Positions 1 through 64,000 of a stretch of DNA of 64,000 nt are shown here, piece by piece (positions within the stretch are counted from its first letter, which is position 1; every line of letters begins with the position of its first letter). The stretch lies in contig JAUNPS010000018.1 in NCBI GenBank assembly GCA_030536575.1, forward strand, positions 1 to 64,000, given 5' to 3'. The translations under genes and the position numbers were made by a program. Source of the stretch: Eubacteriales bacterium (GTDB lineage: Bacteria > Bacillota > Clostridia > Lachnospirales > Lachnospiraceae). The notes under the pieces are model-generated. The model searched no databases. It was not told the DNA's origin and was given only the letters and a program-made list of their open reading frames with translations.

Positions 1-78
1 ATGCATGGCTACAAAAAAATATAATTATTAGATTACTAAATAATATTAAATCTACAAATTAAGGGATATTTAATGACA

Positions 79-130
79 GGGGGTAGAAATTTCTGGGGGT
101 AATGAAAATATAATAAGGCTTTTGTATAAT
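79..130 (+). promoter_or_regulatory. candidate promoter with direct repeat
   Basis: Two copies of GGGGGTA (79-85 and 95-101) lie 16 bp apart around the palindrome AGAAATTTCT (85-94). They are followed by two TATAAT hexamers (109-114, 125-130). No convincing -35 box stands 17 bp upstream of either, so an activator may bind the repeats. This lies directly before the helicase gene. The arrangement is seen in the sequence; its role is inferred. Confidence 0.35.
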
Positions 131-131
131 T

Positions 132-160
132 ATGACAGTTGCAGAGCAGCTGTCATTTTT
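132..160 (+). terminator. hairpin with T-tract in helicase leader
   Basis: An 11-bp stem (132-142 with 146-156, one mismatch) closes an AGA loop and is followed by TTTT at 157-160. It has intrinsic-terminator form and sits between the -10-like boxes and the helicase start at 180, so it could attenuate the helicase operon or end a transcript from the left. Confidence 0.45.
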
Positions 161-179
161 ATATGAAAGGAGTAGAAAA

Positions 180-1850
180 ATGAAAAAAATTTACGTAACA
201 GACCTAATCTCGCAGACCCAATATTCATCGTGGCTGGAAGGTAAAAAAGTAATAATTGCGGCACCGACCGGTATGGGAAAAACCACGTTTATTCTCTCTG
301 AATTTCTTCCGTATTGCAAATTAAGGGGCAAAAAGGTGTTGATACTTTGCAACCGGAGACTACTTTGGGAGCAGTACGACTTTGATCTTGCGGAACGCTA
401 TGCAAGATATGCAGAAATGCAGACGGATGTGGAAGTCAGTACCTACCAAAAACTTATAGCAAAAATTCGTTGCAGCAGTTATATTGATAATTTATTTTCT
501 GGATATGATGTAATCATATTTGATGAAGTTCATTATTTTTATAGTGATGCTGATTTTAATGCTGAAGGAACTTATATCCTCTTACAAGCATTGATCAAAG
601 CTGCCTACTATAAAACAGTGATAATGATTACTGCAACATTGAAAGAAGTTTTACCAATAATAGAAAGGACCTTTTTCCAATGCAAAAGCAAAATAGAGCG
701 GGAAACAGGCGTTTTTCCAGGATTTGAAAAGTACGCCTATAAGGGGAAAATTTATAATTTTGAGGCTTACCGCGATTATGATCGCTTCCAGTGTATATTT
801 GTCCCAGATTTGGAAAGTTTGGCAGATGAAATATCACATTCTGTTGGAAAAACGCTTATATTCCTGGATGATATTAAGAAGGCCGAGGATTTTAAAGCGA
901 TGCTTACCAAAGATGGCGTTATGGATACCAAAGAAGTCTCCTTATTAACGGCTCAAATATTAGAAGAAAAAACAGACTCTCCGATTGTCCGGCATCTTGT
1001 AATTAGCCATAAATTATTGACCAAAGTGGTGATAACCACCTCTGTCCTAGATAATGGCGTATCTGTGCACGATCCGGAACTGGAGAATGTCGTTATCACT
1101 ACTGAGTCCAGAGTAAGTTTCATTCAAATGCTGGGCCGCGTTAGAGACGAAACAACAGAAACTTGTAAACTTTTTCTCTTTCCGAGATCATCCCAATATT
1201 ACGATTACCGCATGAAACAATATACGGAGCGTATGAATTGGTATAAAGATCTGGAAAGGAAAATTTTACAGGGGAAATCTTTTGAGCTACTTTCACAAGG
1301 TTGGTTTGATGATGATGAACAATCTCATTTTTTGAGGAATGCAGCAGTTATTTCAAAAGATGATCGGGAATTTTACAGCGAAAACAAGGCGTATGCCTAC
1401 CTTCGTAGGGGCGATATGGTCATTTCAGTAAATCAATTCGCGAAGGAGAAAACTGGCAATATGTTAAACGCTGAAAAGAAGCTGTATTGTCTCTCTATGG
1501 AGGATCCAGCTAAAGTTGCAATAGAACAGATCTCGTGGATAGGAAAATCACCAGAGGAGTTAAAAATTGTGGATTCTACATATCATGATCGGAGGCTTAA
1601 TGAATTAAGAACTAAACTATTGGAGGTCATAAATTTTTCGAGTGAAAAACTGCAAATATTTAAGGCAGAATTGGCAAAAGAATTTCGGCGTGACTTGATT
1701 GGAGATATCGTGTTTAAGAACGGTTCATTTTCAAACGAGAAGCTAAAAGAAATTTGTGAGCGCAACGGATTAAGTTTTCACCAAGAAGTCGTTGAGAAAA
1801 AAACAATTTATAATATAGCTGAAAAAATAAAGGAGGAGGAACTAGTATGA
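180..1850 (+). CDS. DEAD/DEAH-box (SF2) helicase family protein
   Basis: A protein of about 556 aa with superfamily 2 helicase motifs: Walker A APTGMGKT at residues 28-35, DEVH Walker B at 115-118, a TAT-type motif III (ITATLKE), and a C-terminal helicase half ending in a motif VI-like QMLGRVR. ATG 180 is preferred over the in-frame ATG at 132 because GAAAGGAG lies just upstream of it, and because the 132 start lies inside a hairpin. The last part (about residue 400 on) has no recognised domain. The downstream gene overlaps by four bases, so the two are probably co-translated. Such orphan helicases are common cargo of integrated elements, and the serine recombinase at 4641 supports that setting. 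The target (DNA or RNA) cannot be told. Confidence 0.75.
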   Translation: MKKIYVTDLISQTQYSSWLEGKKVIIAAPTGMGKTTFILSEFLPYCKLRGKKVLILCNRRLLWEQYDFDLAERYARYAEMQTDVEVSTYQKLIAKIRCSSYIDNLFSGYDVIIFDEVHYFYSDADFNAEGTYILLQALIKAAYYKTVIMITATLKEVLPIIERTFFQCKSKIERETGVFPGFEKYAYKGKIYNFEAYRDYDRFQCIFVPDLESLADEISHSVGKTLIFLDDIKKAEDFKAMLTKDGVMDTKEVSLLTAQILEEKTDSPIVRHLVISHKLLTKVVITTSVLDNGVSVHDPELENVVITTESRVSFIQMLGRVRDETTETCKLFLFPRSSQYYDYRMKQYTERMNWYKDLERKILQGKSFELLSQGWFDDDEQSHFLRNAAVISKDDREFYSENKAYAYLRRGDMVISVNQFAKEKTGNMLNAEKKLYCLSMEDPAKVAIEQISWIGKSPEELKIVDSTYHDRRLNELRTKLLEVINFSSEKLQIFKAELAKEFRRDLIGDIVFKNGSFSNEKLKEICERNGLSFHQEVVEKKTIYNIAEKIKEEELV

Positions 1851-2314
1851 GTTGTTTTACAAATGAAATTTGCTATATCGGAGAAACCAAATATAAAGCA
1901 GGGATATTTATATCCCTAGAAGCTGCTCAGTCAAAAAAATATTTTGACCAGCTCATCATGGAGGCTTATCCCAGCCTTGAAGCAGCAAAAAATACATTTA
2001 CAGAAAAATATGCAAATGTATTAGGAGGAGGTGAAATTAAATTGAATTATCTGTATCAAATTAGAGAAGCTCCACAATATTCAGTTTTTGAGACATCGTT
2101 TTGTGTAGGTATCACACATACGAAAGGATATAAAGATAGTTTGAAAAGGATATTTACCAAACCTGTTAGAAGTGTACACTGGACGCATGGCCTTAGCTAT
2201 GAAAGTGCGGTTGATAAAGTGTATAGTATTCTGGCCATGAAACGTGGCGAACCTAAAGGGCTAATTACTGATACTGTTCATTTAAATTGCCCTTGCTTTT
2301 ATAAAGAATATTGA
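1847..2314 (+). CDS. hypothetical protein translationally coupled to helicase
   Basis: A 155-aa soluble protein that I do not recognise. Its ATG overlaps the helicase stop as ATGA, with GGAGGAACT upstream, so coupling is likely. It has no signal peptide or membrane segment. The C-terminal part is rich in Cys and His (NCPCFY at the very end), but no clear zinc-binding spacing is visible. It probably works with the upstream helicase; that is inferred from coupling only. Base composition is AT-rich like the helicase and unlike the host genes after 6356. Confidence 0.6.
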   Translation: MSCFTNEICYIGETKYKAGIFISLEAAQSKKYFDQLIMEAYPSLEAAKNTFTEKYANVLGGGEIKLNYLYQIREAPQYSVFETSFCVGITHTKGYKDSLKRIFTKPVRSVHWTHGLSYESAVDKVYSILAMKRGEPKGLITDTVHLNCPCFYKEY

Positions 2315-2385
2315 AATTATGATAGGAAAGAAAAAACTGCTGCACGGGTATATTCTATTTTACTACGGCATAATGTGAAACAGCC

Positions 2386-2589
2386 ATGTACAAGGGGGTG
2401 ACTTGTATCTCATCAAAGACAAAATTAAATTACCGCTTCCATAATCCGAATACACCGGAAGCAACCGCCGACTACATACTGAAAATCTTTATCGAGGTAA
2501 ACAAAAAGAAGATCGATCAGTTATTGCAGGAAGAAGTTGCAAAGCAACCAAACATGGAAACGGAGGATGAGAGCCGCTGCGTTTCGTAG
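2386..2589 (+). CDS. small hypothetical protein of mobile-element type
   Basis: A 67-aa protein with a LNYRFHNPNTPE stretch followed by a helical segment (ADYILKIFIEVNKKKIDQLL). I recall similar short proteins from conjugative and integrative elements of Firmicutes, without a known function. The start is uncertain: ATG 2386 has no good ribosome site, whereas a strong AAGGGGGTGA (2392-2401) lies inside the frame, seven or so bases before an ATC codon. The stop lies inside a hairpin (2569-2597). Confidence 0.5.
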   Translation: MYKGVTCISSKTKLNYRFHNPNTPEATADYILKIFIEVNKKKIDQLLQEEVAKQPNMETEDESRCVS

Positions 2590-2597
2590 CGGTTCTC
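2569..2597 (+). other. hairpin at gene end
   Basis: A 13-bp stem (2569-2581 with 2585-2597, two G-U pairs) closes a TTT loop across the stop codon of the small gene. No T-run follows, so it is more likely an mRNA-end stabiliser or Rho-type site than a classical terminator. Confidence 0.45.
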
Positions 2598-2696
2598 AAA
2601 TTATGTAGGATTTTCTTGCGTTGCATTTCGGGAAGGAATACAGTAAAATAAAAGAAAAGAGTGGAATTTCAAGTGCAGAAGGGGAGTGATGCCAGA

Positions 2697-4373
2697 ATGA
2701 AAAAGATTTTTAATGTAAACGGAGATTGTAAGCCAGAGTTGCATTATATGGTAGATTTAGGAGAACGGCTACAGCAGATTAAAGAAATGGTGGATGCAGG
2801 GCGATATTTTACGATAAATAAGGCGCGGCAGTACGGGAAAACGACAACGCTGCGCGCATTGGAACGGTTTCTGGCGAATGCCTATACAGTAGTGAGCCTG
2901 GATTTTCAGCTGGTGAGTTATGCAGATTTTGAAAAAGAAGAAGCTTTTGTGATGGCTTTTGCACGGGAGGTTTTGGATGCATGTGAAGGTTGTAACGACA
3001 TGGCAGACGGAATCGCAGAAGAACTGGAGGCTTTTGCGGTTGGCAAAATTGCAGGCGCGACACTCTCCAAACTGTTCCGGTGTTTTCAAAAGTGGTGCAG
3101 ACAGTCTGAAAAGAAAATTGTGTTAATGATCGATGAAGTTGACAGTGCTTCCAATAACCAGATTTTCCTGGATTTTCTGGCACAGCTGCGCGGCGGGTAT
3201 ATCAATCGGGACAGAAAGCCGACGTTTCAGTCAGTGATCCTGGCCGGAGTATATGATGTGAAAAATATAAAGAGGAAAATCAGGTCGGAAGATGACCATA
3301 AGATGAACAGTCCGTGGAATACTCACGTAGGCAACGAGGAAAATGGGAGCTTGCTCACATTTGACGACTGCCCGTGGGATCAAAAGGAGGCTACTCCTTT
3401 TGATATTGCTGCGGAATTCTCAGTAGATATGAGCTTTTCAGCCAGAGATATCGAAGGAATGCTGGAGGAATATGAGCAGGACAATGGGACAGGAATGGAC
3501 ATACCGGAGACGGCGAAACGAATCTATGAATATACTTCCGGCTATCCATTTCTTGTATCGTGCCTGTGCAAGCTGATGGATGAACGAATCGCAGAAAGCG
3601 CAGGTTTTTCAGACGAGCGGAAAACATGGACAAAAGAAGGCTTTTTAGAAGCGGTAAAAATTTTGCTTACGGAGCCAAATACCTTGTTTGATTCCTTATT
3701 CAACAAACTGGAAGATTATCCGGAGCTGGATCGGGTTCTGCGAAGCCTGCTGTTTGAAGGAAAGGAGATTCCTTATGTGCTGGAAGATCGGCCAATCGAG
3801 ATGGCTATGATGTTTGGGTTCGTGCGCCGATCAGGAAATTCGGTGGTAGTGGCCAACCGGATCTTTGAAACATTGCTGTATAATTTTTTCCTGATATCCG
3901 GCGGGGCACAGCAGGAGAGGATATATGATGAAGCGTTGAAAGACAAGAACCAGTTTCTGAAAAAAGGGCGCTTGGATATGCAGCTTGTCCTGGAAAAATT
4001 TGTTTCTCATTTTGACGAATTGTATGGCGATCGGGGACAGGCTTTCTACGAGGAGGATGGCAGACGATACTTTCTTTTGTATTTGCGGCCGATTATTAAC
4101 GGAAGCGGACACTATTATGTGGAAGCGCAGACACGGAACCGGGAACGAACGGATATTGTTGTGGATTATGGCGGCGAACAGTTTGTGATCGAACTCAAGG
4201 TTTGGCGTGGAGATGCTTATAATACCCGCGGGGAGCAGCAACTTCTGGATTATCTTAGCCACTATCATTTGCAAAAAGGCTATATGCTGATCTTTAACTT
4301 TAATAAAAAGAAAACGTCGGGTGTCCGCGAGGTTACGATCGATGGGAAAGTATTGATTGAAGCGACGGTATAA
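2697..4373 (+). CDS. AAA-ATPase-like protein with C-terminal PD-(D/E)XK nuclease domain
   Basis: About 558 aa. The N-terminal half matches the predicted AAA-ATPase family (AAA-ATPase_like/AAA_35): a P-loop variant KARQYGKTTT near residues 42-51 and a Walker B LMIDEVD. The C-terminal part has the PD-(D/E)XK core DIVVDYGGEQFVIELKVWR, where D, E and the K of ELK are the expected catalytic residues. The family is common in gut Bacteroidetes and Firmicutes, often in many copies, with no firmly assigned role. A GTG at 2661 is in frame, but ATG 2697 with GGGGAG upstream is the better start. It lies upstream of the serine recombinase and is probably cargo of the same element. Confidence 0.75.
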   Translation: MKKIFNVNGDCKPELHYMVDLGERLQQIKEMVDAGRYFTINKARQYGKTTTLRALERFLANAYTVVSLDFQLVSYADFEKEEAFVMAFAREVLDACEGCNDMADGIAEELEAFAVGKIAGATLSKLFRCFQKWCRQSEKKIVLMIDEVDSASNNQIFLDFLAQLRGGYINRDRKPTFQSVILAGVYDVKNIKRKIRSEDDHKMNSPWNTHVGNEENGSLLTFDDCPWDQKEATPFDIAAEFSVDMSFSARDIEGMLEEYEQDNGTGMDIPETAKRIYEYTSGYPFLVSCLCKLMDERIAESAGFSDERKTWTKEGFLEAVKILLTEPNTLFDSLFNKLEDYPELDRVLRSLLFEGKEIPYVLEDRPIEMAMMFGFVRRSGNSVVVANRIFETLLYNFFLISGGAQQERIYDEALKDKNQFLKKGRLDMQLVLEKFVSHFDELYGDRGQAFYEEDGRRYFLLYLRPIINGSGHYYVEAQTRNRERTDIVVDYGGEQFVIELKVWRGDAYNTRGEQQLLDYLSHYHLQKGYMLIFNFNKKKTSGVREVTIDGKVLIEATV

Positions 4374-4384
4374 AGTAAAAGGAT

Positions 4385-4526
4385 GTTACTGTTCAGACAG
4401 TGCCTGAGCACTTAGCTGCTCAGGTACGTAAGAACGTGATTCAGGTGTGAGCAGGCTCTTTTGCGAAGAAAAACTTAAAATGAGCCTGTGAATCGTTACT
4501 GGAACGAGGTACGAGTGAACAGTAAT
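4385..4526 (+). mobile_element. 142-bp MITE-like element with TIRs and 8-bp target duplication
   Basis: The ends GTTACTGTTCA (4385-4395) and TGAACAGTAAT (4516-4526) are inverted repeats of each other, perfect over 10 bp. The element is flanked by the direct repeat AAAAGGAT (4377-4384 and 4527-4534), which looks like an 8-bp target-site duplication. Inside are two further stems: CCTGAGCA/TGCTCAGG (4403-4410/4417-4424) and CAGGCTC/GAGCCTG. It encodes no protein. It appears to have inserted into the left arm of the terminator that follows the ATPase gene. A 61-bp piece of a second copy lies at 19576-19636. Confidence 0.75.
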
Positions 4527-4566
4527 AAAAGGATAGGAGACTTTTTCGGTTTCTTATCCTTTTTGC
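4527..4566 (+). terminator. intrinsic terminator after ATPase gene
   Basis: AAAAGGATA (4527-4535) pairs with TATCCTTTT (4555-4563) and a T-rich run follows. It probably ended the ATPase transcript before the 142-bp element inserted next to it. Confidence 0.55.
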
Positions 4567-4595
4567 TTGTCTTTTTTGGCTACACGGGATATAAT
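4567..4595 (+). promoter_or_regulatory. sigma-A-type promoter for the recombinase gene
   Basis: TTGTCT (4567-4572), a 17-bp spacer and TATAAT (4590-4595) lie 45 bp before the recombinase start. The recombinase is therefore probably transcribed separately from the cargo genes. Confidence 0.6.
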
Positions 4596-4640
4596 AAAGT
4601 TGTAACAGAATGAAATAAAATTATTGGAAAGGTAACAGAT

Positions 4641-6176
4641 ATGAATATAGCTGCTTATTGCCGCGTTTCCACTGATAAAGAAGACCAGCTCAACAGCCTC
4701 GAAGCCCAGAAAGAATTTTTCACTGAATACACAAAGCGTACTGGGGATACCCTGATAAGATTATATGCAGATGAAGGCATTTCCGGAACCAAAATAAAAA
4801 ATCGCAAGGAATTTCTGCGTATGATGAACGATGCGGAACATGGTTTGTTTGATATGGTTGTGGTGAAAGATATTTCACGATTTGCCAGAAATACGGTGGA
4901 TCTTCTGCAAAATGTGCGAAAGTTGAAAGCGCTTGGAATTGAAACACAGTTTCTGACCGCGAATATGACAAGCATGGGAAACAGCGAATTTGTATTAACG
5001 ATTTTCGGTGCTTTGGCGCAGGAAGAAAGTGCGAATACCTCCAAACGAATCAAATTCGGGAAAAAGATCAATGCGGAAAAGGGGCGCGTTCCGAATATTG
5101 TCTATGGATATGATAAGACCGTGGGCGACTATTTTAATCTGACGATTCAGGATAAAGAAGCAAAGGTGATCCGGCAGATTTATAAATGGTACACGGAAGA
5201 AGGCTTCGGCGCTGCAAAGATTGCCAATCGATTAAATGAAATGGGTGTGAAAACCAAACGAAACTGTAATTGGAGCCAGAATGCAGTCTGCCGCATCTTA
5301 ACGAATGAAATTTATACAGGAAAAATCATCAACGGCAAACAGGAGGTGAGCGACTTCCTGACCGGGCAGCGAAAAGAAAAGGACGAGACGGAATGGCTTG
5401 TTGCGGATCGTCCGGAGCTTCGGATTATCGAAGATGAGACATTTGAAAAAGCACAGGAAATTTTGCATGGAAGGCATGAGGTGTTCCATATGACCCACGA
5501 ACGTCAAAGTAACAAATATTTGTTTTCGACACTGATTAAATGTAAGGAATGCGGCTGGTCTTTTCGCAGAACAGTTCGCACTTATAAAAATACGTATGTA
5601 CGTTGGGTATGTTCCGGTCGGAATGGACACGGAGCTGATAGCTGCCCGAATACCGTGACGATAGATGAAGAGGAAATGATCGGAGTTTTGCAGGACTATT
5701 TTCAGGAAATCCTGAAACAGAAAAAGAAAGTGATCCAGCATGTCATAAGTGAGTTTCAGCGGGTTTACAAGGCAAAGGATGAAAACCTCGAATATGAAAA
5801 GGAATTAACTGTGCAGCTTGCCAGATTACAGAAAACGAGACAGAAATACATGGATATGTATACGGACGATTTGATTTCCCGTGAGGAGCTGAATGAGAGG
5901 ATCGGAGGCATGCGAAAAGAAATCGAACGGCTGGAAAAGGAATTGAAGATGGTTTCCTATCATCTGAACAAAGGCGAGCAATTGGAATCTATTTTGAACA
6001 ATACCTTTAAAGAAATCGAAAATATTACGGATGTGCGCCAGATGACCAACGAGCAGCTAAAGAAGATCATTCAGAAAATCGAAGTGGACAAGGACGGTAA
6101 CGTGGACATTTATCTGCGCCTGTTCGGGGATTTAGGCTTAGAGGAAAGCGTTCTAATTCGTGACAACCATACATAA
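4641..6176 (+). CDS. large serine recombinase (site-specific integrase)
   Basis: A full-length 511-aa large serine recombinase. The N-terminal resolvase domain (about 1-150) has the catalytic Ser10 in YCRVSTD and the conserved Arg-rich DISRFAR motif. A recombinase domain (about 160-260) follows, then a zinc ribbon (CKECGW...CSGRNG...SCPN), a long coiled coil (about 365-450) and a basic tail. It should integrate and excise its element between attP and attB. The gene lies at the extreme right of the element, with host-like coding sequence starting within about 15 bases of its stop, the usual position for this group. AAAGGT lies before the ATG. The left end of the element is outside the window. 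Confidence 0.92.
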   Translation: MNIAAYCRVSTDKEDQLNSLEAQKEFFTEYTKRTGDTLIRLYADEGISGTKIKNRKEFLRMMNDAEHGLFDMVVVKDISRFARNTVDLLQNVRKLKALGIETQFLTANMTSMGNSEFVLTIFGALAQEESANTSKRIKFGKKINAEKGRVPNIVYGYDKTVGDYFNLTIQDKEAKVIRQIYKWYTEEGFGAAKIANRLNEMGVKTKRNCNWSQNAVCRILTNEIYTGKIINGKQEVSDFLTGQRKEKDETEWLVADRPELRIIEDETFEKAQEILHGRHEVFHMTHERQSNKYLFSTLIKCKECGWSFRRTVRTYKNTYVRWVCSGRNGHGADSCPNTVTIDEEEMIGVLQDYFQEILKQKKKVIQHVISEFQRVYKAKDENLEYEKELTVQLARLQKTRQKYMDMYTDDLISREELNERIGGMRKEIERLEKELKMVSYHLNKGEQLESILNNTFKEIENITDVRQMTNEQLKKIIQKIEVDKDGNVDIYLRLFGDLGLEESVLIRDNHT

Positions 6177-6315
6177 AGACTGCACCGAACGCCTAACCCA
6201 AATCAACCCCACCCTCGCCACCGAAGTCCGCAAAATCCTCAACGTCAACAAACAAGAACGCCACATCCGCGGCGGCATGGCCACCCGCGAAAAATACCTC
6301 CACAAAACCGCCTGA
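6160..6315 (+). pseudogene. 3' fragment of a host gene at the integration junction
   Basis: An open frame continues across the end of the recombinase gene and ends at TGA 6313-6315. It gives about 50 residues, including ATEVRKILNVNKQER, then HIRGGMATREKYL. The compact, conserved-looking C-terminus and its C-rich codon use (ACC, CGC, CTC), unlike the recombinase, suggest the tail of a host gene cut by integration. I do not recognise the family. The 5' part should lie beyond the left end of the window. An alternative is a free-standing 51-aa protein from GTG 6160, but it would overlap the recombinase end and has no obvious ribosome site. Confidence 0.55.
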
Positions 6316-6355
6316 CCCCGCCGCCCGATAAACCACCCTACAGAAAGGAACCAAC

Positions 6356-6898
6356 ATGCCGCAAGAATACCAACGCCTGACCCACCAGTTCCCGCCAATA
6401 TACGACCAAACCTCCAAAATCCTCATCCTGGGCACCTTCCCATCTGTAAAATCCAGAGAACAGAACTTCTACTACGGGCATCCGAGGAACCGCTTCTGGA
6501 GGGTACTGGCGGAAATAACGGGAGAGGGAAAGGCGCCGGAAACGGTCGAAGAGAAGAAAGTATTTCTTTATCGAAACCATATCGCAGTCTGGGATGTGAT
6601 CGAAGCGTGCGAAATCATCGGCTCCAGCGACAGCAGTATCCGCAATGTGGTTCCAGCCCCCATCGGGAAAATCCTGGCCCATGCGCCGATCCGGCAGGTC
6701 TATGCGAACGGGCAGAAAGCCTTTGAATTGTATCAAAAATATACGCTTCCCAAACTGCGGCAGGACAACGTGGCAAAAGAGGTACTGGAAGTGGCGGAGG
6801 GGATTCAAAAGCTGCCCTCCACGAGTCCGGCAAATGCAGCCTGGCAGATGGAACGTCTGCTGGCCGCATGGGGAGCCTTAAAAGAGACGCTGGGTTAG
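6356..6898 (+). CDS. DNA-deoxyinosine glycosylase (uracil-DNA glycosylase superfamily)
   Basis: A 180-aa protein of the uracil-DNA glycosylase fold. The motif ILGTFPSVKSREQNFYYGHPRNRFW holds the GxxPS and Tyr-rich base-pocket segments typical of the hypoxanthine/deoxyinosine glycosylase group, and LPSTSPANAAW near the C-terminus matches the second active-site loop. It would remove deaminated bases (inosine or xanthine, possibly uracil) from DNA to start base excision repair. GAAAGGA precedes the ATG. It converges on the TetR gene with a four-base overlap, so the two must share a bidirectional 3' end. Confidence 0.8.
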   Translation: MPQEYQRLTHQFPPIYDQTSKILILGTFPSVKSREQNFYYGHPRNRFWRVLAEITGEGKAPETVEEKKVFLYRNHIAVWDVIEACEIIGSSDSSIRNVVPAPIGKILAHAPIRQVYANGQKAFELYQKYTLPKLRQDNVAKEVLEVAEGIQKLPSTSPANAAWQMERLLAAWGALKETLG

Positions 6899-7485
6899 GA
6901 AAAGAACTTGAGAGAACAGCAGATCAGGTCATTGGCCAGCTTGGCAAGTTCATCCGGCGTCTGCTGCAGGCCGGTATTGAACCAGGTTTCGAGCAGGCCC
7001 ACACAGCCGGAGATGATAAAGGAAAAATAATATTCGGACTGCTTCACATCAAAGGAATAAGAGTCCCAGAGGTGCGTCATATGCTGGCGTACCAGATCTT
7101 TTAAGCGGTTTACGAAAGCAAGATCGCCGTGCGGGCCAATCAGAGCCCGGACGGTTTTTTCATTTTCAATCAGAAAATTACAGATATCTTTCAGCAGGGG
7201 GAGCGGGGAGGTGACGGGCTCTGTATGAGAAGAAACATCCTGAAAGTCTTTGTCCAGAATTTCGTTAAAACGCTCGAAAAGCTCGTCTTCCACCTTGTTC
7301 AGCATGTCGAACACATCCCGGTAATGCAGGTAGAAGGTTCCGCGGTTAATATCCACAAGGTCGGAAAGCTCCTTTACGGAAATATCGCTCACGTCTTTGG
7401 TCATCATGAGTTCGGTCAGACCGTCCAGCAATAGCTTACGGGTTTTCCGAACCCGGCGGTCTACGGTCTGTTCTGGTTTCTTCAT
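6895..7485 (-). CDS. TetR/AcrR family transcriptional regulator
   Basis: A 196-aa regulator. The N-terminal helix-turn-helix (about residues 12-57) includes the usual VDINRGTFYLHYRD recognition segment; the rest is an all-helical ligand domain of the TetR_C_7 sort. GGAGGGATGAC precedes the ATG. It is divergent from the MMPL and repeat-protein operon across a 266-bp AT-rich region, which points to control of that operon and of itself (inference from arrangement). The inducer is unknown. Confidence 0.85.
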   Translation of the reverse strand: MKKPEQTVDRRVRKTRKLLLDGLTELMMTKDVSDISVKELSDLVDINRGTFYLHYRDVFDMLNKVEDELFERFNEILDKDFQDVSSHTEPVTSPLPLLKDICNFLIENEKTVRALIGPHGDLAFVNRLKDLVRQHMTHLWDSYSFDVKQSEYYFSFIISGCVGLLETWFNTGLQQTPDELAKLANDLICCSLKFFS

Positions 7486-7751
7486 TTGTCATCCCTCCAT
7501 GAAAAAAATCTGTCATGAACTGGTTTTATTATAATACAAAAAATCTAAAAATCAACTAAAGTTTATTAATTAAAAAATGTTGTTTATTTATCGGTACAAT
7601 GCGACAAAATAACGATAATATGTTGAATAATAAACGATATGTGAATCATTGATTATTGAAATTTTAAGGCTTTCTACCTATAATACCAGGTAAATAATGA
7701 ACAAATGTCTAATAACAGAAAAAGATTGAATAATCGTAAGGAGATGAGAAA
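7486..7751 (+). promoter_or_regulatory. divergent promoter region TetR/MMPL
   Basis: This AT-rich 266 bp holds imperfect inverted repeats, such as TGTTTATT near 7580 against AATAAACG near 7630, and TTATCG/CGATAA. These are candidate TetR operators. A clear single operator cannot be picked by eye. GTAAGGAGATG precedes the MMPL start. Confidence 0.35.
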
Positions 7752-9821
7752 ATGGATGCCTACACAAATTTTATTCTGAAGCACCGGAAGCTGATCATTG
7801 GCGTATTCGCCGCGGCCATGATTGTCTGCGCCATCCTTTCTACCTTCGTGGGAGTCAATTACAATATCGTGGATTACCTCCCGGATGACGCGGCCTCGAC
7901 GAAAAGCCTGGATGTGATGGAAGAAGAATATGATCAGGCGATTCCAAATGCAAGAGTCCTGATTTATGACGTGTCCATTGCGGAAGCCCTTTCTTATAAA
8001 GAACAGATGGAAGCCGTGGACGGCGTTGATGAGGTAAACTGGCTGGATGATGCGGAAAATATTTACGAACCGTTGGAATCCATGGATCAGGATACGGTGG
8101 ACGAATGGTACAAAGACGGCGATGCGCTGTACTCTCTGACAATCGACGAGGATAAGGAAGAGCAGGCGATTGCCGATCTGCGGGAAATTATCGGGGATGA
8201 AAACTGCATGTCCGGTTCTGCGGTGACGAATGCGCTGTCTCCGGTTACGACCGCCCAGGAAGTCCAGCAAATTATGTCGTTTGTAATTCCGATTGTGCTG
8301 ATAGTCCTGCTTTTGACCACCGATTCCTGGTTTGAGCCGATTTTGTTTCTGCTGACGATCGGCGTGGCAATTGTATTGAATTCCGGAACAAACCTGATTA
8401 TGGGAACGATTTCTTTTGTTACCAATGCGGCAGGAAGCGTTTTGCAGCTGGCTGTTTCCATGGACTATTCTATCTTTTTGCTGCATCGGTTTTCCGCGAA
8501 CCGCCAGGAAGGAATGGACGTGGAAGATGCAATGGTTGCGGCGGTCCGCCAGTCCGTCGGTTCCGTGCTCTCCAGCGGCCTGACAACCGTTACCGGATTC
8601 GCGTCGCTGATCCTGATGCGCTTTAAGCTGGGGCCGGATTTGGGATGGGCGATGGCGAAGGCAATCGTATGCAGCCTGATCTGCGTGCTGTGCCTGCTGC
8701 CTGCTCTGGCGATCAGCACCTACAAACTGATCGACAAAACCAGCCATCGTTCTCTCGTACCGAAATTCGATAAATTTGCAAAAGCTGTTATGAAAATGCG
8801 GATACCGGCCATGGCAATTTTCCTGATACTGGTAATTCCGTGCTATCTGGCACAGGGGAAGAACGACTTTTTCTACGGAGCCAGCAACATGTACAGCACA
8901 AACGCCACCCAACTGGGGCGCGACCTGAACGCCATTGATGAAGAATACGGCGCTTCGAATCCGGTAGTTGTTATGGTTCCGAAAGGCGACCTTGAAAAAG
9001 AGAGCGCCCTGAATGAAGAGCTGAAATCTCTGGATTATGTAACTTCGGTTATCTCCTATGTCAATACGGTAGGCGCTTCGATTCCGGAGGATTATATTCC
9101 GGAGGAGTCGCTGTCGCAGCTTTACTCCGAGCATTACAGCCGGTTTGTGGTATCGCTGGACACCGAGGAAAAAGAGGCGGGCTGGTATGAAAAAATTGAC
9201 GAAGTGCGCGACATTGCAAGGAAATACTATGGAGATGAAGTCGAGTATGCGGGCGACCTGGTGAGTACCGAGGATTTGAAGAGTACGATCATTACCGACA
9301 ATGAACGGGTCAATCTGCTGGCGATCGGATTTGTTTTTCTGATTTTAGTCCTGAATTTCAAATCCATTACGATACCGATTATCCTGACGCTGGTGATCGA
9401 AGCGTCGATCTGGATCAATCTGTCGGTGCCCTATTTGCAGTCTTCTACGGTATTCTACATCGCTTACCTGATCATCAATACCGTCCAGCTTGGCGCGACC
9501 ATTGATTACGCGATTTTATTTACGGACCGTTATATGGAGTTCCGGAAAGAGATGCCGAAAAAAGAGGCGGCGTATGAGACGGTTCGGAACTGTACGATTT
9601 CTATTTTTACCTCTGCAATCATTCTGACGTTAGCCGGAACGGTGCTCGGTATCATTTCCTCGAACGGCATTCTGAGCCAGCTCGGAATTCTGATCGGACG
9701 GGGAGCAACGATTTCGTTTATAATGGTTATTTTCGTTCTGCCGGCACTGTTGATTTTGTTTGACGGCATCATTGAAAAAACAACCTTGCATACAAATTTT
9801 TACAGGAGGGATTCCAAATGA
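7752..9821 (+). CDS. MMPL/RND family transporter
   Basis: A 689-aa membrane protein built of two similar halves. Each has one N-terminal transmembrane helix, a large extracytoplasmic loop and a block of five helices. The first block is around residues 175-330 (IMSFVIPIVLIVLLL... through LPALAIS) and the second around 520-680. It belongs to the MMPL branch of the RND superfamily, which exports lipids or hydrophobic compounds or acts with partner surface proteins. Its stop overlaps the next ATG, so it is coupled to the 1141-aa heptad-repeat protein, a pairing known from other Firmicutes. The substrate is unknown. Confidence 0.85.
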   Translation: MDAYTNFILKHRKLIIGVFAAAMIVCAILSTFVGVNYNIVDYLPDDAASTKSLDVMEEEYDQAIPNARVLIYDVSIAEALSYKEQMEAVDGVDEVNWLDDAENIYEPLESMDQDTVDEWYKDGDALYSLTIDEDKEEQAIADLREIIGDENCMSGSAVTNALSPVTTAQEVQQIMSFVIPIVLIVLLLTTDSWFEPILFLLTIGVAIVLNSGTNLIMGTISFVTNAAGSVLQLAVSMDYSIFLLHRFSANRQEGMDVEDAMVAAVRQSVGSVLSSGLTTVTGFASLILMRFKLGPDLGWAMAKAIVCSLICVLCLLPALAISTYKLIDKTSHRSLVPKFDKFAKAVMKMRIPAMAIFLILVIPCYLAQGKNDFFYGASNMYSTNATQLGRDLNAIDEEYGASNPVVVMVPKGDLEKESALNEELKSLDYVTSVISYVNTVGASIPEDYIPEESLSQLYSEHYSRFVVSLDTEEKEAGWYEKIDEVRDIARKYYGDEVEYAGDLVSTEDLKSTIITDNERVNLLAIGFVFLILVLNFKSITIPIILTLVIEASIWINLSVPYLQSSTVFYIAYLIINTVQLGATIDYAILFTDRYMEFRKEMPKKEAAYETVRNCTISIFTSAIILTLAGTVLGIISSNGILSQLGILIGRGATISFIMVIFVLPALLILFDGIIEKTTLHTNFYRRDSK

Positions 9822-12800
9822 ACAAACGGAACTATTGGATTCGGACAACGGCGATCGTGCTGGCTTCTACGGTTCTGACCGGCAATACGCTGTCGGCTTA
9901 TGCGGTGGCCGCCAATACGGAAAAAGACGAAAATGTTTACATTAATCTGAATCAGGACGGAAGCGTTGCGGGAATCTATGTGGTAAACGCCTTTGACCTG
10001 AAAGAAGACACGAAAATTGTCGATTACGGAACCTACGACCTGGTAAAAAATCTGACAACGGATGAGGAAATCCAGGTGCAGGGGACGGAGCTGACCGTGA
10101 ATGCCCCGAAGGGAAAATTCTATTATCAGGGCAATCTGGCCACAAAGGATATGCCCTGGCTGATTTCTATCCGGTATTTCCTGGACGGAGAGGAGATCGA
10201 AGCGGAAGAACTGGCCGGGAAGAGCGGTGAGCTGAAAATCCTTATCAGTTTAAAGGAAAATCCGGCGGTGGAAGCCGAATTCTTTGAAAATTATCTGGTA
10301 CAGGCGACGGTGGTGCTGGATACGGAGATCTGTACGGATATCCAGGCTGAAAAAGCGACGATAGGAAATGTAGGAAAGAACCGTCAGCTTCTCTACAACA
10401 TTATGGCCGGGCAGGAAAAAGAAATTGAGATCACGGCAAATGTCACGAATTTTGAAATGGATCCGATTACGTTTCAGGCGGTTCCCATGTCGTTTGATAT
10501 CGACAGCGACAGTATTGAGAAAGATGGAATTTATGAAAAGACGGACGAAATCAAGGATGCGGCCGATGAATTTGACGAAGGGGCCGATGACCTGGTGGAC
10601 GGCGTGGACGAACTGAAAGACGGCACTTCCGAGCTTCTGGACGGGGCGGAAGAGCTTTTGGACGGCGCTTCGGATCTGAAGGACGGGACATCGGAACTGA
10701 AAGATGGGGCAATGGAGCTGCAGGACGGAGCTTCCGAGTTAAAGGATGGTACTTCGGAATTAAAGGATGGTACAGTTACCTTGCAGGATGGCGCTTCGGA
10801 ACTGAAAAGCGGGACTTCGGAGCTGGCTTCCGGCGCGAATACGCTGCTTTCTGGTGCAATGGAACTGCAAAGCGGGGCATCGGAGCTGAACAGCGGTACG
10901 GCCACATTGCTGTCCGGAATTTCGGACTTTGAAGAAGGAACAGACAGCCTGGCGGACGGTGCGAAAGAGCTTGCGGACGGTACGGAAACCCTGAAAAACA
11001 ACAGCCGGACGCTGTATAGTGGGGCGAAGGAACTGGCGGAAGGCGCCAAGAGCGCTTCGGAAGGAGCGACGGCCCTGGACAGCGGGATTAAAACGGTGAA
11101 CAGCGGGGCGGGCAACCTGGCGGAAGGCGCGAAAAGTGCGGCAAGCGGGGCTAAGAGCCTGGACGAGGGAATTCAGAGCGTAGACAGCGGAGCCAAGAGC
11201 CTGGATGAGGGGATTCGGACGGCAGACAGCGGAGCAAAAGAACTGTCAGAAGGCGCGGAAGCTGCGGCGAGCGGGGCAGAAGCGCTCAATACGGGTGTGC
11301 AGACGGTAAACAGCGGCGCGCAGACACTGGCCGAAGGGGCGAAACAGGCTGTGACGGGCAGCGAGCAGGTCAGCGCCGGGGCGGCGACACTGGACGTGAG
11401 CCTGGGTTCGATGGAAACCGGCGCGAAACAGCTTCAGGAAGGACTGGACGCCCTGACAGAGCAGTCTGGTTCTATGACGGAAGGGTCGAAGACGGTGTTG
11501 GAAGCATTGCAGCTGATTCAGAAAAATCTGGCCAGCATCCAGGTGGGAACCGAGCAGATGCAGCAGCTTTTAGAGAGTTCGACGGCGATTCTGGGAGGAA
11601 TGGAGAGCATTGCGTCCGGTACAGCGGCGGTTTCGGAAGGTCTGGCCAGCATTCAGGGAAGCTATGGAGAATTGAACGCGCTGGAAGAACAAAATACGAA
11701 TGCGGCTGCGTACCTGAACGGGCTTGCAGATCAGGCGGCTTCTCTTTATTCCTCGATTTCGGGGGTGGAAACGATTCTGCAAAGTATGGGGATCGATGTG
11801 GATGTGAACGGCGTGATTGCCAATGTCCGAAACATTGCAGCGCTTCTGAACGCGAATAATGCGGCCATTGAGGGGCTGAAATCCGGTGTCGATCAGGCCG
11901 CGGCAGGGGCTTCCCAGACAGCAGCCGGCGCGCAGGAGCTGGTGGAAAAATATAAAGAATTCTATGAAGCGGTGGAAGGGATTCCGGTCATCCTGGAAAA
12001 TATGGTAGAAAGCCAGATGAAGGAATTAAAGGACGGCATCGACCTGCTGACTGCGGAATACGAAAAACTGGATACAGGCATTGGCGAATATACGCAGGCG
12101 GTCAGTGCGATCCAGCAAGGTTATACGACCTTAAACAGTGCGCTTGGCCAGGTGAGCGAAGGGGCTTCGACGTTGGCGGAGGGTGCGAGCGCCCTTTATG
12201 AAGGCAATAAAACGCTTGCCGCGGGAAGCAATACGCTGGCGACAGGAACAGCGGCGCTTGCGGAAGGCAGCAGTACGTTGGCAAGCGGGACAGCAGCGCT
12301 TGCGGAAGGCAGCAGTACGTTGGCGGAAGGAACGGCGGCTCTTGCAGAGGGAAGCAGTACCCTTGCAGACGGAACCGGAGTCCTTGCGGAAGGCAGCAGC
12401 GCACTGGTAAGCGGAACTCAGGAACTGGCCGAGGGCAGCAGCACCTTAAAAGCCGGGACGAAGGAACTTGCGGAAGGAAGCAAGGCTTTGAAGGCAGGAA
12501 CGAAAGAACTGGCCACGGGAAGCAAGGAGCTGTCTTCGGGAGCCAGACAGTTTGTAATCGGAAGCCGGAATTTATACCGGGGAGCCAACAGCCTGTATGA
12601 CGGCATCATTACCTATCGGTCAGGCGTAGAAATTCTGGCCTCCGGAAGTAAGGAGCTGGCCAGCGGCATTGGCAGCCTATATGACGGTACGGTAACGCTG
12701 ACTTCCGGAACCCAGGAACTGGCCGATGGCGCTGCGGAACTGGACAGCGGAGCCGGGGAATTGGTTTCCGGAACGGGTGAACTGGTAAGCGGGGCCACCG

Positions 12801-13243
12801 AGTTAGATGACGGCGCGTCAGACCTCTATTCCGGAACCCAGGAACTGGCCGATGGTGCGGTGGAACTGGATGACGGCGCTGACGAGCTGTATTCCGGAGT
12901 CCAGGATCTGGTTGATGGAGCTACGGAATTGGATGACGGCGTGCAGGAGCTGGTTGACGGCGTTTCCGACCTGAAGGATGGCACGACGGAGTTTAAGGAG
13001 AAGACAGAGGATATCGACAAACAGATCGATGAGGAGATTGACAAAGTGCTCGAAGACATTGCGGGCAGCGATTTCGAACAGATGTCCTTCGTGTCGGAGG
13101 AGAACACGAACGTTGCGCTGGTGCAGTTCGCGATGAAGACCGACGGCATTTCTATTCCGGATACGGACGAAGCAGAAGAGGAAGAGACGGAAACCGAAAC
13201 CGAAGATCTCTGGACGCGGGTAAAGCATCTTTTCGAAAAATAG
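9818..13243 (+). CDS. secreted heptad-repeat (YhgE/Pip-like) partner of MMPL transporter
   Basis: A 1141-aa protein with a signal peptide (about 1-30, ending at AYAVAA), a unique domain to about residue 225, then long runs of XXXLXXG heptads (ASELKDG, TELASG and similar) typical of YhgE/Pip-like proteins. Two repeat blocks, about residues 245-525 and 780-1065, flank a central region with longer helices. No C-terminal membrane block is visible, unlike classical YhgE, so it may be wholly extracytoplasmic and depend on the MMPL protein for anchoring. The C-terminus is acidic (EEEETETETED). The repeats should form an extended coiled or stacked rod. Function is inferred only from operon position: accessory to export or to surface attachment. 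Confidence 0.75.
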   Translation: MNKRNYWIRTTAIVLASTVLTGNTLSAYAVAANTEKDENVYINLNQDGSVAGIYVVNAFDLKEDTKIVDYGTYDLVKNLTTDEEIQVQGTELTVNAPKGKFYYQGNLATKDMPWLISIRYFLDGEEIEAEELAGKSGELKILISLKENPAVEAEFFENYLVQATVVLDTEICTDIQAEKATIGNVGKNRQLLYNIMAGQEKEIEITANVTNFEMDPITFQAVPMSFDIDSDSIEKDGIYEKTDEIKDAADEFDEGADDLVDGVDELKDGTSELLDGAEELLDGASDLKDGTSELKDGAMELQDGASELKDGTSELKDGTVTLQDGASELKSGTSELASGANTLLSGAMELQSGASELNSGTATLLSGISDFEEGTDSLADGAKELADGTETLKNNSRTLYSGAKELAEGAKSASEGATALDSGIKTVNSGAGNLAEGAKSAASGAKSLDEGIQSVDSGAKSLDEGIRTADSGAKELSEGAEAAASGAEALNTGVQTVNSGAQTLAEGAKQAVTGSEQVSAGAATLDVSLGSMETGAKQLQEGLDALTEQSGSMTEGSKTVLEALQLIQKNLASIQVGTEQMQQLLESSTAILGGMESIASGTAAVSEGLASIQGSYGELNALEEQNTNAAAYLNGLADQAASLYSSISGVETILQSMGIDVDVNGVIANVRNIAALLNANNAAIEGLKSGVDQAAAGASQTAAGAQELVEKYKEFYEAVEGIPVILENMVESQMKELKDGIDLLTAEYEKLDTGIGEYTQAVSAIQQGYTTLNSALGQVSEGASTLAEGASALYEGNKTLAAGSNTLATGTAALAEGSSTLASGTAALAEGSSTLAEGTAALAEGSSTLADGTGVLAEGSSALVSGTQELAEGSSTLKAGTKELAEGSKALKAGTKELATGSKELSSGARQFVIGSRNLYRGANSLYDGIITYRSGVEILASGSKELASGIGSLYDGTVTLTSGTQELADGAAELDSGAGELVSGTGELVSGATELDDGASDLYSGTQELADGAVELDDGADELYSGVQDLVDGATELDDGVQELVDGVSDLKDGTTEFKEKTEDIDKQIDEEIDKVLEDIAGSDFEQMSFVSEENTNVALVQFAMKTDGISIPDTDEAEEEETETETEDLWTRVKHLFEK
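10560..12990 (+). repeat. intragenic degenerate 21/42-bp repeats
   Basis: Within the repeat protein the DNA repeats in 21-nt steps, one heptad per step, often as pairs (GACGGCGCTTCGGA, GAAGGCAGCAGTACG). The longest near-identical run is at about 12190-12400, where GCGGAAGGCAGCAGTACG recurs several times. These are prone to slippage and length variation. Confidence 0.75.
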
Positions 13244-13311
13244 GAAAAGAAGGTGTTCCTTTTTTGGCGGATATGGTACAATAATCTGTAGCGAAAAAGG
13301 AGGATTTTGGT

Positions 13312-14634
13312 ATGATGTTTTCAAACAAACAGCTAAAGCAGCTGATTGTCCCATTGCTTGTGGAACAGCTGCTGGCTGTGACGGTGGGACTCGCGGATTC
13401 CGTGATGATCGCAGGCGTTGGCGAGGCGGCGGTGTCCGGCGTGTCCCTGGTTGATACGGTGATGGTACTGCTGATCAATATTTTTTCGGCGCTTGCTACC
13501 GGAGGAGCCGTTGTGGCCGGTCATTATCTGGGCCAGAAGCGGGAAGAGGCGGCGGGCAAAGCGGCGGATCAGCTGGTGTTTTTCACCGTATGCCTGTCTC
13601 TGGTGATCACGGTGCTGGTCTATGGCGGGCAGAACCTGATTCTGGACGGGATTTTCGGGAAAATTGAACCGGATGTGATGGCAAATGCCAGGACGTATCT
13701 TCTGATCGTGACGGCGTCCATTCCGTTCATTGCCCTGTACAATGCCGGGGCGGCCCTGTTCCGCGCCATGGGGAATTCGAAAGTGTCGATGAAGACCTCC
13801 ATTTTGATGAATGGGATCAATATTTGCGGAAACGCGCTTTTGATTTTCGGCCTGCATCTGGGCGTGGCCGGGGCGGCGATTCCGACGCTGGTATCCAGGA
13901 TGGCTGCGGCGGTTATGATTCTTTTCCTGCTTCGTAAGCCGGATCAGCAGATTCATTTGTCAAAGCATTTTGTATGGAAATTCGAAAAGCATACCGTGAA
14001 GAAGATTCTTCATATCGGCGTGCCGAACGGGTTGGAGAACAGTATGTTCCAGTTGGGGAAGATCCTGGTGCTGAGTCTGGTTTCCGGGTTTGGAACGGCG
14101 TCCATTGCGGCGAATGCGGTTTCGAATACGATTGCAATGTTCCAGATACTGCCGGGTATGGCCTTGGGAATGGCGATGCTGTCGGTGGCGGCCCAGTGTG
14201 TGGGTGCGAGCGCCTACGATCAGGCGAAGTATTATACGAAAAAGCTGTTGGGCCTTACGTATCTGTGCATGCTTTTTATGAATGTTCTTGTGGTTCTGCT
14301 GCTGCCGCTGATCATCCGGGCGTATAACCTTTCGGATGTGACGGCGGAGATCACGAAGCAGATCATCTGGTATCATGCGGCGTGCTGTGTGACGATCTGG
14401 CCGTGTTCGTTTTTCCTGCCCAATACGCTGCGGGCGGCGAATGATGTGAAGTTTACGATGTGCATTTCGATTGCGTCGATGTGGATTTTCCGGATTGGGT
14501 TCAGTTATCTGCTGGGACAGTATCTGGGATTAGGCGTGTTTGGCGTGTGGGTGGCGATGACGATTGACTGGCTGTTCCGGGCGATCTGCTTTGTGACGCG
14601 GTATCTGCGCGGGAAGTGGCAGTACATAAAGTAA
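13312..14634 (+). CDS. MATE family efflux transporter
   Basis: A 440-aa polytopic protein with about 12 hydrophobic segments and the MATE fold signature (VGLADSVMIAGVGEAAVSGVSL near the N-terminus, and an internal repeat in the second half, FGTASIAANAVSNTI). It should export cationic drugs or metabolites by H+ or Na+ antiport. AAAGGAGG precedes the ATG. It is 68 bp after the repeat protein and may share its transcript, though a TACAAT box at about 13276 hints at its own promoter. Confidence 0.85.
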   Translation: MMFSNKQLKQLIVPLLVEQLLAVTVGLADSVMIAGVGEAAVSGVSLVDTVMVLLINIFSALATGGAVVAGHYLGQKREEAAGKAADQLVFFTVCLSLVITVLVYGGQNLILDGIFGKIEPDVMANARTYLLIVTASIPFIALYNAGAALFRAMGNSKVSMKTSILMNGINICGNALLIFGLHLGVAGAAIPTLVSRMAAAVMILFLLRKPDQQIHLSKHFVWKFEKHTVKKILHIGVPNGLENSMFQLGKILVLSLVSGFGTASIAANAVSNTIAMFQILPGMALGMAMLSVAAQCVGASAYDQAKYYTKKLLGLTYLCMLFMNVLVVLLLPLIIRAYNLSDVTAEITKQIIWYHAACCVTIWPCSFFLPNTLRAANDVKFTMCISIASMWIFRIGFSYLLGQYLGLGVFGVWVAMTIDWLFRAICFVTRYLRGKWQYIK

Positions 14635-14674
14635 CCGCTGGAATGTACAGAATAAAATACGAAAGAAACAAGGA

Positions 14675-14703
14675 TTGCGGTTTCCGGGCGAGCCTGCTAT
14701 AAT
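14675..14703 (+). promoter_or_regulatory. promoter of the panC operon
   Basis: TTGCGG (14675-14680), a 17-bp spacer and TATAAT (14698-14703) form a good vegetative promoter. It would give a leader of roughly 210 nt before panC. Confidence 0.65.
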
Positions 14704-14707
14704 GACA

Positions 14708-14880
14708 GCGGTGGTATTCGTCAGGAAGCCGCACATTTTTCGTTTTACAATCCTTCCGCGGGAGCACTCTGCGGAGAAAGAAGCCGCCGGTATCGAAAGA
14801 ACCGGACAGCGAACGCATTCGAAAAAACGTGCAGGACATCAGATACCCCGCAAAGCTGCGGGGATTTGTTTTTTTGACTC
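14708..14880 (+). promoter_or_regulatory. structured panC leader ending in an intrinsic terminator
   Basis: The leader between the promoter and panC can form several short stems: GCGG/CCGC near its start, CCGC/GCGG around 14756-14775, CCGGT/ACCGG around 14788-14806. It ends in CCCCGCA/TGCGGGG (14846-14863) with a T-tract (14865-14875). A terminator placed inside a leader just before a biosynthetic gene is the layout of an attenuator or riboswitch. The known pan RNA motif precedes pan genes in Firmicutes, but I cannot confirm a match by eye. Confidence 0.5.
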
Positions 14881-14919
14881 CTATCAGTGCCGCCCAAGAA
14901 AAAAGAAGGAGATCAAACC

Positions 14920-15771
14920 ATGCAAACAACAACAACGATTGAAGAAACCAGAAAGCTTGTAAAAGACTGGAAACGCCAGGGGCTGACCATAGGCCTCGTC
15001 CCCACCATGGGCTATCTGCATGAAGGCCATGCCAGCCTCATTGCAAGGGCAAGGAAAGAAAACGACCGGGTCGTGGTATCCGTTTTCGTCAACCCTACCC
15101 AGTTTGGCCCGAACGAAGACCTGGAAGCCTACCCCAGAGACTTCGCCCATGACTGCCGTCTCTGTGAAGAACAGGGCGCAGATCTTGTTTTCCACCCGGA
15201 ACCGGAAGAAATGTACCAGGATGCCTGCACTTATGTGAATATCCGTACCCTTTCCGATACTCTTTGTGGAAAATCCCGGCCGGTCCATTTTTCCGGCGTG
15301 TGTACCGTTGTCAGCAAGCTTTTTCATATTGCAGCGCCGGATCGGGCCTACTTTGGAGAGAAAGACGCCCAGCAGCTTGCCATTATCAAAAAAATGGTAA
15401 AAGATCTGGACTTTGACCTGGAAGTCGTTGGCTGCCCGATTATCCGGGAGGCGGATGGATTGGCCAAATCCTCCAGAAATACCTACTTAAACGCCCAGGA
15501 GCGCCAGGCCGCCCTCTGCCTTTCAAGAGCCTTACAGAAAGGAAAAGCCCTGGCAAAGCCGGGACTTGATACGAAAACATTAAAGAACGTGATCCGGGAA
15601 GAGATTGAAAAAGAGCCGCTGGCGAGGATCGACTATGTAGAAACCGTTGATGCGCTGACCATGCAGCCGGTAGAGGCTATAGACCGCCCGGTTCTGACTG
15701 CCATAGCCGTTTATATCGGGAAAACGCGGCTGATCGACAACTTTTCCTATGATCCGGAGGTGCAGGCATGA
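14920..15771 (+). CDS. panC: pantoate--beta-alanine ligase
   Basis: A 283-aa pantothenate synthetase, of usual length. It joins pantoate and beta-alanine with ATP to make pantothenate, the vitamin B5 precursor of coenzyme A. Visible are the nucleotidyl-transferase HIGH-like motif (PTMGYLHEGHASL), FVNPTQFGPNEDLEAYPR for pantoate binding, the FSGVCTVV loop, YFGEKDAQQ and the KMSKS-like SSRNTYL. ATG 14920 with AGAAGGAG upstream is chosen over an in-frame GTG at 14887. panB and panD are not adjacent here. The next gene, a BASS transporter, overlaps by four bases. Confidence 0.95.
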   Translation: MQTTTTIEETRKLVKDWKRQGLTIGLVPTMGYLHEGHASLIARARKENDRVVVSVFVNPTQFGPNEDLEAYPRDFAHDCRLCEEQGADLVFHPEPEEMYQDACTYVNIRTLSDTLCGKSRPVHFSGVCTVVSKLFHIAAPDRAYFGEKDAQQLAIIKKMVKDLDFDLEVVGCPIIREADGLAKSSRNTYLNAQERQAALCLSRALQKGKALAKPGLDTKTLKNVIREEIEKEPLARIDYVETVDALTMQPVEAIDRPVLTAIAVYIGKTRLIDNFSYDPEVQA

Positions 15772-16706
15772 ACGCGTTGAAACGGTTAGCGGACCTGCTG
15801 TCGCGATACATCGGAGTCGTGATCATCGTGTTTGGAATTGTGGCATTTTTTGTGCCGAGCGGATTTGCCTGGGCGGTGGATCAAACTTCCCTGCTCCTTG
15901 GAATTGCCATGTTTGGAATGGGTCTGACCATCCGGGCAGAAGATTTCAAGGTTCTGCTGAAACGGCCGAAAGACCTTTTCATTGGCTGCGCGGCGCAGTA
16001 TACGATTATGCCTCTGGCCGCCTATGCATTGGCGAAAATTTTCCAGTTGAGCCCGGATCTGGCAATTGGGGTGATTCTGGTGGGATGCTGTCCGGGAGGG
16101 ACGGCGAGCAATGTGATTACGTACATTGCCGGGGGCGATGTGCCGCTGTCCGTCGGAATGACGATCGTGTCTACGCTTCTGGCGCCCATTTTGACGCCGG
16201 CGCTGGTGTATGTGTTAGGCGGAGCGTGGGTGGAGGTTTCTTTTGCGGCGATGATGATGTCTGTCGTGAAGGTTGTGCTGGTTCCGGTGGTGTTAGGAAT
16301 TGTCATTCATGAAATCTTCGGGAAGTATGTGGAGAAGGCGCGTGATTTTCTTCCGCTGGTGTCAGTAACGGCGATTGTGCTGCTGATTTCCGGGATTATT
16401 GCGACGAACCGGGAGAAGATTCTGGCGTGCGGCCTGCTGGTGGCGGTTGTGGTGATTCTGCATAATCTGCTGGGGCTGGCGCTGGGGTATTCGCTGGCGA
16501 AGCTGTTTCATATGGAACCGGAGAAGGCGACGGCGGTGGCGGTTGAGGTTGGGATGCAGAACAGCGGGCTGGCGATTTCGCTGGCGACGGCGAATTTTGC
16601 GGCGAATCCGCTGGCGACGCTGCCGGGGGCGATTTTTAGTGTTTGGCATAATATTTCGGGGTCGATTTTTGCGGGGATGAGGAAGAGGATGATGAAGGGG
16701 AAGTGA
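15768..16706 (+). CDS. bile acid:sodium symporter (BASS) family transporter, possibly pantoate/ketopantoate
   Basis: A 312-aa integral membrane protein with about 10 helices and BASS signatures (GMGLTIRAEDF, GCCPGGTASNVITYIAGGDVPLS, VGMQNSGLAISLA). The ATGA overlap with panC indicates translational coupling. A BASS protein (PanS) in enterobacteria takes up ketopantoate, so here a role in uptake of a pantothenate precursor is more likely than bile acid transport (inference from context). The codons near the 3' end are strongly GC-rich (GCGGCG, CTGGCG). Confidence 0.8.
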   Translation: MNALKRLADLLSRYIGVVIIVFGIVAFFVPSGFAWAVDQTSLLLGIAMFGMGLTIRAEDFKVLLKRPKDLFIGCAAQYTIMPLAAYALAKIFQLSPDLAIGVILVGCCPGGTASNVITYIAGGDVPLSVGMTIVSTLLAPILTPALVYVLGGAWVEVSFAAMMMSVVKVVLVPVVLGIVIHEIFGKYVEKARDFLPLVSVTAIVLLISGIIATNREKILACGLLVAVVVILHNLLGLALGYSLAKLFHMEPEKATAVAVEVGMQNSGLAISLATANFAANPLATLPGAIFSVWHNISGSIFAGMRKRMMKGK

Positions 16707-16720
16707 GAGAGTGAGGGGAG

Positions 16721-16749
16721 TCCGGGGCCTGAGAGACCCCGGATTTTCT
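16721..16749 (+). terminator. terminator of the panC operon
   Basis: TCCGGGG (16721-16727) pairs with CCCCGGA (16737-16743) around a nine-base loop, followed by TTTT. It lies 15 bp after the transporter stop and just before the convergent GNAT gene. Confidence 0.75.
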
Positions 16750-16754
16750 GTATC

Positions 16755-17330
16755 TTATTTCAAAAAAAACTCCGGCAAATAGCGGTACTGGTAGATTACT
16801 TCATCATCCGCCTGTTCCTTTGCCCATTCTATCATTTCTTTATATTTTTCTTCGCCAAATACATTCCGAATATGTTTAAGAAATAAATCCTCAGTCGTAT
16901 CATCGAGCACGCCGCCCAGCTTTTCGATTACATGTTTACTGTGCAGATTTTGGGAGGAAACGCGAAGAAAATAATAAGGAACCGGATGTTCTTCATAAGC
17001 TTTTCTGGCAAGCATTTTGATTGCTTTTGGAGCGATTCCCTGATTGCGATAACGTCCTACAATGTCAATTCCGATTTCGGGATGTTCCGTCCAGGAATAT
17101 TTTATCACGATATTCCCGCAATAATTTTCATTTTTATCAAAAATCGAAAACTCCCTGGTGTTTCCTTCCATTGCACCTTTCCACATGATGTCACAGTACA
17201 TTTGATTATCATAAAACTTAGGCATGAAAGTTGTTTCTTTAAGCAGCTTTATATAGTTCTCTTTATCTTCCTCTGAAACTTTGCATAATTTATAAGATTC
17301 ATCCGAAGCATAAATTTCTCTGTTTCCCAT
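16755..17330 (-). CDS. GNAT family N-acetyltransferase
   Basis: A 191-aa protein of the GNAT fold, closest in style to RimJ/RimL-type enzymes: a beta strand IGIDIVGRYRNQGIAPKAIKML carries the acetyl-CoA loop (R-x-Q-G-I-A), followed by YYFLRVSSQNLHSKHVIEKLGG, the usual Asn-Ser-Ile-like helix. It would transfer an acetyl group to an unknown amine, peptide or drug. It lies 20 bp after the other GNAT gene and is probably co-transcribed with it. Confidence 0.75.
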   Translation of the reverse strand: MGNREIYASDESYKLCKVSEEDKENYIKLLKETTFMPKFYDNQMYCDIMWKGAMEGNTREFSIFDKNENYCGNIVIKYSWTEHPEIGIDIVGRYRNQGIAPKAIKMLARKAYEEHPVPYYFLRVSSQNLHSKHVIEKLGGVLDDTTEDLFLKHIRNVFGEEKYKEMIEWAKEQADDEVIYQYRYLPEFFLK

Positions 17331-17350
17331 AACTCATTTCTCAGCCTTTC

Positions 17351-17995
17351 TTAATATTTTTCCATTAACACATATTTTGACTCTTGGAAACCTAGATGTC
17401 TGTACATTTGATAAGCTTCCAATTGTCTGTTGGTTATTAACCTCATGCAATAAATTTGATTCATATGCCCCTTTTTTTGAATCGTATTCAGTAACTTTTT
17501 TGCAATTCCTCTTCCTCTTGCATATTGTGCTACTGCCAGGGAATCTACATATATGATATCGGAATGCAAGCCTGGAATAGGGTAAGCCAAAGCTACGCCA
17601 AGGATGTCCTCTTTATCGCATGCAACAAAAGAATACCCTGTCAGAAATTTTTTGAAATGTTCATTATCATACGAAGTTAAAATTGTATCAAAAGTGTGAT
17701 TCAACATTTCATAAACCATAGGGAAATCATTTTCTGTCATTTCCCGAAACTCATATCCATAGTTTTCATCTTGTCTCGGAGCCAGGAGATCTTTGTATTC
17801 TTTAACAAGCGTGCTGTCAACGTCTTTCTCTTCCAGAATCTTCAAAACCATATCCTGCCAGTTCACGATTCCCCTTCCGAATACATCGCCAAATCTTTGA
17901 AATAATCTTTTTCTGCTTTCTGAGTTCGGCTCTAATACAAAATTATTTGCGAATAAATCAACCACTTCAATCACTTGTTTATTACTTAACGCCAT
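17351..17995 (-). CDS. GNAT family N-acetyltransferase with N-terminal helical domain
   Basis: A 214-aa protein. Residues about 80-214 form a GNAT domain with the acetyl-CoA signature YARGRGIAKKLLNTIQKKG (R-G-x-G-I-A) and a C-terminal YQMYRHLGFQESK helix typical of the fold. The first 70 residues are a separate helical region that I do not recognise. GGGAGGAAC precedes the ATG. It is first of a two-gene GNAT operon on the minus strand. Confidence 0.75.
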   Translation of the reverse strand: MALSNKQVIEVVDLFANNFVLEPNSESRKRLFQRFGDVFGRGIVNWQDMVLKILEEKDVDSTLVKEYKDLLAPRQDENYGYEFREMTENDFPMVYEMLNHTFDTILTSYDNEHFKKFLTGYSFVACDKEDILGVALAYPIPGLHSDIIYVDSLAVAQYARGRGIAKKLLNTIQKKGHMNQIYCMRLITNRQLEAYQMYRHLGFQESKYVLMEKY

Positions 17996-18081
17996 CTTGT
18001 TCCTCCCTGTTTGTATTTCTTCTGTATTTTTATGCCTGTGCGGCTTTCAGATATAGCATTGGTTTAATCCGGCGATGGATT

Positions 18082-18747
18082 TCAAGTCCCTGTCAACTGG
18101 CGGCGTCTTTTATGCTCTTCAATTTCTTCTGACCAATTATCATCAAATACTTCTTCCATATTTTCTGCCAGAACTGCTCTTGATACGGCCCTACCCACCG
18201 CTTTAAAGTTAATCGCAATACCTTCCGGATCGTTTTCATAAGTCACAGAACGGTTACGGGCAATACCGATTTTCTCTGCCTCTTTCCCTGCATCAATATT
18301 CGCACCGAGGAATAAGAATTCCCACCCACACTCTTTTTTGGCACGGATCATTCTCCGGATTTGCTCATAGGTATACTTATCACTGGAATTTTCCAATCCA
18401 TCAGTCGTAATAACGATAATAACTTTTCCCGCTTTGTGAGCCTCTGGCAGATGTTTCTGAACATTATCAATTTTCTCAATCGCCGTCCCAACTGCGTCCA
18501 AAAGAGCAGTACAGCTTCGTACAAAATATTCTTTTTCCGTTAATGGCTCAATAATCTCGATAGGAAATCTGTCATGGATGATCTCAACTTCATCATCGAA
18601 CAATACGGTTGTAACATTTACCGGTTTTCCTTCAGCCTTTTGTTTGGCTATCATTCCATTAAATCCGCCAATCGTATCGCTTTCCAGACCTCCCATGGAA
18701 CCGCTTCTGTCCAAAAGAAAAACCAACTCCGTTAATCCTGTATTCAT
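18082..18747 (-). CDS. vWA domain protein
   Basis: About 221 aa, almost entirely a von Willebrand A domain. The MIDAS motif DRSGSMGG lies near the N-terminus, with a conserved Thr/Asp strand (VITTDGLENSS) further on. The start is ATG 18747 with AAAGGAG upstream; a longer frame to 18828 runs into leader sequence. The C-terminus is basic (EEHKRRRQL). vWA proteins of this kind accompany the HTH protein encoded upstream; the pair is known to me from many Firmicutes, sometimes near macro-domain genes, with no settled function. A relic second copy lies at 22534-22667. Confidence 0.8.
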   Translation of the reverse strand: MNTGLTELVFLLDRSGSMGGLESDTIGGFNGMIAKQKAEGKPVNVTTVLFDDEVEIIHDRFPIEIIEPLTEKEYFVRSCTALLDAVGTAIEKIDNVQKHLPEAHKAGKVIIVITTDGLENSSDKYTYEQIRRMIRAKKECGWEFLFLGANIDAGKEAEKIGIARNRSVTYENDPEGIAINFKAVGRAVSRAVLAENMEEVFDDNWSEEIEEHKRRRQLTGT

Positions 18748-18884
18748 GTGAGTACTCCTTTCCTGACCTGTTTTTCGGTCATTGCGGCATCCCATTGAGG
18801 GATTCCCACGCTCAATCGTTATAATCACATTCTACATATAGGACGAACCAAGTTGGTCGCATACCAGGCGACAATTTTTCGCCA
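18748..18884 (-). promoter_or_regulatory. conserved leader/operator of the vWA gene
   Basis: Read on the minus strand, this leader has a GGCGA...TCGCC hairpin, the palindromic ACCAACTTGGT, then TATATGTAGAATGTGATTAT and a small TCCC/GGGA stem. The block 18821-18883 is repeated in inverted orientation at 22413-22473 in front of the vWA relic. The palindrome looks like an operator near the -10 region (inference). Confidence 0.5.
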
Positions 18885-18896
18885 TTCATTTTTTAA

Positions 18897-19520
18897 TTAA
18901 TCAAATATCGGCTGCCCATAGGCATACAAAACATCATTGATTTCAAACATATCATAAATCTTATTCTGTAAAAAATATGCCACAATAATGTCTGTTTTGG
19001 AGCTTCTGGATAAAGCAAACCCGGCACTTTGCAGTAAATCCTTTGCTTCATCCAAGGATAATTCCAATGCGATCGTGAAAGCTAAAACGGTCTTTTTGTT
19101 GGGGGTATAGTTTACGTCTTTCCTTATTTTTGAAAAATGCCTGCGGTCTACATTGGCTTTGGTATATACTTGAGAATCTGTCATGCCTTTCTCGTCAATC
19201 AGGCGGAGAAGCCTCTCTGAAAAGGTTTCTTCCATCTGGCTCATCAGATCATCAATGTTTCGATTTTTCGCCACTGTCTGTGACATTTCTTTGGTGATCT
19301 TTGTTTTCTTCATACTGCCAACATCAAATTCTGTTGGCGAACACTCGTCCGCTTCATATACTGCAGGAGCTTCATGAGTTTTTTGTCTTTTTTTTCGGAA
19401 ACCTGTTATTTTATCAAAGATAGATTTCATTTCCTCGTCTATTTTGATATCATCTGTTTCCGGTTCATAATATTTATCTATGTACTTTCCAACTTCCTCA
19501 AGGAATTCTTTACTTGCCAT
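18897..19520 (-). CDS. HTH (Xre-like) partner protein of the vWA gene, 5' end disturbed by a repeat
   Basis: About 207 aa from ATG 19520; the frame stays open to GTG 19601, which lies inside the truncated MITE copy. Residues in the middle form a linker rich in acidic and basic residues. The C-terminal half (SERLLRLIDEKGMTDSQVYTKANVDRRHFSKIR... then KKTVLAFTIALELSLDEAKDLLQSAGFALS) is a helix-turn-helix fold known next to vWA genes. In the longer frame, residues from the repeat precede IKDFIIKSENVKAGIIQM, which looks like genuine family sequence. The original start was therefore probably lost when the repeat inserted, and expression may now depend on the internal ATG, which has only a weak ribosome site. 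Confidence 0.65.
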   Translation of the reverse strand: MASKEFLEEVGKYIDKYYEPETDDIKIDEEMKSIFDKITGFRKKRQKTHEAPAVYEADECSPTEFDVGSMKKTKITKEMSQTVAKNRNIDDLMSQMEETFSERLLRLIDEKGMTDSQVYTKANVDRRHFSKIRKDVNYTPNKKTVLAFTIALELSLDEAKDLLQSAGFALSRSSKTDIIVAYFLQNKIYDMFEINDVLYAYGQPIFD

Positions 19521-19575
19521 CTGAATGATACCTGCCTTCACATTTTCTGATTTTATTATAAAGTCCTTTATTTCG

Positions 19576-19636
19576 TTACTGTTCAGACAGTACCTGAGCA
19601 CTTAGCTGCTCAGGTACGTAAGAACGTGATTCAGGT
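19576..19636 (+). repeat. truncated copy of the 142-bp MITE-like element
   Basis: 61 bp match 4386-4446 with one mismatch (A at 19592 against G at 4402). The match begins exactly at the terminal repeat TTACTGTTCA and stops in the middle of the element. The copy lies between the stop of the DUF3788 gene (19637) and the 5' end of the HTH gene. Confidence 0.85.
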
Positions 19637-20050
19637 TTATTTCCGATTCGGTTTTCTTTTAATAGCCAACAATTTCATATAATCATCGAATTCAGTATTG
19701 TCAGTCGGTTCAAACATTACCCATTTTCCGTCATGATAGATTTTCGCTTCATCATATTGCCTACAAACGACATGAGAAAGAGTACCTCTTATATCTTCAA
19801 ATTTGGTTCTTTCATTTTTTCCAAAAATAATCATGAAACCAACGCAATTACTTTTGGCGTATAAGCAACAGAGTGTTTTACCTCCTCTGCGATATTTATA
19901 CTCATAAGTCCAATTCTTACCGCCAGTATTCCATAATCGTTCCATTTCGTATTTTTCATCAATAGCCGAACATAACTCTTGCCAAACTTCAAACAAAGAT
20001 TGTCCGAGTAATTCAGTCATAGTTGATTGAGACGGTATATTTTCAAGCAT
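19637..20050 (-). CDS. DUF3788 family protein
   Basis: A 137-aa soluble protein that resembles DUF3788: WTYEYKYRRGGKTLCCLYAKSNCVGFMIIFGKNERTKFE is the typical core, with aromatic and glycine positions of a small beta-rich fold. No catalytic role is known. GGAGGGG precedes the ATG. Its last codon abuts the truncated repeat, so the insertion may have trimmed its 3' region. Confidence 0.65.
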   Translation of the reverse strand: MLENIPSQSTMTELLGQSLFEVWQELCSAIDEKYEMERLWNTGGKNWTYEYKYRRGGKTLCCLYAKSNCVGFMIIFGKNERTKFEDIRGTLSHVVCRQYDEAKIYHDGKWVMFEPTDNTEFDDYMKLLAIKRKPNRK

Positions 20051-20547
20051 TATATCCCCTCCGTAATTTTCACTATTCTAAAAATTATATTGCTTCTATC
20101 ATACCTGCTTCAAACAAAGTTTCAAATGTATTTACCGCACCACCATAAGCCATCAATTTAAATCATATTTTCATTTGCTATATAGATATTCTACCAGAAG
20201 CCGCCATCACTTTCCACACATTATCAAAAGAAATAGCAAATCCCCACCAGCCAGTTAAGAGTAAACTGAACGACTACGCCGCTCTTGACTAACTGGTGAG
20301 GATTCATTTCATGGTAGCTAAGAGGGCTTTAAGCAGCCCACCACCTGTCAGCGGGATTCCCGATTGTATTTTCTCTTTGCAGCCCGTTTCTGTTCGGCTT
20401 CTATCTGTTCCTGGTGCTTTGCACGGTCAATCACAGCATTTATCTGTTCAGATGTCACGGTGCAAACCTTATTTCCCTCTTTCGCACTAAATAAAATCAC
20501 TATTTGGGCTTGAAAATCCTTTATTTTCAAGGTTTTTCATGTAAAAT
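20051..20547 (-). other. relic-rich intergenic stretch
   Basis: Nearly 500 bp without a convincing gene. On the minus strand 20085-20153 encodes a 22-residue tail (MAYGGAVNTFETLFEAGMIEAI), probably the end of a lost gene. An imperfect inverted repeat (CACCAG...CTGGTG, about 20237-20304) forms a hairpin. A 60-aa minus-strand frame at 20348-20530 ends in a charged helix (AVIDRAKHQEQIEAEQKRAAKRKY) and could be a fragment of an element-borne protein. It has no good ribosome site. Confidence 0.4.
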
Positions 20548-20595
20548 AAAAAACCTCAGAGGATGGGAATTTTCCCAAACTCTAAGGTTTTATTT
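20548..20595 (-). terminator. terminator of guaA
   Basis: AAAACCTCAGAG and CTCTAAGGTTTT pair as the outer stem, with GGGAATTTTCCC inside. On the minus strand it is followed by TTTTTTATTTT. It lies 73 bp beyond the guaA stop. Confidence 0.75.
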
Positions 20596-20667
20596 TTTTC
20601 TTTTGGTCGGAGGGTAATCATTTTTTGCCCATTAAGGGAAATGACTGCTACCTCTTAACAACAAATA

Positions 20668-22209
20668 TCACTCAAACTCAATCGTTGCCGGCGGCTTCCC
20701 CGTACAATCATACATCACTCGGTTAACCCCTTTAACCTCATTCACAATCCGGTTCGCCACCTTCGCCAGCACCTCCCACGGAATCTGCGCCGCATCCGCC
20801 GTCATAAAATCAGACGTATTTACCGCCCGCAGCGCCACCGCATAATCATAAGTCCGGAAATCCCCCATCACACCGACCGACCGCATATTTGTCAGCGCCG
20901 CAAAATATTGTCCCAAACCCTTGTCCAATCCAGCTTTCGCGATTTCTTCCCGGTAAATGTAGTCAGCCTCCTGGACAATTTTAACTTTTTCTTCGGTCAC
21001 TTCGCCGATGATGCGAATTCCAAGGCCAGGGCCGGGGAACGGCTGACGGAACACCAAATATTCCGGAATGCCAAGTTCCAGTCCGGCTTTGCGGACTTCA
21101 TCTTTGAACAGGAGGCGGAGCGGCTCAATAATTTCTTTAAAATCTACAACGTCCGGAAGGCCTCCCACATTGTGGTGGGACTTGATTACGGCGGACTTGC
21201 CAAGGCCGCTTTCGATAACATCCGGATAAATCGTACCCTGGACAAGGTAATCTACAGCGCCGATCTTTCGGGCTTCTTCTTCGAATACACGAATGAATTC
21301 TTCACCGATGATTTTCCGCTTGGTTTCCGGATCGGTAACGCCAGCCAGTTTAGTGTAGTAACGCTGCTGGGCATTTACACGGACGAAATTCAATTCGTAG
21401 GGGCCGTCCGGGCCGAATACGGCTTCTACTTCGTCACCTTCATTTTTTCGAAGAAGGCCATGGTCTACAAAAACACACGTGAGTTGTTTGCCGACTGCTT
21501 TAGAAAGCAGGACAGCGGCTACGGAAGAATCGACACCGCCGGAGAGGGCACAGAGCACTTTTCCGTCGCCAATTTTTTCACGGAGAGACTGGATGGTGGT
21601 TTCGACAAAGGAATCCATTTTCCAGTCGCCGGCGCAGCCGCAGACTTTGTAAACAAAATTACTGAGCATCGTTTTTCCTTCGGCGGTGTGCATGACTTCC
21701 GGATGGAACTGGGTTGCGTAGATTTTCTTTTCGGGGCAGGCCATGGCGGCTACCGGGCAGACCGGAGTATGGGCGGTCACGGTAAAGCCCGCGGGAACCT
21801 TGGAAATATAATCCGTGTGGCTCATCCAGCAGACTGTGGATGGAGAAACACCTGCAAAGAGCATATCCTCCGTATTTACTTCGACTTCCGTATGGCCATA
21901 TTCGCTGGTGGGTGCTGTTTCGACGGTTCCGCCTAAAAGATGGGCAACGAGCTGGGAGCCGTAGCAGATACCCAGAATCGGAATTCCGAGATCGAAGATT
22001 TCTTTGGTATAGCTTGGAGAATCTTCGCCGTAGACGCTGTTCGGGCCGCCGGTGAAAATGATTCCTTTGGGATTCATTTCTTTGATTTTTTCGATGGATA
22101 AGGTATACGGATGTACTTCTGCATAGACATTACATTCTCTGACTCTTCGGGCAATCAACTGATTATACTGGCCGCCGAAGTCCAATACGATGATCATTTC
22201 TCTTTCCAC
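20668..22209 (-). CDS. guaA: GMP synthase (glutamine-hydrolysing)
   Basis: A 513-aa enzyme that converts XMP to GMP using ATP and glutamine. The N-terminal class I glutamine amidotransferase has GICYGSQ with the nucleophile Cys and the FHPEVMHT His-Glu pair. The ATP pyrophosphatase domain has the P-loop SGGVDSSV. The C-terminal dimerisation domain ends in the conserved [17 protein letters not shown]. The start is likely GTG 22209, eight bases after AGGAGG; a shorter start at ATG 22197 is possible. The gene stands alone. Confidence 0.96.
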
Positions 22210-22285
22210 AAGTATTCCTCCTGTATGCAATCTTCTTTTTAATGGTCAAAAGGCGGAAATTTGTCCGCCTATAAGCTGTTTTCTT

Positions 22286-22314
22286 ATTATAAAATATTCT
22301 CCGGCTCTTGGCAA
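22286..22314 (-). promoter_or_regulatory. guaA promoter
   Basis: On the minus strand TTGCCA (22314-22309), a 17-bp spacer and TATAAT (22291-22286) precede guaA by about 75 bp. The short leader has a GGCGG/CCGCC hairpin followed by TTTT, but it is too short for a purine riboswitch. Confidence 0.7.
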
Positions 22315-22412
22315 GAGTGAAATCGCGGGCCTCACGGAATTGCGTTTGCCGATCGTTCCGCCACAGACCAAAAGGTATGTGTTTTGCGTATATTTGATTA
22401 ATTGAAAAAGGC

Positions 22413-22533
22413 AGGCGAAATGTCGCCTGATATGCGACCAACTTAGTCGGTTCTATATGTAGAATGTGATTATGGCCTGAAAACAGATCAAGGAAGAGAT
22501 AACCCCCAAGGGGATACCATGATGCGCAAAAAC
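22413..22533 (+). repeat. inverted second copy of the vWA leader
   Basis: 22413-22473 match the minus strand of 18883-18821: the AGGCGAAA hairpin, TATGCGACCAACTT and TATATGTAGAATGTGATTAT are nearly identical. Downstream similarity continues more weakly through CCCC/GGGG and the AAAAACC segment. Confidence 0.7.
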
Positions 22534-22667
22534 CGTGCACAAAGAAGGAGTGCGGATGGGAATTTTTCTCCCCAGGTGCGAATATTGATGCCGGGAAAGC
22601 GGCGGAAAAGATTAGCATTGCCCGTAATCGCTCTGCAGCTTATGAAAACAATTCGGAAGGAGTTTGA
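22534..22667 (+). pseudogene. relic of a second vWA gene
   Basis: Read with frame corrections, this encodes GWEF, GANIDAGKAAEKISIARNR and AYENNSEG. These align with GWEF, GANIDAGKEAEKIGIARNR and TYENDPEG of the vWA protein at 18082. The first half of the gene is missing, one base is inserted near 22539, and a TGA closes the frame. The leader is joined directly to mid-gene sequence, so a deletion removed about 140 codons. Confidence 0.75.
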
Positions 22668-22688
22668 AAGTATGTATTCAAACTCCTT
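22657..22688 (+). terminator. perfect 12-bp hairpin at the end of the vWA relic
   Basis: AAGGAGTTTGAA (22657-22668) and TTCAAACTCCTT (22677-22688) form a perfect stem with an eight-base loop. No clean T-run follows, so terminator function is uncertain. Confidence 0.4.
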
Positions 22689-22739
22689 CTCTGCGAAAAT
22701 ACTGAAAAGTGATGAAAAATCCCTCGATCGCCAACTTTT

Positions 22740-22787
22740 TTGATATCCAAAAAGAGGATTCTATGCTACAATGATCTATGTAGCATA
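22740..22787 (+). promoter_or_regulatory. BREX operon promoter with dyad operator
   Basis: TTGATA (22740-22745), a 16-bp spacer and TATGCT (22762-22767) form a promoter. The -10 lies within the dyad TATGCTACA (22762-22770)/TGTAGCATA (22779-22787), which is perfect over 9 bp with an 8-bp gap. The Xre gene follows directly, so repression of the BREX operon by its own Xre protein is likely (inference). Confidence 0.6.
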
Positions 22788-22822
22788 AGATGAAAGAAAG
22801 TATATGTAATGAGGAATCAGGC

Positions 22823-23062
22823 ATGGCAGTATCTTATAAAAAGCTTTTCAAAATGCTGATAGATAGGGATATGAAAAAGAAAGATTTTAGAGAACTAACA
22901 GGTATTAGCAGCAATACCGTTACGAAGCTTGCAAAAAATGAGAATGTCACTATGGAAGTAATCGAAAAGATATGTATTCATATGGGTTGTACGGTTGATG
23001 AGATTGTGGATATTATTCCTGATGATCCAATAGGTGAGAATGCAGAAAAGATGGGGAAATAG
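22823..23062 (+). CDS. Xre/Cro-type regulator heading the BREX operon
   Basis: A 79-aa protein made of one helix-turn-helix domain (KKDFRELTGISSNTVTKLAKNENVTMEVIEKICIHMGC), of the short Cro/C1 group. ATG 22823 with GAGG eight bases upstream is preferred; an in-frame ATG at 22790 overlaps the operator. It ends 14 bases before brxA. As first gene of the operon and next to a dyad operator, it probably represses BREX expression. Confidence 0.8.
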   Translation: MAVSYKKLFKMLIDRDMKKKDFRELTGISSNTVTKLAKNENVTMEVIEKICIHMGCTVDEIVDIIPDDPIGENAEKMGK

Positions 23063-23075
23063 AGAGGTTTTGCAT

Positions 23076-23678
23076 ATGGAATGTAAAAAATACAGCGCCG
23101 GTCTTATGTCTCAGTCGTTCTGGTTCCTTGAATTTAAGAAAGCGGTCAGACTCAGACAAGAGGGCTTGGGCGATGATGAAATAAAGAAAAAATGTGTAGA
23201 GGAAAATCTCTTTGGTGCAGCGAAAGAATACAGAGCGTTGCGAATGGCTGGGTATATCATTACCCGTCTGAAAATGATGGACGATACACTTGTGGAACTG
23301 TTTTGCTCATCGGATATTGCAGCGCAGAAGCTGATTAACCTGATCACGATACTCTGGACGGACAGATTATATTTTGAATTTGTATATGAGGTTTATCGGG
23401 AAAAAGTATTGCTCGGAACGGAATGTATAGAAGATGCGGATGTGAATGTGTTCTTTACCAGAAAAGAGACGCAAAGCGAAGCAATTGCTGGTTGGAAGGA
23501 CTCAACGAAACGACATCTGCGCTCCTGCTATTTAAACTTTATGGCGGATGCAAATTTGCTGACGGTGATAGATAAAAAGAAAATCATTACTCCGCCGATT
23601 CTGGATATTGCATTGGAACGTTATCTGAAATCTGTGGATGCAGAGGTAATGATAAAAGCTCTGACGGGGGTGAACTGA
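23076..23678 (+). CDS. brxA: BREX protein BrxA (DUF1819)
   Basis: A 200-aa all-helical protein matching BrxA: YSAGLMSQSFWFLEFKKAVRL at the N-terminus and a C-terminal ILDIALERYLK. BrxA is a small DNA-binding component of type 1 BREX. ATG 23076 with GAGGT upstream is chosen over an upstream in-frame start that overlaps the Xre gene. Only four bases separate it from brxB. Confidence 0.88.
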   Translation: MECKKYSAGLMSQSFWFLEFKKAVRLRQEGLGDDEIKKKCVEENLFGAAKEYRALRMAGYIITRLKMMDDTLVELFCSSDIAAQKLINLITILWTDRLYFEFVYEVYREKVLLGTECIEDADVNVFFTRKETQSEAIAGWKDSTKRHLRSCYLNFMADANLLTVIDKKKIITPPILDIALERYLKSVDAEVMIKALTGVN

Positions 23679-23682
23679 CAGG

Positions 23683-24258
23683 ATGACATTGGAAGAAAGA
23701 TTGAATAAAGCAGAAGCAATTATGCAGAAGCCTTCTTTTCGTCAGAATAAAGGGTTGGGAAATGAAGTGGGTTATTACATTTTCGATTATCCTGCTGAAC
23801 AGGAGCTGGCCGTTCGGGAGAGGGTTGCGTATATCCGCAAAAAGAACGAGCAGTCTGGTGATGAATACCAGGTGGAGGTGTTTGACCTCTATGAGATTAT
23901 GATAGAGATTCTGAAAAATAAAGGCTATCTGGAAAAGTGCTACGAATTTGAAAAGAAAAAAGGGTTTGAACGTATCACAAAATCCGTTGGCAATATGCTT
24001 CGCATTACAGCCAAAGACAGTTTGATTGTGAATTACATTAAGGAGCGTACACCTGAAAAGGCGATTGTATTTCTTGTGGGCATTGGGAAGTGCTATCCGA
24101 TTTTACGATCCCATACGGTACTGAACAACCTTCATCAGGTGATTGACAACGTACCTGTGGTGATGTTCTATCCGGGAAAATACGATGGACAGGAACTTGT
24201 TCTTTTCTCAGAGATAAAAGATGATAATTACTACCGAGCCTTTAAGCTTGTTGATTAA
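23683..24258 (+). CDS. brxB: BREX protein BrxB (DUF1788)
   Basis: A 191-aa protein of the DUF1788 family: LGNEVGYYIFDYPAEQELAVRERV near the N-terminus and PVVMFYPGKYDGQELVLF near the C-terminus. It is a conserved BREX component needed for defence and methylation in systems tested elsewhere; its biochemical role is not settled. It lies between brxA and brxC. Confidence 0.9.
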   Translation: MTLEERLNKAEAIMQKPSFRQNKGLGNEVGYYIFDYPAEQELAVRERVAYIRKKNEQSGDEYQVEVFDLYEIMIEILKNKGYLEKCYEFEKKKGFERITKSVGNMLRITAKDSLIVNYIKERTPEKAIVFLVGIGKCYPILRSHTVLNNLHQVIDNVPVVMFYPGKYDGQELVLFSEIKDDNYYRAFKLVD

Positions 24259-24270
24259 AGGAGCAGCGAA

Positions 24271-27200
24271 ATGAAGATTGGGCAAATGTTTGCAAAACCG
24301 ATTGACCGTGACATGAAAGGCGTCATCAAGGTCGGTCAGGATGATAATTTTAATATTCAGCAGGAACTGGAGGAATATGTTGTTACCCGTGAGCTGCAAA
24401 AGCACTTTCGTGATTTCTTTGACAGCTATAAGCGGGGAATCCATGGAAAAACAGATAAGATGGGCGTATGGATTTCCGGCTTCTTTGGAAGTGGTAAATC
24501 CCATTTCCTGAAAATTCTCTCCTATTTGCTGGAGAATAAAATGGTGAACGGTAAGTCTGCGCTGCAGTATTTTGAAGATGACGATAAAATCAAAGACCCT
24601 ATGGTGCTGGCTGATATGCGTCTGGCGGCGTCGGTTCCTACGGACGTTGTGCTGTTCAATATTGACTCCAAGGGAGAACAGAGCGGCAAACAGGATAAGG
24701 ACGCTATTGTTTCCGTTTTCCTGAAAGTATTCAACGAGATGCAGGGATTCTGCGGGGCGATTCCGTTCCTTGCTGACCTTGAGAGAAAACTTTCAGAGGA
24801 AGGTCGCTATGAGGAGTTTCAGGAAAAGTTCGAGGACTCTTTTGGAACGGAATGGACAGAGGCACGCAACGATTTTGATTTTATTCAGGATGATATTGTG
24901 GAAGTCCTCTCTGATATGGGATTTATGAGCGAAGAAGCAGCCCGCAACTGGTGTGAACGTGCGACAACGGAATATGCGATCAGTATCGAGCGTTTTGCCG
25001 ATCTGGTGAAAAGATACATAGACCGTAAGGGCAACAATCACCATGTCGTGTTCCTTGTGGATGAAATTGGTCAGTATATTGGCGATGATTCGAAACTGAT
25101 GCTGAACCTCCAGACGGTAACAGAGGATTTAGGAACTGCCTGCCAGGGCAAGGCGTGGATTATCGTTACCAGCCAGCAGGATATTGACTCCATCACGAAA
25201 ACGAAAGGCAATGACTTCTCCAAGATCCAGGGGCGTTTTGATACCAGACTGTCCCTGTCTTCTGCCAATGTAGATGAAGTCATTCGTGAAAGAGTTTTGA
25301 AGAAAACAGAATCGGCAGTACAGACGCTTTCTCTTTACTATGACGAGAAAGAAACCATTGTAAAGAACCTGATTCTCTTCAATGATGGAATCGAAAAGAA
25401 GCTTTATGCGAACAGAGCAAACTTTGCAGAAGTATATCCGTTTATTCCGTATCAGTTCAATCTTCTGGGGAGTGTGCTCACATCCATACGCACCCACGGC
25501 GCATCCGGTAAACATCTGGCAGAAGGAGAACGCTCCATGCTTGCATTGTTCAAAGAATCTGCGGTGCGGGTGATGAATGAAGAAACGGGTACGATTGTGC
25601 CATTCCATATGTTTTATGACGCCCTTGAGCAGTTCCTTGACCATTCTCATAAGAGTGTGATTTCCCGTGCGCTGGATAATGACTATCTGAATCCGACGCA
25701 CGCTGATGAGTGTTTTGATGTGAATGTCCTCAAGACACTCTTTATGATTAAGTATGTAAAAGAAATTAAGGCGAATATCGAGAATATTACAAGCCTGATG
25801 GTTACACATATGGACAATGACCGCATGGAGTTGTCACAGAAGGTTGAGGACGCTTTAAAGCGTCTGGTTCGCCAGACGCTTGTCCAGAAAAACGGCGATC
25901 TCTATGTATTTCTGACGGATGAAGAACAGGAAATTAACCGGGCGATAGAGTCTCAGCCTGTGGATGCCGGTGAAATTACGGCAAAGGTGTCGGAACTGAT
26001 TTTTGACGGCTTGTTTGATGAGAAGAAATACCGGTATCCTGCTTTCAACGGACGGTATGCGTTTGGGTTTAACCAGATTGTAGATGATAAGCCTTACAAG
26101 GCAAATCAAAACTACGATATTACTTTGAAAATCCTGACGCCGAACAGCGATGAAATCGCTGATGAAGTGACCATGCGGATGCTGTCGGCACAGAGCCATT
26201 GTGTTTTGGTTATATTACCTGACGACAGAACCTTTCTTGATGAAATCCGCTCTTCTCTCCAGATTGAGAAGTTTCTTCGATTTGATGCGGCAAATACGGT
26301 GACAAAGTATGAGCAGATCAAGGAAGCCAAGAAAGTGGAGCTTCGTGAGCGAAGTGCGGCGGCGAGGCTGTTCCTTGAGGAATCCTTAAAATCCGCAGTT
26401 ATCTATGTGAATGGCGACCGGGTGCAGTCTTCTGCAAAGGAGATTTCTTCCCGCATGAACGACGCTATCGGAAAGCTGGTTGTATCCGTGTATCATAAGT
26501 TATCTTATATCGACACAGCCATGAGCGAATCGGATATTAGAAAGCTATTCAATAGCAATAGCCAGCAGTTGACACTGGCAGGAACTAATTCTACGCCGAA
26601 CAGTTTGGCATTGCACGATGTGAACGATTATATCGGTGTAAATACGGCTCGCCACACCAAGACTTCCATGAAGTCTCTGCTGGATCGCTTTATGAAAGCT
26701 CCGTATGGATTTGTTGAAGCAGATGTTCAGTGGCTGGTTGCCAAATTATTCAAAGATGGAGAAATTGCTTTCTACGTCAATAGCGAACCTGTGACACTTC
26801 TGTCTAAGAGTGCTGACGAGATTGTTCGATTTGTAACCCGTAAGGAGTTCAATGAGCGTCTGATGACAGAGAAACGTGTCCGTGCCAGCGAAAAGCAGAA
26901 AAAAGCTGTCCGCGAAGTTATGAAAGAGCTGTTTGGTATTTCTCCATCCAGCGATGATGACGATGCGGTTATGAGCAGTTTCCTGAACTATGCAGGGCGC
27001 TTAAAGAACGATTTAGAGAAACTGGAGATTCATTATAAAAATCAGCCGTTGTATCCGGGAAAAACACTGGTAGCTTCGGGCAAAAAAATGATGACGGATG
27101 TTGCACAGTTTCGGAATGCTAATGAGTTCTTCGCAGCAGTTGACAGAGAACGTGACGAATATCTGGACTTCGCGGAAGACTATGAGCCGGTGAAGAAATT

Positions 27201-27930
27201 CTTTGCTGGTGAACAGATGACAATTTTTGACCGTGCGATTCGGTTGATGGCAATATACGATGACAGCCAGACTTTCATTGTGAATGAAGAAATTGAGTCT
27301 ACGGTTGCCCAGATTAAAGCGATTATGAAAAAAGCGGCTCCCTATGCAGAGATTAAAAATCTGCCGGGGCTGTTGGATACATTTAACGATGCCTATGGCG
27401 ACTTACTGAATGAAATGACAGAGCCGGTTGCGGCGGCGGTCGATGAGGCGAGAAAACGTGTCATGCAGGAGCTGGAAGGAAAGCTCTGTGAAAAGGAACT
27501 TCGTGGCAGGTATACGGAACGATTCCATGAATTAAATGAAAAGGCAGAGCGCTGCAACAATGTGGCGGCATTGCAGAACATCAAGATAGAAGCGGATACG
27601 CTGAAGGTTCGCTGTCTGAATGAGATTGCGGCTGCCGAGAGCAGAATGCAGACACAGAAGGCGGCGGAAGAAGCCAGGAGACAGGCGCAGCAGAATCCGA
27701 AGCCAGATATGGTAAGAGAAGATCCGGTACCCTATGGGGAAAAGGTGGAGAAACCGGCAGCTTATGCGCCCAAGGTAAAGAAGCAGCGTATTGTCAGCAT
27801 CAAGACGATCAATACGGAGACAACGTGGCAGTTGGAGACGGCGGAGGATGTGAAAAGGTATGTGGTGGAGTTGGAGAAGAAGCTGATGGCACAGCTGGAA
27901 GAGGGCGTAGTCGTCCATGTTGAGTTTTAG
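24271..27930 (+). CDS. brxC: BREX P-loop ATPase BrxC
   Basis: A 1219-aa ATPase of usual length. Walker A GFFGSGKS lies at about residues 70-77; a Walker B-like VVFLVDEIGQYI follows around residue 260. The C-terminal third is helical and rich in Lys and Glu, with coiled-coil stretches (about 1040-1160). BrxC is the large motor ATPase of BREX, in the DUF499/PglY group, and is thought to work with PglX and PglZ. No frameshift is seen. Confidence 0.93.
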   Translation: MKIGQMFAKPIDRDMKGVIKVGQDDNFNIQQELEEYVVTRELQKHFRDFFDSYKRGIHGKTDKMGVWISGFFGSGKSHFLKILSYLLENKMVNGKSALQYFEDDDKIKDPMVLADMRLAASVPTDVVLFNIDSKGEQSGKQDKDAIVSVFLKVFNEMQGFCGAIPFLADLERKLSEEGRYEEFQEKFEDSFGTEWTEARNDFDFIQDDIVEVLSDMGFMSEEAARNWCERATTEYAISIERFADLVKRYIDRKGNNHHVVFLVDEIGQYIGDDSKLMLNLQTVTEDLGTACQGKAWIIVTSQQDIDSITKTKGNDFSKIQGRFDTRLSLSSANVDEVIRERVLKKTESAVQTLSLYYDEKETIVKNLILFNDGIEKKLYANRANFAEVYPFIPYQFNLLGSVLTSIRTHGASGKHLAEGERSMLALFKESAVRVMNEETGTIVPFHMFYDALEQFLDHSHKSVISRALDNDYLNPTHADECFDVNVLKTLFMIKYVKEIKANIENITSLMVTHMDNDRMELSQKVEDALKRLVRQTLVQKNGDLYVFLTDEEQEINRAIESQPVDAGEITAKVSELIFDGLFDEKKYRYPAFNGRYAFGFNQIVDDKPYKANQNYDITLKILTPNSDEIADEVTMRMLSAQSHCVLVILPDDRTFLDEIRSSLQIEKFLRFDAANTVTKYEQIKEAKKVELRERSAAARLFLEESLKSAVIYVNGDRVQSSAKEISSRMNDAIGKLVVSVYHKLSYIDTAMSESDIRKLFNSNSQQLTLAGTNSTPNSLALHDVNDYIGVNTARHTKTSMKSLLDRFMKAPYGFVEADVQWLVAKLFKDGEIAFYVNSEPVTLLSKSADEIVRFVTRKEFNERLMTEKRVRASEKQKKAVREVMKELFGISPSSDDDDAVMSSFLNYAGRLKNDLEKLEIHYKNQPLYPGKTLVASGKKMMTDVAQFRNANEFFAAVDRERDEYLDFAEDYEPVKKFFAGEQMTIFDRAIRLMAIYDDSQTFIVNEEIESTVAQIKAIMKKAAPYAEIKNLPGLLDTFNDAYGDLLNEMTEPVAAAVDEARKRVMQELEGKLCEKELRGRYTERFHELNEKAERCNNVAALQNIKIEADTLKVRCLNEIAAAESRMQTQKAAEEARRQAQQNPKPDMVREDPVPYGEKVEKPAAYAPKVKKQRIVSIKTINTETTWQLETAEDVKRYVVELEKKLMAQLEEGVVVHVEF

Positions 27931-27986
27931 AAAGACATATGCTGGAGATAATAGTAGAAAATTGATTATTTATGAAAGGAAAAAAC

Positions 27987-29231
27987 ATGGGAAAAATAGA
28001 AGGAATTAAAATTCAGAACTATGGCGTGTTAAAAAATATTACATTAGGAAAGACCAGAACAGAACAAAATGCTAAAGCGTTAGGTAATTTAGTTGCGATT
28101 ATTGGACCGAGTGGAAATGGGAAAAGTACATTTGCGGATGCTTTGGGATTTATAGCGGATTGTCTGGAAATGGGTGTGGAGTCTGCCTGCGACGCAAACA
28201 ACCGCGGGGGATTTGAAAAAATAATTTCCCAAGGCGCTAAGGAACCGATTTTATTTGAACTGTATTATCGAGAAACAAGCACTGCTCGTCCAATTACTTA
28301 TGAGTTGGAAATTGATTTAGATAAAACAGGACGCCCCTATGTGAAAAGAGAGAGATTGCGCCAACGCGTAAAATCTTATGGATGGCCAAGATCGTTTATG
28401 TACTTACAAGAAGGAGTTGGTTACGCTTTTGAAGGAACCGAGAAGGATGATACTGGACAGAACGATGACGGGAGTGTTATTGGAAAAAAAGTTGATGTGC
28501 AGTTATCGGACATTCGCCGTTTGGGAATTGTTACCCTGGGCGCTATGAAGCAATATAATCGTATAGAAAAATTTCTTAATTTTCTTAGAAGCTGGTATTT
28601 GTGTTATTTTTCTCCGGATACTGCCAGAAAACTGCAGGCGGCAGCTCCCCAGGAACATTTGGATCGAATTGGAAGCAATATAAATAATGTTGCACAGTAT
28701 ATGTACCGGGAGAATAAAAAAGATTTTGAGAAAGTTTTGAAAGAGATTCAAACAAAACTTCCGGGAATCAAAAAAATAGAGCCCCAGAAATTTGAAAACG
28801 GACAAATGATGCTCAAGTTTTATGAACAAGGATTTGAAAAACCATTTTATTCTCAAAGAATGTCGGATGGTACATTAAAATTATTTGCGTATTATTTATT
28901 GCTCCACGAAAAGAATGCACGTCAATTGGTATTTATTGAAGAACCTGAAAATGGACTATACCATCATTACTTAAGCGATTTGGCGGAAGAAATGAAAAAA
29001 AATGTTGGAAACAGTTTCGCTAAACAACTATTTGTTACAACACATAGTCCGTTTTTTGTAAATGCGTTGGGCCCTGACGATGTCTGGGTATTAACCAAAG
29101 AGGTCGATGGATTTTCTACGATAAAAAGAGCTTCGGAGTTTGCTTTTGTGAAAGAACTTGCAGAAGAAGGAGTTCCTGTTGGAGATATGTGGTATAGTAA
29201 ATATTTTGAAAACGAGAACGTGGAGGAATAG
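27987..29231 (+). CDS. AAA/SMC-like ATPase of an ATPase-TOPRIM module
   Basis: A 414-aa ABC/SMC-type ATPase: Walker A GPSGNGKST (about residues 40-48), a signature-like SDGTLKLFAYYLLL, Walker B LVFIEEPENGLYH and an H-loop FVTTHSPFF. It is of the AAA_21/OLD-like group. It is followed with no gap by a DUF4276 protein, forming a two-gene module inserted between brxC and pglX. ATPase + TOPRIM-like pairs such as PARIS (AriA-AriB) and OLD sense phage products and trigger a toxic nuclease, so a second defence system nested within BREX is likely (inference). AAAGGA lies before ATG 27987. Confidence 0.8.
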   Translation: MGKIEGIKIQNYGVLKNITLGKTRTEQNAKALGNLVAIIGPSGNGKSTFADALGFIADCLEMGVESACDANNRGGFEKIISQGAKEPILFELYYRETSTARPITYELEIDLDKTGRPYVKRERLRQRVKSYGWPRSFMYLQEGVGYAFEGTEKDDTGQNDDGSVIGKKVDVQLSDIRRLGIVTLGAMKQYNRIEKFLNFLRSWYLCYFSPDTARKLQAAAPQEHLDRIGSNINNVAQYMYRENKKDFEKVLKEIQTKLPGIKKIEPQKFENGQMMLKFYEQGFEKPFYSQRMSDGTLKLFAYYLLLHEKNARQLVFIEEPENGLYHHYLSDLAEEMKKNVGNSFAKQLFVTTHSPFFVNALGPDDVWVLTKEVDGFSTIKRASEFAFVKELAEEGVPVGDMWYSKYFENENVEE

Positions 29232-29897
29232 ATGTATTTTCAGTTTTTAATCGAAGATAAATCGACGGAAATAGTAGTTGAACATGTAATGAAAAAAATG
29301 AAAACTTATTATACTGAAAAAAACATTGCATGGGATATAAAGTCGTTTGGTGGAATTGGACATTTATCGAAAAAAGGAAAACCGCTGGAGCAAAAAACGG
29401 GGAAATTATTAAATGACCTTCCAAAGTATATGAGAGCTTTTGATAAAATATTGCGGGCAATGGGAGATGCAGCTTTAGTTATAGTTCTGGATAATGACAA
29501 GAGAGATTGTGAACAATTTAGGAAAGAATTGGAAAATGTGGCTGCTTGCAATATGGTATTATGCGATTATGTATTTTGTATAGCAGTTAAAGAGATGGAA
29601 GCATGGCTGCTGGGGGATTTGAAAGCTATTACAGAAGCATACCCAAATGCAAAAACACAATATATCAAAAAATATAAACAAGATGCTATTTGTGACACGT
29701 GGGAGGTATTGGCAGACATTGTTTATCCGCAAGGTTTGAAGAAACTTAGGAAAGAAGCGGCCGGAAGTTATCACAGGATAGGCAGCGCAAAGTGTGAGTG
29801 GGCTGATAAAGTTGGAGAACATTTACATTTGCATGAGAATGCATCCCCCAGTTACAATTATTTTGTTGAGGAATTGGAAAAGAGGATTCTTACATAA
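29232..29897 (+). CDS. DUF4276 family protein (TOPRIM-like effector)
   Basis: A 221-aa protein with DUF4276 hallmarks: an N-terminal strand with a conserved acid (FLIEDKSTE), LVIVLDNDKRDC (the TOPRIM-like DxD) and CIAVKEMEAWLLGD. These acids could bind metal for nuclease action. Its ATG directly follows the ATPase stop, with GGAGGAA upstream, so the two are coupled. It probably acts as the effector of the module. Confidence 0.78.
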   Translation: MYFQFLIEDKSTEIVVEHVMKKMKTYYTEKNIAWDIKSFGGIGHLSKKGKPLEQKTGKLLNDLPKYMRAFDKILRAMGDAALVIVLDNDKRDCEQFRKELENVAACNMVLCDYVFCIAVKEMEAWLLGDLKAITEAYPNAKTQYIKKYKQDAICDTWEVLADIVYPQGLKKLRKEAAGSYHRIGSAKCEWADKVGEHLHLHENASPSYNYFVEELEKRILT

Positions 29898-29913
29898 TAA
29901 ATATGGAGGAACA

Positions 29914-30014
29914 ATGAATAAGACAGCGATAAAAAATTTTGCGGTATGGGCGTGAAATAACCTCATTGCAGATATTACATAAGGCAGGATTGATTAGTGT
30001 AATCGAGAATGGTG
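29914..30014 (+). pseudogene. relic of the pglX 5' end
   Basis: About 100 bp align with the first codons of pglX at 31228. A strong GGAGGA site and ATG remain, then MNKTAIKNF, and TGA replaces codon 14 (AGA in pglX). One base is lost near codon 23, after which similarity continues in a shifted frame up to GAGAATGGT. It marks where pglX once began, before the ATPase gene at 30045 came to lie between this remnant and the intact pglX. Confidence 0.85.
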
Positions 30015-30044
30015 AATAATATAAAATAAAGCGGGGTGACTGAC

Positions 30045-31100
30045 ATGGAGATTAAGAAGCTCACGTTAAATAATTTTATGCTTTTTGAAAATACAGAGAT
30101 AGATTGGGCAAAAAATATCAATATTATTTGCGGAGAAAACAGCACTGGCAAGACAACTCTGTTAAAAGTAATGTATTCTGTTCTGAAACCGCTTAGCAGG
30201 GGAAGTAAAGAGGCTCTCAGCAAAGAAATGGAAGAGCAGTTATTTGTAAGTAAATTGCAGGGAGTATTCCGTCCAGATGGAATGAAAATTGGAAGACTGG
30301 TAAGCCGTAAACAAGGCAGTAATCGTACAGATTTTATGATTGAATTGGATAAAAACCAAAGGGTTTCCATTGGTTTTGGAAATCGTCAGGAGAATCACGC
30401 GGATGTTAAGGTACAAACGGTAGCTCCGCAGTTCAAATGTGATGTAATTTATATTCCGACAAAGGAGATGATATCGACAACAGAACACTTTGCGTCTCTT
30501 TACGAGGAATATCATATTGATTTTGAGGAAATGTATTACGATTTGGCAAAGCTATTAGATCGCCCGCTTTCAAAGGGACCAAATACGACTGAGCAAAATG
30601 AAGTATTAAAGAGTTTTGAAGAAATCATGAAAGGACAGATTGTCCAGAGAGATAAAAAGTTTTATCTTAAAATCAAGGGCGAGGGTGAATTTGAAATGGG
30701 ACTGCTCTCCGATGGATATAGAAAGTTATCCATGATTGTTTATATGATTTTATCAGGAAGCATAAGGAAAGATACGATTTTGTTTTGGGATGAGCCGGAA
30801 ACCAATATGAACCCGAAGATGATTCGTCCGATTGTACAGGCAATGGTGGCACTGGCGAGGATGGGAGTTCAGATTTTTGTGACAACGCATGATTATTTTG
30901 TGCAGCAGGAGTTTAACATGCTGACAGTTTATCCTGAGTTAAATCAGAATGAATTGGATACCCGGTTTATGTCATTATATCGGGATGAGAAAACGAATGA
31001 TGTGAAAATTGAGATGCAAAAAACAGCATCCGATTTGAAACATAATGCAATCATGCAGGAATTTGACGCGATTTATGATAGAGAACAGAGGGTGATTTAA
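30045..31100 (+). CDS. SMC/RecF-like ATPase, apparently without a partner
   Basis: A 351-aa ATPase: Walker A GENSTGKTT (about 31-39), signature-like LLSDGYRKLSMIVYMI, Walker B ILFWDEPETNMNP and H-loop FVTTHDYF. It is clearly related to the ATPase at 34875 (GENATGKT, LFWDEPEANINP, STHNYF), so the two are paralogous modules on either side of pglX. Unlike that one, no intact partner follows; 31101-31204 has only a short decayed frame. ATG 30045 follows GGGGTGA. Confidence 0.78.
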   Translation: MEIKKLTLNNFMLFENTEIDWAKNINIICGENSTGKTTLLKVMYSVLKPLSRGSKEALSKEMEEQLFVSKLQGVFRPDGMKIGRLVSRKQGSNRTDFMIELDKNQRVSIGFGNRQENHADVKVQTVAPQFKCDVIYIPTKEMISTTEHFASLYEEYHIDFEEMYYDLAKLLDRPLSKGPNTTEQNEVLKSFEEIMKGQIVQRDKKFYLKIKGEGEFEMGLLSDGYRKLSMIVYMILSGSIRKDTILFWDEPETNMNPKMIRPIVQAMVALARMGVQIFVTTHDYFVQQEFNMLTVYPELNQNELDTRFMSLYRDEKTNDVKIEMQKTASDLKHNAIMQEFDAIYDREQRVI

Positions 31101-31227
31101 GGTTACAGAGAAGTATCAATATAAAGATGAGATGGTTGGACTGTAAGGTGTCGGTTGTTGATTCCGCTACATATAACGAGAAGATTTTTCAGATTGTATC
31201 ATAGATACATTACACAGGAGAAAAGTG
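31101..31227 (+). other. short gap with possible gene remnant before pglX
   Basis: A frame from about 31124 to TAG 31204 encodes KMRWLDCKVSVVD then SATYNEKIFQIVS, which reads like a protein C-terminus but has no start site. It may be the tail of the lost partner of the upstream ATPase. GGAG precedes pglX. Confidence 0.3.
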
Positions 31228-34200
31228 ATGAACAAAACAGCGATAAAAAATTTTACGGTATGGGCAAGAAATAAGCTCATTGCTGATATTACATATAAAG
31301 CAGGACTGATTGGCGTAAGTGAGAATGGTATCGCAGCGCCTCTGCCTCAGTCCTCTAAAGATCTGCAGTTCTTTGATATTGGAACAAAGGACTATGTGCA
31401 GGTCGCAGGTGCTGGTATTAAGCAGAGAAATGCGCTTGTCAATGTTATTCAGGAGAAAGAGTGCGCCAGTGATTATAAGACTGCATTTAAGTCAATTATT
31501 GAGGAAGTCGCCTACACATGGTTTAACCGCTTGATTGCGATTCGCTTTATGGAAGTTAATGAGTATCTTCCCTCCAGAATTCGTGTGCTTTCTTCTGAAA
31601 ATCCGGCAAAGAATGAACCGGATTTTGTGACAACTCCTTTTGATACTGATCTGGAGTTTACTGTGGCGGAGCAGGATAAAATCATGAAGCTGAAGGATGA
31701 GAATAAGCTGGATGAGCTGTTCCGTATGCTTTTTATCAAGCAATGTAATAAACTCCACGAGATTCTTCCGGAGCTGTTTGAAAGGACAAATGATTATACA
31801 GAACTGCTTTTAAGCATTTCTTTTACTGATAGCGATGGCATTGTGTATCATCTCGTTCACGACATTGACGAGGATGACTTTAATGTAGAAAAAGAGGGGC
31901 AGGTTGAAATTATCGGCTGGATGTACCAGTATTACAATATAGAGCCGAAGGATGAGACATTTGCTCTCTTGAAGAAGAATGTAAAGATTACCAAGGAGCG
32001 GATTCCAGCGGCGACGCAGCTTTTTACTCCTGATTGGATCGTTCGTTATATGGTGGAAAACAGTCTTGGTCGTCTGTGGGTTGAAGGACATCCGAATGAT
32101 AATTTGAAAGAGAATTGGAAATATTATCTGGAAGAAGCGGAGCAGGAACTGGATGTGGAGACACAGTTGGAGGAGATTCGTGCGGAATATCGTAACCTGA
32201 ATCCGGAGGATATTAAGGTGATTGATCCTTGTATGGGTTCCGGGCATATTCTTGTGTATTGCTTTGATGTGCTGATGCAGATTTATGAGTCGCAGGGGTA
32301 TACGCAGAGGGATGCGGCACAGTCTATTTTGGAGAATAATCTGTATGGATTGGATATTGATAAAAGAGCGGCGCAGTTGGCGTATTTTGCTGTGATGATG
32401 AAAGCCTGCGAGTACGACCGTCGATTCCTGAAGCGGGGCATCCAGCCTCATGTGTGCGCCATTTCGGAGAGCAACGGCGTGGATTCCTATACTCTGGAAT
32501 ACTTCTGCAACGGCGATGCCAAGCTGACGAAAGCCATGAAGACCATTGTGGATGAGCTGCATGATGCTGAGGAGTACGGATCACTTCTGACGGTCACGCC
32601 ACAGGAATGGTCTGCTTTGTATGCCCGTTTTGACGAGATTGAGGATGATATTTCCATGCACAAAGAGGCTTCTCTGGCGTTGAAACCCCTGGTGGAGACT
32701 GCCCAAGTGTTGAGCCAGAAGTATCACACCGTCTGCACGAATCCGCCCTATATGGGTAGTTCTAACATGAACGGTGATCTGGCAAAATATGTGAAGGACA
32801 ATTACCCTGACAGTAAGAGTGACTTGTTTGCCGTGTTCATCGAACGATGCGGCAAAATGGTAGTAAGAAATGGCTATCAGGCCATGATTACGCAACACGC
32901 ATGGATGTTTCTGTCCAGCTTTGAAAAATTGCGCGGGAAGATGCAGCAGGTGGATACTGTCAACATGGCCCATCTCGGCCCTCGGGCTTTTGAGGAGATC
33001 GGCGGTGAGGTAGTGCAAACTACCAGCTTTGTGTTGCGAAAAAGCCATACGCCGGACTATAAGGGAACCTACTGCCGTCTGATTGAGCCGACCACCCAGC
33101 AGGGAAAAGAGGATATGTTTTTTTTAGGAGAGAATCGCTATGTTGCCACGCAGGACAACTTCGCCCAAATTCCCGGTTCACCTGTGGCGTATTGGGTGAG
33201 TCAGTGTGTGTTAAATATTTTTTCGAATACATCAAGTTTTAGGAAATATGGAAAATCACTACAAGGGACGGTTACTGGGGACAATGAAAGATTTATGCGG
33301 TTGTGGTATGAAATAGCCTATTATAAATTGAGTATCGCCACAAAATCTGAATTACCATCGAAATGGTACCCATATTGCAAGGGCGGTGAGTTTAGGCGTT
33401 GGTACGGAAATTTGATTCATGTAATCAATTGGGAAAATGATGGATTTGAAATTAGGAATTTCTATGATGAAAATGGACGATTGAAATCACGACCACAGAA
33501 TACATCATCATTTTTCAAAGAGGGAATCACATGGTCAAGTTTGACAGGGGGATTTTTTGGGGGTAGATATTTACCTGACAATTCAACATTTAGTGATATT
33601 GGGCCATTATTAATTCTTAATAACAACGAATGCTTATATAATGTCCTTGCCTATGTTAATTCAAAGGTTTTCCAAGCTATTCTTGATATTTGCTGTACGG
33701 GATTGCATTACCAGAACGGTATTATTGCTGGATTGCCTTGTATCGACCCAAAGTATAAATCAGAATACGTTGACACGGTGACGAAAGAATGTATTTCTAT
33801 ATCTCAGAAGGATTGGGATAGTTATGAAACATCATGGGACTTCCAGCGGCATCCGTTGGTTGGACGAGGTGTAACGCAAATTTCGGATGCCTTCGTCCAG
33901 TGGGAAAGCGAGTGTGAAACCCGCTTCCAGAAGCTTAAATCCAACGAGGAAGAACTCAATCGCATATTCATCGAAATCTACGGTTTACAAGACGAGCTGA
34001 CTTCGGAAGTGAAAGATAAGGATGTGACCGTCCGCAAGGCTGACCTTGGCCGGGACATTCGCAGTCTGCTTTCTTACGCGGTCGGTTGTATGTTGGGGCG
34101 TTATTCTCTGGATGAACCCGGTCTTGCCTATGCAGGCGGAGAATGGGATGACAAGAAGTATAAAACTTTTATTCCAGATAGAGATAACTGTATCCCAATC

Positions 34201-34782
34201 ACAGATGAAGAATATTTTGAGGATGATATTGTGGGCTTGTTTGTTACATGGTTAAAGAAAGTCTATGGTGCGGATACGCTGGAAGAAAACCTTGATTTTA
34301 TTGCAAAAGCTCTTGGTAACAAGGGAGCAACTTCCCGTGAGATTATTCGCAATTATTTCTTGAATGATTTTATGAAGGATCATATCAAGATTTACCAGAA
34401 GCGTCCAATTTATTGGCTTTTTGATTCCGGCAAGCAGAACGGCTTCAAGGCTCTGGTGTATATGCATCGTTGGAACGCTGATACAGTTGGCAATCTGCGT
34501 GTCGAATATCTGCACAAGATGCAGCATATTTACGAGCGTGAAATTACCCGTATGCAGGAAACCATTGACAATAACCGGGACTCTCGTGAGGTTTCCAGGG
34601 CTACTAAGCGTAAGGACAAACTCCAAAAACAGTTGAAAGAAACCAAGGAGTATGATGCGAAATTGGCACATATTGCTCTTTCTCGTATTGAAATTGATCT
34701 GGATGATGGCGTGAAAGTCAACTATGAAAAGGTTCAGACTGGCAGAGACGGTAAGAAGATGCAGATTCTAGCAAAGATTTGA
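31228..34782 (+). CDS. pglX: BREX adenine-specific DNA methyltransferase PglX
   Basis: A 1184-aa methyltransferase of usual length. Motif I DPCMGSGHI lies at about residue 333 and motif IV NPPY at about 505, as in N6-adenine enzymes. An N-terminal helical domain and a C-terminal target-recognition region with a coiled coil follow. PglX methylates one strand of an asymmetric motif to mark self DNA. The segment at about 33180-33740 is AT-richer than the parts around it and may be an exchanged specificity region. A decayed copy of its 5' end lies at 29914. Confidence 0.93.
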   Translation: MNKTAIKNFTVWARNKLIADITYKAGLIGVSENGIAAPLPQSSKDLQFFDIGTKDYVQVAGAGIKQRNALVNVIQEKECASDYKTAFKSIIEEVAYTWFNRLIAIRFMEVNEYLPSRIRVLSSENPAKNEPDFVTTPFDTDLEFTVAEQDKIMKLKDENKLDELFRMLFIKQCNKLHEILPELFERTNDYTELLLSISFTDSDGIVYHLVHDIDEDDFNVEKEGQVEIIGWMYQYYNIEPKDETFALLKKNVKITKERIPAATQLFTPDWIVRYMVENSLGRLWVEGHPNDNLKENWKYYLEEAEQELDVETQLEEIRAEYRNLNPEDIKVIDPCMGSGHILVYCFDVLMQIYESQGYTQRDAAQSILENNLYGLDIDKRAAQLAYFAVMMKACEYDRRFLKRGIQPHVCAISESNGVDSYTLEYFCNGDAKLTKAMKTIVDELHDAEEYGSLLTVTPQEWSALYARFDEIEDDISMHKEASLALKPLVETAQVLSQKYHTVCTNPPYMGSSNMNGDLAKYVKDNYPDSKSDLFAVFIERCGKMVVRNGYQAMITQHAWMFLSSFEKLRGKMQQVDTVNMAHLGPRAFEEIGGEVVQTTSFVLRKSHTPDYKGTYCRLIEPTTQQGKEDMFFLGENRYVATQDNFAQIPGSPVAYWVSQCVLNIFSNTSSFRKYGKSLQGTVTGDNERFMRLWYEIAYYKLSIATKSELPSKWYPYCKGGEFRRWYGNLIHVINWENDGFEIRNFYDENGRLKSRPQNTSSFFKEGITWSSLTGGFFGGRYLPDNSTFSDIGPLLILNNNECLYNVLAYVNSKVFQAILDICCTGLHYQNGIIAGLPCIDPKYKSEYVDTVTKECISISQKDWDSYETSWDFQRHPLVGRGVTQISDAFVQWESECETRFQKLKSNEEELNRIFIEIYGLQDELTSEVKDKDVTVRKADLGRDIRSLLSYAVGCMLGRYSLDEPGLAYAGGEWDDKKYKTFIPDRDNCIPITDEEYFEDDIVGLFVTWLKKVYGADTLEENLDFIAKALGNKGATSREIIRNYFLNDFMKDHIKIYQKRPIYWLFDSGKQNGFKALVYMHRWNADTVGNLRVEYLHKMQHIYEREITRMQETIDNNRDSREVSRATKRKDKLQKQLKETKEYDAKLAHIALSRIEIDLDDGVKVNYEKVQTGRDGKKMQILAKI

Positions 34783-34874
34783 ACGGATAAAAATTGCCAA
34801 AGTGAAAGATAAGATTTAGAATGAATTGGGGAATAAATAAATTATGTATATGCTTGTAGAAAGGGGTGGCTTAC

Positions 34875-35909
34875 ATGAATATTAAAAGTATTAAGCTGGA
34901 GAATTATACTGTCTTTGAAAAGCTTTCACTGGATTTTAACAAGGGAATCAATGTATTTATCGGTGAAAATGCGACCGGAAAGACACACTTGATGAAGCTG
35001 CTTTATGCCGCATGTAAGTCAAATCGGGCTAATACCGGCTTTGAAGAGAAGATTGTTCGTACCATGATGCCGGACGAATTTCGGATAAGCAGGCTTGTAA
35101 CAAGAACCGCTGGGAATCGGCATGCAAAAGTAAAAATATTAGCGTCTCAGAATGAGCAAAAAGCAGAACGACAGCTGTCCATCGAATTTGCTCGAAATAT
35201 AAAGAAGTGGAAAGCAATTGTAAAAGGAAAAGAAGGCTGGGAGAAAGCTTTTGCAGAAGATTCCAGTGTATTTATTCCGGCAAAAGAAATTTTGTCCCAT
35301 AGCTATAAGCTGGCTGCAGCAACGAGTGTGGATAATGTTCGATTTGACGATACGTATATTGATATTATCAATTTGGCGAAAATTGATATTTCAGTGGGAA
35401 AGAATCCGACACTTCGTTCAGGGCTGTTAAAGAAAATTGAACGGATCACAGGGGGCAAGATTCAGTATGACGAGAAAAAAGATGAGTTTTATTTAAAACA
35501 AGGAAATTCTAAACAGGAGTTTAATCTTGTCGCAGAAGGAATTAAGAAAATGGGGCTTTTGTGGCAGCTGGCAAAAAATGGTACTTTGGAAAGCGGCTCT
35601 GTATTATTCTGGGACGAACCAGAAGCAAATATTAATCCCGCTAATCTTTCTCTGGTTGCAGAGCTTTTGCTGGAATTACAAAGAAATGGTGTTCAGATAT
35701 TTATATCTACACATAACTATTTTTTAGCTAAATATCTGGATATTAAGAAAACAGATCAAGACGATGTCTCATTTTACTCATTCTATTATGGTGCTGAGGA
35801 ACAGGGTGTACAATGCGAAATCAATGACCAATTTACATTATTGGAAAATAACCCCATTACAAAGACATATCTTCAGATTTATAGAGACGAGCTGGGGGTG
35901 GTATTATGA
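34875..35909 (+). CDS. SMC/RecF-like ATPase of a second two-gene module
   Basis: A 344-aa ATPase with Walker A GENATGKT (about 30-37), signature-like VAEGIKKMGLLWQL, Walker B VLFWDEPEANINP and H-loop ISTHNYF. Its stop overlaps the start of the next gene (ATGA). It resembles the ATPase at 30045 over its full length. It probably senses infection and controls the small protein encoded downstream. AAGGGG precedes ATG 34875. Confidence 0.78.
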   Translation: MNIKSIKLENYTVFEKLSLDFNKGINVFIGENATGKTHLMKLLYAACKSNRANTGFEEKIVRTMMPDEFRISRLVTRTAGNRHAKVKILASQNEQKAERQLSIEFARNIKKWKAIVKGKEGWEKAFAEDSSVFIPAKEILSHSYKLAAATSVDNVRFDDTYIDIINLAKIDISVGKNPTLRSGLLKKIERITGGKIQYDEKKDEFYLKQGNSKQEFNLVAEGIKKMGLLWQLAKNGTLESGSVLFWDEPEANINPANLSLVAELLLELQRNGVQIFISTHNYFLAKYLDIKKTDQDDVSFYSFYYGAEEQGVQCEINDQFTLLENNPITKTYLQIYRDELGVVL

Positions 35910-36433
35910 TGGCTCCTTTAATCGCAGAATCCGGAGTGGAATTTGGTCCGTTTGAGGAAGAACGGCTGTTTCGAATTGAGCATTCAGAGGTTCATAAACG
36001 TGCTGGAAAAGGGATTAAAGCTGTTGAATTTGTCTATTTGACAAAGAAGGCTAATCTTCTCTTTGTTGAGGCGAAAACCTCCTGCCCAAATCCGGAGAAT
36101 AGAGATAAAGACAGTGATATGCGGAAAAAATATGAGGAAACGTATTCTGAGATTACGGATAAATTTATAGATTCTCTTCATATGTTTGCGGCAATGGCAT
36201 TGGGGAGATATGGGGAAAAGCCTGGAGCCGGACAACTCATTCGTCGTACATACAGCGAAATAGGAATCAAATTTGTTCTTGTAATAACAGGCGCAAAAGA
36301 AGAGTGGCTAATGGGACCGAAAGCGGAACTGGAAGCTAGACTGCTTCGAGTCCGTAATATATGGAAAGCAGATGTGATTGTTTTGAATAAGGATATGGCA
36401 ACCAGATATGGACTTATCAGAGATGGGGAATAA
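35906..36433 (+). CDS. small partner of the ATPase, PD-(D/E)XK-like
   Basis: A 175-aa protein that I cannot place in a named family. The stretch VEFVYLTKKANLLFVEAKTSCP has the ExK half of a PD-(D/E)XK nuclease core, with an upstream Glu that could complete it. A later FVLVITGAKEEW strand fits an alpha/beta fold. Translational coupling to the ATPase suggests a sensor-effector pair. Its stop overlaps the pglZ start region by one base of spacing, so it is truly embedded in the BREX operon. Confidence 0.55.
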   Translation: MMAPLIAESGVEFGPFEEERLFRIEHSEVHKRAGKGIKAVEFVYLTKKANLLFVEAKTSCPNPENRDKDSDMRKKYEETYSEITDKFIDSLHMFAAMALGRYGEKPGAGQLIRRTYSEIGIKFVLVITGAKEEWLMGPKAELEARLLRVRNIWKADVIVLNKDMATRYGLIRDGE

Positions 36434-36434
36434 A

Positions 36435-39047
36435 ATGGCAGAATTGAGCTTGAAACAGGTTGTAGATAAGCTGAATGAGGAATTGTCCGGTGATGTGCGG
36501 AAGCTTATTTTTTGGTATGATGCCAATGCTGAGTTTGCGGATGATGTGGACACAATGGAACTGGTGAATGCCAAAGTGCTGCATCTGGAGCCGGACAACC
36601 AGTTCTATACAAAATATTTTCTGGAGTGCGTAGATACCACGACGAACTATCTAGTATATGCTCCTTTTGCGAAGCCTGCTATTCGAGAGAACCATTTGGC
36701 GGATACTATCAAGTATTCTAAAGAGTTCTTTGCTGACAGAGCTTCCTTGCTGACCCTTGACTTGGGCATTGACGAACGCTACAAGCCGGTGATCCAGCAT
36801 TACATTAAGTTTTTCGGAGAAAAGAAGCGTACTCAGGCTTTCTATGATCTGGAGATTGAGACTTTTAATCGTAATACGATTGAGATTGCCCTGATGAGCG
36901 TTCTCTGCAAGTGTAAGACTCCTTCCTATGAGGAGGTTCTTCGCACTGTTCTGACCGACAAAGTGAATTCCGCTGAAAGCGGAAGCGAGGGCAGCCTGAG
37001 CTGCGCGGGATTTAATGAAAATCCGTATCTGGCAGAGTTCAAGAAATATGATCTCTTGGATGCGTTCTGGCGTCAGGCGCAGGATGTATTTGGGTATGCA
37101 GATGAGAAACCTACCCTTGAGAAGTTCACGATGACTATGTTCGTGACTTATGCAGCCAAGGTTATCTCTGCGGAGATGCCCGTTGCATGGAGGGCGTTCA
37201 TTAGTTTCAAGTCCGGTAATGTTATTGCATTTATTGACAACCTGATGAACAGTTACATTTATGGGGAAAGATTCGACGAGATTTCTAAGTTGGTTTATGA
37301 CAGCTTGAAAGCAGATACTGAGTTTAGAAAATTCCCTGTCGAAGCGCTTGTTTCCTGCGGTATATTTGCGGGTGTTGATGAGCTGCTGATTGATTGGGTT
37401 ATCGAAAGATTGGAACTGGAAGATGTAGCTGCCAGGTTGGGTGACATTACAATCCCTCAGTTGGTAAAACAGCGTCGTCAGGGGCACTTTGGAAAGCTGT
37501 ATCGCTCTGAGTATTTCGTGTTGCAAAACGCATGGAATATCATCTCCGGAGCACAGTATGTATCTTCTGCAAGCCTGAACGAGATGGTGAAAAATTATAC
37601 GACCGATCTGTATAAGATGGATCGCTATTACCGCTACTTCTATTATTATCTGGATAAGCTCGAAGATACGACAAGATTTGACAGGCTGAAAGAGCTGGTT
37701 GAGAATATTTATGCCAATGATTATCTGGCGAAGGTATGTACCAACTGGAACGATCTTTTCAGCAACGAATTAGAGTCTTTGCAAATTGCAAAGCAGCCTG
37801 ACTTTTTTAATCGCAATGTGAATTACGCAAAAGACCAGTTGGTTGTTATTATCTCTGATGCCCTGCGTTATGAGGTCGGCATGACTCTTTTTGAAAAATT
37901 GCAGGCAGACGAGAAATGTACTACTACGATGAAAACGATGGCAAGCACCTTACCTTCTATCACACAGTATGGTATGGCTGCATTGCTTCCGCATAGAACG
38001 TTGGAATTGACTGACGACTATACTGTATTGGTTGACGGGCAGAAAACTGAGACATTGGAACAGCGTCAGACAATTCTCCAGAAATATAAACCTGCCAGTA
38101 GATGCGTTCAGTACGATGACATCAAAAATCTGAGTGTGGCAGATCTCCGCAGTATTTTTACCCGTCAGGATGTGGTATATATCTACCACAACCAGATCGA
38201 CGCCAGAGGTGATAAGCTGAATACGGAAAATGAAGTGTTCAATGCCTGCGCTGAAGCTGTGGATGAAATCGCTGCATTGATTCGCCGTTTGACGATCAGC
38301 GCCAACAGGTCTCATTTCATTGTGACCGCAGACCATGGTTTCCTTTACAGAAGAAATAAGCTGTCTGAAAGCGATAAGGTGAATGTCCCCAAAGGGGACA
38401 GAGAGGATGGCCTGGGCCACAAGATTAGCTCTGTATCAGGTACAGCGGATATTCTCGGACGCCGCTATCTCCTTTCAGTGGAAGCCGTAGAAACGGAGGG
38501 TGTGGCAGCAACAGCAGTCGGTACTATGATGCAGAATAAGGATGAGCGTATGGTTTCTTATCCGGTTGGGGCAGATATTTTCAAGGCTCCCGGCTCTGGC
38601 ATGAATTATGTTCATGGCGGTTGTTCCCCTCAGGAGATGCTTGTTCCCCTGATTGAGGTCAAGACGGAACGCGGATATAAAGAAACTACAACGGCTCAGA
38701 TTGCTCTGGTAAGTTTGACTTCCAAGATTACAAACCTGATTACCTCTCTTGACTTTGTTCAAACAGAAGCAGTCAGCGATGTGGTTAAAGAAACAACCTA
38801 CCGGCTCTACTTTGTAGATAGCAATGGAGAGAGGATTTCTAATGAGCATTTGTACGTTGCCGATAAAAAGGACAATGATACGGTTAAGCGTGTGTTCCGC
38901 TTACGTTTCTCTTTCAAAAACAAAAAGTACAATAAGTCTCAGAAGTATTATCTGGTGGCTTATGACGATAACAATGCGCTTGAAGTTCTGCGGCATGAAA
39001 TTGTAATGGATATTGCATTTGCGGATGAGTTTGATTTTGGATTCTAA
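36435..39047 (+). CDS. pglZ: BREX alkaline-phosphatase-superfamily protein PglZ
   Basis: An 870-aa protein. The phosphatase-like domain has VVIISDALRYEVG (about residue 473, metal-binding Asp) and FIVTADHGFLYRR (about 630, Asp-His). The C-terminal part is beta-rich. PglZ is the marker protein of all BREX types and binds PglX. ATG 36435 is chosen since it lies right after the preceding stop; an ATG at 36408 would overlap that gene. Confidence 0.93.
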   Translation: MAELSLKQVVDKLNEELSGDVRKLIFWYDANAEFADDVDTMELVNAKVLHLEPDNQFYTKYFLECVDTTTNYLVYAPFAKPAIRENHLADTIKYSKEFFADRASLLTLDLGIDERYKPVIQHYIKFFGEKKRTQAFYDLEIETFNRNTIEIALMSVLCKCKTPSYEEVLRTVLTDKVNSAESGSEGSLSCAGFNENPYLAEFKKYDLLDAFWRQAQDVFGYADEKPTLEKFTMTMFVTYAAKVISAEMPVAWRAFISFKSGNVIAFIDNLMNSYIYGERFDEISKLVYDSLKADTEFRKFPVEALVSCGIFAGVDELLIDWVIERLELEDVAARLGDITIPQLVKQRRQGHFGKLYRSEYFVLQNAWNIISGAQYVSSASLNEMVKNYTTDLYKMDRYYRYFYYYLDKLEDTTRFDRLKELVENIYANDYLAKVCTNWNDLFSNELESLQIAKQPDFFNRNVNYAKDQLVVIISDALRYEVGMTLFEKLQADEKCTTTMKTMASTLPSITQYGMAALLPHRTLELTDDYTVLVDGQKTETLEQRQTILQKYKPASRCVQYDDIKNLSVADLRSIFTRQDVVYIYHNQIDARGDKLNTENEVFNACAEAVDEIAALIRRLTISANRSHFIVTADHGFLYRRNKLSESDKVNVPKGDREDGLGHKISSVSGTADILGRRYLLSVEAVETEGVAATAVGTMMQNKDERMVSYPVGADIFKAPGSGMNYVHGGCSPQEMLVPLIEVKTERGYKETTTAQIALVSLTSKITNLITSLDFVQTEAVSDVVKETTYRLYFVDSNGERISNEHLYVADKKDNDTVKRVFRLRFSFKNKKYNKSQKYYLVAYDDNNALEVLRHEIVMDIAFADEFDFGF

Positions 39048-39060
39048 GGGAGGTGTTTGA

Positions 39061-40569
39061 ATGGACATAAAGGAATTACAATCCATTCTTACAATTGGAG
39101 AAACCGTAGCGGTAGAATTCAAACGCTGCGGTAATGGAATAGAATCGGATACCTATGAAAGTGTTTGCTCTTTCCTGAATCGTTTTGGAGGGGACATTTT
39201 CATGGGTGCGCTGGATGATGGTACAGTGCTTGGCGTGCCGGAAAAAGCGGCTCCTGATATGATAAAGAATTTTATCAGTGTAGTGAGCAATCCTGCATTA
39301 TTTTCTCCGACTGTTTATCTGACTCCGAAGATAATCACGGATGAAGCCGGGCATACAATTATCCATGTTCACGTACCGCCAAGCGCCGAGGTTCACAGTT
39401 ATAAAAAAGTGATTTACGACCGTGTAGACGATGCGGATGTTAAGGTGACGGCTACTGGTGCGATTGCACAGATGTATATCCGTAAGCAGAACATCTTCAC
39501 GGAAAAGAAGATTTATCCTTATGCGACAATGGAGGATTTACGGCTGGATCTGTTACCGAAAGTCCGGCTCATGGCGCAGAATCATGCGGGTGGGCAGCAT
39601 CCGTGGACAAAGATAGACGATATGCAGCTGTTGAAAAGTGCGGGATTATATGGAAGAGATATTGCGACTGGGGAAGAAGGGTTTAATCTTGCCGCAATTA
39701 TGCTGTTGGGGAAGGACGATGTCATTCTGAATGTAGCTCCTACCTATGTTACGGATGCGCTTGTCAGAAAGGTTAATGTAGATCGGTATGATGACCGTGA
39801 AATCATAAAGACAAACCTGATTGAAAGTTATGAGCAACTGTTGGAGTTTGGTAGGAAGCATCTGCCGGACAAGTTCTTTTTGGAGGATACCATAAATAAG
39901 AGTCTGAGAAATACGATTGTCAGGGAGATGGTCAGCAATACGCTGATGCATCGAGAATTTACCAGCAGTTATACGGCGAAGTTTGTGATTGAAAAAGACC
40001 AGATGTATGTGGAAAATGCAAATCGTGCAGCAAAGGACGGATGGATTACGGTGGAAAATCTGTCACCAAATCCGAAAAATCCGTATATAGCAGCATTTTT
40101 TAGAAATATCGGATATGCGGATCAGCTTGGTTCCGGGGTGCAGAAATTGTTTGAGTATAGCAAGTATTATTCCGGACGTGATCCACAGTTTTTGGAGAGC
40201 GATGTGTTCCGGATTATTGTACCATTGGATGAGGCATATTCTTATGATTTTGCATTGCTTGATGGTAAAAATGGTATCAGTGGAACCCAATATGCCGATA
40301 ATGAGATCAAAAGTGCCGAAGAAGCCACCCAAGCGACTACCCAAGCCACCCAAGATAGGAACCAATCGCTGATGCGGTTAAAAGAAAATGAAACGGTAAA
40401 GAGCGTTTTAAAGTTAATAGAAAAGAATCCTGCTATTTCTCAGAAGCAAATAGCAAAAACATTGTGTTTGAATCAAAACACGGTAAAATATTATATAAAG
40501 AAGATGAAAGAGATTGGAATCATAAAGAGGGTTGGTTCTAGTCAAACAGGTCACTGGGAAATTCTCTGA
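39061..40569 (+). CDS. AlbA_2 (Schlafen-like) / GHKL ATPase / HTH protein in BREX
   Basis: A 502-aa protein in three parts: an AlbA_2 domain (about 1-130; VAVEFKRCGNGIESDTYESVCSFLNRFGGDIFMG), a GHKL-type ATP-binding fold of the HATPase_c_4 group (about 280-390; REMVSNTLMHRE, GSGVQKLFEYS), a Thr/Gln-rich linker (ATQATTQATQ) and a C-terminal winged helix (ISQKQIAKTLCLNQNTVKYYIKKM). Such proteins are often annotated as helicase-related regulators. Its place between pglZ and brxL, on the same strand with 13 and 16-bp gaps, suggests a regulator or accessory part of BREX. Confidence 0.8.
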   Translation: MDIKELQSILTIGETVAVEFKRCGNGIESDTYESVCSFLNRFGGDIFMGALDDGTVLGVPEKAAPDMIKNFISVVSNPALFSPTVYLTPKIITDEAGHTIIHVHVPPSAEVHSYKKVIYDRVDDADVKVTATGAIAQMYIRKQNIFTEKKIYPYATMEDLRLDLLPKVRLMAQNHAGGQHPWTKIDDMQLLKSAGLYGRDIATGEEGFNLAAIMLLGKDDVILNVAPTYVTDALVRKVNVDRYDDREIIKTNLIESYEQLLEFGRKHLPDKFFLEDTINKSLRNTIVREMVSNTLMHREFTSSYTAKFVIEKDQMYVENANRAAKDGWITVENLSPNPKNPYIAAFFRNIGYADQLGSGVQKLFEYSKYYSGRDPQFLESDVFRIIVPLDEAYSYDFALLDGKNGISGTQYADNEIKSAEEATQATTQATQDRNQSLMRLKENETVKSVLKLIEKNPAISQKQIAKTLCLNQNTVKYYIKKMKEIGIIKRVGSSQTGHWEIL

Positions 40570-40585
40570 CAGGAGGGGCAGATAA

Positions 40586-42649
40586 ATGGACGAGTATATG
40601 GAAACAGATGATACCAGAGTGGTGATAAAGAATAAGCTGCGCCAATATTTTGACGGCAAGATCGTCCGCAAGGATTTGACGAAGCACATCAAGGAAGGAG
40701 CGAACGTACCGGTATATGTACTGGAATTCCTGCTTGGTCAGTATTGCAGTTCCGATGATGAGGAGATCATCGAAGAGGGCGTAAATAATGTAAAGCGGAT
40801 TCTGGCAGATAATTTTGTCAGACCGGATGAAGCGCAGAAGGTACTTTCTATTCTTCGTGAGCGTGGCAGCTATACGGTGATTGATAAGATTACCGTACAT
40901 CTGAACATCAAGGAAGACCGTTATGAAGCGGAGTTTTCAAATCTTGGAATCAAGAACATTCCGATTCATCCGGACTACCCTTCCAAGTATGACCGCCTGC
41001 TTTGCGGCGGCATTTGGTGTATTTTGCAGCTGGATTATGAGTTTATCGAAGAAGACAAGAAAAATACGACGCCGATTCGCATTCGCAAGCTGACGCCGAT
41101 CCAGATGCCGCACATTGATTTAGACGAGCTGAAGAACGGCAGAAAAGCATTCACGAAAGAAGAATGGATTGACGTTCTGATTCGCTCTACCGGAATGGAG
41201 CCGGATAAGCTGTCTGACCGTGTGAAGTGGCTGCTGCTGGCTCGTATGATTCCATTGGTGGAGAATAACTTTAATCTCTGCGAACTGGGACCGAGAAGTA
41301 CCGGTAAATCCCATATTTACAAAGAGATTTCACCTAACAGCATCCTGGTATCCGGCGGCCAGACGACGGTGGCAAATCTGTTTTACAATATGGCAAGTAA
41401 GACAGTCGGCTTAGTTGGTATGTGGGACTGCGTTGCTTTTGATGAGGTTGCCGGTATCACGTTTAAAGACAAAGATGGTGTGCAGATCATGAAGGATTAC
41501 ATGGCTTCCGGCTCCTTTGCCCGTGGCCGAGAGGAAAAGGCTGCGTCTGCATCAATGGTTTTTGTCGGCAATATCAATCAGAGTGTGGACGTGCTGCAGA
41601 AAACTTCTCATCTGTTTGAGCCATTCCCGGCGGCGATGGCATACGATACGGCATTCCTTGACCGTATGCATTGTTACATTCCCGGTTGGGAGATTCCGAA
41701 GTATCGCCCGGATTTTTTCACAGATGATTATGGCTTTATTACGGATTACCTTTCCGAGTATATGCGTGAAATGCGTAAGGAATCTTATGGTGATGCATTT
41801 GATAAATATTTCCGTCTTGGCACCAATTTGAACCAGCGTGATACGATTGCGGTTCGTAAGATGGTATCCGGTTTTGTAAAGCTGATTTATCCGGATGGCG
41901 AGTATAGCAAGGAAGACGTTCAGGAGATTCTGTCGATCTCCCTGGAACTTCGCCGCAGAGTGAAAGAGCAGCTCAAAAAAATCGGCGGTATGGAGTTCTA
42001 TGATGTGAACTTCTCATACATTGACAATGAAACTTTTGAGGAGAATTATATTTCCGTTCCGGAGCAGGGCGGCGGCAAGCTGATCCCGGAAGGAATGGGC
42101 AAACCAGGTTCTGTTTACACTGTTTCCAAGTCAAAAACCGGTATGATCGGCTGTTACATGCTGGAAACACAGATGATGCCGGGGAATGGAAAGCTGACAT
42201 GTACGGGTATTGGTTCCGGGAAAGAGCCAAAAGAAGCGACCAATACGGCGTTTAATTATCTGAAAGCCAATGGAAACCGCATTTCCGGTCAGATCAGTAC
42301 CACGACAAAGGATTATATCATCAATTATCAGGACATGCAGGGAATTGGAATGACCGGAAATCTGGCTTTGCCTACCTTGATTGCGATCTGTTCTGCGGCA
42401 CTTGGAAAGACTCCATTGAGCAGTCTTGCGATTTTAGGAGAAATCAGTATTGGCGGCACGTTGATTAAAGTAGACGAATTGGCAAGTACGCTGCAGGTTT
42501 GTCTGGACAGTGGAGCCAAAAAAGTATTGCTTCCTACGACGTCAGCGGCAGATCTTGGCACGGTGCCCTCCGAATTGGTTGGGTCGTTTAGTTTGATTTT
42601 CTATGCATCCGCAGAAGAAGCAGTATTTAAAGCTCTTGGTGTGGAATAA
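40586..42649 (+). CDS. brxL: BREX Lon-like protease/ATPase BrxL
   Basis: A 687-aa protein with an AAA+ core (ELGPRSTGKSHIYKE, Walker A at about residue 237; CVAFDEVAGI Walker B) and a C-terminal Lon-protease-like domain (LAILGEISIGGTLIKVDELASTL). BrxL forms DNA-binding rings and is required for phage restriction in type 1 BREX. GGAGGGG precedes the ATG. It completes the six-gene set. Confidence 0.93.
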   Translation: MDEYMETDDTRVVIKNKLRQYFDGKIVRKDLTKHIKEGANVPVYVLEFLLGQYCSSDDEEIIEEGVNNVKRILADNFVRPDEAQKVLSILRERGSYTVIDKITVHLNIKEDRYEAEFSNLGIKNIPIHPDYPSKYDRLLCGGIWCILQLDYEFIEEDKKNTTPIRIRKLTPIQMPHIDLDELKNGRKAFTKEEWIDVLIRSTGMEPDKLSDRVKWLLLARMIPLVENNFNLCELGPRSTGKSHIYKEISPNSILVSGGQTTVANLFYNMASKTVGLVGMWDCVAFDEVAGITFKDKDGVQIMKDYMASGSFARGREEKAASASMVFVGNINQSVDVLQKTSHLFEPFPAAMAYDTAFLDRMHCYIPGWEIPKYRPDFFTDDYGFITDYLSEYMREMRKESYGDAFDKYFRLGTNLNQRDTIAVRKMVSGFVKLIYPDGEYSKEDVQEILSISLELRRRVKEQLKKIGGMEFYDVNFSYIDNETFEENYISVPEQGGGKLIPEGMGKPGSVYTVSKSKTGMIGCYMLETQMMPGNGKLTCTGIGSGKEPKEATNTAFNYLKANGNRISGQISTTTKDYIINYQDMQGIGMTGNLALPTLIAICSAALGKTPLSSLAILGEISIGGTLIKVDELASTLQVCLDSGAKKVLLPTTSAADLGTVPSELVGSFSLIFYASAEEAVFKALGVE

Positions 42650-42717
42650 ACAGTAAATATGGATAGAAAATGTTGATAAGAAGGTGAACTGCTATTTTTG
42701 AACAGGATTTTGAAGAG

Positions 42718-43785
42718 ATGCTTCGGCAGCATCAGGCATCTCTGGATAATAAGAAGATATTTACAGCACTTGTGAAAGATCTGTTTCCGACGCAGGCAAA
42801 GAATGTCAATCTGCTGCTTATGGCCTATAATCTGGGAATTGCACAGGACATACAAAATACCTCCAGAATCAATCATGCATTCGCCTTCCGGTATGTGAAA
42901 CAGTTAATGGATGATTTTGGGGTGAGTCGTGCGAATGCAGACTGGATTGTATCTGTATGGTGCGTTTGCTATGGAAATAAAGTGCTGGGCAAAATTTGTG
43001 AGATCACATTACAGAAGCAGGGAAACGGGCCGACGATTCAGAGGGAGCAGTCTTCTTCCAGTAAATCCTATGGAGATTTGTTTACATATGAGAAAAGCCG
43101 CAGAGGAAAAGGTCTTGCAGTGACCGGATTCCGTGGGGATAAGAATCAGACAATCATTTTCCAGAATAGGTCAGGGAATACACCGGTGGTTGAGATTGCG
43201 GATAACAGTTTTAGTAATTCTTCAATAGAGGAAGCTATTTTGACTGAAGGCATTACATATATTGGCCGAAATGCTTTTTCCGGATGTAAAAAGCTGCATC
43301 AGGTGTTATTGCCACCCAGCATTGAGGAGATTGAAGATTCAGCATTTGAAAATTGCAGTCGTTTGAAATCAATATCCTTGCCAATGGCATTAAAGATGAT
43401 TGGAGATGGGGCTTTCAAAGGAACCGGACTGCGGACAATTGAGATTCCCAAGAGTGTGTTCTGGTTAGGCGACGGACTGGCGAAAGATTGTCAGTCAATG
43501 GATCATGTGACGATTCCGGAAAACATAGGCAGGATTCCGGATCATATGTTTGAAGGTTGTACGAATCTAAAGAAAGTGGAATTTCATGAAAATATGGTTT
43601 CGATTGGAGAAAGAGCCTTTTTTGGATGCAGTTCATTAGATTTTGTAATTATTCCGGATCGTGTGAAAAGCATTGGCCAGGATGCGTTTTCCAATACAGA
43701 CAAACAGTTTATTATGCAGTGTTCTTTTGAATCTTATGCTGAGGAATATGCAAGAAAACATAAATTAAAGTATCAACTGGTGTGA
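42718..43785 (+). CDS. BspA-type leucine-rich repeat protein, cytoplasmic
   Basis: About 355 aa. The first 110 residues are a helical domain (IFTALVKDLFPTQAKNVNLLLMAYNLGI), the rest carries about six BspA-type LRR units (FSGCKKLHQVLLPPSIEEIEDSAF, FEGCTNLKKVEF and so on). No signal peptide, so it stays in the cell, unlike most BspA-like surface proteins. The start is unclear: ATG 42718 lacks a good site, while AAGGTG at 42681 sits seven bases before an in-frame ATT (42694) that would add eight residues. It heads the kinase-vWA-PP2C cassette and could be its recognition part (inference). Confidence 0.7.
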   Translation: MLRQHQASLDNKKIFTALVKDLFPTQAKNVNLLLMAYNLGIAQDIQNTSRINHAFAFRYVKQLMDDFGVSRANADWIVSVWCVCYGNKVLGKICEITLQKQGNGPTIQREQSSSSKSYGDLFTYEKSRRGKGLAVTGFRGDKNQTIIFQNRSGNTPVVEIADNSFSNSSIEEAILTEGITYIGRNAFSGCKKLHQVLLPPSIEEIEDSAFENCSRLKSISLPMALKMIGDGAFKGTGLRTIEIPKSVFWLGDGLAKDCQSMDHVTIPENIGRIPDHMFEGCTNLKKVEFHENMVSIGERAFFGCSSLDFVIIPDRVKSIGQDAFSNTDKQFIMQCSFESYAEEYARKHKLKYQLV

Positions 43786-43908
43786 TCGGTAATTTTCGTT
43801 TGCCGCCTGCTATGCGGCCATAAAGAATAACGTATTGTCTGATAGCAGCGGACGGAAATGTTGCAAATGGAGTATTTGGTTGATTAAACGAAGGAGACAA
43901 ATGTCGTA

Positions 43909-45210
43909 ATGGAAGGACAGTTGAAAAAGGGAACGCTTCTCACGTCAGAATGCGGGAACAAATATGAAATTGTAAGTCTTCTGGGGGCTGGAGGTCAGGG
44001 AGAAGTGTATGATGTGAAATGCAAGGACAGCCATTATGCACTGAAATGGTACTTTAAAGGAAGCGCCACAGCAGGACAAAAGGAAATCCTGGAAACCATC
44101 GTCTCCAAGGGTTCTCCGGATCCGTGTTTTTTATGGCCAATGGAAATGATCGTTCCGGCACAGGGAAATGTATTTGGTTACATTATGGAGCTTCGCCCTA
44201 AGAATTATAAAAGTATTGTGGATTTAATGAAGAGAAAAGCGGAACCTTCTTTCTATGCGCTTTGTCGAACTGCATTTAATTTGGCTTGTGGATATAAAAA
44301 GCTGCATGACTGGGGTGCCGTTTATCATGATATTTCATTTGGGAACCTGTTTTTTGATCCGAGCAATGGTGATGTTCTAATCTGCGATAACGATAACGTT
44401 AGTTTCGATAAGAACAAAACGGGTGGAGTGCTTGGAACCCCAGGCTTTATGGCTCCTGAGATTGTCAGAAGAGAGGCAAGACCATCAAGAAATACAGACC
44501 AGTATTCTCTTTCTGTTTTGCTGTTTTATCTTTTTATGGTGAACCATCCGCTGGAAGGCCGTTTGGAAGCGCAGATTAAATGCATGGATATGGCTGCCAG
44601 AGAAAAATTATATGGAACAGATCCGGTATTTATTTTTGATCCGGTCAATAAGACGAATCGTCCGGTAAAGGGGATTCACGATAATGCTTCTATTTATTGG
44701 CCAATCTATCCGGAGAAGCTTAGACAGATGTTTACAAAAGCATTTACTACGGGCCTTACAGATCCTAAGAAACGAATTACGGAGCTGGAATGGATGACTA
44801 TCTTTGCAAATATGATGAGCGGTATGATGCAATGTCCTAAGTGTGGCGCCCGGATTTTTTATGATGAAGATTTAGCAGCAAAAGGAGCAGGGCACCTTTG
44901 TTGGAATTGTTCTAACAGCATTGCAGTTCCAACAAAATTAGTGGTGGGAAAGAATATGGTTTTATTGAACCAGAATACACGCATTATGCATCACCACATT
45001 TATGGCGATTATGATATGAACACAGTCGTCGGGAAAGTGGTGCAGAATCCAAACAATCCCAACCTCTGGGGAATACGTAATGAAGATACTGTGAACTGGA
45101 CATATGAAAAAGCGGATGGAACACAGATTCCTGTTGCGCCTGGAAGAACAGCCGGAATCGTCAAGGGAGTAAAGATTCACTTTCCAAATGGAATTGGTAT
45201 GTTCGAATAA
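43909..45210 (+). CDS. Ser/Thr protein kinase with zinc ribbon (TerY-P-like kinase)
   Basis: A 433-aa kinase: Gly-loop LGAGGQGEVY (about 25-34), ATP Lys in YALKWY, catalytic HD at 140-141 with Asn four residues on (HDISFGN), and DND in place of DFG (LICDNDNV). The activation segment GGVLGTPGFMAPE looks intact. A four-Cys zinc ribbon (CPKCG...CWNC, about 306-330) and a beta-rich C-terminal domain follow. It is followed by vWA and PP2C genes, the known TerY-P trio of kinase, vWA and phosphatase linked to stress and nucleic-acid-processing loci. No membrane segment, so it acts in the cytoplasm. Confidence 0.85.
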   Translation: MEGQLKKGTLLTSECGNKYEIVSLLGAGGQGEVYDVKCKDSHYALKWYFKGSATAGQKEILETIVSKGSPDPCFLWPMEMIVPAQGNVFGYIMELRPKNYKSIVDLMKRKAEPSFYALCRTAFNLACGYKKLHDWGAVYHDISFGNLFFDPSNGDVLICDNDNVSFDKNKTGGVLGTPGFMAPEIVRREARPSRNTDQYSLSVLLFYLFMVNHPLEGRLEAQIKCMDMAAREKLYGTDPVFIFDPVNKTNRPVKGIHDNASIYWPIYPEKLRQMFTKAFTTGLTDPKKRITELEWMTIFANMMSGMMQCPKCGARIFYDEDLAAKGAGHLCWNCSNSIAVPTKLVVGKNMVLLNQNTRIMHHHIYGDYDMNTVVGKVVQNPNNPNLWGIRNEDTVNWTYEKADGTQIPVAPGRTAGIVKGVKIHFPNGIGMFE

Positions 45211-45269
45211 AATGAAATTATTATTTGAAAGATTGATACATACGTCGAATCGTAAGGAGGTTACAAAAA

Positions 45270-46007
45270 ATGGAAGAACTAAGAAGACCAGGCGGAGAAT
45301 TAGCAAGCAGACCGCTGCATTTCTTTTGGATTGTGGATTGTTCTGGCTCCATGTACGGAGAAAAAATTGGAACAGTAAACAATGCGATCCAGACATGTAT
45401 TCCAGAAATGGCGTCTGCCGCTGAGAACAATCCAAATGCGCAGCTTTTGATTCGCACGCTCAGCTTTTCTACAGGAGCAACCTGGCTGACGTCAAATCCA
45501 GTTCCAGTTGAAGATTATGCATGGGAAGATCTGGATGCAAATGGTGTTACCGATTTGGGAAAGGCATTTGAATTACTTGCTGCGCAGCTTTCTATCCCTC
45601 CAATGCCGGCAAGAGCGCTGCCGCCAGTTCTTGTATTGCTATCAGATGGGCAGCCAACCGATAATTACAAGAAAGGATTAGAGGAATTGAAGAAAATGCC
45701 TTGGTTTCGAAAGGCAGTCAAGATTGCTGTTTCTATTGGACAGGATGCAGATGACGATGTATTGATTGAGTTTACTGGAAATAGGGAGCTTGTTCTTCAG
45801 GCAAATAATGCTGCTGCGCTTACAAAGATGATCAAGTGGGCTTCTACAACAGCCTCAATGGTATCTGCACCTGCAAGCAGACCTATGGATTCTCCGGTAT
45901 CTGCACCAGCCGACGATCCATTTGCGGCACCGAATGGCGCCCCACTTGTTCTTGATATGAGTAAGATTCCAGATCCTGGTGATATCGGTGCGGGAGATGT
46001 ATGGTAG
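45270..46007 (+). CDS. TerY-like vWA protein
   Basis: A 245-aa protein. The vWA domain spans about 15-205 with an intact MIDAS: DCSGSMYG, a conserved Thr (NGVTDLG) and LLSDGQPTD. A Pro/Ala-rich tail (APASRPMDSPVSAPADDP) follows. In the TerY-P arrangement the vWA protein is thought to be a scaffold or substrate switched by phosphorylation. AAGGAGG precedes the ATG. Confidence 0.85.
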   Translation: MEELRRPGGELASRPLHFFWIVDCSGSMYGEKIGTVNNAIQTCIPEMASAAENNPNAQLLIRTLSFSTGATWLTSNPVPVEDYAWEDLDANGVTDLGKAFELLAAQLSIPPMPARALPPVLVLLSDGQPTDNYKKGLEELKKMPWFRKAVKIAVSIGQDADDDVLIEFTGNRELVLQANNAAALTKMIKWASTTASMVSAPASRPMDSPVSAPADDPFAAPNGAPLVLDMSKIPDPGDIGAGDVW

Positions 46008-46018
46008 GAGGTGCTTGC

Positions 46019-46864
46019 ATGAAGCATTTACTTTATGGTGAGAGCATCAAAGGAGCTGCTCATGTGCGGAATGGAGCCCTTCTTCAAGATAGTTATAAAA
46101 TAGAAAAGGTTTCTGACGATATATCCATCATTGCGGCTGCAGATGGGCATGGAAGCGAGAAATGTCCGAAAAGTAAAAATGGATCTATGATCGCGGTGAA
46201 TGTATTCTGTAAGGTAATGAAAGATTATATCAATCATTATTCGGATGCCACAGAAAGTCTTATTACCTGGCTCAACCGTGAAGGTGAGCTGAGATTTGCA
46301 CAGAATATCTGTGATGAATGGCAGCGCAGAGTTCGCAAATCATTCAATGACAGTAAAGCAGAGAAACCAGTAGGTGACGATGGAAAAACGGATTGGAAGT
46401 CTGTATATAAATTATATGGAACCACGCTCTTGGGATTGCTTATTACTTCGACGTATATATTCGCGTTCCAGTTAGGTGATGGAGATATCCAATTGGTTGA
46501 TGAGGGCGGTGTGTCGTCAGTTGTAGAAACAGAAAAGATTCTTGGAACAGAAACCTATTCCTTATCAAAAGTGGATGCTTGGAGAAAGGCTGTATCTGCA
46601 GTACGCCGGAGGGATGTATCAGAAGGTGTTCCATACTTGTATCTGATTTCTACAGATGGATTTGCAAATAGTTATCTTACCGAAGAAGATTTTGCAAAAA
46701 CGTGCCGTGAGTATTTTGCACTTATCAGAAGACATGGATTTGATATAGTATGTGCGAATCTTGGAAAATGGCTGACGGAAACCAGTGAATTGGGGTGTGG
46801 AGATGACATCACTGTTGTTCTGGCATATTTTGACGCGCGGGAGATGATCTTGGATGGTCGCTGA
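46019..46864 (+). CDS. PP2C-family protein phosphatase
   Basis: A 281-aa Mn/Mg-dependent phosphatase with the metal-binding AADGHGSEKC, LGDGDIQLV, STDGFANSY and CGDDITVVLAYF motifs of the family, so active-site acids look complete. ATG 46019 with AGGAGG upstream is preferred over 46001, which overlaps the vWA stop. It would reverse the action of the kinase at 43909. The end overlaps the next gene by 11 bases. Confidence 0.87.
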   Translation: MKHLLYGESIKGAAHVRNGALLQDSYKIEKVSDDISIIAAADGHGSEKCPKSKNGSMIAVNVFCKVMKDYINHYSDATESLITWLNREGELRFAQNICDEWQRRVRKSFNDSKAEKPVGDDGKTDWKSVYKLYGTTLLGLLITSTYIFAFQLGDGDIQLVDEGGVSSVVETEKILGTETYSLSKVDAWRKAVSAVRRRDVSEGVPYLYLISTDGFANSYLTEEDFAKTCREYFALIRRHGFDIVCANLGKWLTETSELGCGDDITVVLAYFDAREMILDGR

Positions 46865-47879
46865 TCGATATTATTATCAATGTTTAAATGATGTTGAGAA
46901 GCGAGTATATCAAACCGTTTATGCGGGAATCAAGCAGCAGAAAAGTTTGATTCCGATAACGGTATCTGGTCTTGCAAAGGAATCTGTAAATCGAATCTTT
47001 CATGCGGTGACTGCAGATAATCCGCTTTTTTATTACTGCAATCATTCAGTAATGAGTATTGCGCAGGATCAATTTGGAAATATGGCTTTTTGTCCACAAT
47101 ATTATTTTAAGGAAGATCAGGTATTCGAACATAATATAAAAATCCAGCAGGCGGTTAACCAGCTGATTGCTGATTTACGATTAACAGAAGGATCAGATTA
47201 CGAAAAGGTTTTAAAACTGAACGAGTATTTTTGCAAAAAAGTAGAGTATGATGCTGCCGGGGCTGATCTGGCAGATGTGACACGCGTGATTATGTCTCAT
47301 ACGATTCTGGGCGTATTTGCCAAGCGGAGGGCTCAATGCGAAGGGATTGCAAAAGCGGTTAAAGTCTTGCTCAATGCGGTAGATGTTAAGTGCATCGTCG
47401 TTGATGGAACAGCAACTTTAAATGATGGAACCAGGAGCTTACATGCATGGAATATTATAAAGCAGGGTGGTGTGCCATATCATGTGGATATCACATTTAA
47501 TATGGGCCATACCACAAATGGAAATGTGGCATATGATTGGCTGAATGTCAGCGATGCTATGGTGAAAGGAAATCATATGCCGGATACTGATATGAAATTG
47601 CCAGCTTGCCGATCAGAAAAGTTAAATTATTATACATTGAACAAAGCGGTATTTTCATCCAAGAAACAGGCATGTGAATACATAAAAAAGAAAATAAAAT
47701 ACGGAGAACGGTTGATTTATATGAGATTTAACGGTCGGGTTAAAGTGTCAAACATATATATGGAACTCGTTCAAATTGTGAGTGGTGCAATTCGGGAGTG
47801 TTACACAGATCAGGATAATTTAACAGTCAGCAGTGTGTTGGGAGTGGATACCAATACACTGAGACTATGGATACGTTAA
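46854..47879 (+). CDS. transglutaminase-like (papain-fold) protein
   Basis: A 341-aa protein whose middle part is a transglutaminase-like domain with the triad visible: Cys162 in AQCEGIA, His197 in LHAWN, Asp212 in HVDITF. It has no signal peptide. In the cell it could act as a protease, amidase or cross-linking enzyme. The overlap with the PP2C gene points to one functional unit with the kinase-vWA-phosphatase trio. I know no established system with this exact set. Confidence 0.78.
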   Translation: MVADRYYYQCLNDVEKRVYQTVYAGIKQQKSLIPITVSGLAKESVNRIFHAVTADNPLFYYCNHSVMSIAQDQFGNMAFCPQYYFKEDQVFEHNIKIQQAVNQLIADLRLTEGSDYEKVLKLNEYFCKKVEYDAAGADLADVTRVIMSHTILGVFAKRRAQCEGIAKAVKVLLNAVDVKCIVVDGTATLNDGTRSLHAWNIIKQGGVPYHVDITFNMGHTTNGNVAYDWLNVSDAMVKGNHMPDTDMKLPACRSEKLNYYTLNKAVFSSKKQACEYIKKKIKYGERLIYMRFNGRVKVSNIYMELVQIVSGAIRECYTDQDNLTVSSVLGVDTNTLRLWIR

Positions 47880-47931
47880 AGAGAGAAGAAGTTTTGTACC
47901 AGACACCGGTGGGCGCAAAGGATAGCAGAAT

Positions 47932-48708
47932 ATGAACAGCAAAATTTGTTTATGTGACAAGAAAGCGGATATATTGGAAAGAGCCATTTACTCTGAGATA
48001 TGCAGCCATGATGGTTTGAAGGCAAAAGATATATGTAAAAATATTTCAGCCGACCGAAAGACCATCAACCAATATTTGTACAAAGCGCCGCTTATGAGGG
48101 AATTGTGTTACCGTGATGATGATTACAAATGGCATGGATTGGTCCGGCAGAACCGACCGCATATAGGTTTGGGGGATTTTTGCGGATATTATAGTTCGGT
48201 TGGGGAATTCTTGGAATTGGAGGAGGAAGAATGGTTTAAAACGATGCTTTCCGGATGCAAAAATATCGGGCGGAATCTGAATGATACCAGGGGATTGTTC
48301 CATTCCTTCCGGGATTGCAGGAATGTGATGGTTCAACTTTTTGAGGATCTGGAGAGTGTCTTTCAACCGGATTGGGAAATTGCGTTTGAGCTGCGGATCA
48401 ACCGGGCGCGCTATATCCGAATTTATGCAGATGTGCTTGTGCTTACGGAGGATAAAGCATTTTCTCTGGAATTTAAGATGAAAGATAAAGCTATGCCAGA
48501 GGAAGTCCGGCAGGCTGCGAAGTATACGGAGTATCTGGAAGTGATTTTGGGATCAGAATATGATGTGATTCCCTGTTTGGTGCTGACCAAGGCAGATGAT
48601 TTGTACAGATATGAACCATTAGGTGTTGGTGACGCACTGATTCCGGTATGTTCTGGGAATATGTTGTTTAATCTATTTGATGAATATATTGGATTCTTGA
48701 AAGAATGA
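47932..48708 (+). CDS. HTH protein with PD-(D/E)XK nuclease-like domain
   Basis: A 258-aa protein. The N-terminal 65 residues read as a winged helix (LKAKDICKNISADRKTINQYLY). The C-terminal half has IRIYADVLVLTEDKAFSLEFKMKDKA, with Asp then ExK, the pattern of PD-(D/E)XK nucleases; a later VIPCLVLTKADD strand fits the fold. It may cut or bind nucleic acid as the effector of the cassette (inference). It is the last gene of the same-strand run that began at 22823. Confidence 0.65.
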   Translation: MNSKICLCDKKADILERAIYSEICSHDGLKAKDICKNISADRKTINQYLYKAPLMRELCYRDDDYKWHGLVRQNRPHIGLGDFCGYYSSVGEFLELEEEEWFKTMLSGCKNIGRNLNDTRGLFHSFRDCRNVMVQLFEDLESVFQPDWEIAFELRINRARYIRIYADVLVLTEDKAFSLEFKMKDKAMPEEVRQAAKYTEYLEVILGSEYDVIPCLVLTKADDLYRYEPLGVGDALIPVCSGNMLFNLFDEYIGFLKE

Positions 48709-48957
48709 TTTCCCGGGTTCCGTGACACCAGTGTCCGGGGATTGGTCAAATGCGTGTGGAACGAATCAAGATAAGCGGACAGGAGTATAAAAGGAGCTGA
48801 AGCACTCATTTTCGTGCAACAGCCCCGAAATCTTTGGAGCAAAGTATGAGCTCCGGTGCTAAGATAAAGATGACTGATGATCTTGACTTTTGTCAGATTT
48901 TTGACTTTAAGGTATTTTTAGAGCTATCACCAAAGAGTGTTCCATATGATTTTGGAT
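48709..48957 (+). other. right edge of the defence island
   Basis: This 249-bp stretch has no clear gene. A short frame from 48846 (MSSGAKIKMTDDLDF, then FKVFLELSPKSVPYDFGF) stops looking protein-like where it meets the convergent gene at 48958 and may be a relic. GTAAGG-type sites and a good terminator are absent. Confidence 0.35.
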
Positions 48958-49983
48958 TTATTTGGCGTCTGCTTCCTTCGGAGCGTGTGGAAAAACAATC
49001 TCATGTAAAGAAGAAGTCCGGTATACTTTTTCTTTTTCAGTGTTTTTCTGAACGGTCAATACTTCGTCTCCAATAAAACGGTATGCGGATTCGCCGCCAG
49101 TAGGAAGGTCATCGCAAAGGGACTTCATTACAATATGATCGACATTTACCTCAAGATCAAGCTTGATATCAGGAGTCTTTACGTGTATCATGAAGCGATG
49201 CGCAAAGGAGAAGCCCAGTTCCGGTTCTGTCTCAATGTCCAAAAGTTCATAGGTAATATTTCCTGCCTGATGATGCAGGTCGTTTGGTTCTGTATAGAGA
49301 TTTTCAGCGTCTTCTACAAGCATGGTAACCGCAGGCTTTGCACCCGGTATGGAAGGAATCAGAATGCCGTAATCAATTGTGATATCCTCAGTATGAACCT
49401 TTCCCCAGTGCCAGTGATCCAATTCATTGCCGACATTAAGATTCATCCAATTGTGATCGTGGTATCCCTGGCCTTTTACGGTAATTTCCTTATCATTTTT
49501 ATATAAGACTCCTTCCACGCTTGCCATTGGCTGAGCAACAACCCATGCTTTTTCTTCTCCGGTCTGCGGATTTTTAAAGACACATCCGTCTGTTCCGGCT
49601 TGCCATGATGGAACCTTTGCATAGAATTTGAGGTATGCGCCATAACCGTCGATGAATGCCTTCATTTCGTAATGGTCGCCGCAATCTTTGCACCACTGCT
49701 CATCGTTGTAATTTACGTCACATTGTTTCCGGCTGAAACTTGCTTTTTCTTCCGGATATTTTTTGATTAAAGAATGTTCTGTGCCGTCTTTTTCATATAA
49801 ATCAACACGCACGGAAGGCTGGCGTGGATAAAGCCTTGTATCATTTACGGAATACATGACAACAAAATGGTCCCCGTTGTCCAAAGCTGCATCAAAATAC
49901 CACCATTCTGCTTCCTTGTTGCGTTCCTGCACCGGATAGTGAATGTGTAGTTTGTCAAATTCTGGTTTGTATGTTTTCGTCAT
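48958..49983 (-). CDS. CrtC/AttH-like lipocalin-fold protein
   Basis: A 341-aa protein that resembles the carotenoid 1,2-hydratase (CrtC)/AttH lipocalin-like family: EAEWWYFDAALDNGDHFVVMY at the N-terminus, GYHDHNWMNLNVG in the middle, and a second beta-barrel half. In other bacteria such proteins hydrate or bind lipid-like substrates. There is no signal peptide. Carotenoid genes are not present nearby, so the substrate is open. It is divergent from a TetR gene that may control it. Confidence 0.7.
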   Translation of the reverse strand: MTKTYKPEFDKLHIHYPVQERNKEAEWWYFDAALDNGDHFVVMYSVNDTRLYPRQPSVRVDLYEKDGTEHSLIKKYPEEKASFSRKQCDVNYNDEQWCKDCGDHYEMKAFIDGYGAYLKFYAKVPSWQAGTDGCVFKNPQTGEEKAWVVAQPMASVEGVLYKNDKEITVKGQGYHDHNWMNLNVGNELDHWHWGKVHTEDITIDYGILIPSIPGAKPAVTMLVEDAENLYTEPNDLHHQAGNITYELLDIETEPELGFSFAHRFMIHVKTPDIKLDLEVNVDHIVMKSLCDDLPTGGESAYRFIGDEVLTVQKNTEKEKVYRTSSLHEIVFPHAPKEADAK

Positions 49984-50195
49984 TTTTGAATTCCTTTCTA
50001 TGAAATGTGTTGTGTACTTGTTGAACCCAATTATAATTAGAAAAAAGAGAGGATGTAAGATACAAAAGGGTTCCGTTTGTTACATTGTTTCTGACATGTG
50101 TTGTTTTGAAGGTGGACATTTTATTTGGAAATTGTTAGAATGATAGAAATAAGCAGACGATGTGTTTTAATAGTATTGATTGGAGCAGGTATAAA

Positions 50196-50729
50196 TTGGA
50201 AAATCAGGAGTATTCTGTTTCAGCATCAGATTTTATTATTGATGCGTTATTTGAATTAATGAAAGAGCAGTCTTTTGAAAAAATAAGTATTACAGAAATC
50301 GCGCAGAAGGCGGGTGTCTCAAGACTGTCCTATTATAGAAATTTTCAAACCAAAGAAGACATTATCTTGACCTTTTTTGAACAGGAGTTTCAGCAGTTTC
50401 TTTATGAGATAAAGACTTTGGATATATGTGATATTTCTTTTAGAAAACTGATCAGCGTCAGTTTTTCATACTGGGAGAAGAGACAGGACCGAATCCGTAT
50501 GCTGATGCGTGACGAACAGATCTATTTGATCTATGTATCATTTAATAAATATTTGTCGGAAATACTGAAAGAATATCAAATGAAATTCAAATTGAGTTTC
50601 TGGCAGGGAAAATTTCTCGAAGGGGGAATTATGATCGTATTGCTGGAGTGGATTCAAAATGGGTGTAAAAACAGCCCCGATGAAATGGCAGAGGAGTTAA
50701 GCGAAAAATATAAAATTGATATTCTGTAA
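50196..50729 (+). CDS. TetR family transcriptional regulator
   Basis: A TetR-type regulator of about 177 aa, with a helix-turn-helix (FEKISITEIAQKAGVSRLSYYRNFQTKEDII) and a helical ligand domain. The likely start is TTG 50196, preceded by GGAGCAGG at 50181; an ATG at 50160 lacks a site. Its divergent position suggests control of the CrtC-like gene. Confidence 0.75.
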   Translation: MENQEYSVSASDFIIDALFELMKEQSFEKISITEIAQKAGVSRLSYYRNFQTKEDIILTFFEQEFQQFLYEIKTLDICDISFRKLISVSFSYWEKRQDRIRMLMRDEQIYLIYVSFNKYLSEILKEYQMKFKLSFWQGKFLEGGIMIVLLEWIQNGCKNSPDEMAEELSEKYKIDIL

Positions 50730-50946
50730 AATTCATCTCCCATATTAGGAACCAGAAAAGATCATTATGATAAATGTATTTCCGAAAGAAGAGCAAGTGG
50801 TATTTCATTGGACGTATAAACTCGATGAAATATTCGGGGAAGAAAGAGAAAGGAATGGAGAAAACAGGGCGAAGAGAGTATGCAGGGTGTAGATTTTCTG
50901 CTTGCGGGAAAATAGGAGTGAAAGAAAGAACAGGAGCGTTTAAACA

Positions 50947-52461
50947 ATGAAACGAAAGAGCTTTTACGCAGTCGCCATAGGCAGAAAGACGGGAATCTAC
51001 CGAACCTGGGAGGAATGCCGGCAGCAGGTGGACGGCTACCCCGGCGGGAAACAGCAAGGCTTTTACACAGAAGCAGAAGCCAGGAAATGGATGGAAACTT
51101 TTAAACAGCCGGAAAACCAGGTGTCGCTTGGAAAGGCAAAACCAGACTTTTCTCAGAAATATGTTTCGGTGGGCTTAAATGAAAGCCAGAAAAAGGCATT
51201 GGAAATCATGTTGAGCGGAGAAAATGTTTTTCTTACAGGCGAGGCTGGAACGGGAAAGACGTTTCTTTTAAAGTATTTTCTAGCGAAGGTAAGCGCGAAA
51301 AATGTGATCGTCTGCGCACCGACGGGCATTGCGGCCCTCCAGATCCACGGTGCTACGATCCATCATGTTTTCCGGGCCGATTTGGGGCCATTGATGCCGG
51401 ATAAGCCGCTGGGGAGAATCCAGGACGCGGTAAAAGAGGCGGATCTCATTGTTATAGACGAAATCAGCATGTGCCGGTTTGATTTGTTTGATTATGTGTG
51501 CCGTTCGATTCAAGAAGCACAGGACATTTCCAAAAGGAAAAAGCAGGTGATTGTGGTAGGTGATTTTTATCAGCTCCCTCCGGTGATGACGGACAAGGAT
51601 CGGGAGGTGCTGGCACAGGCCTGGATGGGGCGGATCGAAAAGATAGGAGACGGATTCGCGTTTCTGGCTCCGGCCTGGCGGGAAATGCGGTTTCGGACAG
51701 TGCTTTTGACGGAGGTCATGCGCCAGAAGGGCGAGCTGGATTTTATCGAAAATCTGAACCGGATTCGAAGGGGAGAGACAGACGCGCTGGAATGGTTTAA
51801 CCGCAATACGGCGGCCGAAGAGCGGCCGGGAATCTTTCTCTATGCGAGAAATCTGACCGTAGACCGGAAAAACCGGGAGGAAACTGCCAGACTGAACCGG
51901 ACTGCGCGAAAATACAAAGGGAAAAAGGAAGGAAGTATCCGGGATTTCCCGACGGCGATGGAGCTGGAACTTTGCGTCGGAACCCGTGTGATGAGCATTG
52001 TGAATGATGGGAAAGGGCGGTATCAGAACGGTTCGCTGGGGACGGTTACGGCCCTGGGGGAGGACACGGTGAAGGTGCGGCTGGATAATGGGGCTCATGT
52101 GGCCTTTGAGAGGTATGTGTGGGAAGCGGTGGATTATGCGGTGGTACGGGAGGAGGACACGGGAAGGTGCCGGCTGGAGAAGCGGGTGGTCGGGAGATTT
52201 GAGCAGCTTCCGCTGAAGGTTGCGTTTGCAATTACGATCCATAAGTCGCAGGGGCAGACGTTTGACAGTGCGAATTTGACGCCGGAGTGTTTTGGGGCGG
52301 GGCAGTTGTATGTGGCGCTGTCCAGGGTTCGGAGCGCGGAGGCATTGTATTTGACGCGGCGAATTGAGGAGAGGGATATGATCGTGTCGGATGAGGTGAG
52401 GCGGTTTTATGGCGAGGAAGAGGAATCCGGAATGAAACGGCATTTAAGACTAAGAAAGTAA
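50947..52461 (+). CDS. Pif1/RecD-like helicase with N-terminal RNase H1 hybrid-binding domain
   Basis: A 504-aa fusion. Residues about 5-50 (FYAVAIGRKTGIYRTWEECRQQVDGYPG) form the RNase H1 N-terminal (viroplasmin) domain that binds RNA-DNA hybrids. Then a superfamily 1B helicase: Walker A GEAGTGKT (about 98-105), VIDEISM Walker B, VVGDFYQLPPV motif III and the C-terminal AITIHKSQGQTFD and YVALSRVRS motifs. It should unwind DNA 5'-3', perhaps at R-loops (inference from the added domain). ATG follows AACA with only a weak ribosome site. Confidence 0.88.
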   Translation: MKRKSFYAVAIGRKTGIYRTWEECRQQVDGYPGGKQQGFYTEAEARKWMETFKQPENQVSLGKAKPDFSQKYVSVGLNESQKKALEIMLSGENVFLTGEAGTGKTFLLKYFLAKVSAKNVIVCAPTGIAALQIHGATIHHVFRADLGPLMPDKPLGRIQDAVKEADLIVIDEISMCRFDLFDYVCRSIQEAQDISKRKKQVIVVGDFYQLPPVMTDKDREVLAQAWMGRIEKIGDGFAFLAPAWREMRFRTVLLTEVMRQKGELDFIENLNRIRRGETDALEWFNRNTAAEERPGIFLYARNLTVDRKNREETARLNRTARKYKGKKEGSIRDFPTAMELELCVGTRVMSIVNDGKGRYQNGSLGTVTALGEDTVKVRLDNGAHVAFERYVWEAVDYAVVREEDTGRCRLEKRVVGRFEQLPLKVAFAITIHKSQGQTFDSANLTPECFGAGQLYVALSRVRSAEALYLTRRIEERDMIVSDEVRRFYGEEEESGMKRHLRLRK

Positions 52462-52472
52462 AAAAATGCAAA

Positions 52473-52501
52473 TTCCATCAGACGTCAGAATGTGCTATGC
52501 T
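52473..52501 (+). promoter_or_regulatory. promoter of the glycosidase operon
   Basis: TTCCAT (52473-52478), a 17-bp spacer and TATGCT (52496-52501) lie 43 bp before the GH27 start. Confidence 0.5.
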
Positions 52502-52544
52502 AGATACGGAAAACTACTTTTTTAAAAAAGGAAAGGTGAGGATC

Positions 52545-53858
52545 ATGAACAAAAACAGCTATGCGAAAACCCCTCCCATGGGCTGGAACAGTTGGGACTG
52601 CTACGGCGCTTCCGTAACCGAAAAAATCCTGAAACAAAACGCGGACTACATGGCCGAACATCTGAAATCCTACGGCTGGGAATACATTGTATGCGATATC
52701 CAGTGGTATGAACCAGAAGCCAAAGGACATGCCTACAATCATTTTTACCCATTGGAAATGGACGAATACGCCCGGCTGATCCCAGCGGTAAACCGCTTCC
52801 CTTCTGCGGCAGGCGGCCAGGGCTTCGCGCCGATCAGCTCCTACATTCACGGTCTGGGCCTGAAATTTGGCATTCATATCATGCGCGGGATTCCACGTCA
52901 GGCCGTTCACGCTGCCACGCCCATCAAAGGCAGTCATGCGACCGCCAGAACCATTGCTCATCCGTACTCTCTGTGTCCGTGGAACACAGACATGTATGGG
53001 GTCAATCCGGAGGCCGAAGGCGCGCAGGCATACTATGATTCGCTGTTTGAACTGTATGCGCAGTGGGGCGTGGATTTCGTGAAGGTGGACGATATCTGCA
53101 ATACGGAGTACAAGCCTCATGACCCGTACTCTGCGAGAAAAGAAATTGAAATGATACGCGCAGCGATCGATAAATGCGGCCGCGAAATTGTCCTGAGCCT
53201 TTCGCCGGGCCCGGCCGTGCTTTCCGAGGCCGCCCATCTGGCCGCGAATGCAAATATGTGGCGTATAACCGGCGATTTCTGGGACAATTGGCCTCAGCTT
53301 TATGCGATGTTTGAAAAATGTGACCAGTGGAGTCCTTATGTAAAAGAAGGCTGTTGGCCGGATTGTGATATGCTTCCGCTGGGCCATCTGGGAATCAATA
53401 CCCCAGGCTATGACGGCGGTTCCCGGTTCACGAATTTCACCAGGGAAGAGCAGCGCACGATGATGACGCTTTGGTGTATGTTTCGCTCTCCGCTGATGAT
53501 GGGAGGGGAACTTACGGATCTTGATGAGTGGACGCGGAAGCTGCTGACGAACCGGAAGGTTTTGCGGCTTCTGGGCCATTCCTCCGGGGCGAGGCAGCTT
53601 ATGCGGACTGGGGATACGGTAATTTGGAGCAGCAATGATGAGGACGGCGGAAAGTATCTCGCGTTCTTTAATCTCTCGAATGCGGAGACGAAGCCGGGAT
53701 TTCCGTTGAATCATTTGGGAATTCGGGGCGCCTGCCGCGTGGAGAATTTGTGGGACGGGACGGAACGCGAAGAGGCCAGCGGACGCCTGGAAGCGGAACT
53801 GAAACCGCATGACGCGGCTTTGTTTAAGCTGACGAAAGGAATAGGAGGCGAAGAATAA
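52545..53858 (+). CDS. GH27 alpha-galactosidase family glycoside hydrolase
   Basis: A 437-aa (beta/alpha)8 enzyme: PPMGWNSWDCYG at the N-terminus, YIVCDIQWYEP, the nucleophile Asp in VDFVKVDDIC, WRITGDFWDNW with the acid/base Asp, and a beta-sandwich tail. It removes alpha-linked galactose or related sugars (alpha-N-acetylgalactosamine or arabinopyranose are possible). No signal peptide, so imported oligosaccharides are the substrate. ATG 52545 follows AAGGTGAGG. It lies one base before the GH35 gene. Confidence 0.88.
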   Translation: MNKNSYAKTPPMGWNSWDCYGASVTEKILKQNADYMAEHLKSYGWEYIVCDIQWYEPEAKGHAYNHFYPLEMDEYARLIPAVNRFPSAAGGQGFAPISSYIHGLGLKFGIHIMRGIPRQAVHAATPIKGSHATARTIAHPYSLCPWNTDMYGVNPEAEGAQAYYDSLFELYAQWGVDFVKVDDICNTEYKPHDPYSARKEIEMIRAAIDKCGREIVLSLSPGPAVLSEAAHLAANANMWRITGDFWDNWPQLYAMFEKCDQWSPYVKEGCWPDCDMLPLGHLGINTPGYDGGSRFTNFTREEQRTMMTLWCMFRSPLMMGGELTDLDEWTRKLLTNRKVLRLLGHSSGARQLMRTGDTVIWSSNDEDGGKYLAFFNLSNAETKPGFPLNHLGIRGACRVENLWDGTEREEASGRLEAELKPHDAALFKLTKGIGGEE

Positions 53859-53859
53859 C

Positions 53860-55929
53860 ATGGCAGAAATTTATGGATACACAAAGGATTTTTTGACGAT
53901 TGACGGGGAACCCTGGTTTCCGGTGATGGGGGAATTTCATTTCAGCCGTTATCCCAAGCAGTATTGGAAGGAATCCCTTTATAAAATGAAAGCGGGCGGG
54001 GTGGAGATTGTCTCCACTTATGTGTTCTGGCTCCATCACGAGGAGGTCGAGGGCATCTATGATTTTTCCGGGCAGCGGAATTTGCGAAAATTTACGGAGA
54101 CGGTGAAGGCGTGCGGCCTGAAGATGTTCCTGCGCATTGGCCCCTGGTGTCACGGGGAAGCGCGAAACGGCGGTTTTCCGGACTGGCTGCTGAAAAAGGG
54201 GTTTGAGCCGCGGACAAACGACGAGGCATATTTGGATGAGGTGCGGCGGTTTTACACGGTGATTGCGTCGCAGGTGAAGGGGCTGCTGCATGAGGACGGC
54301 GGGCCGATTATCGGGATTCAGATTGAGAATGAATATGGCCATTGCGGCGGACTGAATGGAGAAGAGGGTGAGCGCCATATGCGCCGTTTGACGGAACTTG
54401 CGAAGGAAGCGGGGCTGCTTGCGCCCCTTTATACGGCGACGGGCTGGGGAGGGGCCGTGACGGGCGGACTTCTTCCGGTGATGGGCGGATATTGCGAAGC
54501 GCCCTGGGATCCGCGGACGACGGAGCTGGAGCCGAATGAAAATTACGTGTTTACCAAGGAGCGCAATGACCCGAACATTGGCAGCGATTACGGGAAGAAG
54601 AACAATCTGACCTATGATTTTACGGCGTTTCCGTATCTGACGGCCGAGCTTGGCGGTGGGCTGCAGGTTACGCATCACCGGAGGCCGGTTGCCAGGGCGA
54701 AGGATATCGGCGCAATGTCCCTGACGAAGCTTGGCAGTGGCGTGAATCTTTTGGGCTACTATATGTACCATGGCGGAACGAACCCGGAAGGGAAATTGAC
54801 GACTCTGCAGGAATCCAGGGCGACCGGATACCCGAACGATCTTCCGGTATTTTCCTATGATTTTTCCGCGCCGATCCGGGAATATGGGCAGATGTCGGAG
54901 ACATTGAAGGAAATCAAATTGCTGGCAATGTTTACCAGGGATTTCGGCAGCGAACTTTGCAAAATGGAGACGGTTCCGGACGAAACGGAAGCGCAGAGGC
55001 CGGAGGATTTCGAAAGGCTCCGCATCGCAGTCCGCCGGAATGGGAAGCAGGGCTATCTGTTTGTCAACAATTATCAGCGAAGACATGTAATGAAAGAACA
55101 CCTTCAGGAGAAGCTGGAAGTGAAGCTGGACGGGGAAACCATCAGCTATCCGCCGGTGGATATCCGGAATGGGGATTTCTTTTTCGTGCCGTTTCATATG
55201 CCGATCGGGGACGGCGTGCTGAAGTCTGCGCTGGCTGCGCCGCTGTGCCGTCTGAATGGCGGGGAAAAGGAAATTTTTGTCTTTTATACGGATACGGACC
55301 CGCATTATGAATGGGAAAAAGAGCCGACAAATGCGGAGATTTTGACCATTTCCAGGGAGCAGGCGCTGAATGCGTGGAAGATTGGAAAAGAGCGGGAGTA
55401 TCTTGTGATTACGGAAGAAAAGGTTCTGGAATCCGACAGCGGTTTTGAGATGCTGGCGAGGACGGGAGGGGATGTCCGGAGTTTCCCGGCATTGCCCGAA
55501 ACGCCGGAAGGCTATGGATTTGCTGGGATGGAAGGCGCTTTTGCATTGTATAAAAGAACGGAACCGCTTCCGGAGGGAGCCGCGCGGTGCAGGCTGGTGC
55601 GGGAAGAGCCGGAGCGGAAGTGTTACGAAATTGAATTGGATTATCCGGGCAATGTGGAGGACTGCTTCCTGCGTGTGGATTTTTCGGGAGACCAGGCGAA
55701 GCTTCGGATCGGCGGCAGCCCTGCGGGCGATTGGTTCTATACCGGGGAATGCTGGGAAATTGGGATGAAACGGTTCGGTTTTCCGGAAAAAATCGAAATT
55801 GAGATAGAAGCATTGCGGGAAAAAGATGAAATTTTTCTGGAAACAAGACCCGCGTTTCAAAATGGAATCGCGTGCGAAATCCATAGCGTAACGAGCGAAG
55901 CTGAAAAGGCGGTTAATCTTTTCTTGTAA
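53860..55929 (+). CDS. GH35 family beta-galactosidase-like enzyme
   Basis: A 689-aa enzyme with the GH35 catalytic barrel in the first half: GEFHFSRYPKQYWKESLYKMKAGGVEIVSTYVFW, FLRIGPWCHGEARNGGFPDWL, acid/base Glu in IGIQIENEYG and the nucleophile Glu in YLTAELGGG. Beta-sandwich domains make up the rest. It probably takes beta-galactosides in the cytoplasm. AGGAGG is at the end of the GH27 gene, so the two are co-translated; together they suit galactose-containing oligosaccharides. Confidence 0.88.
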   Translation: MAEIYGYTKDFLTIDGEPWFPVMGEFHFSRYPKQYWKESLYKMKAGGVEIVSTYVFWLHHEEVEGIYDFSGQRNLRKFTETVKACGLKMFLRIGPWCHGEARNGGFPDWLLKKGFEPRTNDEAYLDEVRRFYTVIASQVKGLLHEDGGPIIGIQIENEYGHCGGLNGEEGERHMRRLTELAKEAGLLAPLYTATGWGGAVTGGLLPVMGGYCEAPWDPRTTELEPNENYVFTKERNDPNIGSDYGKKNNLTYDFTAFPYLTAELGGGLQVTHHRRPVARAKDIGAMSLTKLGSGVNLLGYYMYHGGTNPEGKLTTLQESRATGYPNDLPVFSYDFSAPIREYGQMSETLKEIKLLAMFTRDFGSELCKMETVPDETEAQRPEDFERLRIAVRRNGKQGYLFVNNYQRRHVMKEHLQEKLEVKLDGETISYPPVDIRNGDFFFVPFHMPIGDGVLKSALAAPLCRLNGGEKEIFVFYTDTDPHYEWEKEPTNAEILTISREQALNAWKIGKEREYLVITEEKVLESDSGFEMLARTGGDVRSFPALPETPEGYGFAGMEGAFALYKRTEPLPEGAARCRLVREEPERKCYEIELDYPGNVEDCFLRVDFSGDQAKLRIGGSPAGDWFYTGECWEIGMKRFGFPEKIEIEIEALREKDEIFLETRPAFQNGIACEIHSVTSEAEKAVNLFL

Positions 55930-55952
55930 TCGGGAAAAGGGGCTGTTATAAT
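55924..55952 (+). promoter_or_regulatory. promoter before the small membrane protein
   Basis: TTGTAA (55924-55929, overlapping the GH35 stop), a 17-bp spacer and TATAAT (55947-55952). It precedes ATG 55983 by 30 bp. Confidence 0.65.
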
Positions 55953-55982
55953 AGAAGCTATCAAACATAAAGGAGCATTGTT

Positions 55983-56510
55983 ATGGATGTAAACCAAAAG
56001 AGAAAAATCAGCCGGAACATCATGATTGCTTCGATCCTGCTCGTTGTAGTGGTCATCGCATTCATGTTCTGGTGTGCAATGACCGAGCGCACAGAAACCT
56101 ACTTCTATAACCTGGCAGTCATCTTCTTCCTGGTCGTATACTGCTTCCTCACAGACTATCTGGAGCCTAAACTCTGCAAAGAATTTGAAGGCATAAGCGA
56201 GGAACGAAAAGCGGCCTACCGCCGTTTCTTAATCCTCGACATTGTCGGGTACGCCGGACTGGCCTTCTTCCTGGTCTTCATATATAACGGAAGCATTGGG
56301 ATTCTGGGTGTGGTGGCCTACGCGCTGACCGTGAAGCCGAAGCGGGAAGCCAGGACCATTTTTTATAAGAGGACGCAGCCAGAGACGAAAACCGTCGTGC
56401 GGCCCCCGGAACCTCCCAAAGCGGAACCGGAAGTCATCGAAGCCGACGCGCCGGAAGAACCAGATACAGAAAAAATCGACCCAGCCGGGCCGGAAGAAAC
56501 CGAAGAATAA
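55983..56510 (+). CDS. small membrane protein with acidic tail
   Basis: A 175-aa protein that I do not recognise. Three or four hydrophobic segments are visible (about 11-30, 40-56 and 83-112). The last 45 residues are rich in Pro and Glu (PPEPPKAEPEVIEADAPEEP) and probably lie in the cytoplasm. AAAGGAG precedes the ATG. Confidence 0.65.
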   Translation: MDVNQKRKISRNIMIASILLVVVVIAFMFWCAMTERTETYFYNLAVIFFLVVYCFLTDYLEPKLCKEFEGISEERKAAYRRFLILDIVGYAGLAFFLVFIYNGSIGILGVVAYALTVKPKREARTIFYKRTQPETKTVVRPPEPPKAEPEVIEADAPEEPDTEKIDPAGPEETEE

Positions 56511-56516
56511 AAACCA

Positions 56517-56567
56517 GAAGGGCTGCGCGGCAAATGCGGACACAGAAAAAAAGCCGCCGGCCCTTTC
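56517..56567 (+). other. GC-rich hairpin between genes
   Basis: GAAGGGC plus GCGGC (56517-56531) can pair with GCCGC plus GCCCTTTC (56553-56567) across an A-rich loop. No T-run follows; it may be an mRNA-end structure or leader element of the next gene. Confidence 0.35.
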
Positions 56568-56589
56568 CGCAAATCAGGAGAAGGAAAGT

Positions 56590-58143
56590 ATGGGAATCAA
56601 AATCACGATCAAAGAAACAGGGCGTATCCGGGAAATCTCCTGCCACTCAGGCGAGACGATCCTAAATGCCCTGATCCGAAATGACATTTACGTAAGCGCC
56701 GCCTGCGGGGGAAAAGGAAAATGCGGCAAATGCAAAATTCAACTGCTAAAAGGCACATTGCCCGTAACTGGCCCCGACCGAAAGAAACTAAAACCGGAAG
56801 AGCTGGAACAGGGCTACCGCCTTTCCTGCCTGGCCGTTCCGGAAGAGGACTGCACTATCCGTCTCTGCGTACAAAAGGACGAAGAATTTGACATCCTTTC
56901 CGAAGAAGTCGAAAATCAGATGACGGAAGAAAGCAGCTATGCGATTGCCATCGATATCGGAACCACCACACTGGCTATGGTACTGGTAGGGCTGGACAGC
57001 GGAAAAACTCTGAAATCTTACTCGGCCATCAACCGGCAGAGAGCCTATGGAGCCGACGTCATTTCCCGCATCCAGGCCTCCAACGACGGCAAAAAAGAGG
57101 AACTTCAGGCCTCCATTCGGGAAGACCTGCAAAACGGCGTCCGTGCCCTCATGGAAATGGGTGGCCTGCAGCCGGAGCAGATTAAAAAAATCACCATTGG
57201 CGGCAATACGACCATGGGGCACCTGCTGATGGGATTTTCCTGTAAGAACCTGGGGGTTTACCCGTTCCATCCGGTGGATATCGGGACGATTACCGGAAGC
57301 TTTGGGGAAATTATTGGGCCGATGGAAAATGCGCCGGATTGCCCGGTCATCCTTCTGCCCGGCATATCAACCTACGTAGGCGGCGATATCCTGTCCGGGC
57401 TTTTGGCCTGCGGGTTTGACGAGAGCGAAGAGACCGCCCTGCTGATTGACCTTGGAACAAACGGGGAAATGGCCATTGGAAACAAAGACCGGATTCTGGT
57501 GACATCCACCGCGGCAGGGCCCGCTTTCGAAGGCGGAAACATTTCCTGCGGCATGGGAAGCGTGGCCGGGGCGATCTGCAATGTAGACCTTTCCGGTGGG
57601 CAGGTGCATGTCCGCACGATCGGAGACAAAAAGCCTGTGGGACTTTGCGGAACCGGCGTCGTGGAAACCGTTTCCGAACTGGTAAAAGAAGAATATGTGG
57701 ACGAGACCGGACGGCTGGAGGATCCCTATTTTCAGGAGGGATTCGAGCTTGCGAAGACGCCGGAGGGGCGGCCGATTACCTTTACGCAGAAAGATGTGCG
57801 GGAGATTCAGCTTGCCAAGTCGGCGGTGCGGGCCGGGATTGAGACGCTGCTGAAGCGGTTTGGCGTAAGCTATTCTGAGATCGGCCATGTGTATCTGGCC
57901 GGGGGGTTTGGATTCCATATGGATCAGAAAAAAGCGGTGTCGATCGGGCTTTTGCCGGCGGCGCTGGAGGATCGGCTGGAGACGGTGGGGAACAGTTCCC
58001 TGGCCGGGGCGATCCGGTATCTGGTGGATGAGACGGCTCCCAGGCGGGCGGAGCATATTCTGCAGGCGGCGTCGGAGGTGGAGCTTTCCACGGATAATGC
58101 GTTTAATGAATTTTATATGGAATATATGTATTTTGAGGAATGA
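56590..58143 (+). CDS. RACo-like [2Fe-2S]/ASKHA protein (corrinoid activation)
   Basis: A 517-aa protein. The N-terminal plant-type ferredoxin domain has CGGKGKCGKC and a further Cys (LSCLAVP) for one [2Fe-2S] cluster. The C-terminal DUF4445/ASKHA ATPase part has AIDIGTTTLAMVL and LIDLGTNGEMAIG phosphate loops. Proteins of this type reduce the cobalt of corrinoid proteins from Co(II) to Co(I) at the cost of ATP, for methyltransferase systems used in demethylation or acetogenesis. No methyltransferase gene is adjacent. AGGAGAAGGAAA precedes the ATG. Confidence 0.85.
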   Translation: MGIKITIKETGRIREISCHSGETILNALIRNDIYVSAACGGKGKCGKCKIQLLKGTLPVTGPDRKKLKPEELEQGYRLSCLAVPEEDCTIRLCVQKDEEFDILSEEVENQMTEESSYAIAIDIGTTTLAMVLVGLDSGKTLKSYSAINRQRAYGADVISRIQASNDGKKEELQASIREDLQNGVRALMEMGGLQPEQIKKITIGGNTTMGHLLMGFSCKNLGVYPFHPVDIGTITGSFGEIIGPMENAPDCPVILLPGISTYVGGDILSGLLACGFDESEETALLIDLGTNGEMAIGNKDRILVTSTAAGPAFEGGNISCGMGSVAGAICNVDLSGGQVHVRTIGDKKPVGLCGTGVVETVSELVKEEYVDETGRLEDPYFQEGFELAKTPEGRPITFTQKDVREIQLAKSAVRAGIETLLKRFGVSYSEIGHVYLAGGFGFHMDQKKAVSIGLLPAALEDRLETVGNSSLAGAIRYLVDETAPRRAEHILQAASEVELSTDNAFNEFYMEYMYFEE

Positions 58144-58186
58144 GGGCGTCATATAATCAAATGATACTGCACCGGGCGGCGATAGC

Positions 58187-59158
58187 TTGGAACGGGAGAA
58201 GATTGATAAGAGAGTTGTTTGCAGCATTGCGCTGGTTCTGATTTTTTATGTGGGACTGGGGACGGCGGCTGTTCGGAGCGGGCCGGAGGGGATGGGGGAG
58301 GAGTGGGCGACGGAGGCGAGTGTGGAGGCGTTGGAGACGGACGACGGGGAGGAGATTGGGAGCGCGGAAGGCGCTTCAGGCGCTGCTGAGCAGGAGACGG
58401 GGAACGCGGAAGGTGTTTCGGGCGAGGAGCCAGCGGGTCAGGCGGAGTTTGGGAGAGCGGAAGGCGTTTCGGGCGAGGATGAGCAGGAACCGGGCGGCAC
58501 GGAGGCAGCGGGCCAGATGGAACCAGGGGCCGCGGCGGATGTTTCTGACGTGGAGGCGGACGCGCCGGGCAGCGCTGTTCGCGAAACGGATGACGATGGG
58601 GTTGCGCCCAGAGTGGCATTGACCTTTGACGACGGTCCGCATCCGGTTTATACGCCGCAGCTTTTGGACGGCCTGAAGGAACGCGGCGTTAAGGCTACCT
58701 TTTTTGTCATTGGGAGCAATATTCCGGGCAGAGAGGAGATTTTAAAGCGTATGGACGAAGAAGGCCATCTGATTGGGAACCACACCTACGACCATGTGCG
58801 CATTGATACGCTGAGTGTCGAAGCGGCCTGTGACCAGCTTGTCAAAACAAGTGATTTGGTTCGCGCGATCATTGGAAAAGACACTGAGTACATCCGCCCG
58901 CCCTTCGGAGCGTGGGACAAAAATATGGAATGCGGCATTCCGATGTTTCCGGTGCTGTGGAGCGTGGATACGCTGGACTGGACGACGGAAAATGTCCGGG
59001 AGATCGTGAACCGCGGGATCAAGGATACCCATGACGGGGATATTATTTTGATGCATGATTGCTATGCTTCTTCGGTGGAGGCGGCGCTGCAGATTACGGA
59101 TCTGCTTTTGGAGCAGGGGTACCAGTTTGTGACGGCGGATCAGTTTATACTGGAGTAG
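58187..59158 (+). CDS. polysaccharide deacetylase (NodB domain), membrane-anchored
   Basis: A 323-aa protein. One N-terminal hydrophobic segment (about 9-27) serves as anchor or signal. A 115-residue linker holds imperfect repeats around the motif AEGVSGE. The NodB domain (about 145-320) has the metal triad TFDDGPHP, IGNHTYDH (HxxxH) and PPFGAWD. It removes acetyl groups from cell-wall peptidoglycan or similar polymers outside the cell. The start is taken as TTG 58187; its ribosome site is weak. Confidence 0.82.
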   Translation: MEREKIDKRVVCSIALVLIFYVGLGTAAVRSGPEGMGEEWATEASVEALETDDGEEIGSAEGASGAAEQETGNAEGVSGEEPAGQAEFGRAEGVSGEDEQEPGGTEAAGQMEPGAAADVSDVEADAPGSAVRETDDDGVAPRVALTFDDGPHPVYTPQLLDGLKERGVKATFFVIGSNIPGREEILKRMDEEGHLIGNHTYDHVRIDTLSVEAACDQLVKTSDLVRAIIGKDTEYIRPPFGAWDKNMECGIPMFPVLWSVDTLDWTTENVREIVNRGIKDTHDGDIILMHDCYASSVEAALQITDLLLEQGYQFVTADQFILE

Positions 59159-59180
59159 CGTGCGGCGCGTGCCCCGGAAC

Positions 59181-59334
59181 ATGCGGGCTTCGGGAGTCGG
59201 CCATCAGCCACCGGGGGTGCGAAAAACGGAATGCCGGGCTTCGGGAGCCAGTCATCAGGCCCCGCGGGTGCGGAAAAAACGGAATGCCGGGCTTCGGGAG
59301 TTGGCCATCAGGCCCCGCGGGTGCGGAAACTGGA
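59181..59334 (+). repeat. three tandem ~51-bp GC-rich repeats
   Basis: Units at 59181-59230, 59231-59283 and 59284-59334 share ATGCCGGGCTTCGGGAG, CATCAGGCCCCGCGGGTGCGG and an A-rich end with GGA. They fill the gap between the deacetylase and rarA genes. Units two and three are nearly identical. No gene is apparent, though all three frames stay mostly open. Confidence 0.8.
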
Positions 59335-59374
59335 ATGAACGTTTCAAAACCAACATCAGACATGAGGAAGAAAA

Positions 59375-60691
59375 ATGGATTTATTTGACTACATGAGAAG
59401 CAATACCATGGAAAAAGAAGCGCCGCTGGCCTCCCGCATCCGTCCCAGAACCCTGGACGAAATCGTAGGCCAGCAGCACATCATCGGAAAAGACAAAATG
59501 CTTTACCGTGCCATCAAAGCGGACAAACTGGGCTCGGTTATTTTTTACGGGCCGCCGGGCACCGGAAAGACCACGCTGGCGAAAGTCATTGCGAATACCA
59601 CCAGCGCCGAATTCACCCAGATCAACGCCACCGTGGCCGGTAAAAAAGACATGGAAGAAGTGGTGGCAAAAGCCAAGGACTCCCTTGGCATGTACGGGAA
59701 ACGGACGATCCTGTTCGTAGACGAAATCCACCGCTTTAATAAAGGGCAGCAGGACTACCTGCTTCCGTTCGTGGAGGACGGCACCCTGATCCTAATCGGC
59801 GCAACCACGGAGAATCCCTATTTTGAAGTAAACAGCGCGTTGATTTCCCGCTCCATTATTTTCGAACTGAAGCCCCTGGAAAAGCAGGACATCCGCATTT
59901 TGATCGAGCGGGCCGTTTATGACCGGGAGCGCGGTATGGGTGCATACAACGCGGTGATCGACGAGGAAGCGGAGGAATTTTTGGCGGATATTTCCGGCGG
60001 CGATGCCAGGGCGGCGCTGAACGCGGTGGAACTGGCCGTACTGACGACCGAGCCGCAGACGGACGGGAAAATTCACATTACGCTTGAAGTAGCTTCTGAG
60101 TGTATTCAGAAACGGGTTGTCCGCTATGATAAGACCGGGGACAATCATTACGATACGATTTCGGCGTTTATCAAGAGCATGCGCGGGTCGGATCCGGATG
60201 CGGCGGTGTATTATCTGGCGCGGATGCTGTATGCAGGCGAGAGCGTGACGTTCATTGCAAGGCGGATCATGATCTGTGCCGCGGAGGATGTGGGAAATGC
60301 TGATCCGCAGGCTTTGCAGGTGGCTGTGGCGGCGGCTCAGGCCGTGGAGCGCGTGGGGATGCCGGAGTCCCAGCTGATTCTGGCACAGGCGGTTCTCTAT
60401 GTGGCGACCGCGCCGAAGAGCAATTCCGCCACGAATGCCATTTTCCAGGCGACGGAAGCGGTAAAGGCCGGAAAGGCGACGATTCCGCCTTATCTGCAGG
60501 ACGCGCATTATGCCGGGGCGAAGAAGCAGGGGCATGGACTTGGGTATGAATATGCTCATGATTTCCCGAAGCATTTTTCCAAGCAGCGGTATCTGCCGGA
60601 GGAGCTGGGGGATCGGAAGTTTTATGAACCAAGTGAGAATGGTTATGAGCGTCAGATTCGAAAATATTTGGATTGGCTGCATGAGGAGTAA
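59375..60691 (+). CDS. rarA: replication-associated recombination protein A (RarA/MgsA)
   Basis: A 438-aa clamp-loader-like AAA+ ATPase: PLASRIRPRTLDEIVGQQHI at the N-terminus, Walker A GPPGTGKTT, FVDEIHRFNK Walker B and sensor GATTENP. The C-terminal MgsA domain ends in GYERQIRKYLDWL. It acts at stalled replication forks. GAGGAAGAAAA precedes the ATG. Confidence 0.93.
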   Translation: MDLFDYMRSNTMEKEAPLASRIRPRTLDEIVGQQHIIGKDKMLYRAIKADKLGSVIFYGPPGTGKTTLAKVIANTTSAEFTQINATVAGKKDMEEVVAKAKDSLGMYGKRTILFVDEIHRFNKGQQDYLLPFVEDGTLILIGATTENPYFEVNSALISRSIIFELKPLEKQDIRILIERAVYDRERGMGAYNAVIDEEAEEFLADISGGDARAALNAVELAVLTTEPQTDGKIHITLEVASECIQKRVVRYDKTGDNHYDTISAFIKSMRGSDPDAAVYYLARMLYAGESVTFIARRIMICAAEDVGNADPQALQVAVAAAQAVERVGMPESQLILAQAVLYVATAPKSNSATNAIFQATEAVKAGKATIPPYLQDAHYAGAKKQGHGLGYEYAHDFPKHFSKQRYLPEELGDRKFYEPSENGYERQIRKYLDWLHEE

Positions 60692-60861
60692 AGAAGTCTT
60701 CCAGGCCCGGAGGGGCGGAGCCGATAATAGCGAAAGCGGCTGAGCGAGGAGCAGATTCTTAGCGGAGCCGGTAATCTTAGGGTTGGTCGTGCGGGGATAA
60801 CGGTCTATTGGAGTTGATGACATCGGAAATAGCTGCGCGGGGTTATGCACCCAGCGGCATG

Positions 60862-60885
60862 AAAAAGCCCTTAAGGGGCTTTTTT
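60862..60885. terminator. bidirectional terminator between rarA and the LytTR gene
   Basis: AAAAAGCCC (60862-60870) and GGGCTTTTT (60876-60884) form a stem with A- and T-runs on the two sides, suiting both converging genes. It overlaps the LytTR stop codon. Confidence 0.75.
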
Positions 60886-61609
60886 ACGTGAAATATTTCA
60901 AATTCCGATAGGAGCATTGCAGAACCGACCCATCTTTCATGAGCAATTCCCTCTTTTTCTTATCCACCGACACCACCTGCTTCTTATTCACCAGGCATGA
61001 GCGGTGGCACCGCGCAAAATCCTCTCCCAGCTCCTTTTCCAGACTGTCCAGCGTCGCATAATAACCCGTAATCTCCCCGTGCAGGCAGATTTCCACCTGA
61101 TGCGGAATATCCGAGGTACGGATTGAAATAATTTCAGAAATACGGATATTTTCCGTCCCTCCGGCGCGTTTCAGCGTCAGATAATCCTCCGAACTGCCGC
61201 AGAAAGCCTCATAGCGTGTATAGGCATCCTCGATGCATTCCACGATCCGCTCCCGGATTTTCGAAGGCTGATCCTTATAAATAAAATCCATCGCCTCCAG
61301 GCGGTAGCGGAAGGTCAGCGGCGCCAGATCCGCGTGAGACGTAATGAAAACCAGAAACGCCCGCGGATCTACATCCCGGATCCGTTTCGCAAGCTGAAAG
61401 CCGTCCATATCATTTTTGAAATCAATATCCAGAAAATAAAGGCCGGTATCGCTGGCGGAAGGAAGCTGTCCAAGGAGTTCCGTGGGGGAGGAACAGGAGG
61501 CAGCGAAGCCCACGTCCCATTCCGTTTTCATCAGGATGGCCTTTTTCCCAAAGTCGGAAAAGGCTTCCAATTGACGTTTGTTGTCGTCGCAAAAATAGAG
61601 CTTTAACAT
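60884..61609 (-). CDS. LytTR-type response regulator (AgrA-like)
   Basis: A 241-aa regulator: a receiver domain (about 1-125) with the acidic pocket FCDDN and phospho-acceptor Asp in FLDIDF, then a LytTR DNA-binding domain (about 145-241; ARCHRSCLVNKKQVVSVDK, ending LQCSYRNLKYF). It follows the kinase gene by nine bases on the minus strand. No agrB/agrD-like peptide genes are nearby, so the signal is unknown. LytTR proteins bind paired direct repeats; a candidate lies at 62906-62932. Confidence 0.9.
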   Translation of the reverse strand: MLKLYFCDDNKRQLEAFSDFGKKAILMKTEWDVGFAASCSSPTELLGQLPSASDTGLYFLDIDFKNDMDGFQLAKRIRDVDPRAFLVFITSHADLAPLTFRYRLEAMDFIYKDQPSKIRERIVECIEDAYTRYEAFCGSSEDYLTLKRAGGTENIRISEIISIRTSDIPHQVEICLHGEITGYYATLDSLEKELGEDFARCHRSCLVNKKQVVSVDKKKRELLMKDGSVLQCSYRNLKYFT

Positions 61610-61618
61610 GGTTTCACC

Positions 61619-62860
61619 TCAAAAATTATCTAACTGCTGGATAAAATATCCGTCTCGTAACAGGGTTCTGCGGTAAACGTAAGGGTGTTTCTTCAATATC
61701 TCTGACACGGTGGCCAGGCCCATGCCGTGGCCTTCCCCTTTGGTGGAAAAGTCAGTGTGTTCCAGACGGTCCAGGGGGAGGGAGTCCGCGTCGCAGGAGT
61801 TCAGGATGATCAGGGAGTGGCCCTCGTGGCTGTCGTCCAGGCTGATTTCCAGCTCCTTTTTTTCGGATTCCGCCGCGCCTTCCAGGGCATTGTCCAGATA
61901 AATCCCAAGGATACGGCAGAAGTCTCCGGTATCCATCACCATCCAGGAAATCGGGGAGGCGATCTGCACCTTGATTTTCAGGCCCCTGGCTTTTTCGGAC
62001 AGGATTTTATTGATCAGAAGGCTTTTGACTTCCGGGATCTGCATGGCCGAGAGGGCGGAGGCGTCAAAGGAGGAAAGCTGCATCTGGCTGCTCATGGGGA
62101 GGATCTGTTCCTGGAAATAGGCCTTCAGCCCCGGAAGATTGCCCTGTTCAATGTAGCCGGACAGGGTGGAGAGGATGTTGGCGTAGTCGTGTTTGAAACG
62201 GCGCAGTTCCAGGTTGGCGGTTTCCAGGTTTTCAGTGTAGCGGGAAAGGGTTTCCAGGCTGCGGGTGTGCTCATTGCCCCGAAGCTCCAAGAGCTTGAGT
62301 TTTAAAAGGCGGTAAAGCAGGATGACAGAAACCAACAAAAGACCGGTCAGTACCAGAGGATTTTTCCCTAAGCGCGGATAAAGAAGCAGGATGGAAAATC
62401 CGAGGAGCCAGGCAAAGATCCAGGCCAGGAAACCGGACGGAATAGGCGGGAGCTTTTCCTTAAATAAGGAACGGACTTTGACGCCGCAGGCATATAGGAT
62501 CGGAACCGTGAGCAGGAAAATCCCCAGGTGGGGCAAAATCCGCAGGCTGTCCGGCAATGCACTCGTCCAGGTGAAATACAGACAGGATTTCCGTACAGCC
62601 AGAAGGATCAGAAATCCGGCCATGGAGGCGCAGAGGGAACGGACGATTTCCTTCTGGCCGAAAGCGGTAAAGAGCAGGCCGTAGACCAGCAAGATCCACG
62701 GGGAGGCTGTCCCCTGAAGCTGTGTCAGATACAGATAGAGGGAAGTGGACAGAAACAGGATCGCCTGTTTCCGAAGCGGCTGGCAAAGCGGCTGCAGGCG
62801 GTTCATGGAATAGCTGAATAAAAAGCCGTATAACAGGCTTGAAACGATCTTAAAAAACAT
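61619..62860 (-). CDS. GHKL-type sensor histidine kinase (AgrC-like)
   Basis: A 413-aa membrane kinase with six or seven N-terminal helices (about 1-200), a coiled coil, an H-box with RFKHDYANIL (phospho-accepting His) and the GHKL ATPase motifs GIYLDNALEGA (N-box) and EGHGMGLATV (G-box). It pairs with the LytTR regulator downstream. GGGGGCC lies before the ATG. Confidence 0.88.
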   Translation of the reverse strand: MFFKIVSSLLYGFLFSYSMNRLQPLCQPLRKQAILFLSTSLYLYLTQLQGTASPWILLVYGLLFTAFGQKEIVRSLCASMAGFLILLAVRKSCLYFTWTSALPDSLRILPHLGIFLLTVPILYACGVKVRSLFKEKLPPIPSGFLAWIFAWLLGFSILLLYPRLGKNPLVLTGLLLVSVILLYRLLKLKLLELRGNEHTRSLETLSRYTENLETANLELRRFKHDYANILSTLSGYIEQGNLPGLKAYFQEQILPMSSQMQLSSFDASALSAMQIPEVKSLLINKILSEKARGLKIKVQIASPISWMVMDTGDFCRILGIYLDNALEGAAESEKKELEISLDDSHEGHSLIILNSCDADSLPLDRLEHTDFSTKGEGHGMGLATVSEILKKHPYVYRRTLLRDGYFIQQLDNF

Positions 62861-62905
62861 AGGGGCCCCCAGTCCTGATATCCGCAGAGTGGGCGTTTTT
62901 GCGCC

Positions 62906-62967
62906 CAGGATGAAAAAACGGACGTTCAGGATAAAAATTACAAATTTATTAATTAATACGCTATAAT
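62906..62967 (+). promoter_or_regulatory. candidate LytTR-controlled promoter
   Basis: CAGGAT recurs at 62906-62911 and 62927-62932, 21 bp apart, each followed by an A-run. This is the two-turn spacing of LytTR direct repeats. A TATAAT (62962-62967) lies 29 bp after the second repeat with no good -35, as in activator-dependent promoters. The downstream gene is the secreted protein at 63069. Confidence 0.45.
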
Positions 62968-63068
62968 TCTAACATCAGAAAGGAGGAATGTAAATAACAA
63001 ATCCCTAAAATGTAAAAATCTACAATATATTGTTAATGAAAAATTAAGAAAAGACAAGGAGGAAGACC

Positions 63069-63452
63069 ATGGGAGTTCGAAGGACATACAGGCTGAACGT
63101 TCTTTTCTGCATCCTTCTCATAACAATGCTCTACTGGCAGGCGCAGGCTGTGTCTGCCGCAGAAACCATCAACATTGACGAGGAGCTGCGTACAGGAACC
63201 TGTGTGACGCTCCAGGCCGGAGAAGGGAAATCTTGGGGGGAAACGAAGTGGCAGGTAGCAAATCCTGCAATTCTCCGACTGGACCGAACGACAGGAAACC
63301 GTGTCAGAGTCTATCCGGTAAAGGCCGGAAAAACGACTGTTATTGCGCGAATGAATGACACGACCCTGATTTACCGCGTCAATGTGACGGCCGGTACTTC
63401 TTTGGAAAAATCCCAGGGGACGCCTGTCTGGAAACGATTTGCAATATATTGA
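63069..63452 (+). CDS. small secreted Ig-like (BIG2-type) protein
   Basis: A 127-aa protein with a signal peptide (about 1-30, VLFCILLITMLYWQAQAVSA) and one small beta-sandwich (about 40-112; TKWQVANPAILRLDR, VYPVKAGKTTVIARM), like a single bacterial Ig-like group 2 domain. It would be exported; no wall anchor is visible. AAGGAGG precedes the ATG. Its position next to the kinase-regulator pair and the candidate repeats suggests that it is a target of that system. Confidence 0.65.
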   Translation: MGVRRTYRLNVLFCILLITMLYWQAQAVSAAETINIDEELRTGTCVTLQAGEGKSWGETKWQVANPAILRLDRTTGNRVRVYPVKAGKTTVIARMNDTTLIYRVNVTAGTSLEKSQGTPVWKRFAIY

Positions 63453-63589
63453 GAGGGCAGCACGGCGCCGGGGCAGACGATGGGAATCGGCTGGGGAGAC
63501 TCCGGCGGGGCTTTGGGCCAGGCACAGGCGCGGGAGAGTTCCAAATGACGTGCCAGGATTTGGAGAGGAACGCGTTGGCGCAGAGCGGA

Positions 63590-63623
63590 AAAAGTATCCG
63601 GGACCGGAACCGGATACTTTTTT
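63590..63623 (+). terminator. intrinsic terminator
   Basis: AAAAGTATCCGG (63590-63601) pairs perfectly with CCGGATACTTTT (63610-63621), followed by TT. It is 137 bp after the stop of the secreted protein gene; the DNA between holds nothing I recognise. Confidence 0.75.
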
Positions 63624-63684
63624 GCTTTATAGGAAATACCTTTTTGTGATAAAACTGTAACACATTGTTCCTATAAAGCAAAAA
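63619..63684 (+). repeat. 17-bp perfect inverted repeat
   Basis: TTTTTGCTTTATAGGAA (63619-63635) and TTCCTATAAAGCAAAAA (63668-63684) are exact inverted repeats with 32 bp between. The left arm overlaps the T-run of the preceding terminator. Confidence 0.85.
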
Positions 63685-63697
63685 GCCCTCCGGGCCG

Positions 63698-63866
63698 GGT
63701 GCTGAGCGCCAGTGGCGCTCGTTTAGCACCGACCGAAGCGGAGCGTAGAAGCACACAGATGCGAGAAGAAGATTTTGCCTTCGGCAAACGCATCTGGCGC
63801 GGCAAAAGTGTGCTTCTTGGATGATAAAGAGGGCGCGGGAGTGTGCGAAGCACACTTTTGTTGTTT
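63698..63866 (+). other. run of nested hairpins before the macro-domain gene
   Basis: Three structures follow one another. First: GGTGCT/AGCACC with GAGCGCC/GGCGCTC inside (63698-63730). Second: AGAAGCACAC/GTGTGCTTCT with AGATGCG/CGCATCT and TTTGCC/GGCAAA inside (63747-63817). Third: GTGTGC-GAA-GCACAC (63841-63855) with a T-rich tail, terminator-like. Arms of the second and third share GTGTGC/GCACAC and could pair in alternative ways. Confidence 0.55.
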
Positions 63867-63925
63867 CATTGCATTTCCAGCGGCGCTCTGATAGAATAAA
63901 TCCAAGAAAAAAGGAGAGGGTTCAA

Positions 63926-64000
63926 ATGCCATTCAAAATCATTCGCCAAGACATTACAAAAATGAACGTCGATGCCATCGTCAATGCCGCCAATACGGCC
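63926..64000 (+). CDS. macro domain protein, N-terminal part (cut by window end)
   Basis: The first 25 codons read MPFKIIRQDITKMNVDAIVNAANTA. The D-I-T-x-x-x-V-D-A-I-V-N-A-A-N pattern is the ADP-ribose-binding start of macro domains (O-acetyl-ADP-ribose or ADP-ribosyl-protein hydrolases). AAGGAGAGGG precedes the ATG. The rest lies outside the window. Confidence 0.85.
   Translation, partial: MPFKIIRQDITKMNVDAIVNAANTA

Follow-up and report, generated by a model that had tools for sequence, protein, structure and literature searches.

A TerY-P-type kinase cassette behind brxL as a candidate accessory module of one BREX type 1 lineage

Introduction

What is a run of genes for a leucine-rich repeat (LRR) protein, a protein kinase, a von Willebrand factor A (vWA) protein, a PP2C-type phosphatase and a papain-fold protein doing directly behind the BREX genes of a Lachnospiraceae bacterium? 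Neighboring kinase, vWA, and PP2C genes recall the TerY-P triad, a stand-alone anti-phage system (Gao et al. 2020, as cited in PMC7699616, PMC10889362 and PMC11090510) that protects against phage in PAO1 (PMC10889362). The cassette was analyzed in a contig stretch of 64,000 nucleotides, referred to as the window, and was compared with related loci from other genomes.

Results

Gene content of the cassette

BrxA, BrxB, BrxC, PglX, PglZ and BrxL were all named by PADLOC at this locus, as expected for BREX type 1. The first five are encoded on the + strand within 23034..39047, interspersed with genes for HEC-01 and HEC-02 type ATPases, and brxL (40586..42649, +; PADLOC BrxL, 1131.8 bits) is the last BREX gene, immediately 5' of the cassette. 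Six open reading frames follow, all on the + strand and placed where the sequence-only reading had put them. Scans for regulatory sites gave little information: promoter-like sites numbered 25 against 17.1 (sd 4.2) in shuffles and terminator-like sites 6 against 4.6 (sd 2.1), those on the + strand falling only inside the kinase gene and inside the sixth gene.

The first product, here termed the LRR adaptor protein (42718..43785, +; 355 amino acids), carries BspA-type repeats at residues ~150–330 (Pfam LRR_5, 6.9e-56). Because its homologues begin about eight codons upstream of the called start (xFEQDFEEML), translation may begin at an in-frame ATT at 42694. The second (43909..45210, +) is a Ser/Thr-type protein kinase (Pfam Pkinase, 9.8e-16) with a C-terminal four-cysteine ribbon at residues 309–334 and a tail that matched no solved chain significantly (best value 0.043). 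Residues Lys-46, Asp-141, Asn-146 and Asp-160 and the four ribbon cysteines were conserved in 75/75 aligned relatives; the ribbon is assigned on these cysteines, as no Pfam or NCBIfam ribbon model scored above its cut-off. A stand-alone vWA protein (45270..46007, +; Pfam VWA, 1.1e-5) holds a full MIDAS motif (Asp-23, Ser-25, Ser-27, Thr-94 and Asp-126; 78/78 aligned relatives), and the adjacent PP2C-type phosphatase (46001..46864, +; Pfam PP2C_2, 7.7e-30) retains DGHG in 74/74. The assignment of kinase, vWA and PP2C to the TerY-P trio was thereby upheld. Likewise, the intact Cys-162/His-197/Asp-212 triad proposed for the transglutaminase/papain-fold protein (TG; 46854..47879, +; Pfam Transglut_core, 8.7e-7) was found in 18/18 aligned relatives; its closest solved chain is 9crn_A (7.4e-32), no signal peptide was obvious by eye, and it is the candidate effector.

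Conservation of the cassette as a block

Related loci were ranked by their likeness to the window vWA and the best 80 of 439 were used, a choice that over-represents loci linked to BREX. Two pairs of entries, L053 with L110 and L200 with L072, are one record each; L053 was kept in the locus, neighborhood, domain-profile and residue counts and dropped from the kinase tree. The order brxL–LRR–kinase–vWA–PP2C was found at 15 distinct loci, the window included, and its recurrence at the 14 others indicates more than chance. TG was present in 13 of these 15, in the same order as in the window. The LRR gene lies immediately after brxL in 14/14 loci that hold brxL, and in L289, with a brxL–LRR gap of −14 to 96 bp (14 loci).

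The sequence-only reading had drawn the system as six genes. LRR, kinase, vWA, PP2C and TG do recur together, both with BREX and, as related cores, without it; the sixth gene (47932..48708, +) does not share in this and is judged to lie outside the cassette. It was seen at none of the other 14 cassette loci, one of which, L089, is on a contig that stops after PP2C with the downstream side out of view. Its HTH and PD-(D/E)XK-like features come from a reading by eye and a weak PADLOC PDC-S41 match (7.4e-7), with no Pfam match. Five close homologues (55–65%) were found in 200 family genomes, a sixth match being weak (9.8e-4), and beside these five none of the remaining 17 query proteins from the window was seen. 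This absence from other loci, together with the different neighborhoods of the homologues, removes the sixth gene as a nuclease effector.

Two further proteins belong to a fuller set and are both missing from the window: one of ~168 amino acids (S168), which greedy longest-ORF calling in the fetched loci missed at four loci and tblastn recovered, and a TerY_C protein. The TerY_C family occurs at 32 loci among the relatives, its single scanned member matching PF15616 at 2e-11 (Pfam scans of protein families used chosen representatives), and at 6 of the 15 BREX-linked loci; the domain was absent from the window's six proteins by Pfam. In TerY-P clusters at large this domain is frequent without being obligatory. 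The six-gene system is therefore replaced by one of five genes, plus S168 and the TerY_C protein. TG-like proteins are also widespread outside such clusters, being found in 164/200 family genomes (E 0.001), with no core gene within 1.5 kb at 17 of 19 TG loci examined.

Sequence identities were compared over 11 of the 14 loci (L069, L075 and L104 left out). They co-vary within the cassette (kinase–LRR 0.91, kinase–TG 0.89; p 0.0002), whereas brxL follows it weakly (Mantel 0.23–0.38; p 0.002 for vWA, 0.015 for LRR, 0.016 for PP2C, 0.052 for TG and 0.056 for kinase), and pglZ and the kinase showed no such relation (−0.04, n = 5). One evolving block that brxL follows so loosely would suit an independent TerY-P-type defense system that shares an island, and perhaps a transcript, with BREX as its carrier and has no functional coupling to it. 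Related cores without BREX fit the same explanation, as do a second cassette copy, L142, with no BREX beside it in the genome from which L068 comes, and a type II-A CRISPR-Cas set inserted within the cassette at L076, as in islands that gather systems. The site immediately after brxL is nevertheless conserved in all 15 loci found, and the cassette goes with a single BrxL lineage and a single main clade of kinases, as described below; we consider independence unlikely. Carriage of the kinase or vWA by phage or plasmid was rejected, since no phage record and no confirmed viral contig was found and the three plasmid records matched at only 25–42%.

BrxL and kinase phylogenies

In a tree of 43 BrxL rows (the rows of an earlier tree minus L069 and L163, plus 14 added), the 14 rows linked to the cassette group with a single row free of it (support 83/48, or 98/92 without L065); the earlier tree of 31 rows had supported the split at just 64/62. 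The cassette label changes twice on the tree, against 12.1 times in shuffles. A neighboring group (100/99) consists of 25 unlinked rows, several with less than 1.5 kb visible downstream, so BREX exists without the cassette. The cassette-free BrxL inside the linked group, a close one from G374 (85%), lies 1.5 kb from the end of its contig with no LRR gene in that stretch, and the cassette is accordingly not treated as an obligate part of this BrxL group.

The kinase tree was restricted to kinases of more than 420 amino acids and to 8 of the 23 rnf-linked rows. In it a clade of 17 rows (98/93) comprises 15 BREX-linked kinases, L115, on a record too short to tell, and L142, which is not beside BREX. 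Because the cassette-linked BrxL proteins group together and the cassette kinases do likewise, the cassette was probably taken up behind brxL once, in one BREX type 1 lineage.

An adaptor-like domain shared with other clusters

The N-terminal ~88–90 residues of the LRR protein (42718..42981, +) form a domain defined by a profile match, with no Pfam match. A known fold was rejected for it, the best solved chain reaching 0.032, which is not significant. With this profile 87 proteins were matched in the best 80 of 439 loci by vWA similarity, and 44 of 60 non-redundant domain rows entered the domain alignment (A5). Beside related triads the domain is joined, by Pfam, to Sel1, ankyrin, UvrD/GajB-like, DpdF-like, SF1 helicase and FGE modules. 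The tie between domain and triad is strict in the 200 family genomes, but fails in 344 genomes of the order, where a core gene was present in 16 of 36 fetched regions and absent from 20, several of the latter being short contigs. Among order-level matches, the core was visible in 8/9 at E 1e-8 or better and in 11/30 weaker regions. Thus a small domain with varied partners does occur within one type of neighborhood, although at order level it is not exclusive to TerY-P clusters.

We read the domain as a putative adaptor linking clients to the kinase hub. A wider proposal, which we hold tentatively and as less likely than not, is that these ~90 residues are an undescribed adaptor for interchangeable clients (sensors of the LRR, Sel1 and ankyrin kinds, helicases of the UvrD/GajB-like, DpdF-like and SF1 kinds, and enzymes of FGE type) on a TerY-P hub, one core serving many defense machines; one BREX lineage would then have been captured through its LRR client, with the transglutaminase-fold protease as a phosphorylation-gated second-line effector.

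Some neighborhoods would instead suit a general Ter-type stress or metal-response switch, whose adjacency to BREX is regulatory or accidental and whose main role is not anti-phage. Genes of the rnf type lie beside the core in 23/74 kinase rows, usually with an LRR adaptor. Core and adaptor protein also occur at five loci of another family with one common gene pattern; in L235, the only one of the five scanned, the adaptor is of Sel1 type and the pattern was read by eye as histidine biosynthesis. The TerY_C family is, moreover, called metal-binding. Other core relatives nevertheless adjoin defense-type enzymes (a DUF4011 helicase-nuclease, DpdF-like and GajB-like helicases), and cassette-family TG was called in none of the rnf-linked loci, which makes such a switch improbable as the main role. 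Fixation of the same core at such non-defense sites counts against recruitment to BREX as the best explanation.

Discussion

No named system with the full set was found, in line with the sequence-only reading: the LRR, vWA and PP2C proteins matched no PADLOC model at E 0.1, and the literature searched described neither a system with this set nor one joining TerY-P to BREX in this manner. One close likeness is to stand-alone TerY-P, in which vWA, PP2C and Ser/Thr kinase genes are adjacent, and TerY_C (PF15616) proteins accompany relatives of the cassette. An OB-fold is reported for the stand-alone kinase (PMC11090510), whereas the window kinase has the four-cysteine ribbon instead, and the cassette adds the LRR adaptor, TG and a fixed site behind brxL.

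CoCoNuT types II and III-A also couple a zinc-ribbon-fused kinase, vWA and PP2C to a restriction-type system (PMC11090510), but the partner here is BREX, with no McrB/McrC match in 23034–42649 (PADLOC) or 39061–48708 (Pfam). With BREX type 1 as surveyed in PMC12839542 the locus has in common the core BREX genes, as well as auxiliaries that this survey describes, namely a gene of Schlafen type and genes for OLD-like ATPases; word searches of the survey's main text returned 0 for TerY, PP2C, transglutaminase, leucine and LRR, and its vWA mentions, in the passages available, concern MoxR-vWA systems, unlike the cassette. BREX type 2 (Pgl) likewise ties a protein kinase, PglW, to BREX (PMC12839542), but PglW is one large multidomain protein, whereas in the window the kinase is a protein of its own, accompanied by vWA, PP2C and adaptor.

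Effector-associated domains (EADs) and vWA-centered conflict systems resemble the cassette in having a small domain common to varied partners and vWA with peptidases, which are rarely of the transglutaminase type, and a set of kinase-zinc ribbon, PP2C and vWA occurs beside GTPase systems (PMC7159879). In the cassette, by contrast, no EAD model matched, no MoxR ATPase was seen and the hub is the kinase–phosphatase pair. The kinase resembles MAD6 of MADS (PADLOC mad6, 1e-13), but NCBIfam MAD6 gave 27 bits, far under its cut-off of 460, the similarity being to kinases at large, and other MAD models gave general ATPase matches only.

Our preferred reading, to which we give an even chance, is that a TerY-P triad with an LRR adaptor and a transglutaminase-fold protease was recruited behind brxL, probably once, in one BREX type 1 lineage and was retained as an accessory module. 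It is founded on gene content, gene order, retained catalytic residues, the way the BrxL and kinase proteins group and the common domain. From these we infer a back-up to BREX that is gated by phosphorylation and has TG as candidate effector. With its N-terminal domain the LRR protein would dock on the kinase/vWA hub, and it would sense infection or BREX failure; kinase and PP2C would set a phosphorylation threshold, and once this was passed TG would be released to cleave proteins of the cell, the phage or BREX, adding a second layer of defense. The sequence-only reading had outlined a similar course from sensing through threshold to effector, and that logic keeps its standing as a proposal.

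If the adaptor reading holds, the domain would be a docking route from TerY-P triads to different defense enzymes, and clients should be listable by the domain and swappable. If recruitment occurred as proposed, BREX type 1 would gain a layer of control by protein phosphorylation, along with a protease as candidate effector.

Gene content of the locus

A type 1 BREX set (BrxA, BrxB, BrxC, PglX, PglZ and BrxL) was named by PADLOC in the window, and the six ORFs that the sequence-only reading had placed downstream of it, on the same strand, were all present. From brxL through gene 6, the intergenic distances are, in order, 68, 123, 59, −7, −11 and 52 bp. By Pfam, the first five ORFs matched LRR_5, Pkinase, VWA, PP2C_2 and Transglut_core (TG), and no match was returned for gene 6, an ORF with HTH and PD-(D/E)XK-like features (47932-48708, + strand). 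In PADLOC, the LRR, vWA and PP2C proteins had no match at E 0.1, the kinase was matched by general kinase models alone (PD-T4-6, mad6), and TG and gene 6 gave weak matches to PDC-S26 (0.0021) and PDC-S41 (7.4e-7), respectively.

Three ATPase insertions lie among the BREX genes (HEC-01A/B, HEC-02A and HEC-02A/B in PADLOC; 27972-29897, 30036-31100 and 34866-36433). Between pglZ and brxL, a Schlafen AlbA_2 protein with a C-terminal HTH by Pfam (39061-40569) resembles the BREX auxiliary described in PMC12839542. A further vWA-like protein (18085-18828, − strand) scored 23.2 bits against a Pfam cut-off of 23.8.

Conservation of the cassette

Kinase matches below 1e-50 were found in 7 of 200 family genomes, that is, the window's own genome, which is among the 200, and six others. 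A vWA profile scan of GTDB species genomes was then used, from which the best 80 of 439 relatives were taken as loci; with the window and five loci from family genomes, this gave 86 entries, one record being counted twice. The core families (vWA, kinase and PP2C, the TerY-P type triad) were present at 78, 75 and 74 loci, respectively, followed by LRR (54), TerY_C (32; assigned from a single member scanned, PF15616 at 2e-11), S168, a protein of about 168 residues (19), TG (18) and brxL (14).

For five of the genes, the proposed conserved neighbourhood was borne out. The order brxL-LRR-kinase-vWA-PP2C was seen at 15 loci, comprising all 14 brxL loci, some with S168 or small ORFs interposed, and L076, which in its genome lies behind brxA-brxB-brxC-pglX-pglZ-brxL-LRR. 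TG is present at 13 of these 15; in L089, one of the other two, the contig stops past PP2C, and in L075, where TG was not seen, a short TerY_C frame is followed by different genes. TG is preceded by two other genes in L065 and by a 260-aa adaptor protein in L070. Of the 13 genomes carrying the BREX-linked loci and L142, 12 gave a BrxC relative, the exception being the genome of L066. ORF calling placed S168 between LRR and kinase in 10 of the 15 cassettes, and tblastn added a further four; it is absent from the window, and the single member scanned had no Pfam match. A type II-A-like CRISPR-Cas set interrupts the cassette of L076 (L076:959-8400; L289, where LRR directly follows brxL), with LRR on one side and kinase on the other; Cas9 was called by PADLOC, and Cas1, Cas2, Csn2 and eight repeat copies were also noted, the three Cas proteins by eye.

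Gene 6, which had been counted as part of the same system, was found at none of the 14 other BREX-linked loci (the downstream side of L089 lies beyond the contig end). Homologues occur in other genomes of the 200, close (55-65%) in five and weak in one; the five close loci were negative for all 17 remaining query proteins from the window. On this evidence, gene 6 is not a cassette member. The five-gene cassette itself is real and conserved, an accessory module that belongs to a single BREX lineage.

BrxL and kinase lineages

In a 43-row BrxL tree, the 14 cassette-linked rows and one further row, G374, group together (83/48; 98/92 without L065); no cassette was seen in the 1.5 kb beside the G374 gene before its contig ends. 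In the 25-row sister group (100/99), no LRR gene adjoins brxL in up to 1.5 kb seen, the row from the genome of L144 being left out of this inspection. Two label changes were needed on this tree versus 12.1 in shuffles, with 0 of 500 shuffles as low; an earlier 31-row tree needed one, with split support of just 64/62. A BrxL near the cassette-linked group (L199, G425:C85:3263-5487; 90% over the best stretch) is split into three frames.

The kinase tree contains a clade of 17 rows (98/93), made up of the 14 labelled as BREX-linked, L076, whose BREX link was established later, L115, a 3-kb record too short to show one, and L142, the second cassette of a genome also carrying L068. Mantel correlations among 11 BREX-linked loci were 0.91 for kinase-LRR and 0.89 for kinase-TG (10 loci), with p 0.0002. 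Those of brxL with the cassette were weak (LRR 0.33, kinase 0.24, vWA 0.38, PP2C 0.29, TG 0.23; p 0.002 to 0.056), and pglZ showed no correlation with the kinase (−0.04, n = 5). Median identity among BREX-linked loci was lowest in the cassette for TG (0.41), rising through LRR (0.53), PP2C (0.56) and kinase (0.68) to vWA (0.77); for BrxL and pglZ it was 0.81 and 0.40 (five loci). The cassette is thus a single evolving block that has stayed with one BrxL lineage, and exchange has taken place among the BREX genes.

The core outside defence settings

Of 74 kinase rows, 23 have the core next to rnf genes, usually together with an LRR adaptor. L053, L073, L074 and other rnf-linked loci read kinase-LRR-vWA-PP2C, often with TerY_C too, and no cassette-family TG was called at rnf-linked loci. 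In another family, L234, L235, L237, L244 and L251 share kinase-vWA-PP2C-adaptor protein followed by one common gene pattern; in L235, the adaptor is of the Sel1 type and the neighbours look, by eye, like histidine biosynthesis genes. These neighbourhoods count against a purely anti-phage role for the core; the form with TG seems to be a specialised branch that probably serves defence. The core also extends past Bacillota, with close relatives in L136, L140, L138 and L135, recorded as Synergistaceae, Coriobacteriales and a planctomycete MAG.

Proposed mechanism

The kinase, the phosphatase and TG all retain their catalytic residues and so are likely to be active. TerY-P in PAO1 is described as giving phage protection with most cells surviving (PMC10889362), and TerY-P as a phosphorylation-dependent, perhaps metal-sensing, switch (PMC11090510). 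On the basis of this biology, the LRR protein would be a sensor docked on the kinase hub, kinase and PP2C would set a threshold, and TG would act once it is passed. The weakest step is TG as effector. TG-like proteins are widespread (164 of 200 family genomes at E 0.001). Inspection of 19 TG loci showed core or TerY_C genes alongside in two and none within 1.5 kb in the other 17.

An adaptor-like domain shared across TerY-P clusters

The LRR protein begins with some 90 residues that recur in 87 proteins encoded at the fetched loci, and 74 of 85 distinct loci have such a protein; among the 11 without the domain, L076 and L115 carry an LRR gene that is truncated at the edge of the locus or lies in a short record. 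No solved chain matched the domain significantly (best 0.032). Domain proteins adjoin a core gene in 54 of 85 cases (duplicate dropped, core in view) versus 15.7% of all non-core genes (hypergeometric p about 1e-25, the loci not being independent). Its Pfam partners include repeats (LRR_5, Sel1, ankyrin), helicases (UvrD, GajB-like in PADLOC; DpdF-like SF2; SF1 AAA_11), FGE-sulfatase, DUF4261, and Sel1 with an RNA polymerase alpha CTD. Four loci (L052:3084-10690, L071, L130, L144) have, beside the triad, a DUF4011 helicase with an MTES_1575 nuclease domain (PDC-S37/Hhe-like) and a second protein carrying the adaptor domain at its C-terminus.

Within the 200 family genomes, all seven domain matches fall in TerY-P clusters, and the domain occurs in 6 of 7 core-bearing genomes and 0 of 193 others. 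At the order level, a wider profile found it in 34 of 344 genomes; the 36 regions fetched have a core gene in 16 and none in 20, the latter being above all weak matches. The profiles lean towards cluster-linked copies, because they were built from such copies.

Among the papers listed by full-text searches, no title or abstract opening joined TerY-P to BREX with these genes; the subscription literature may contain an earlier mention. As far as this search went, the combination is new and its components are of known kinds. If the adaptor-like domain is indeed the plug of a common TerY-P hub, the greatest novelty of the cassette would lie there.
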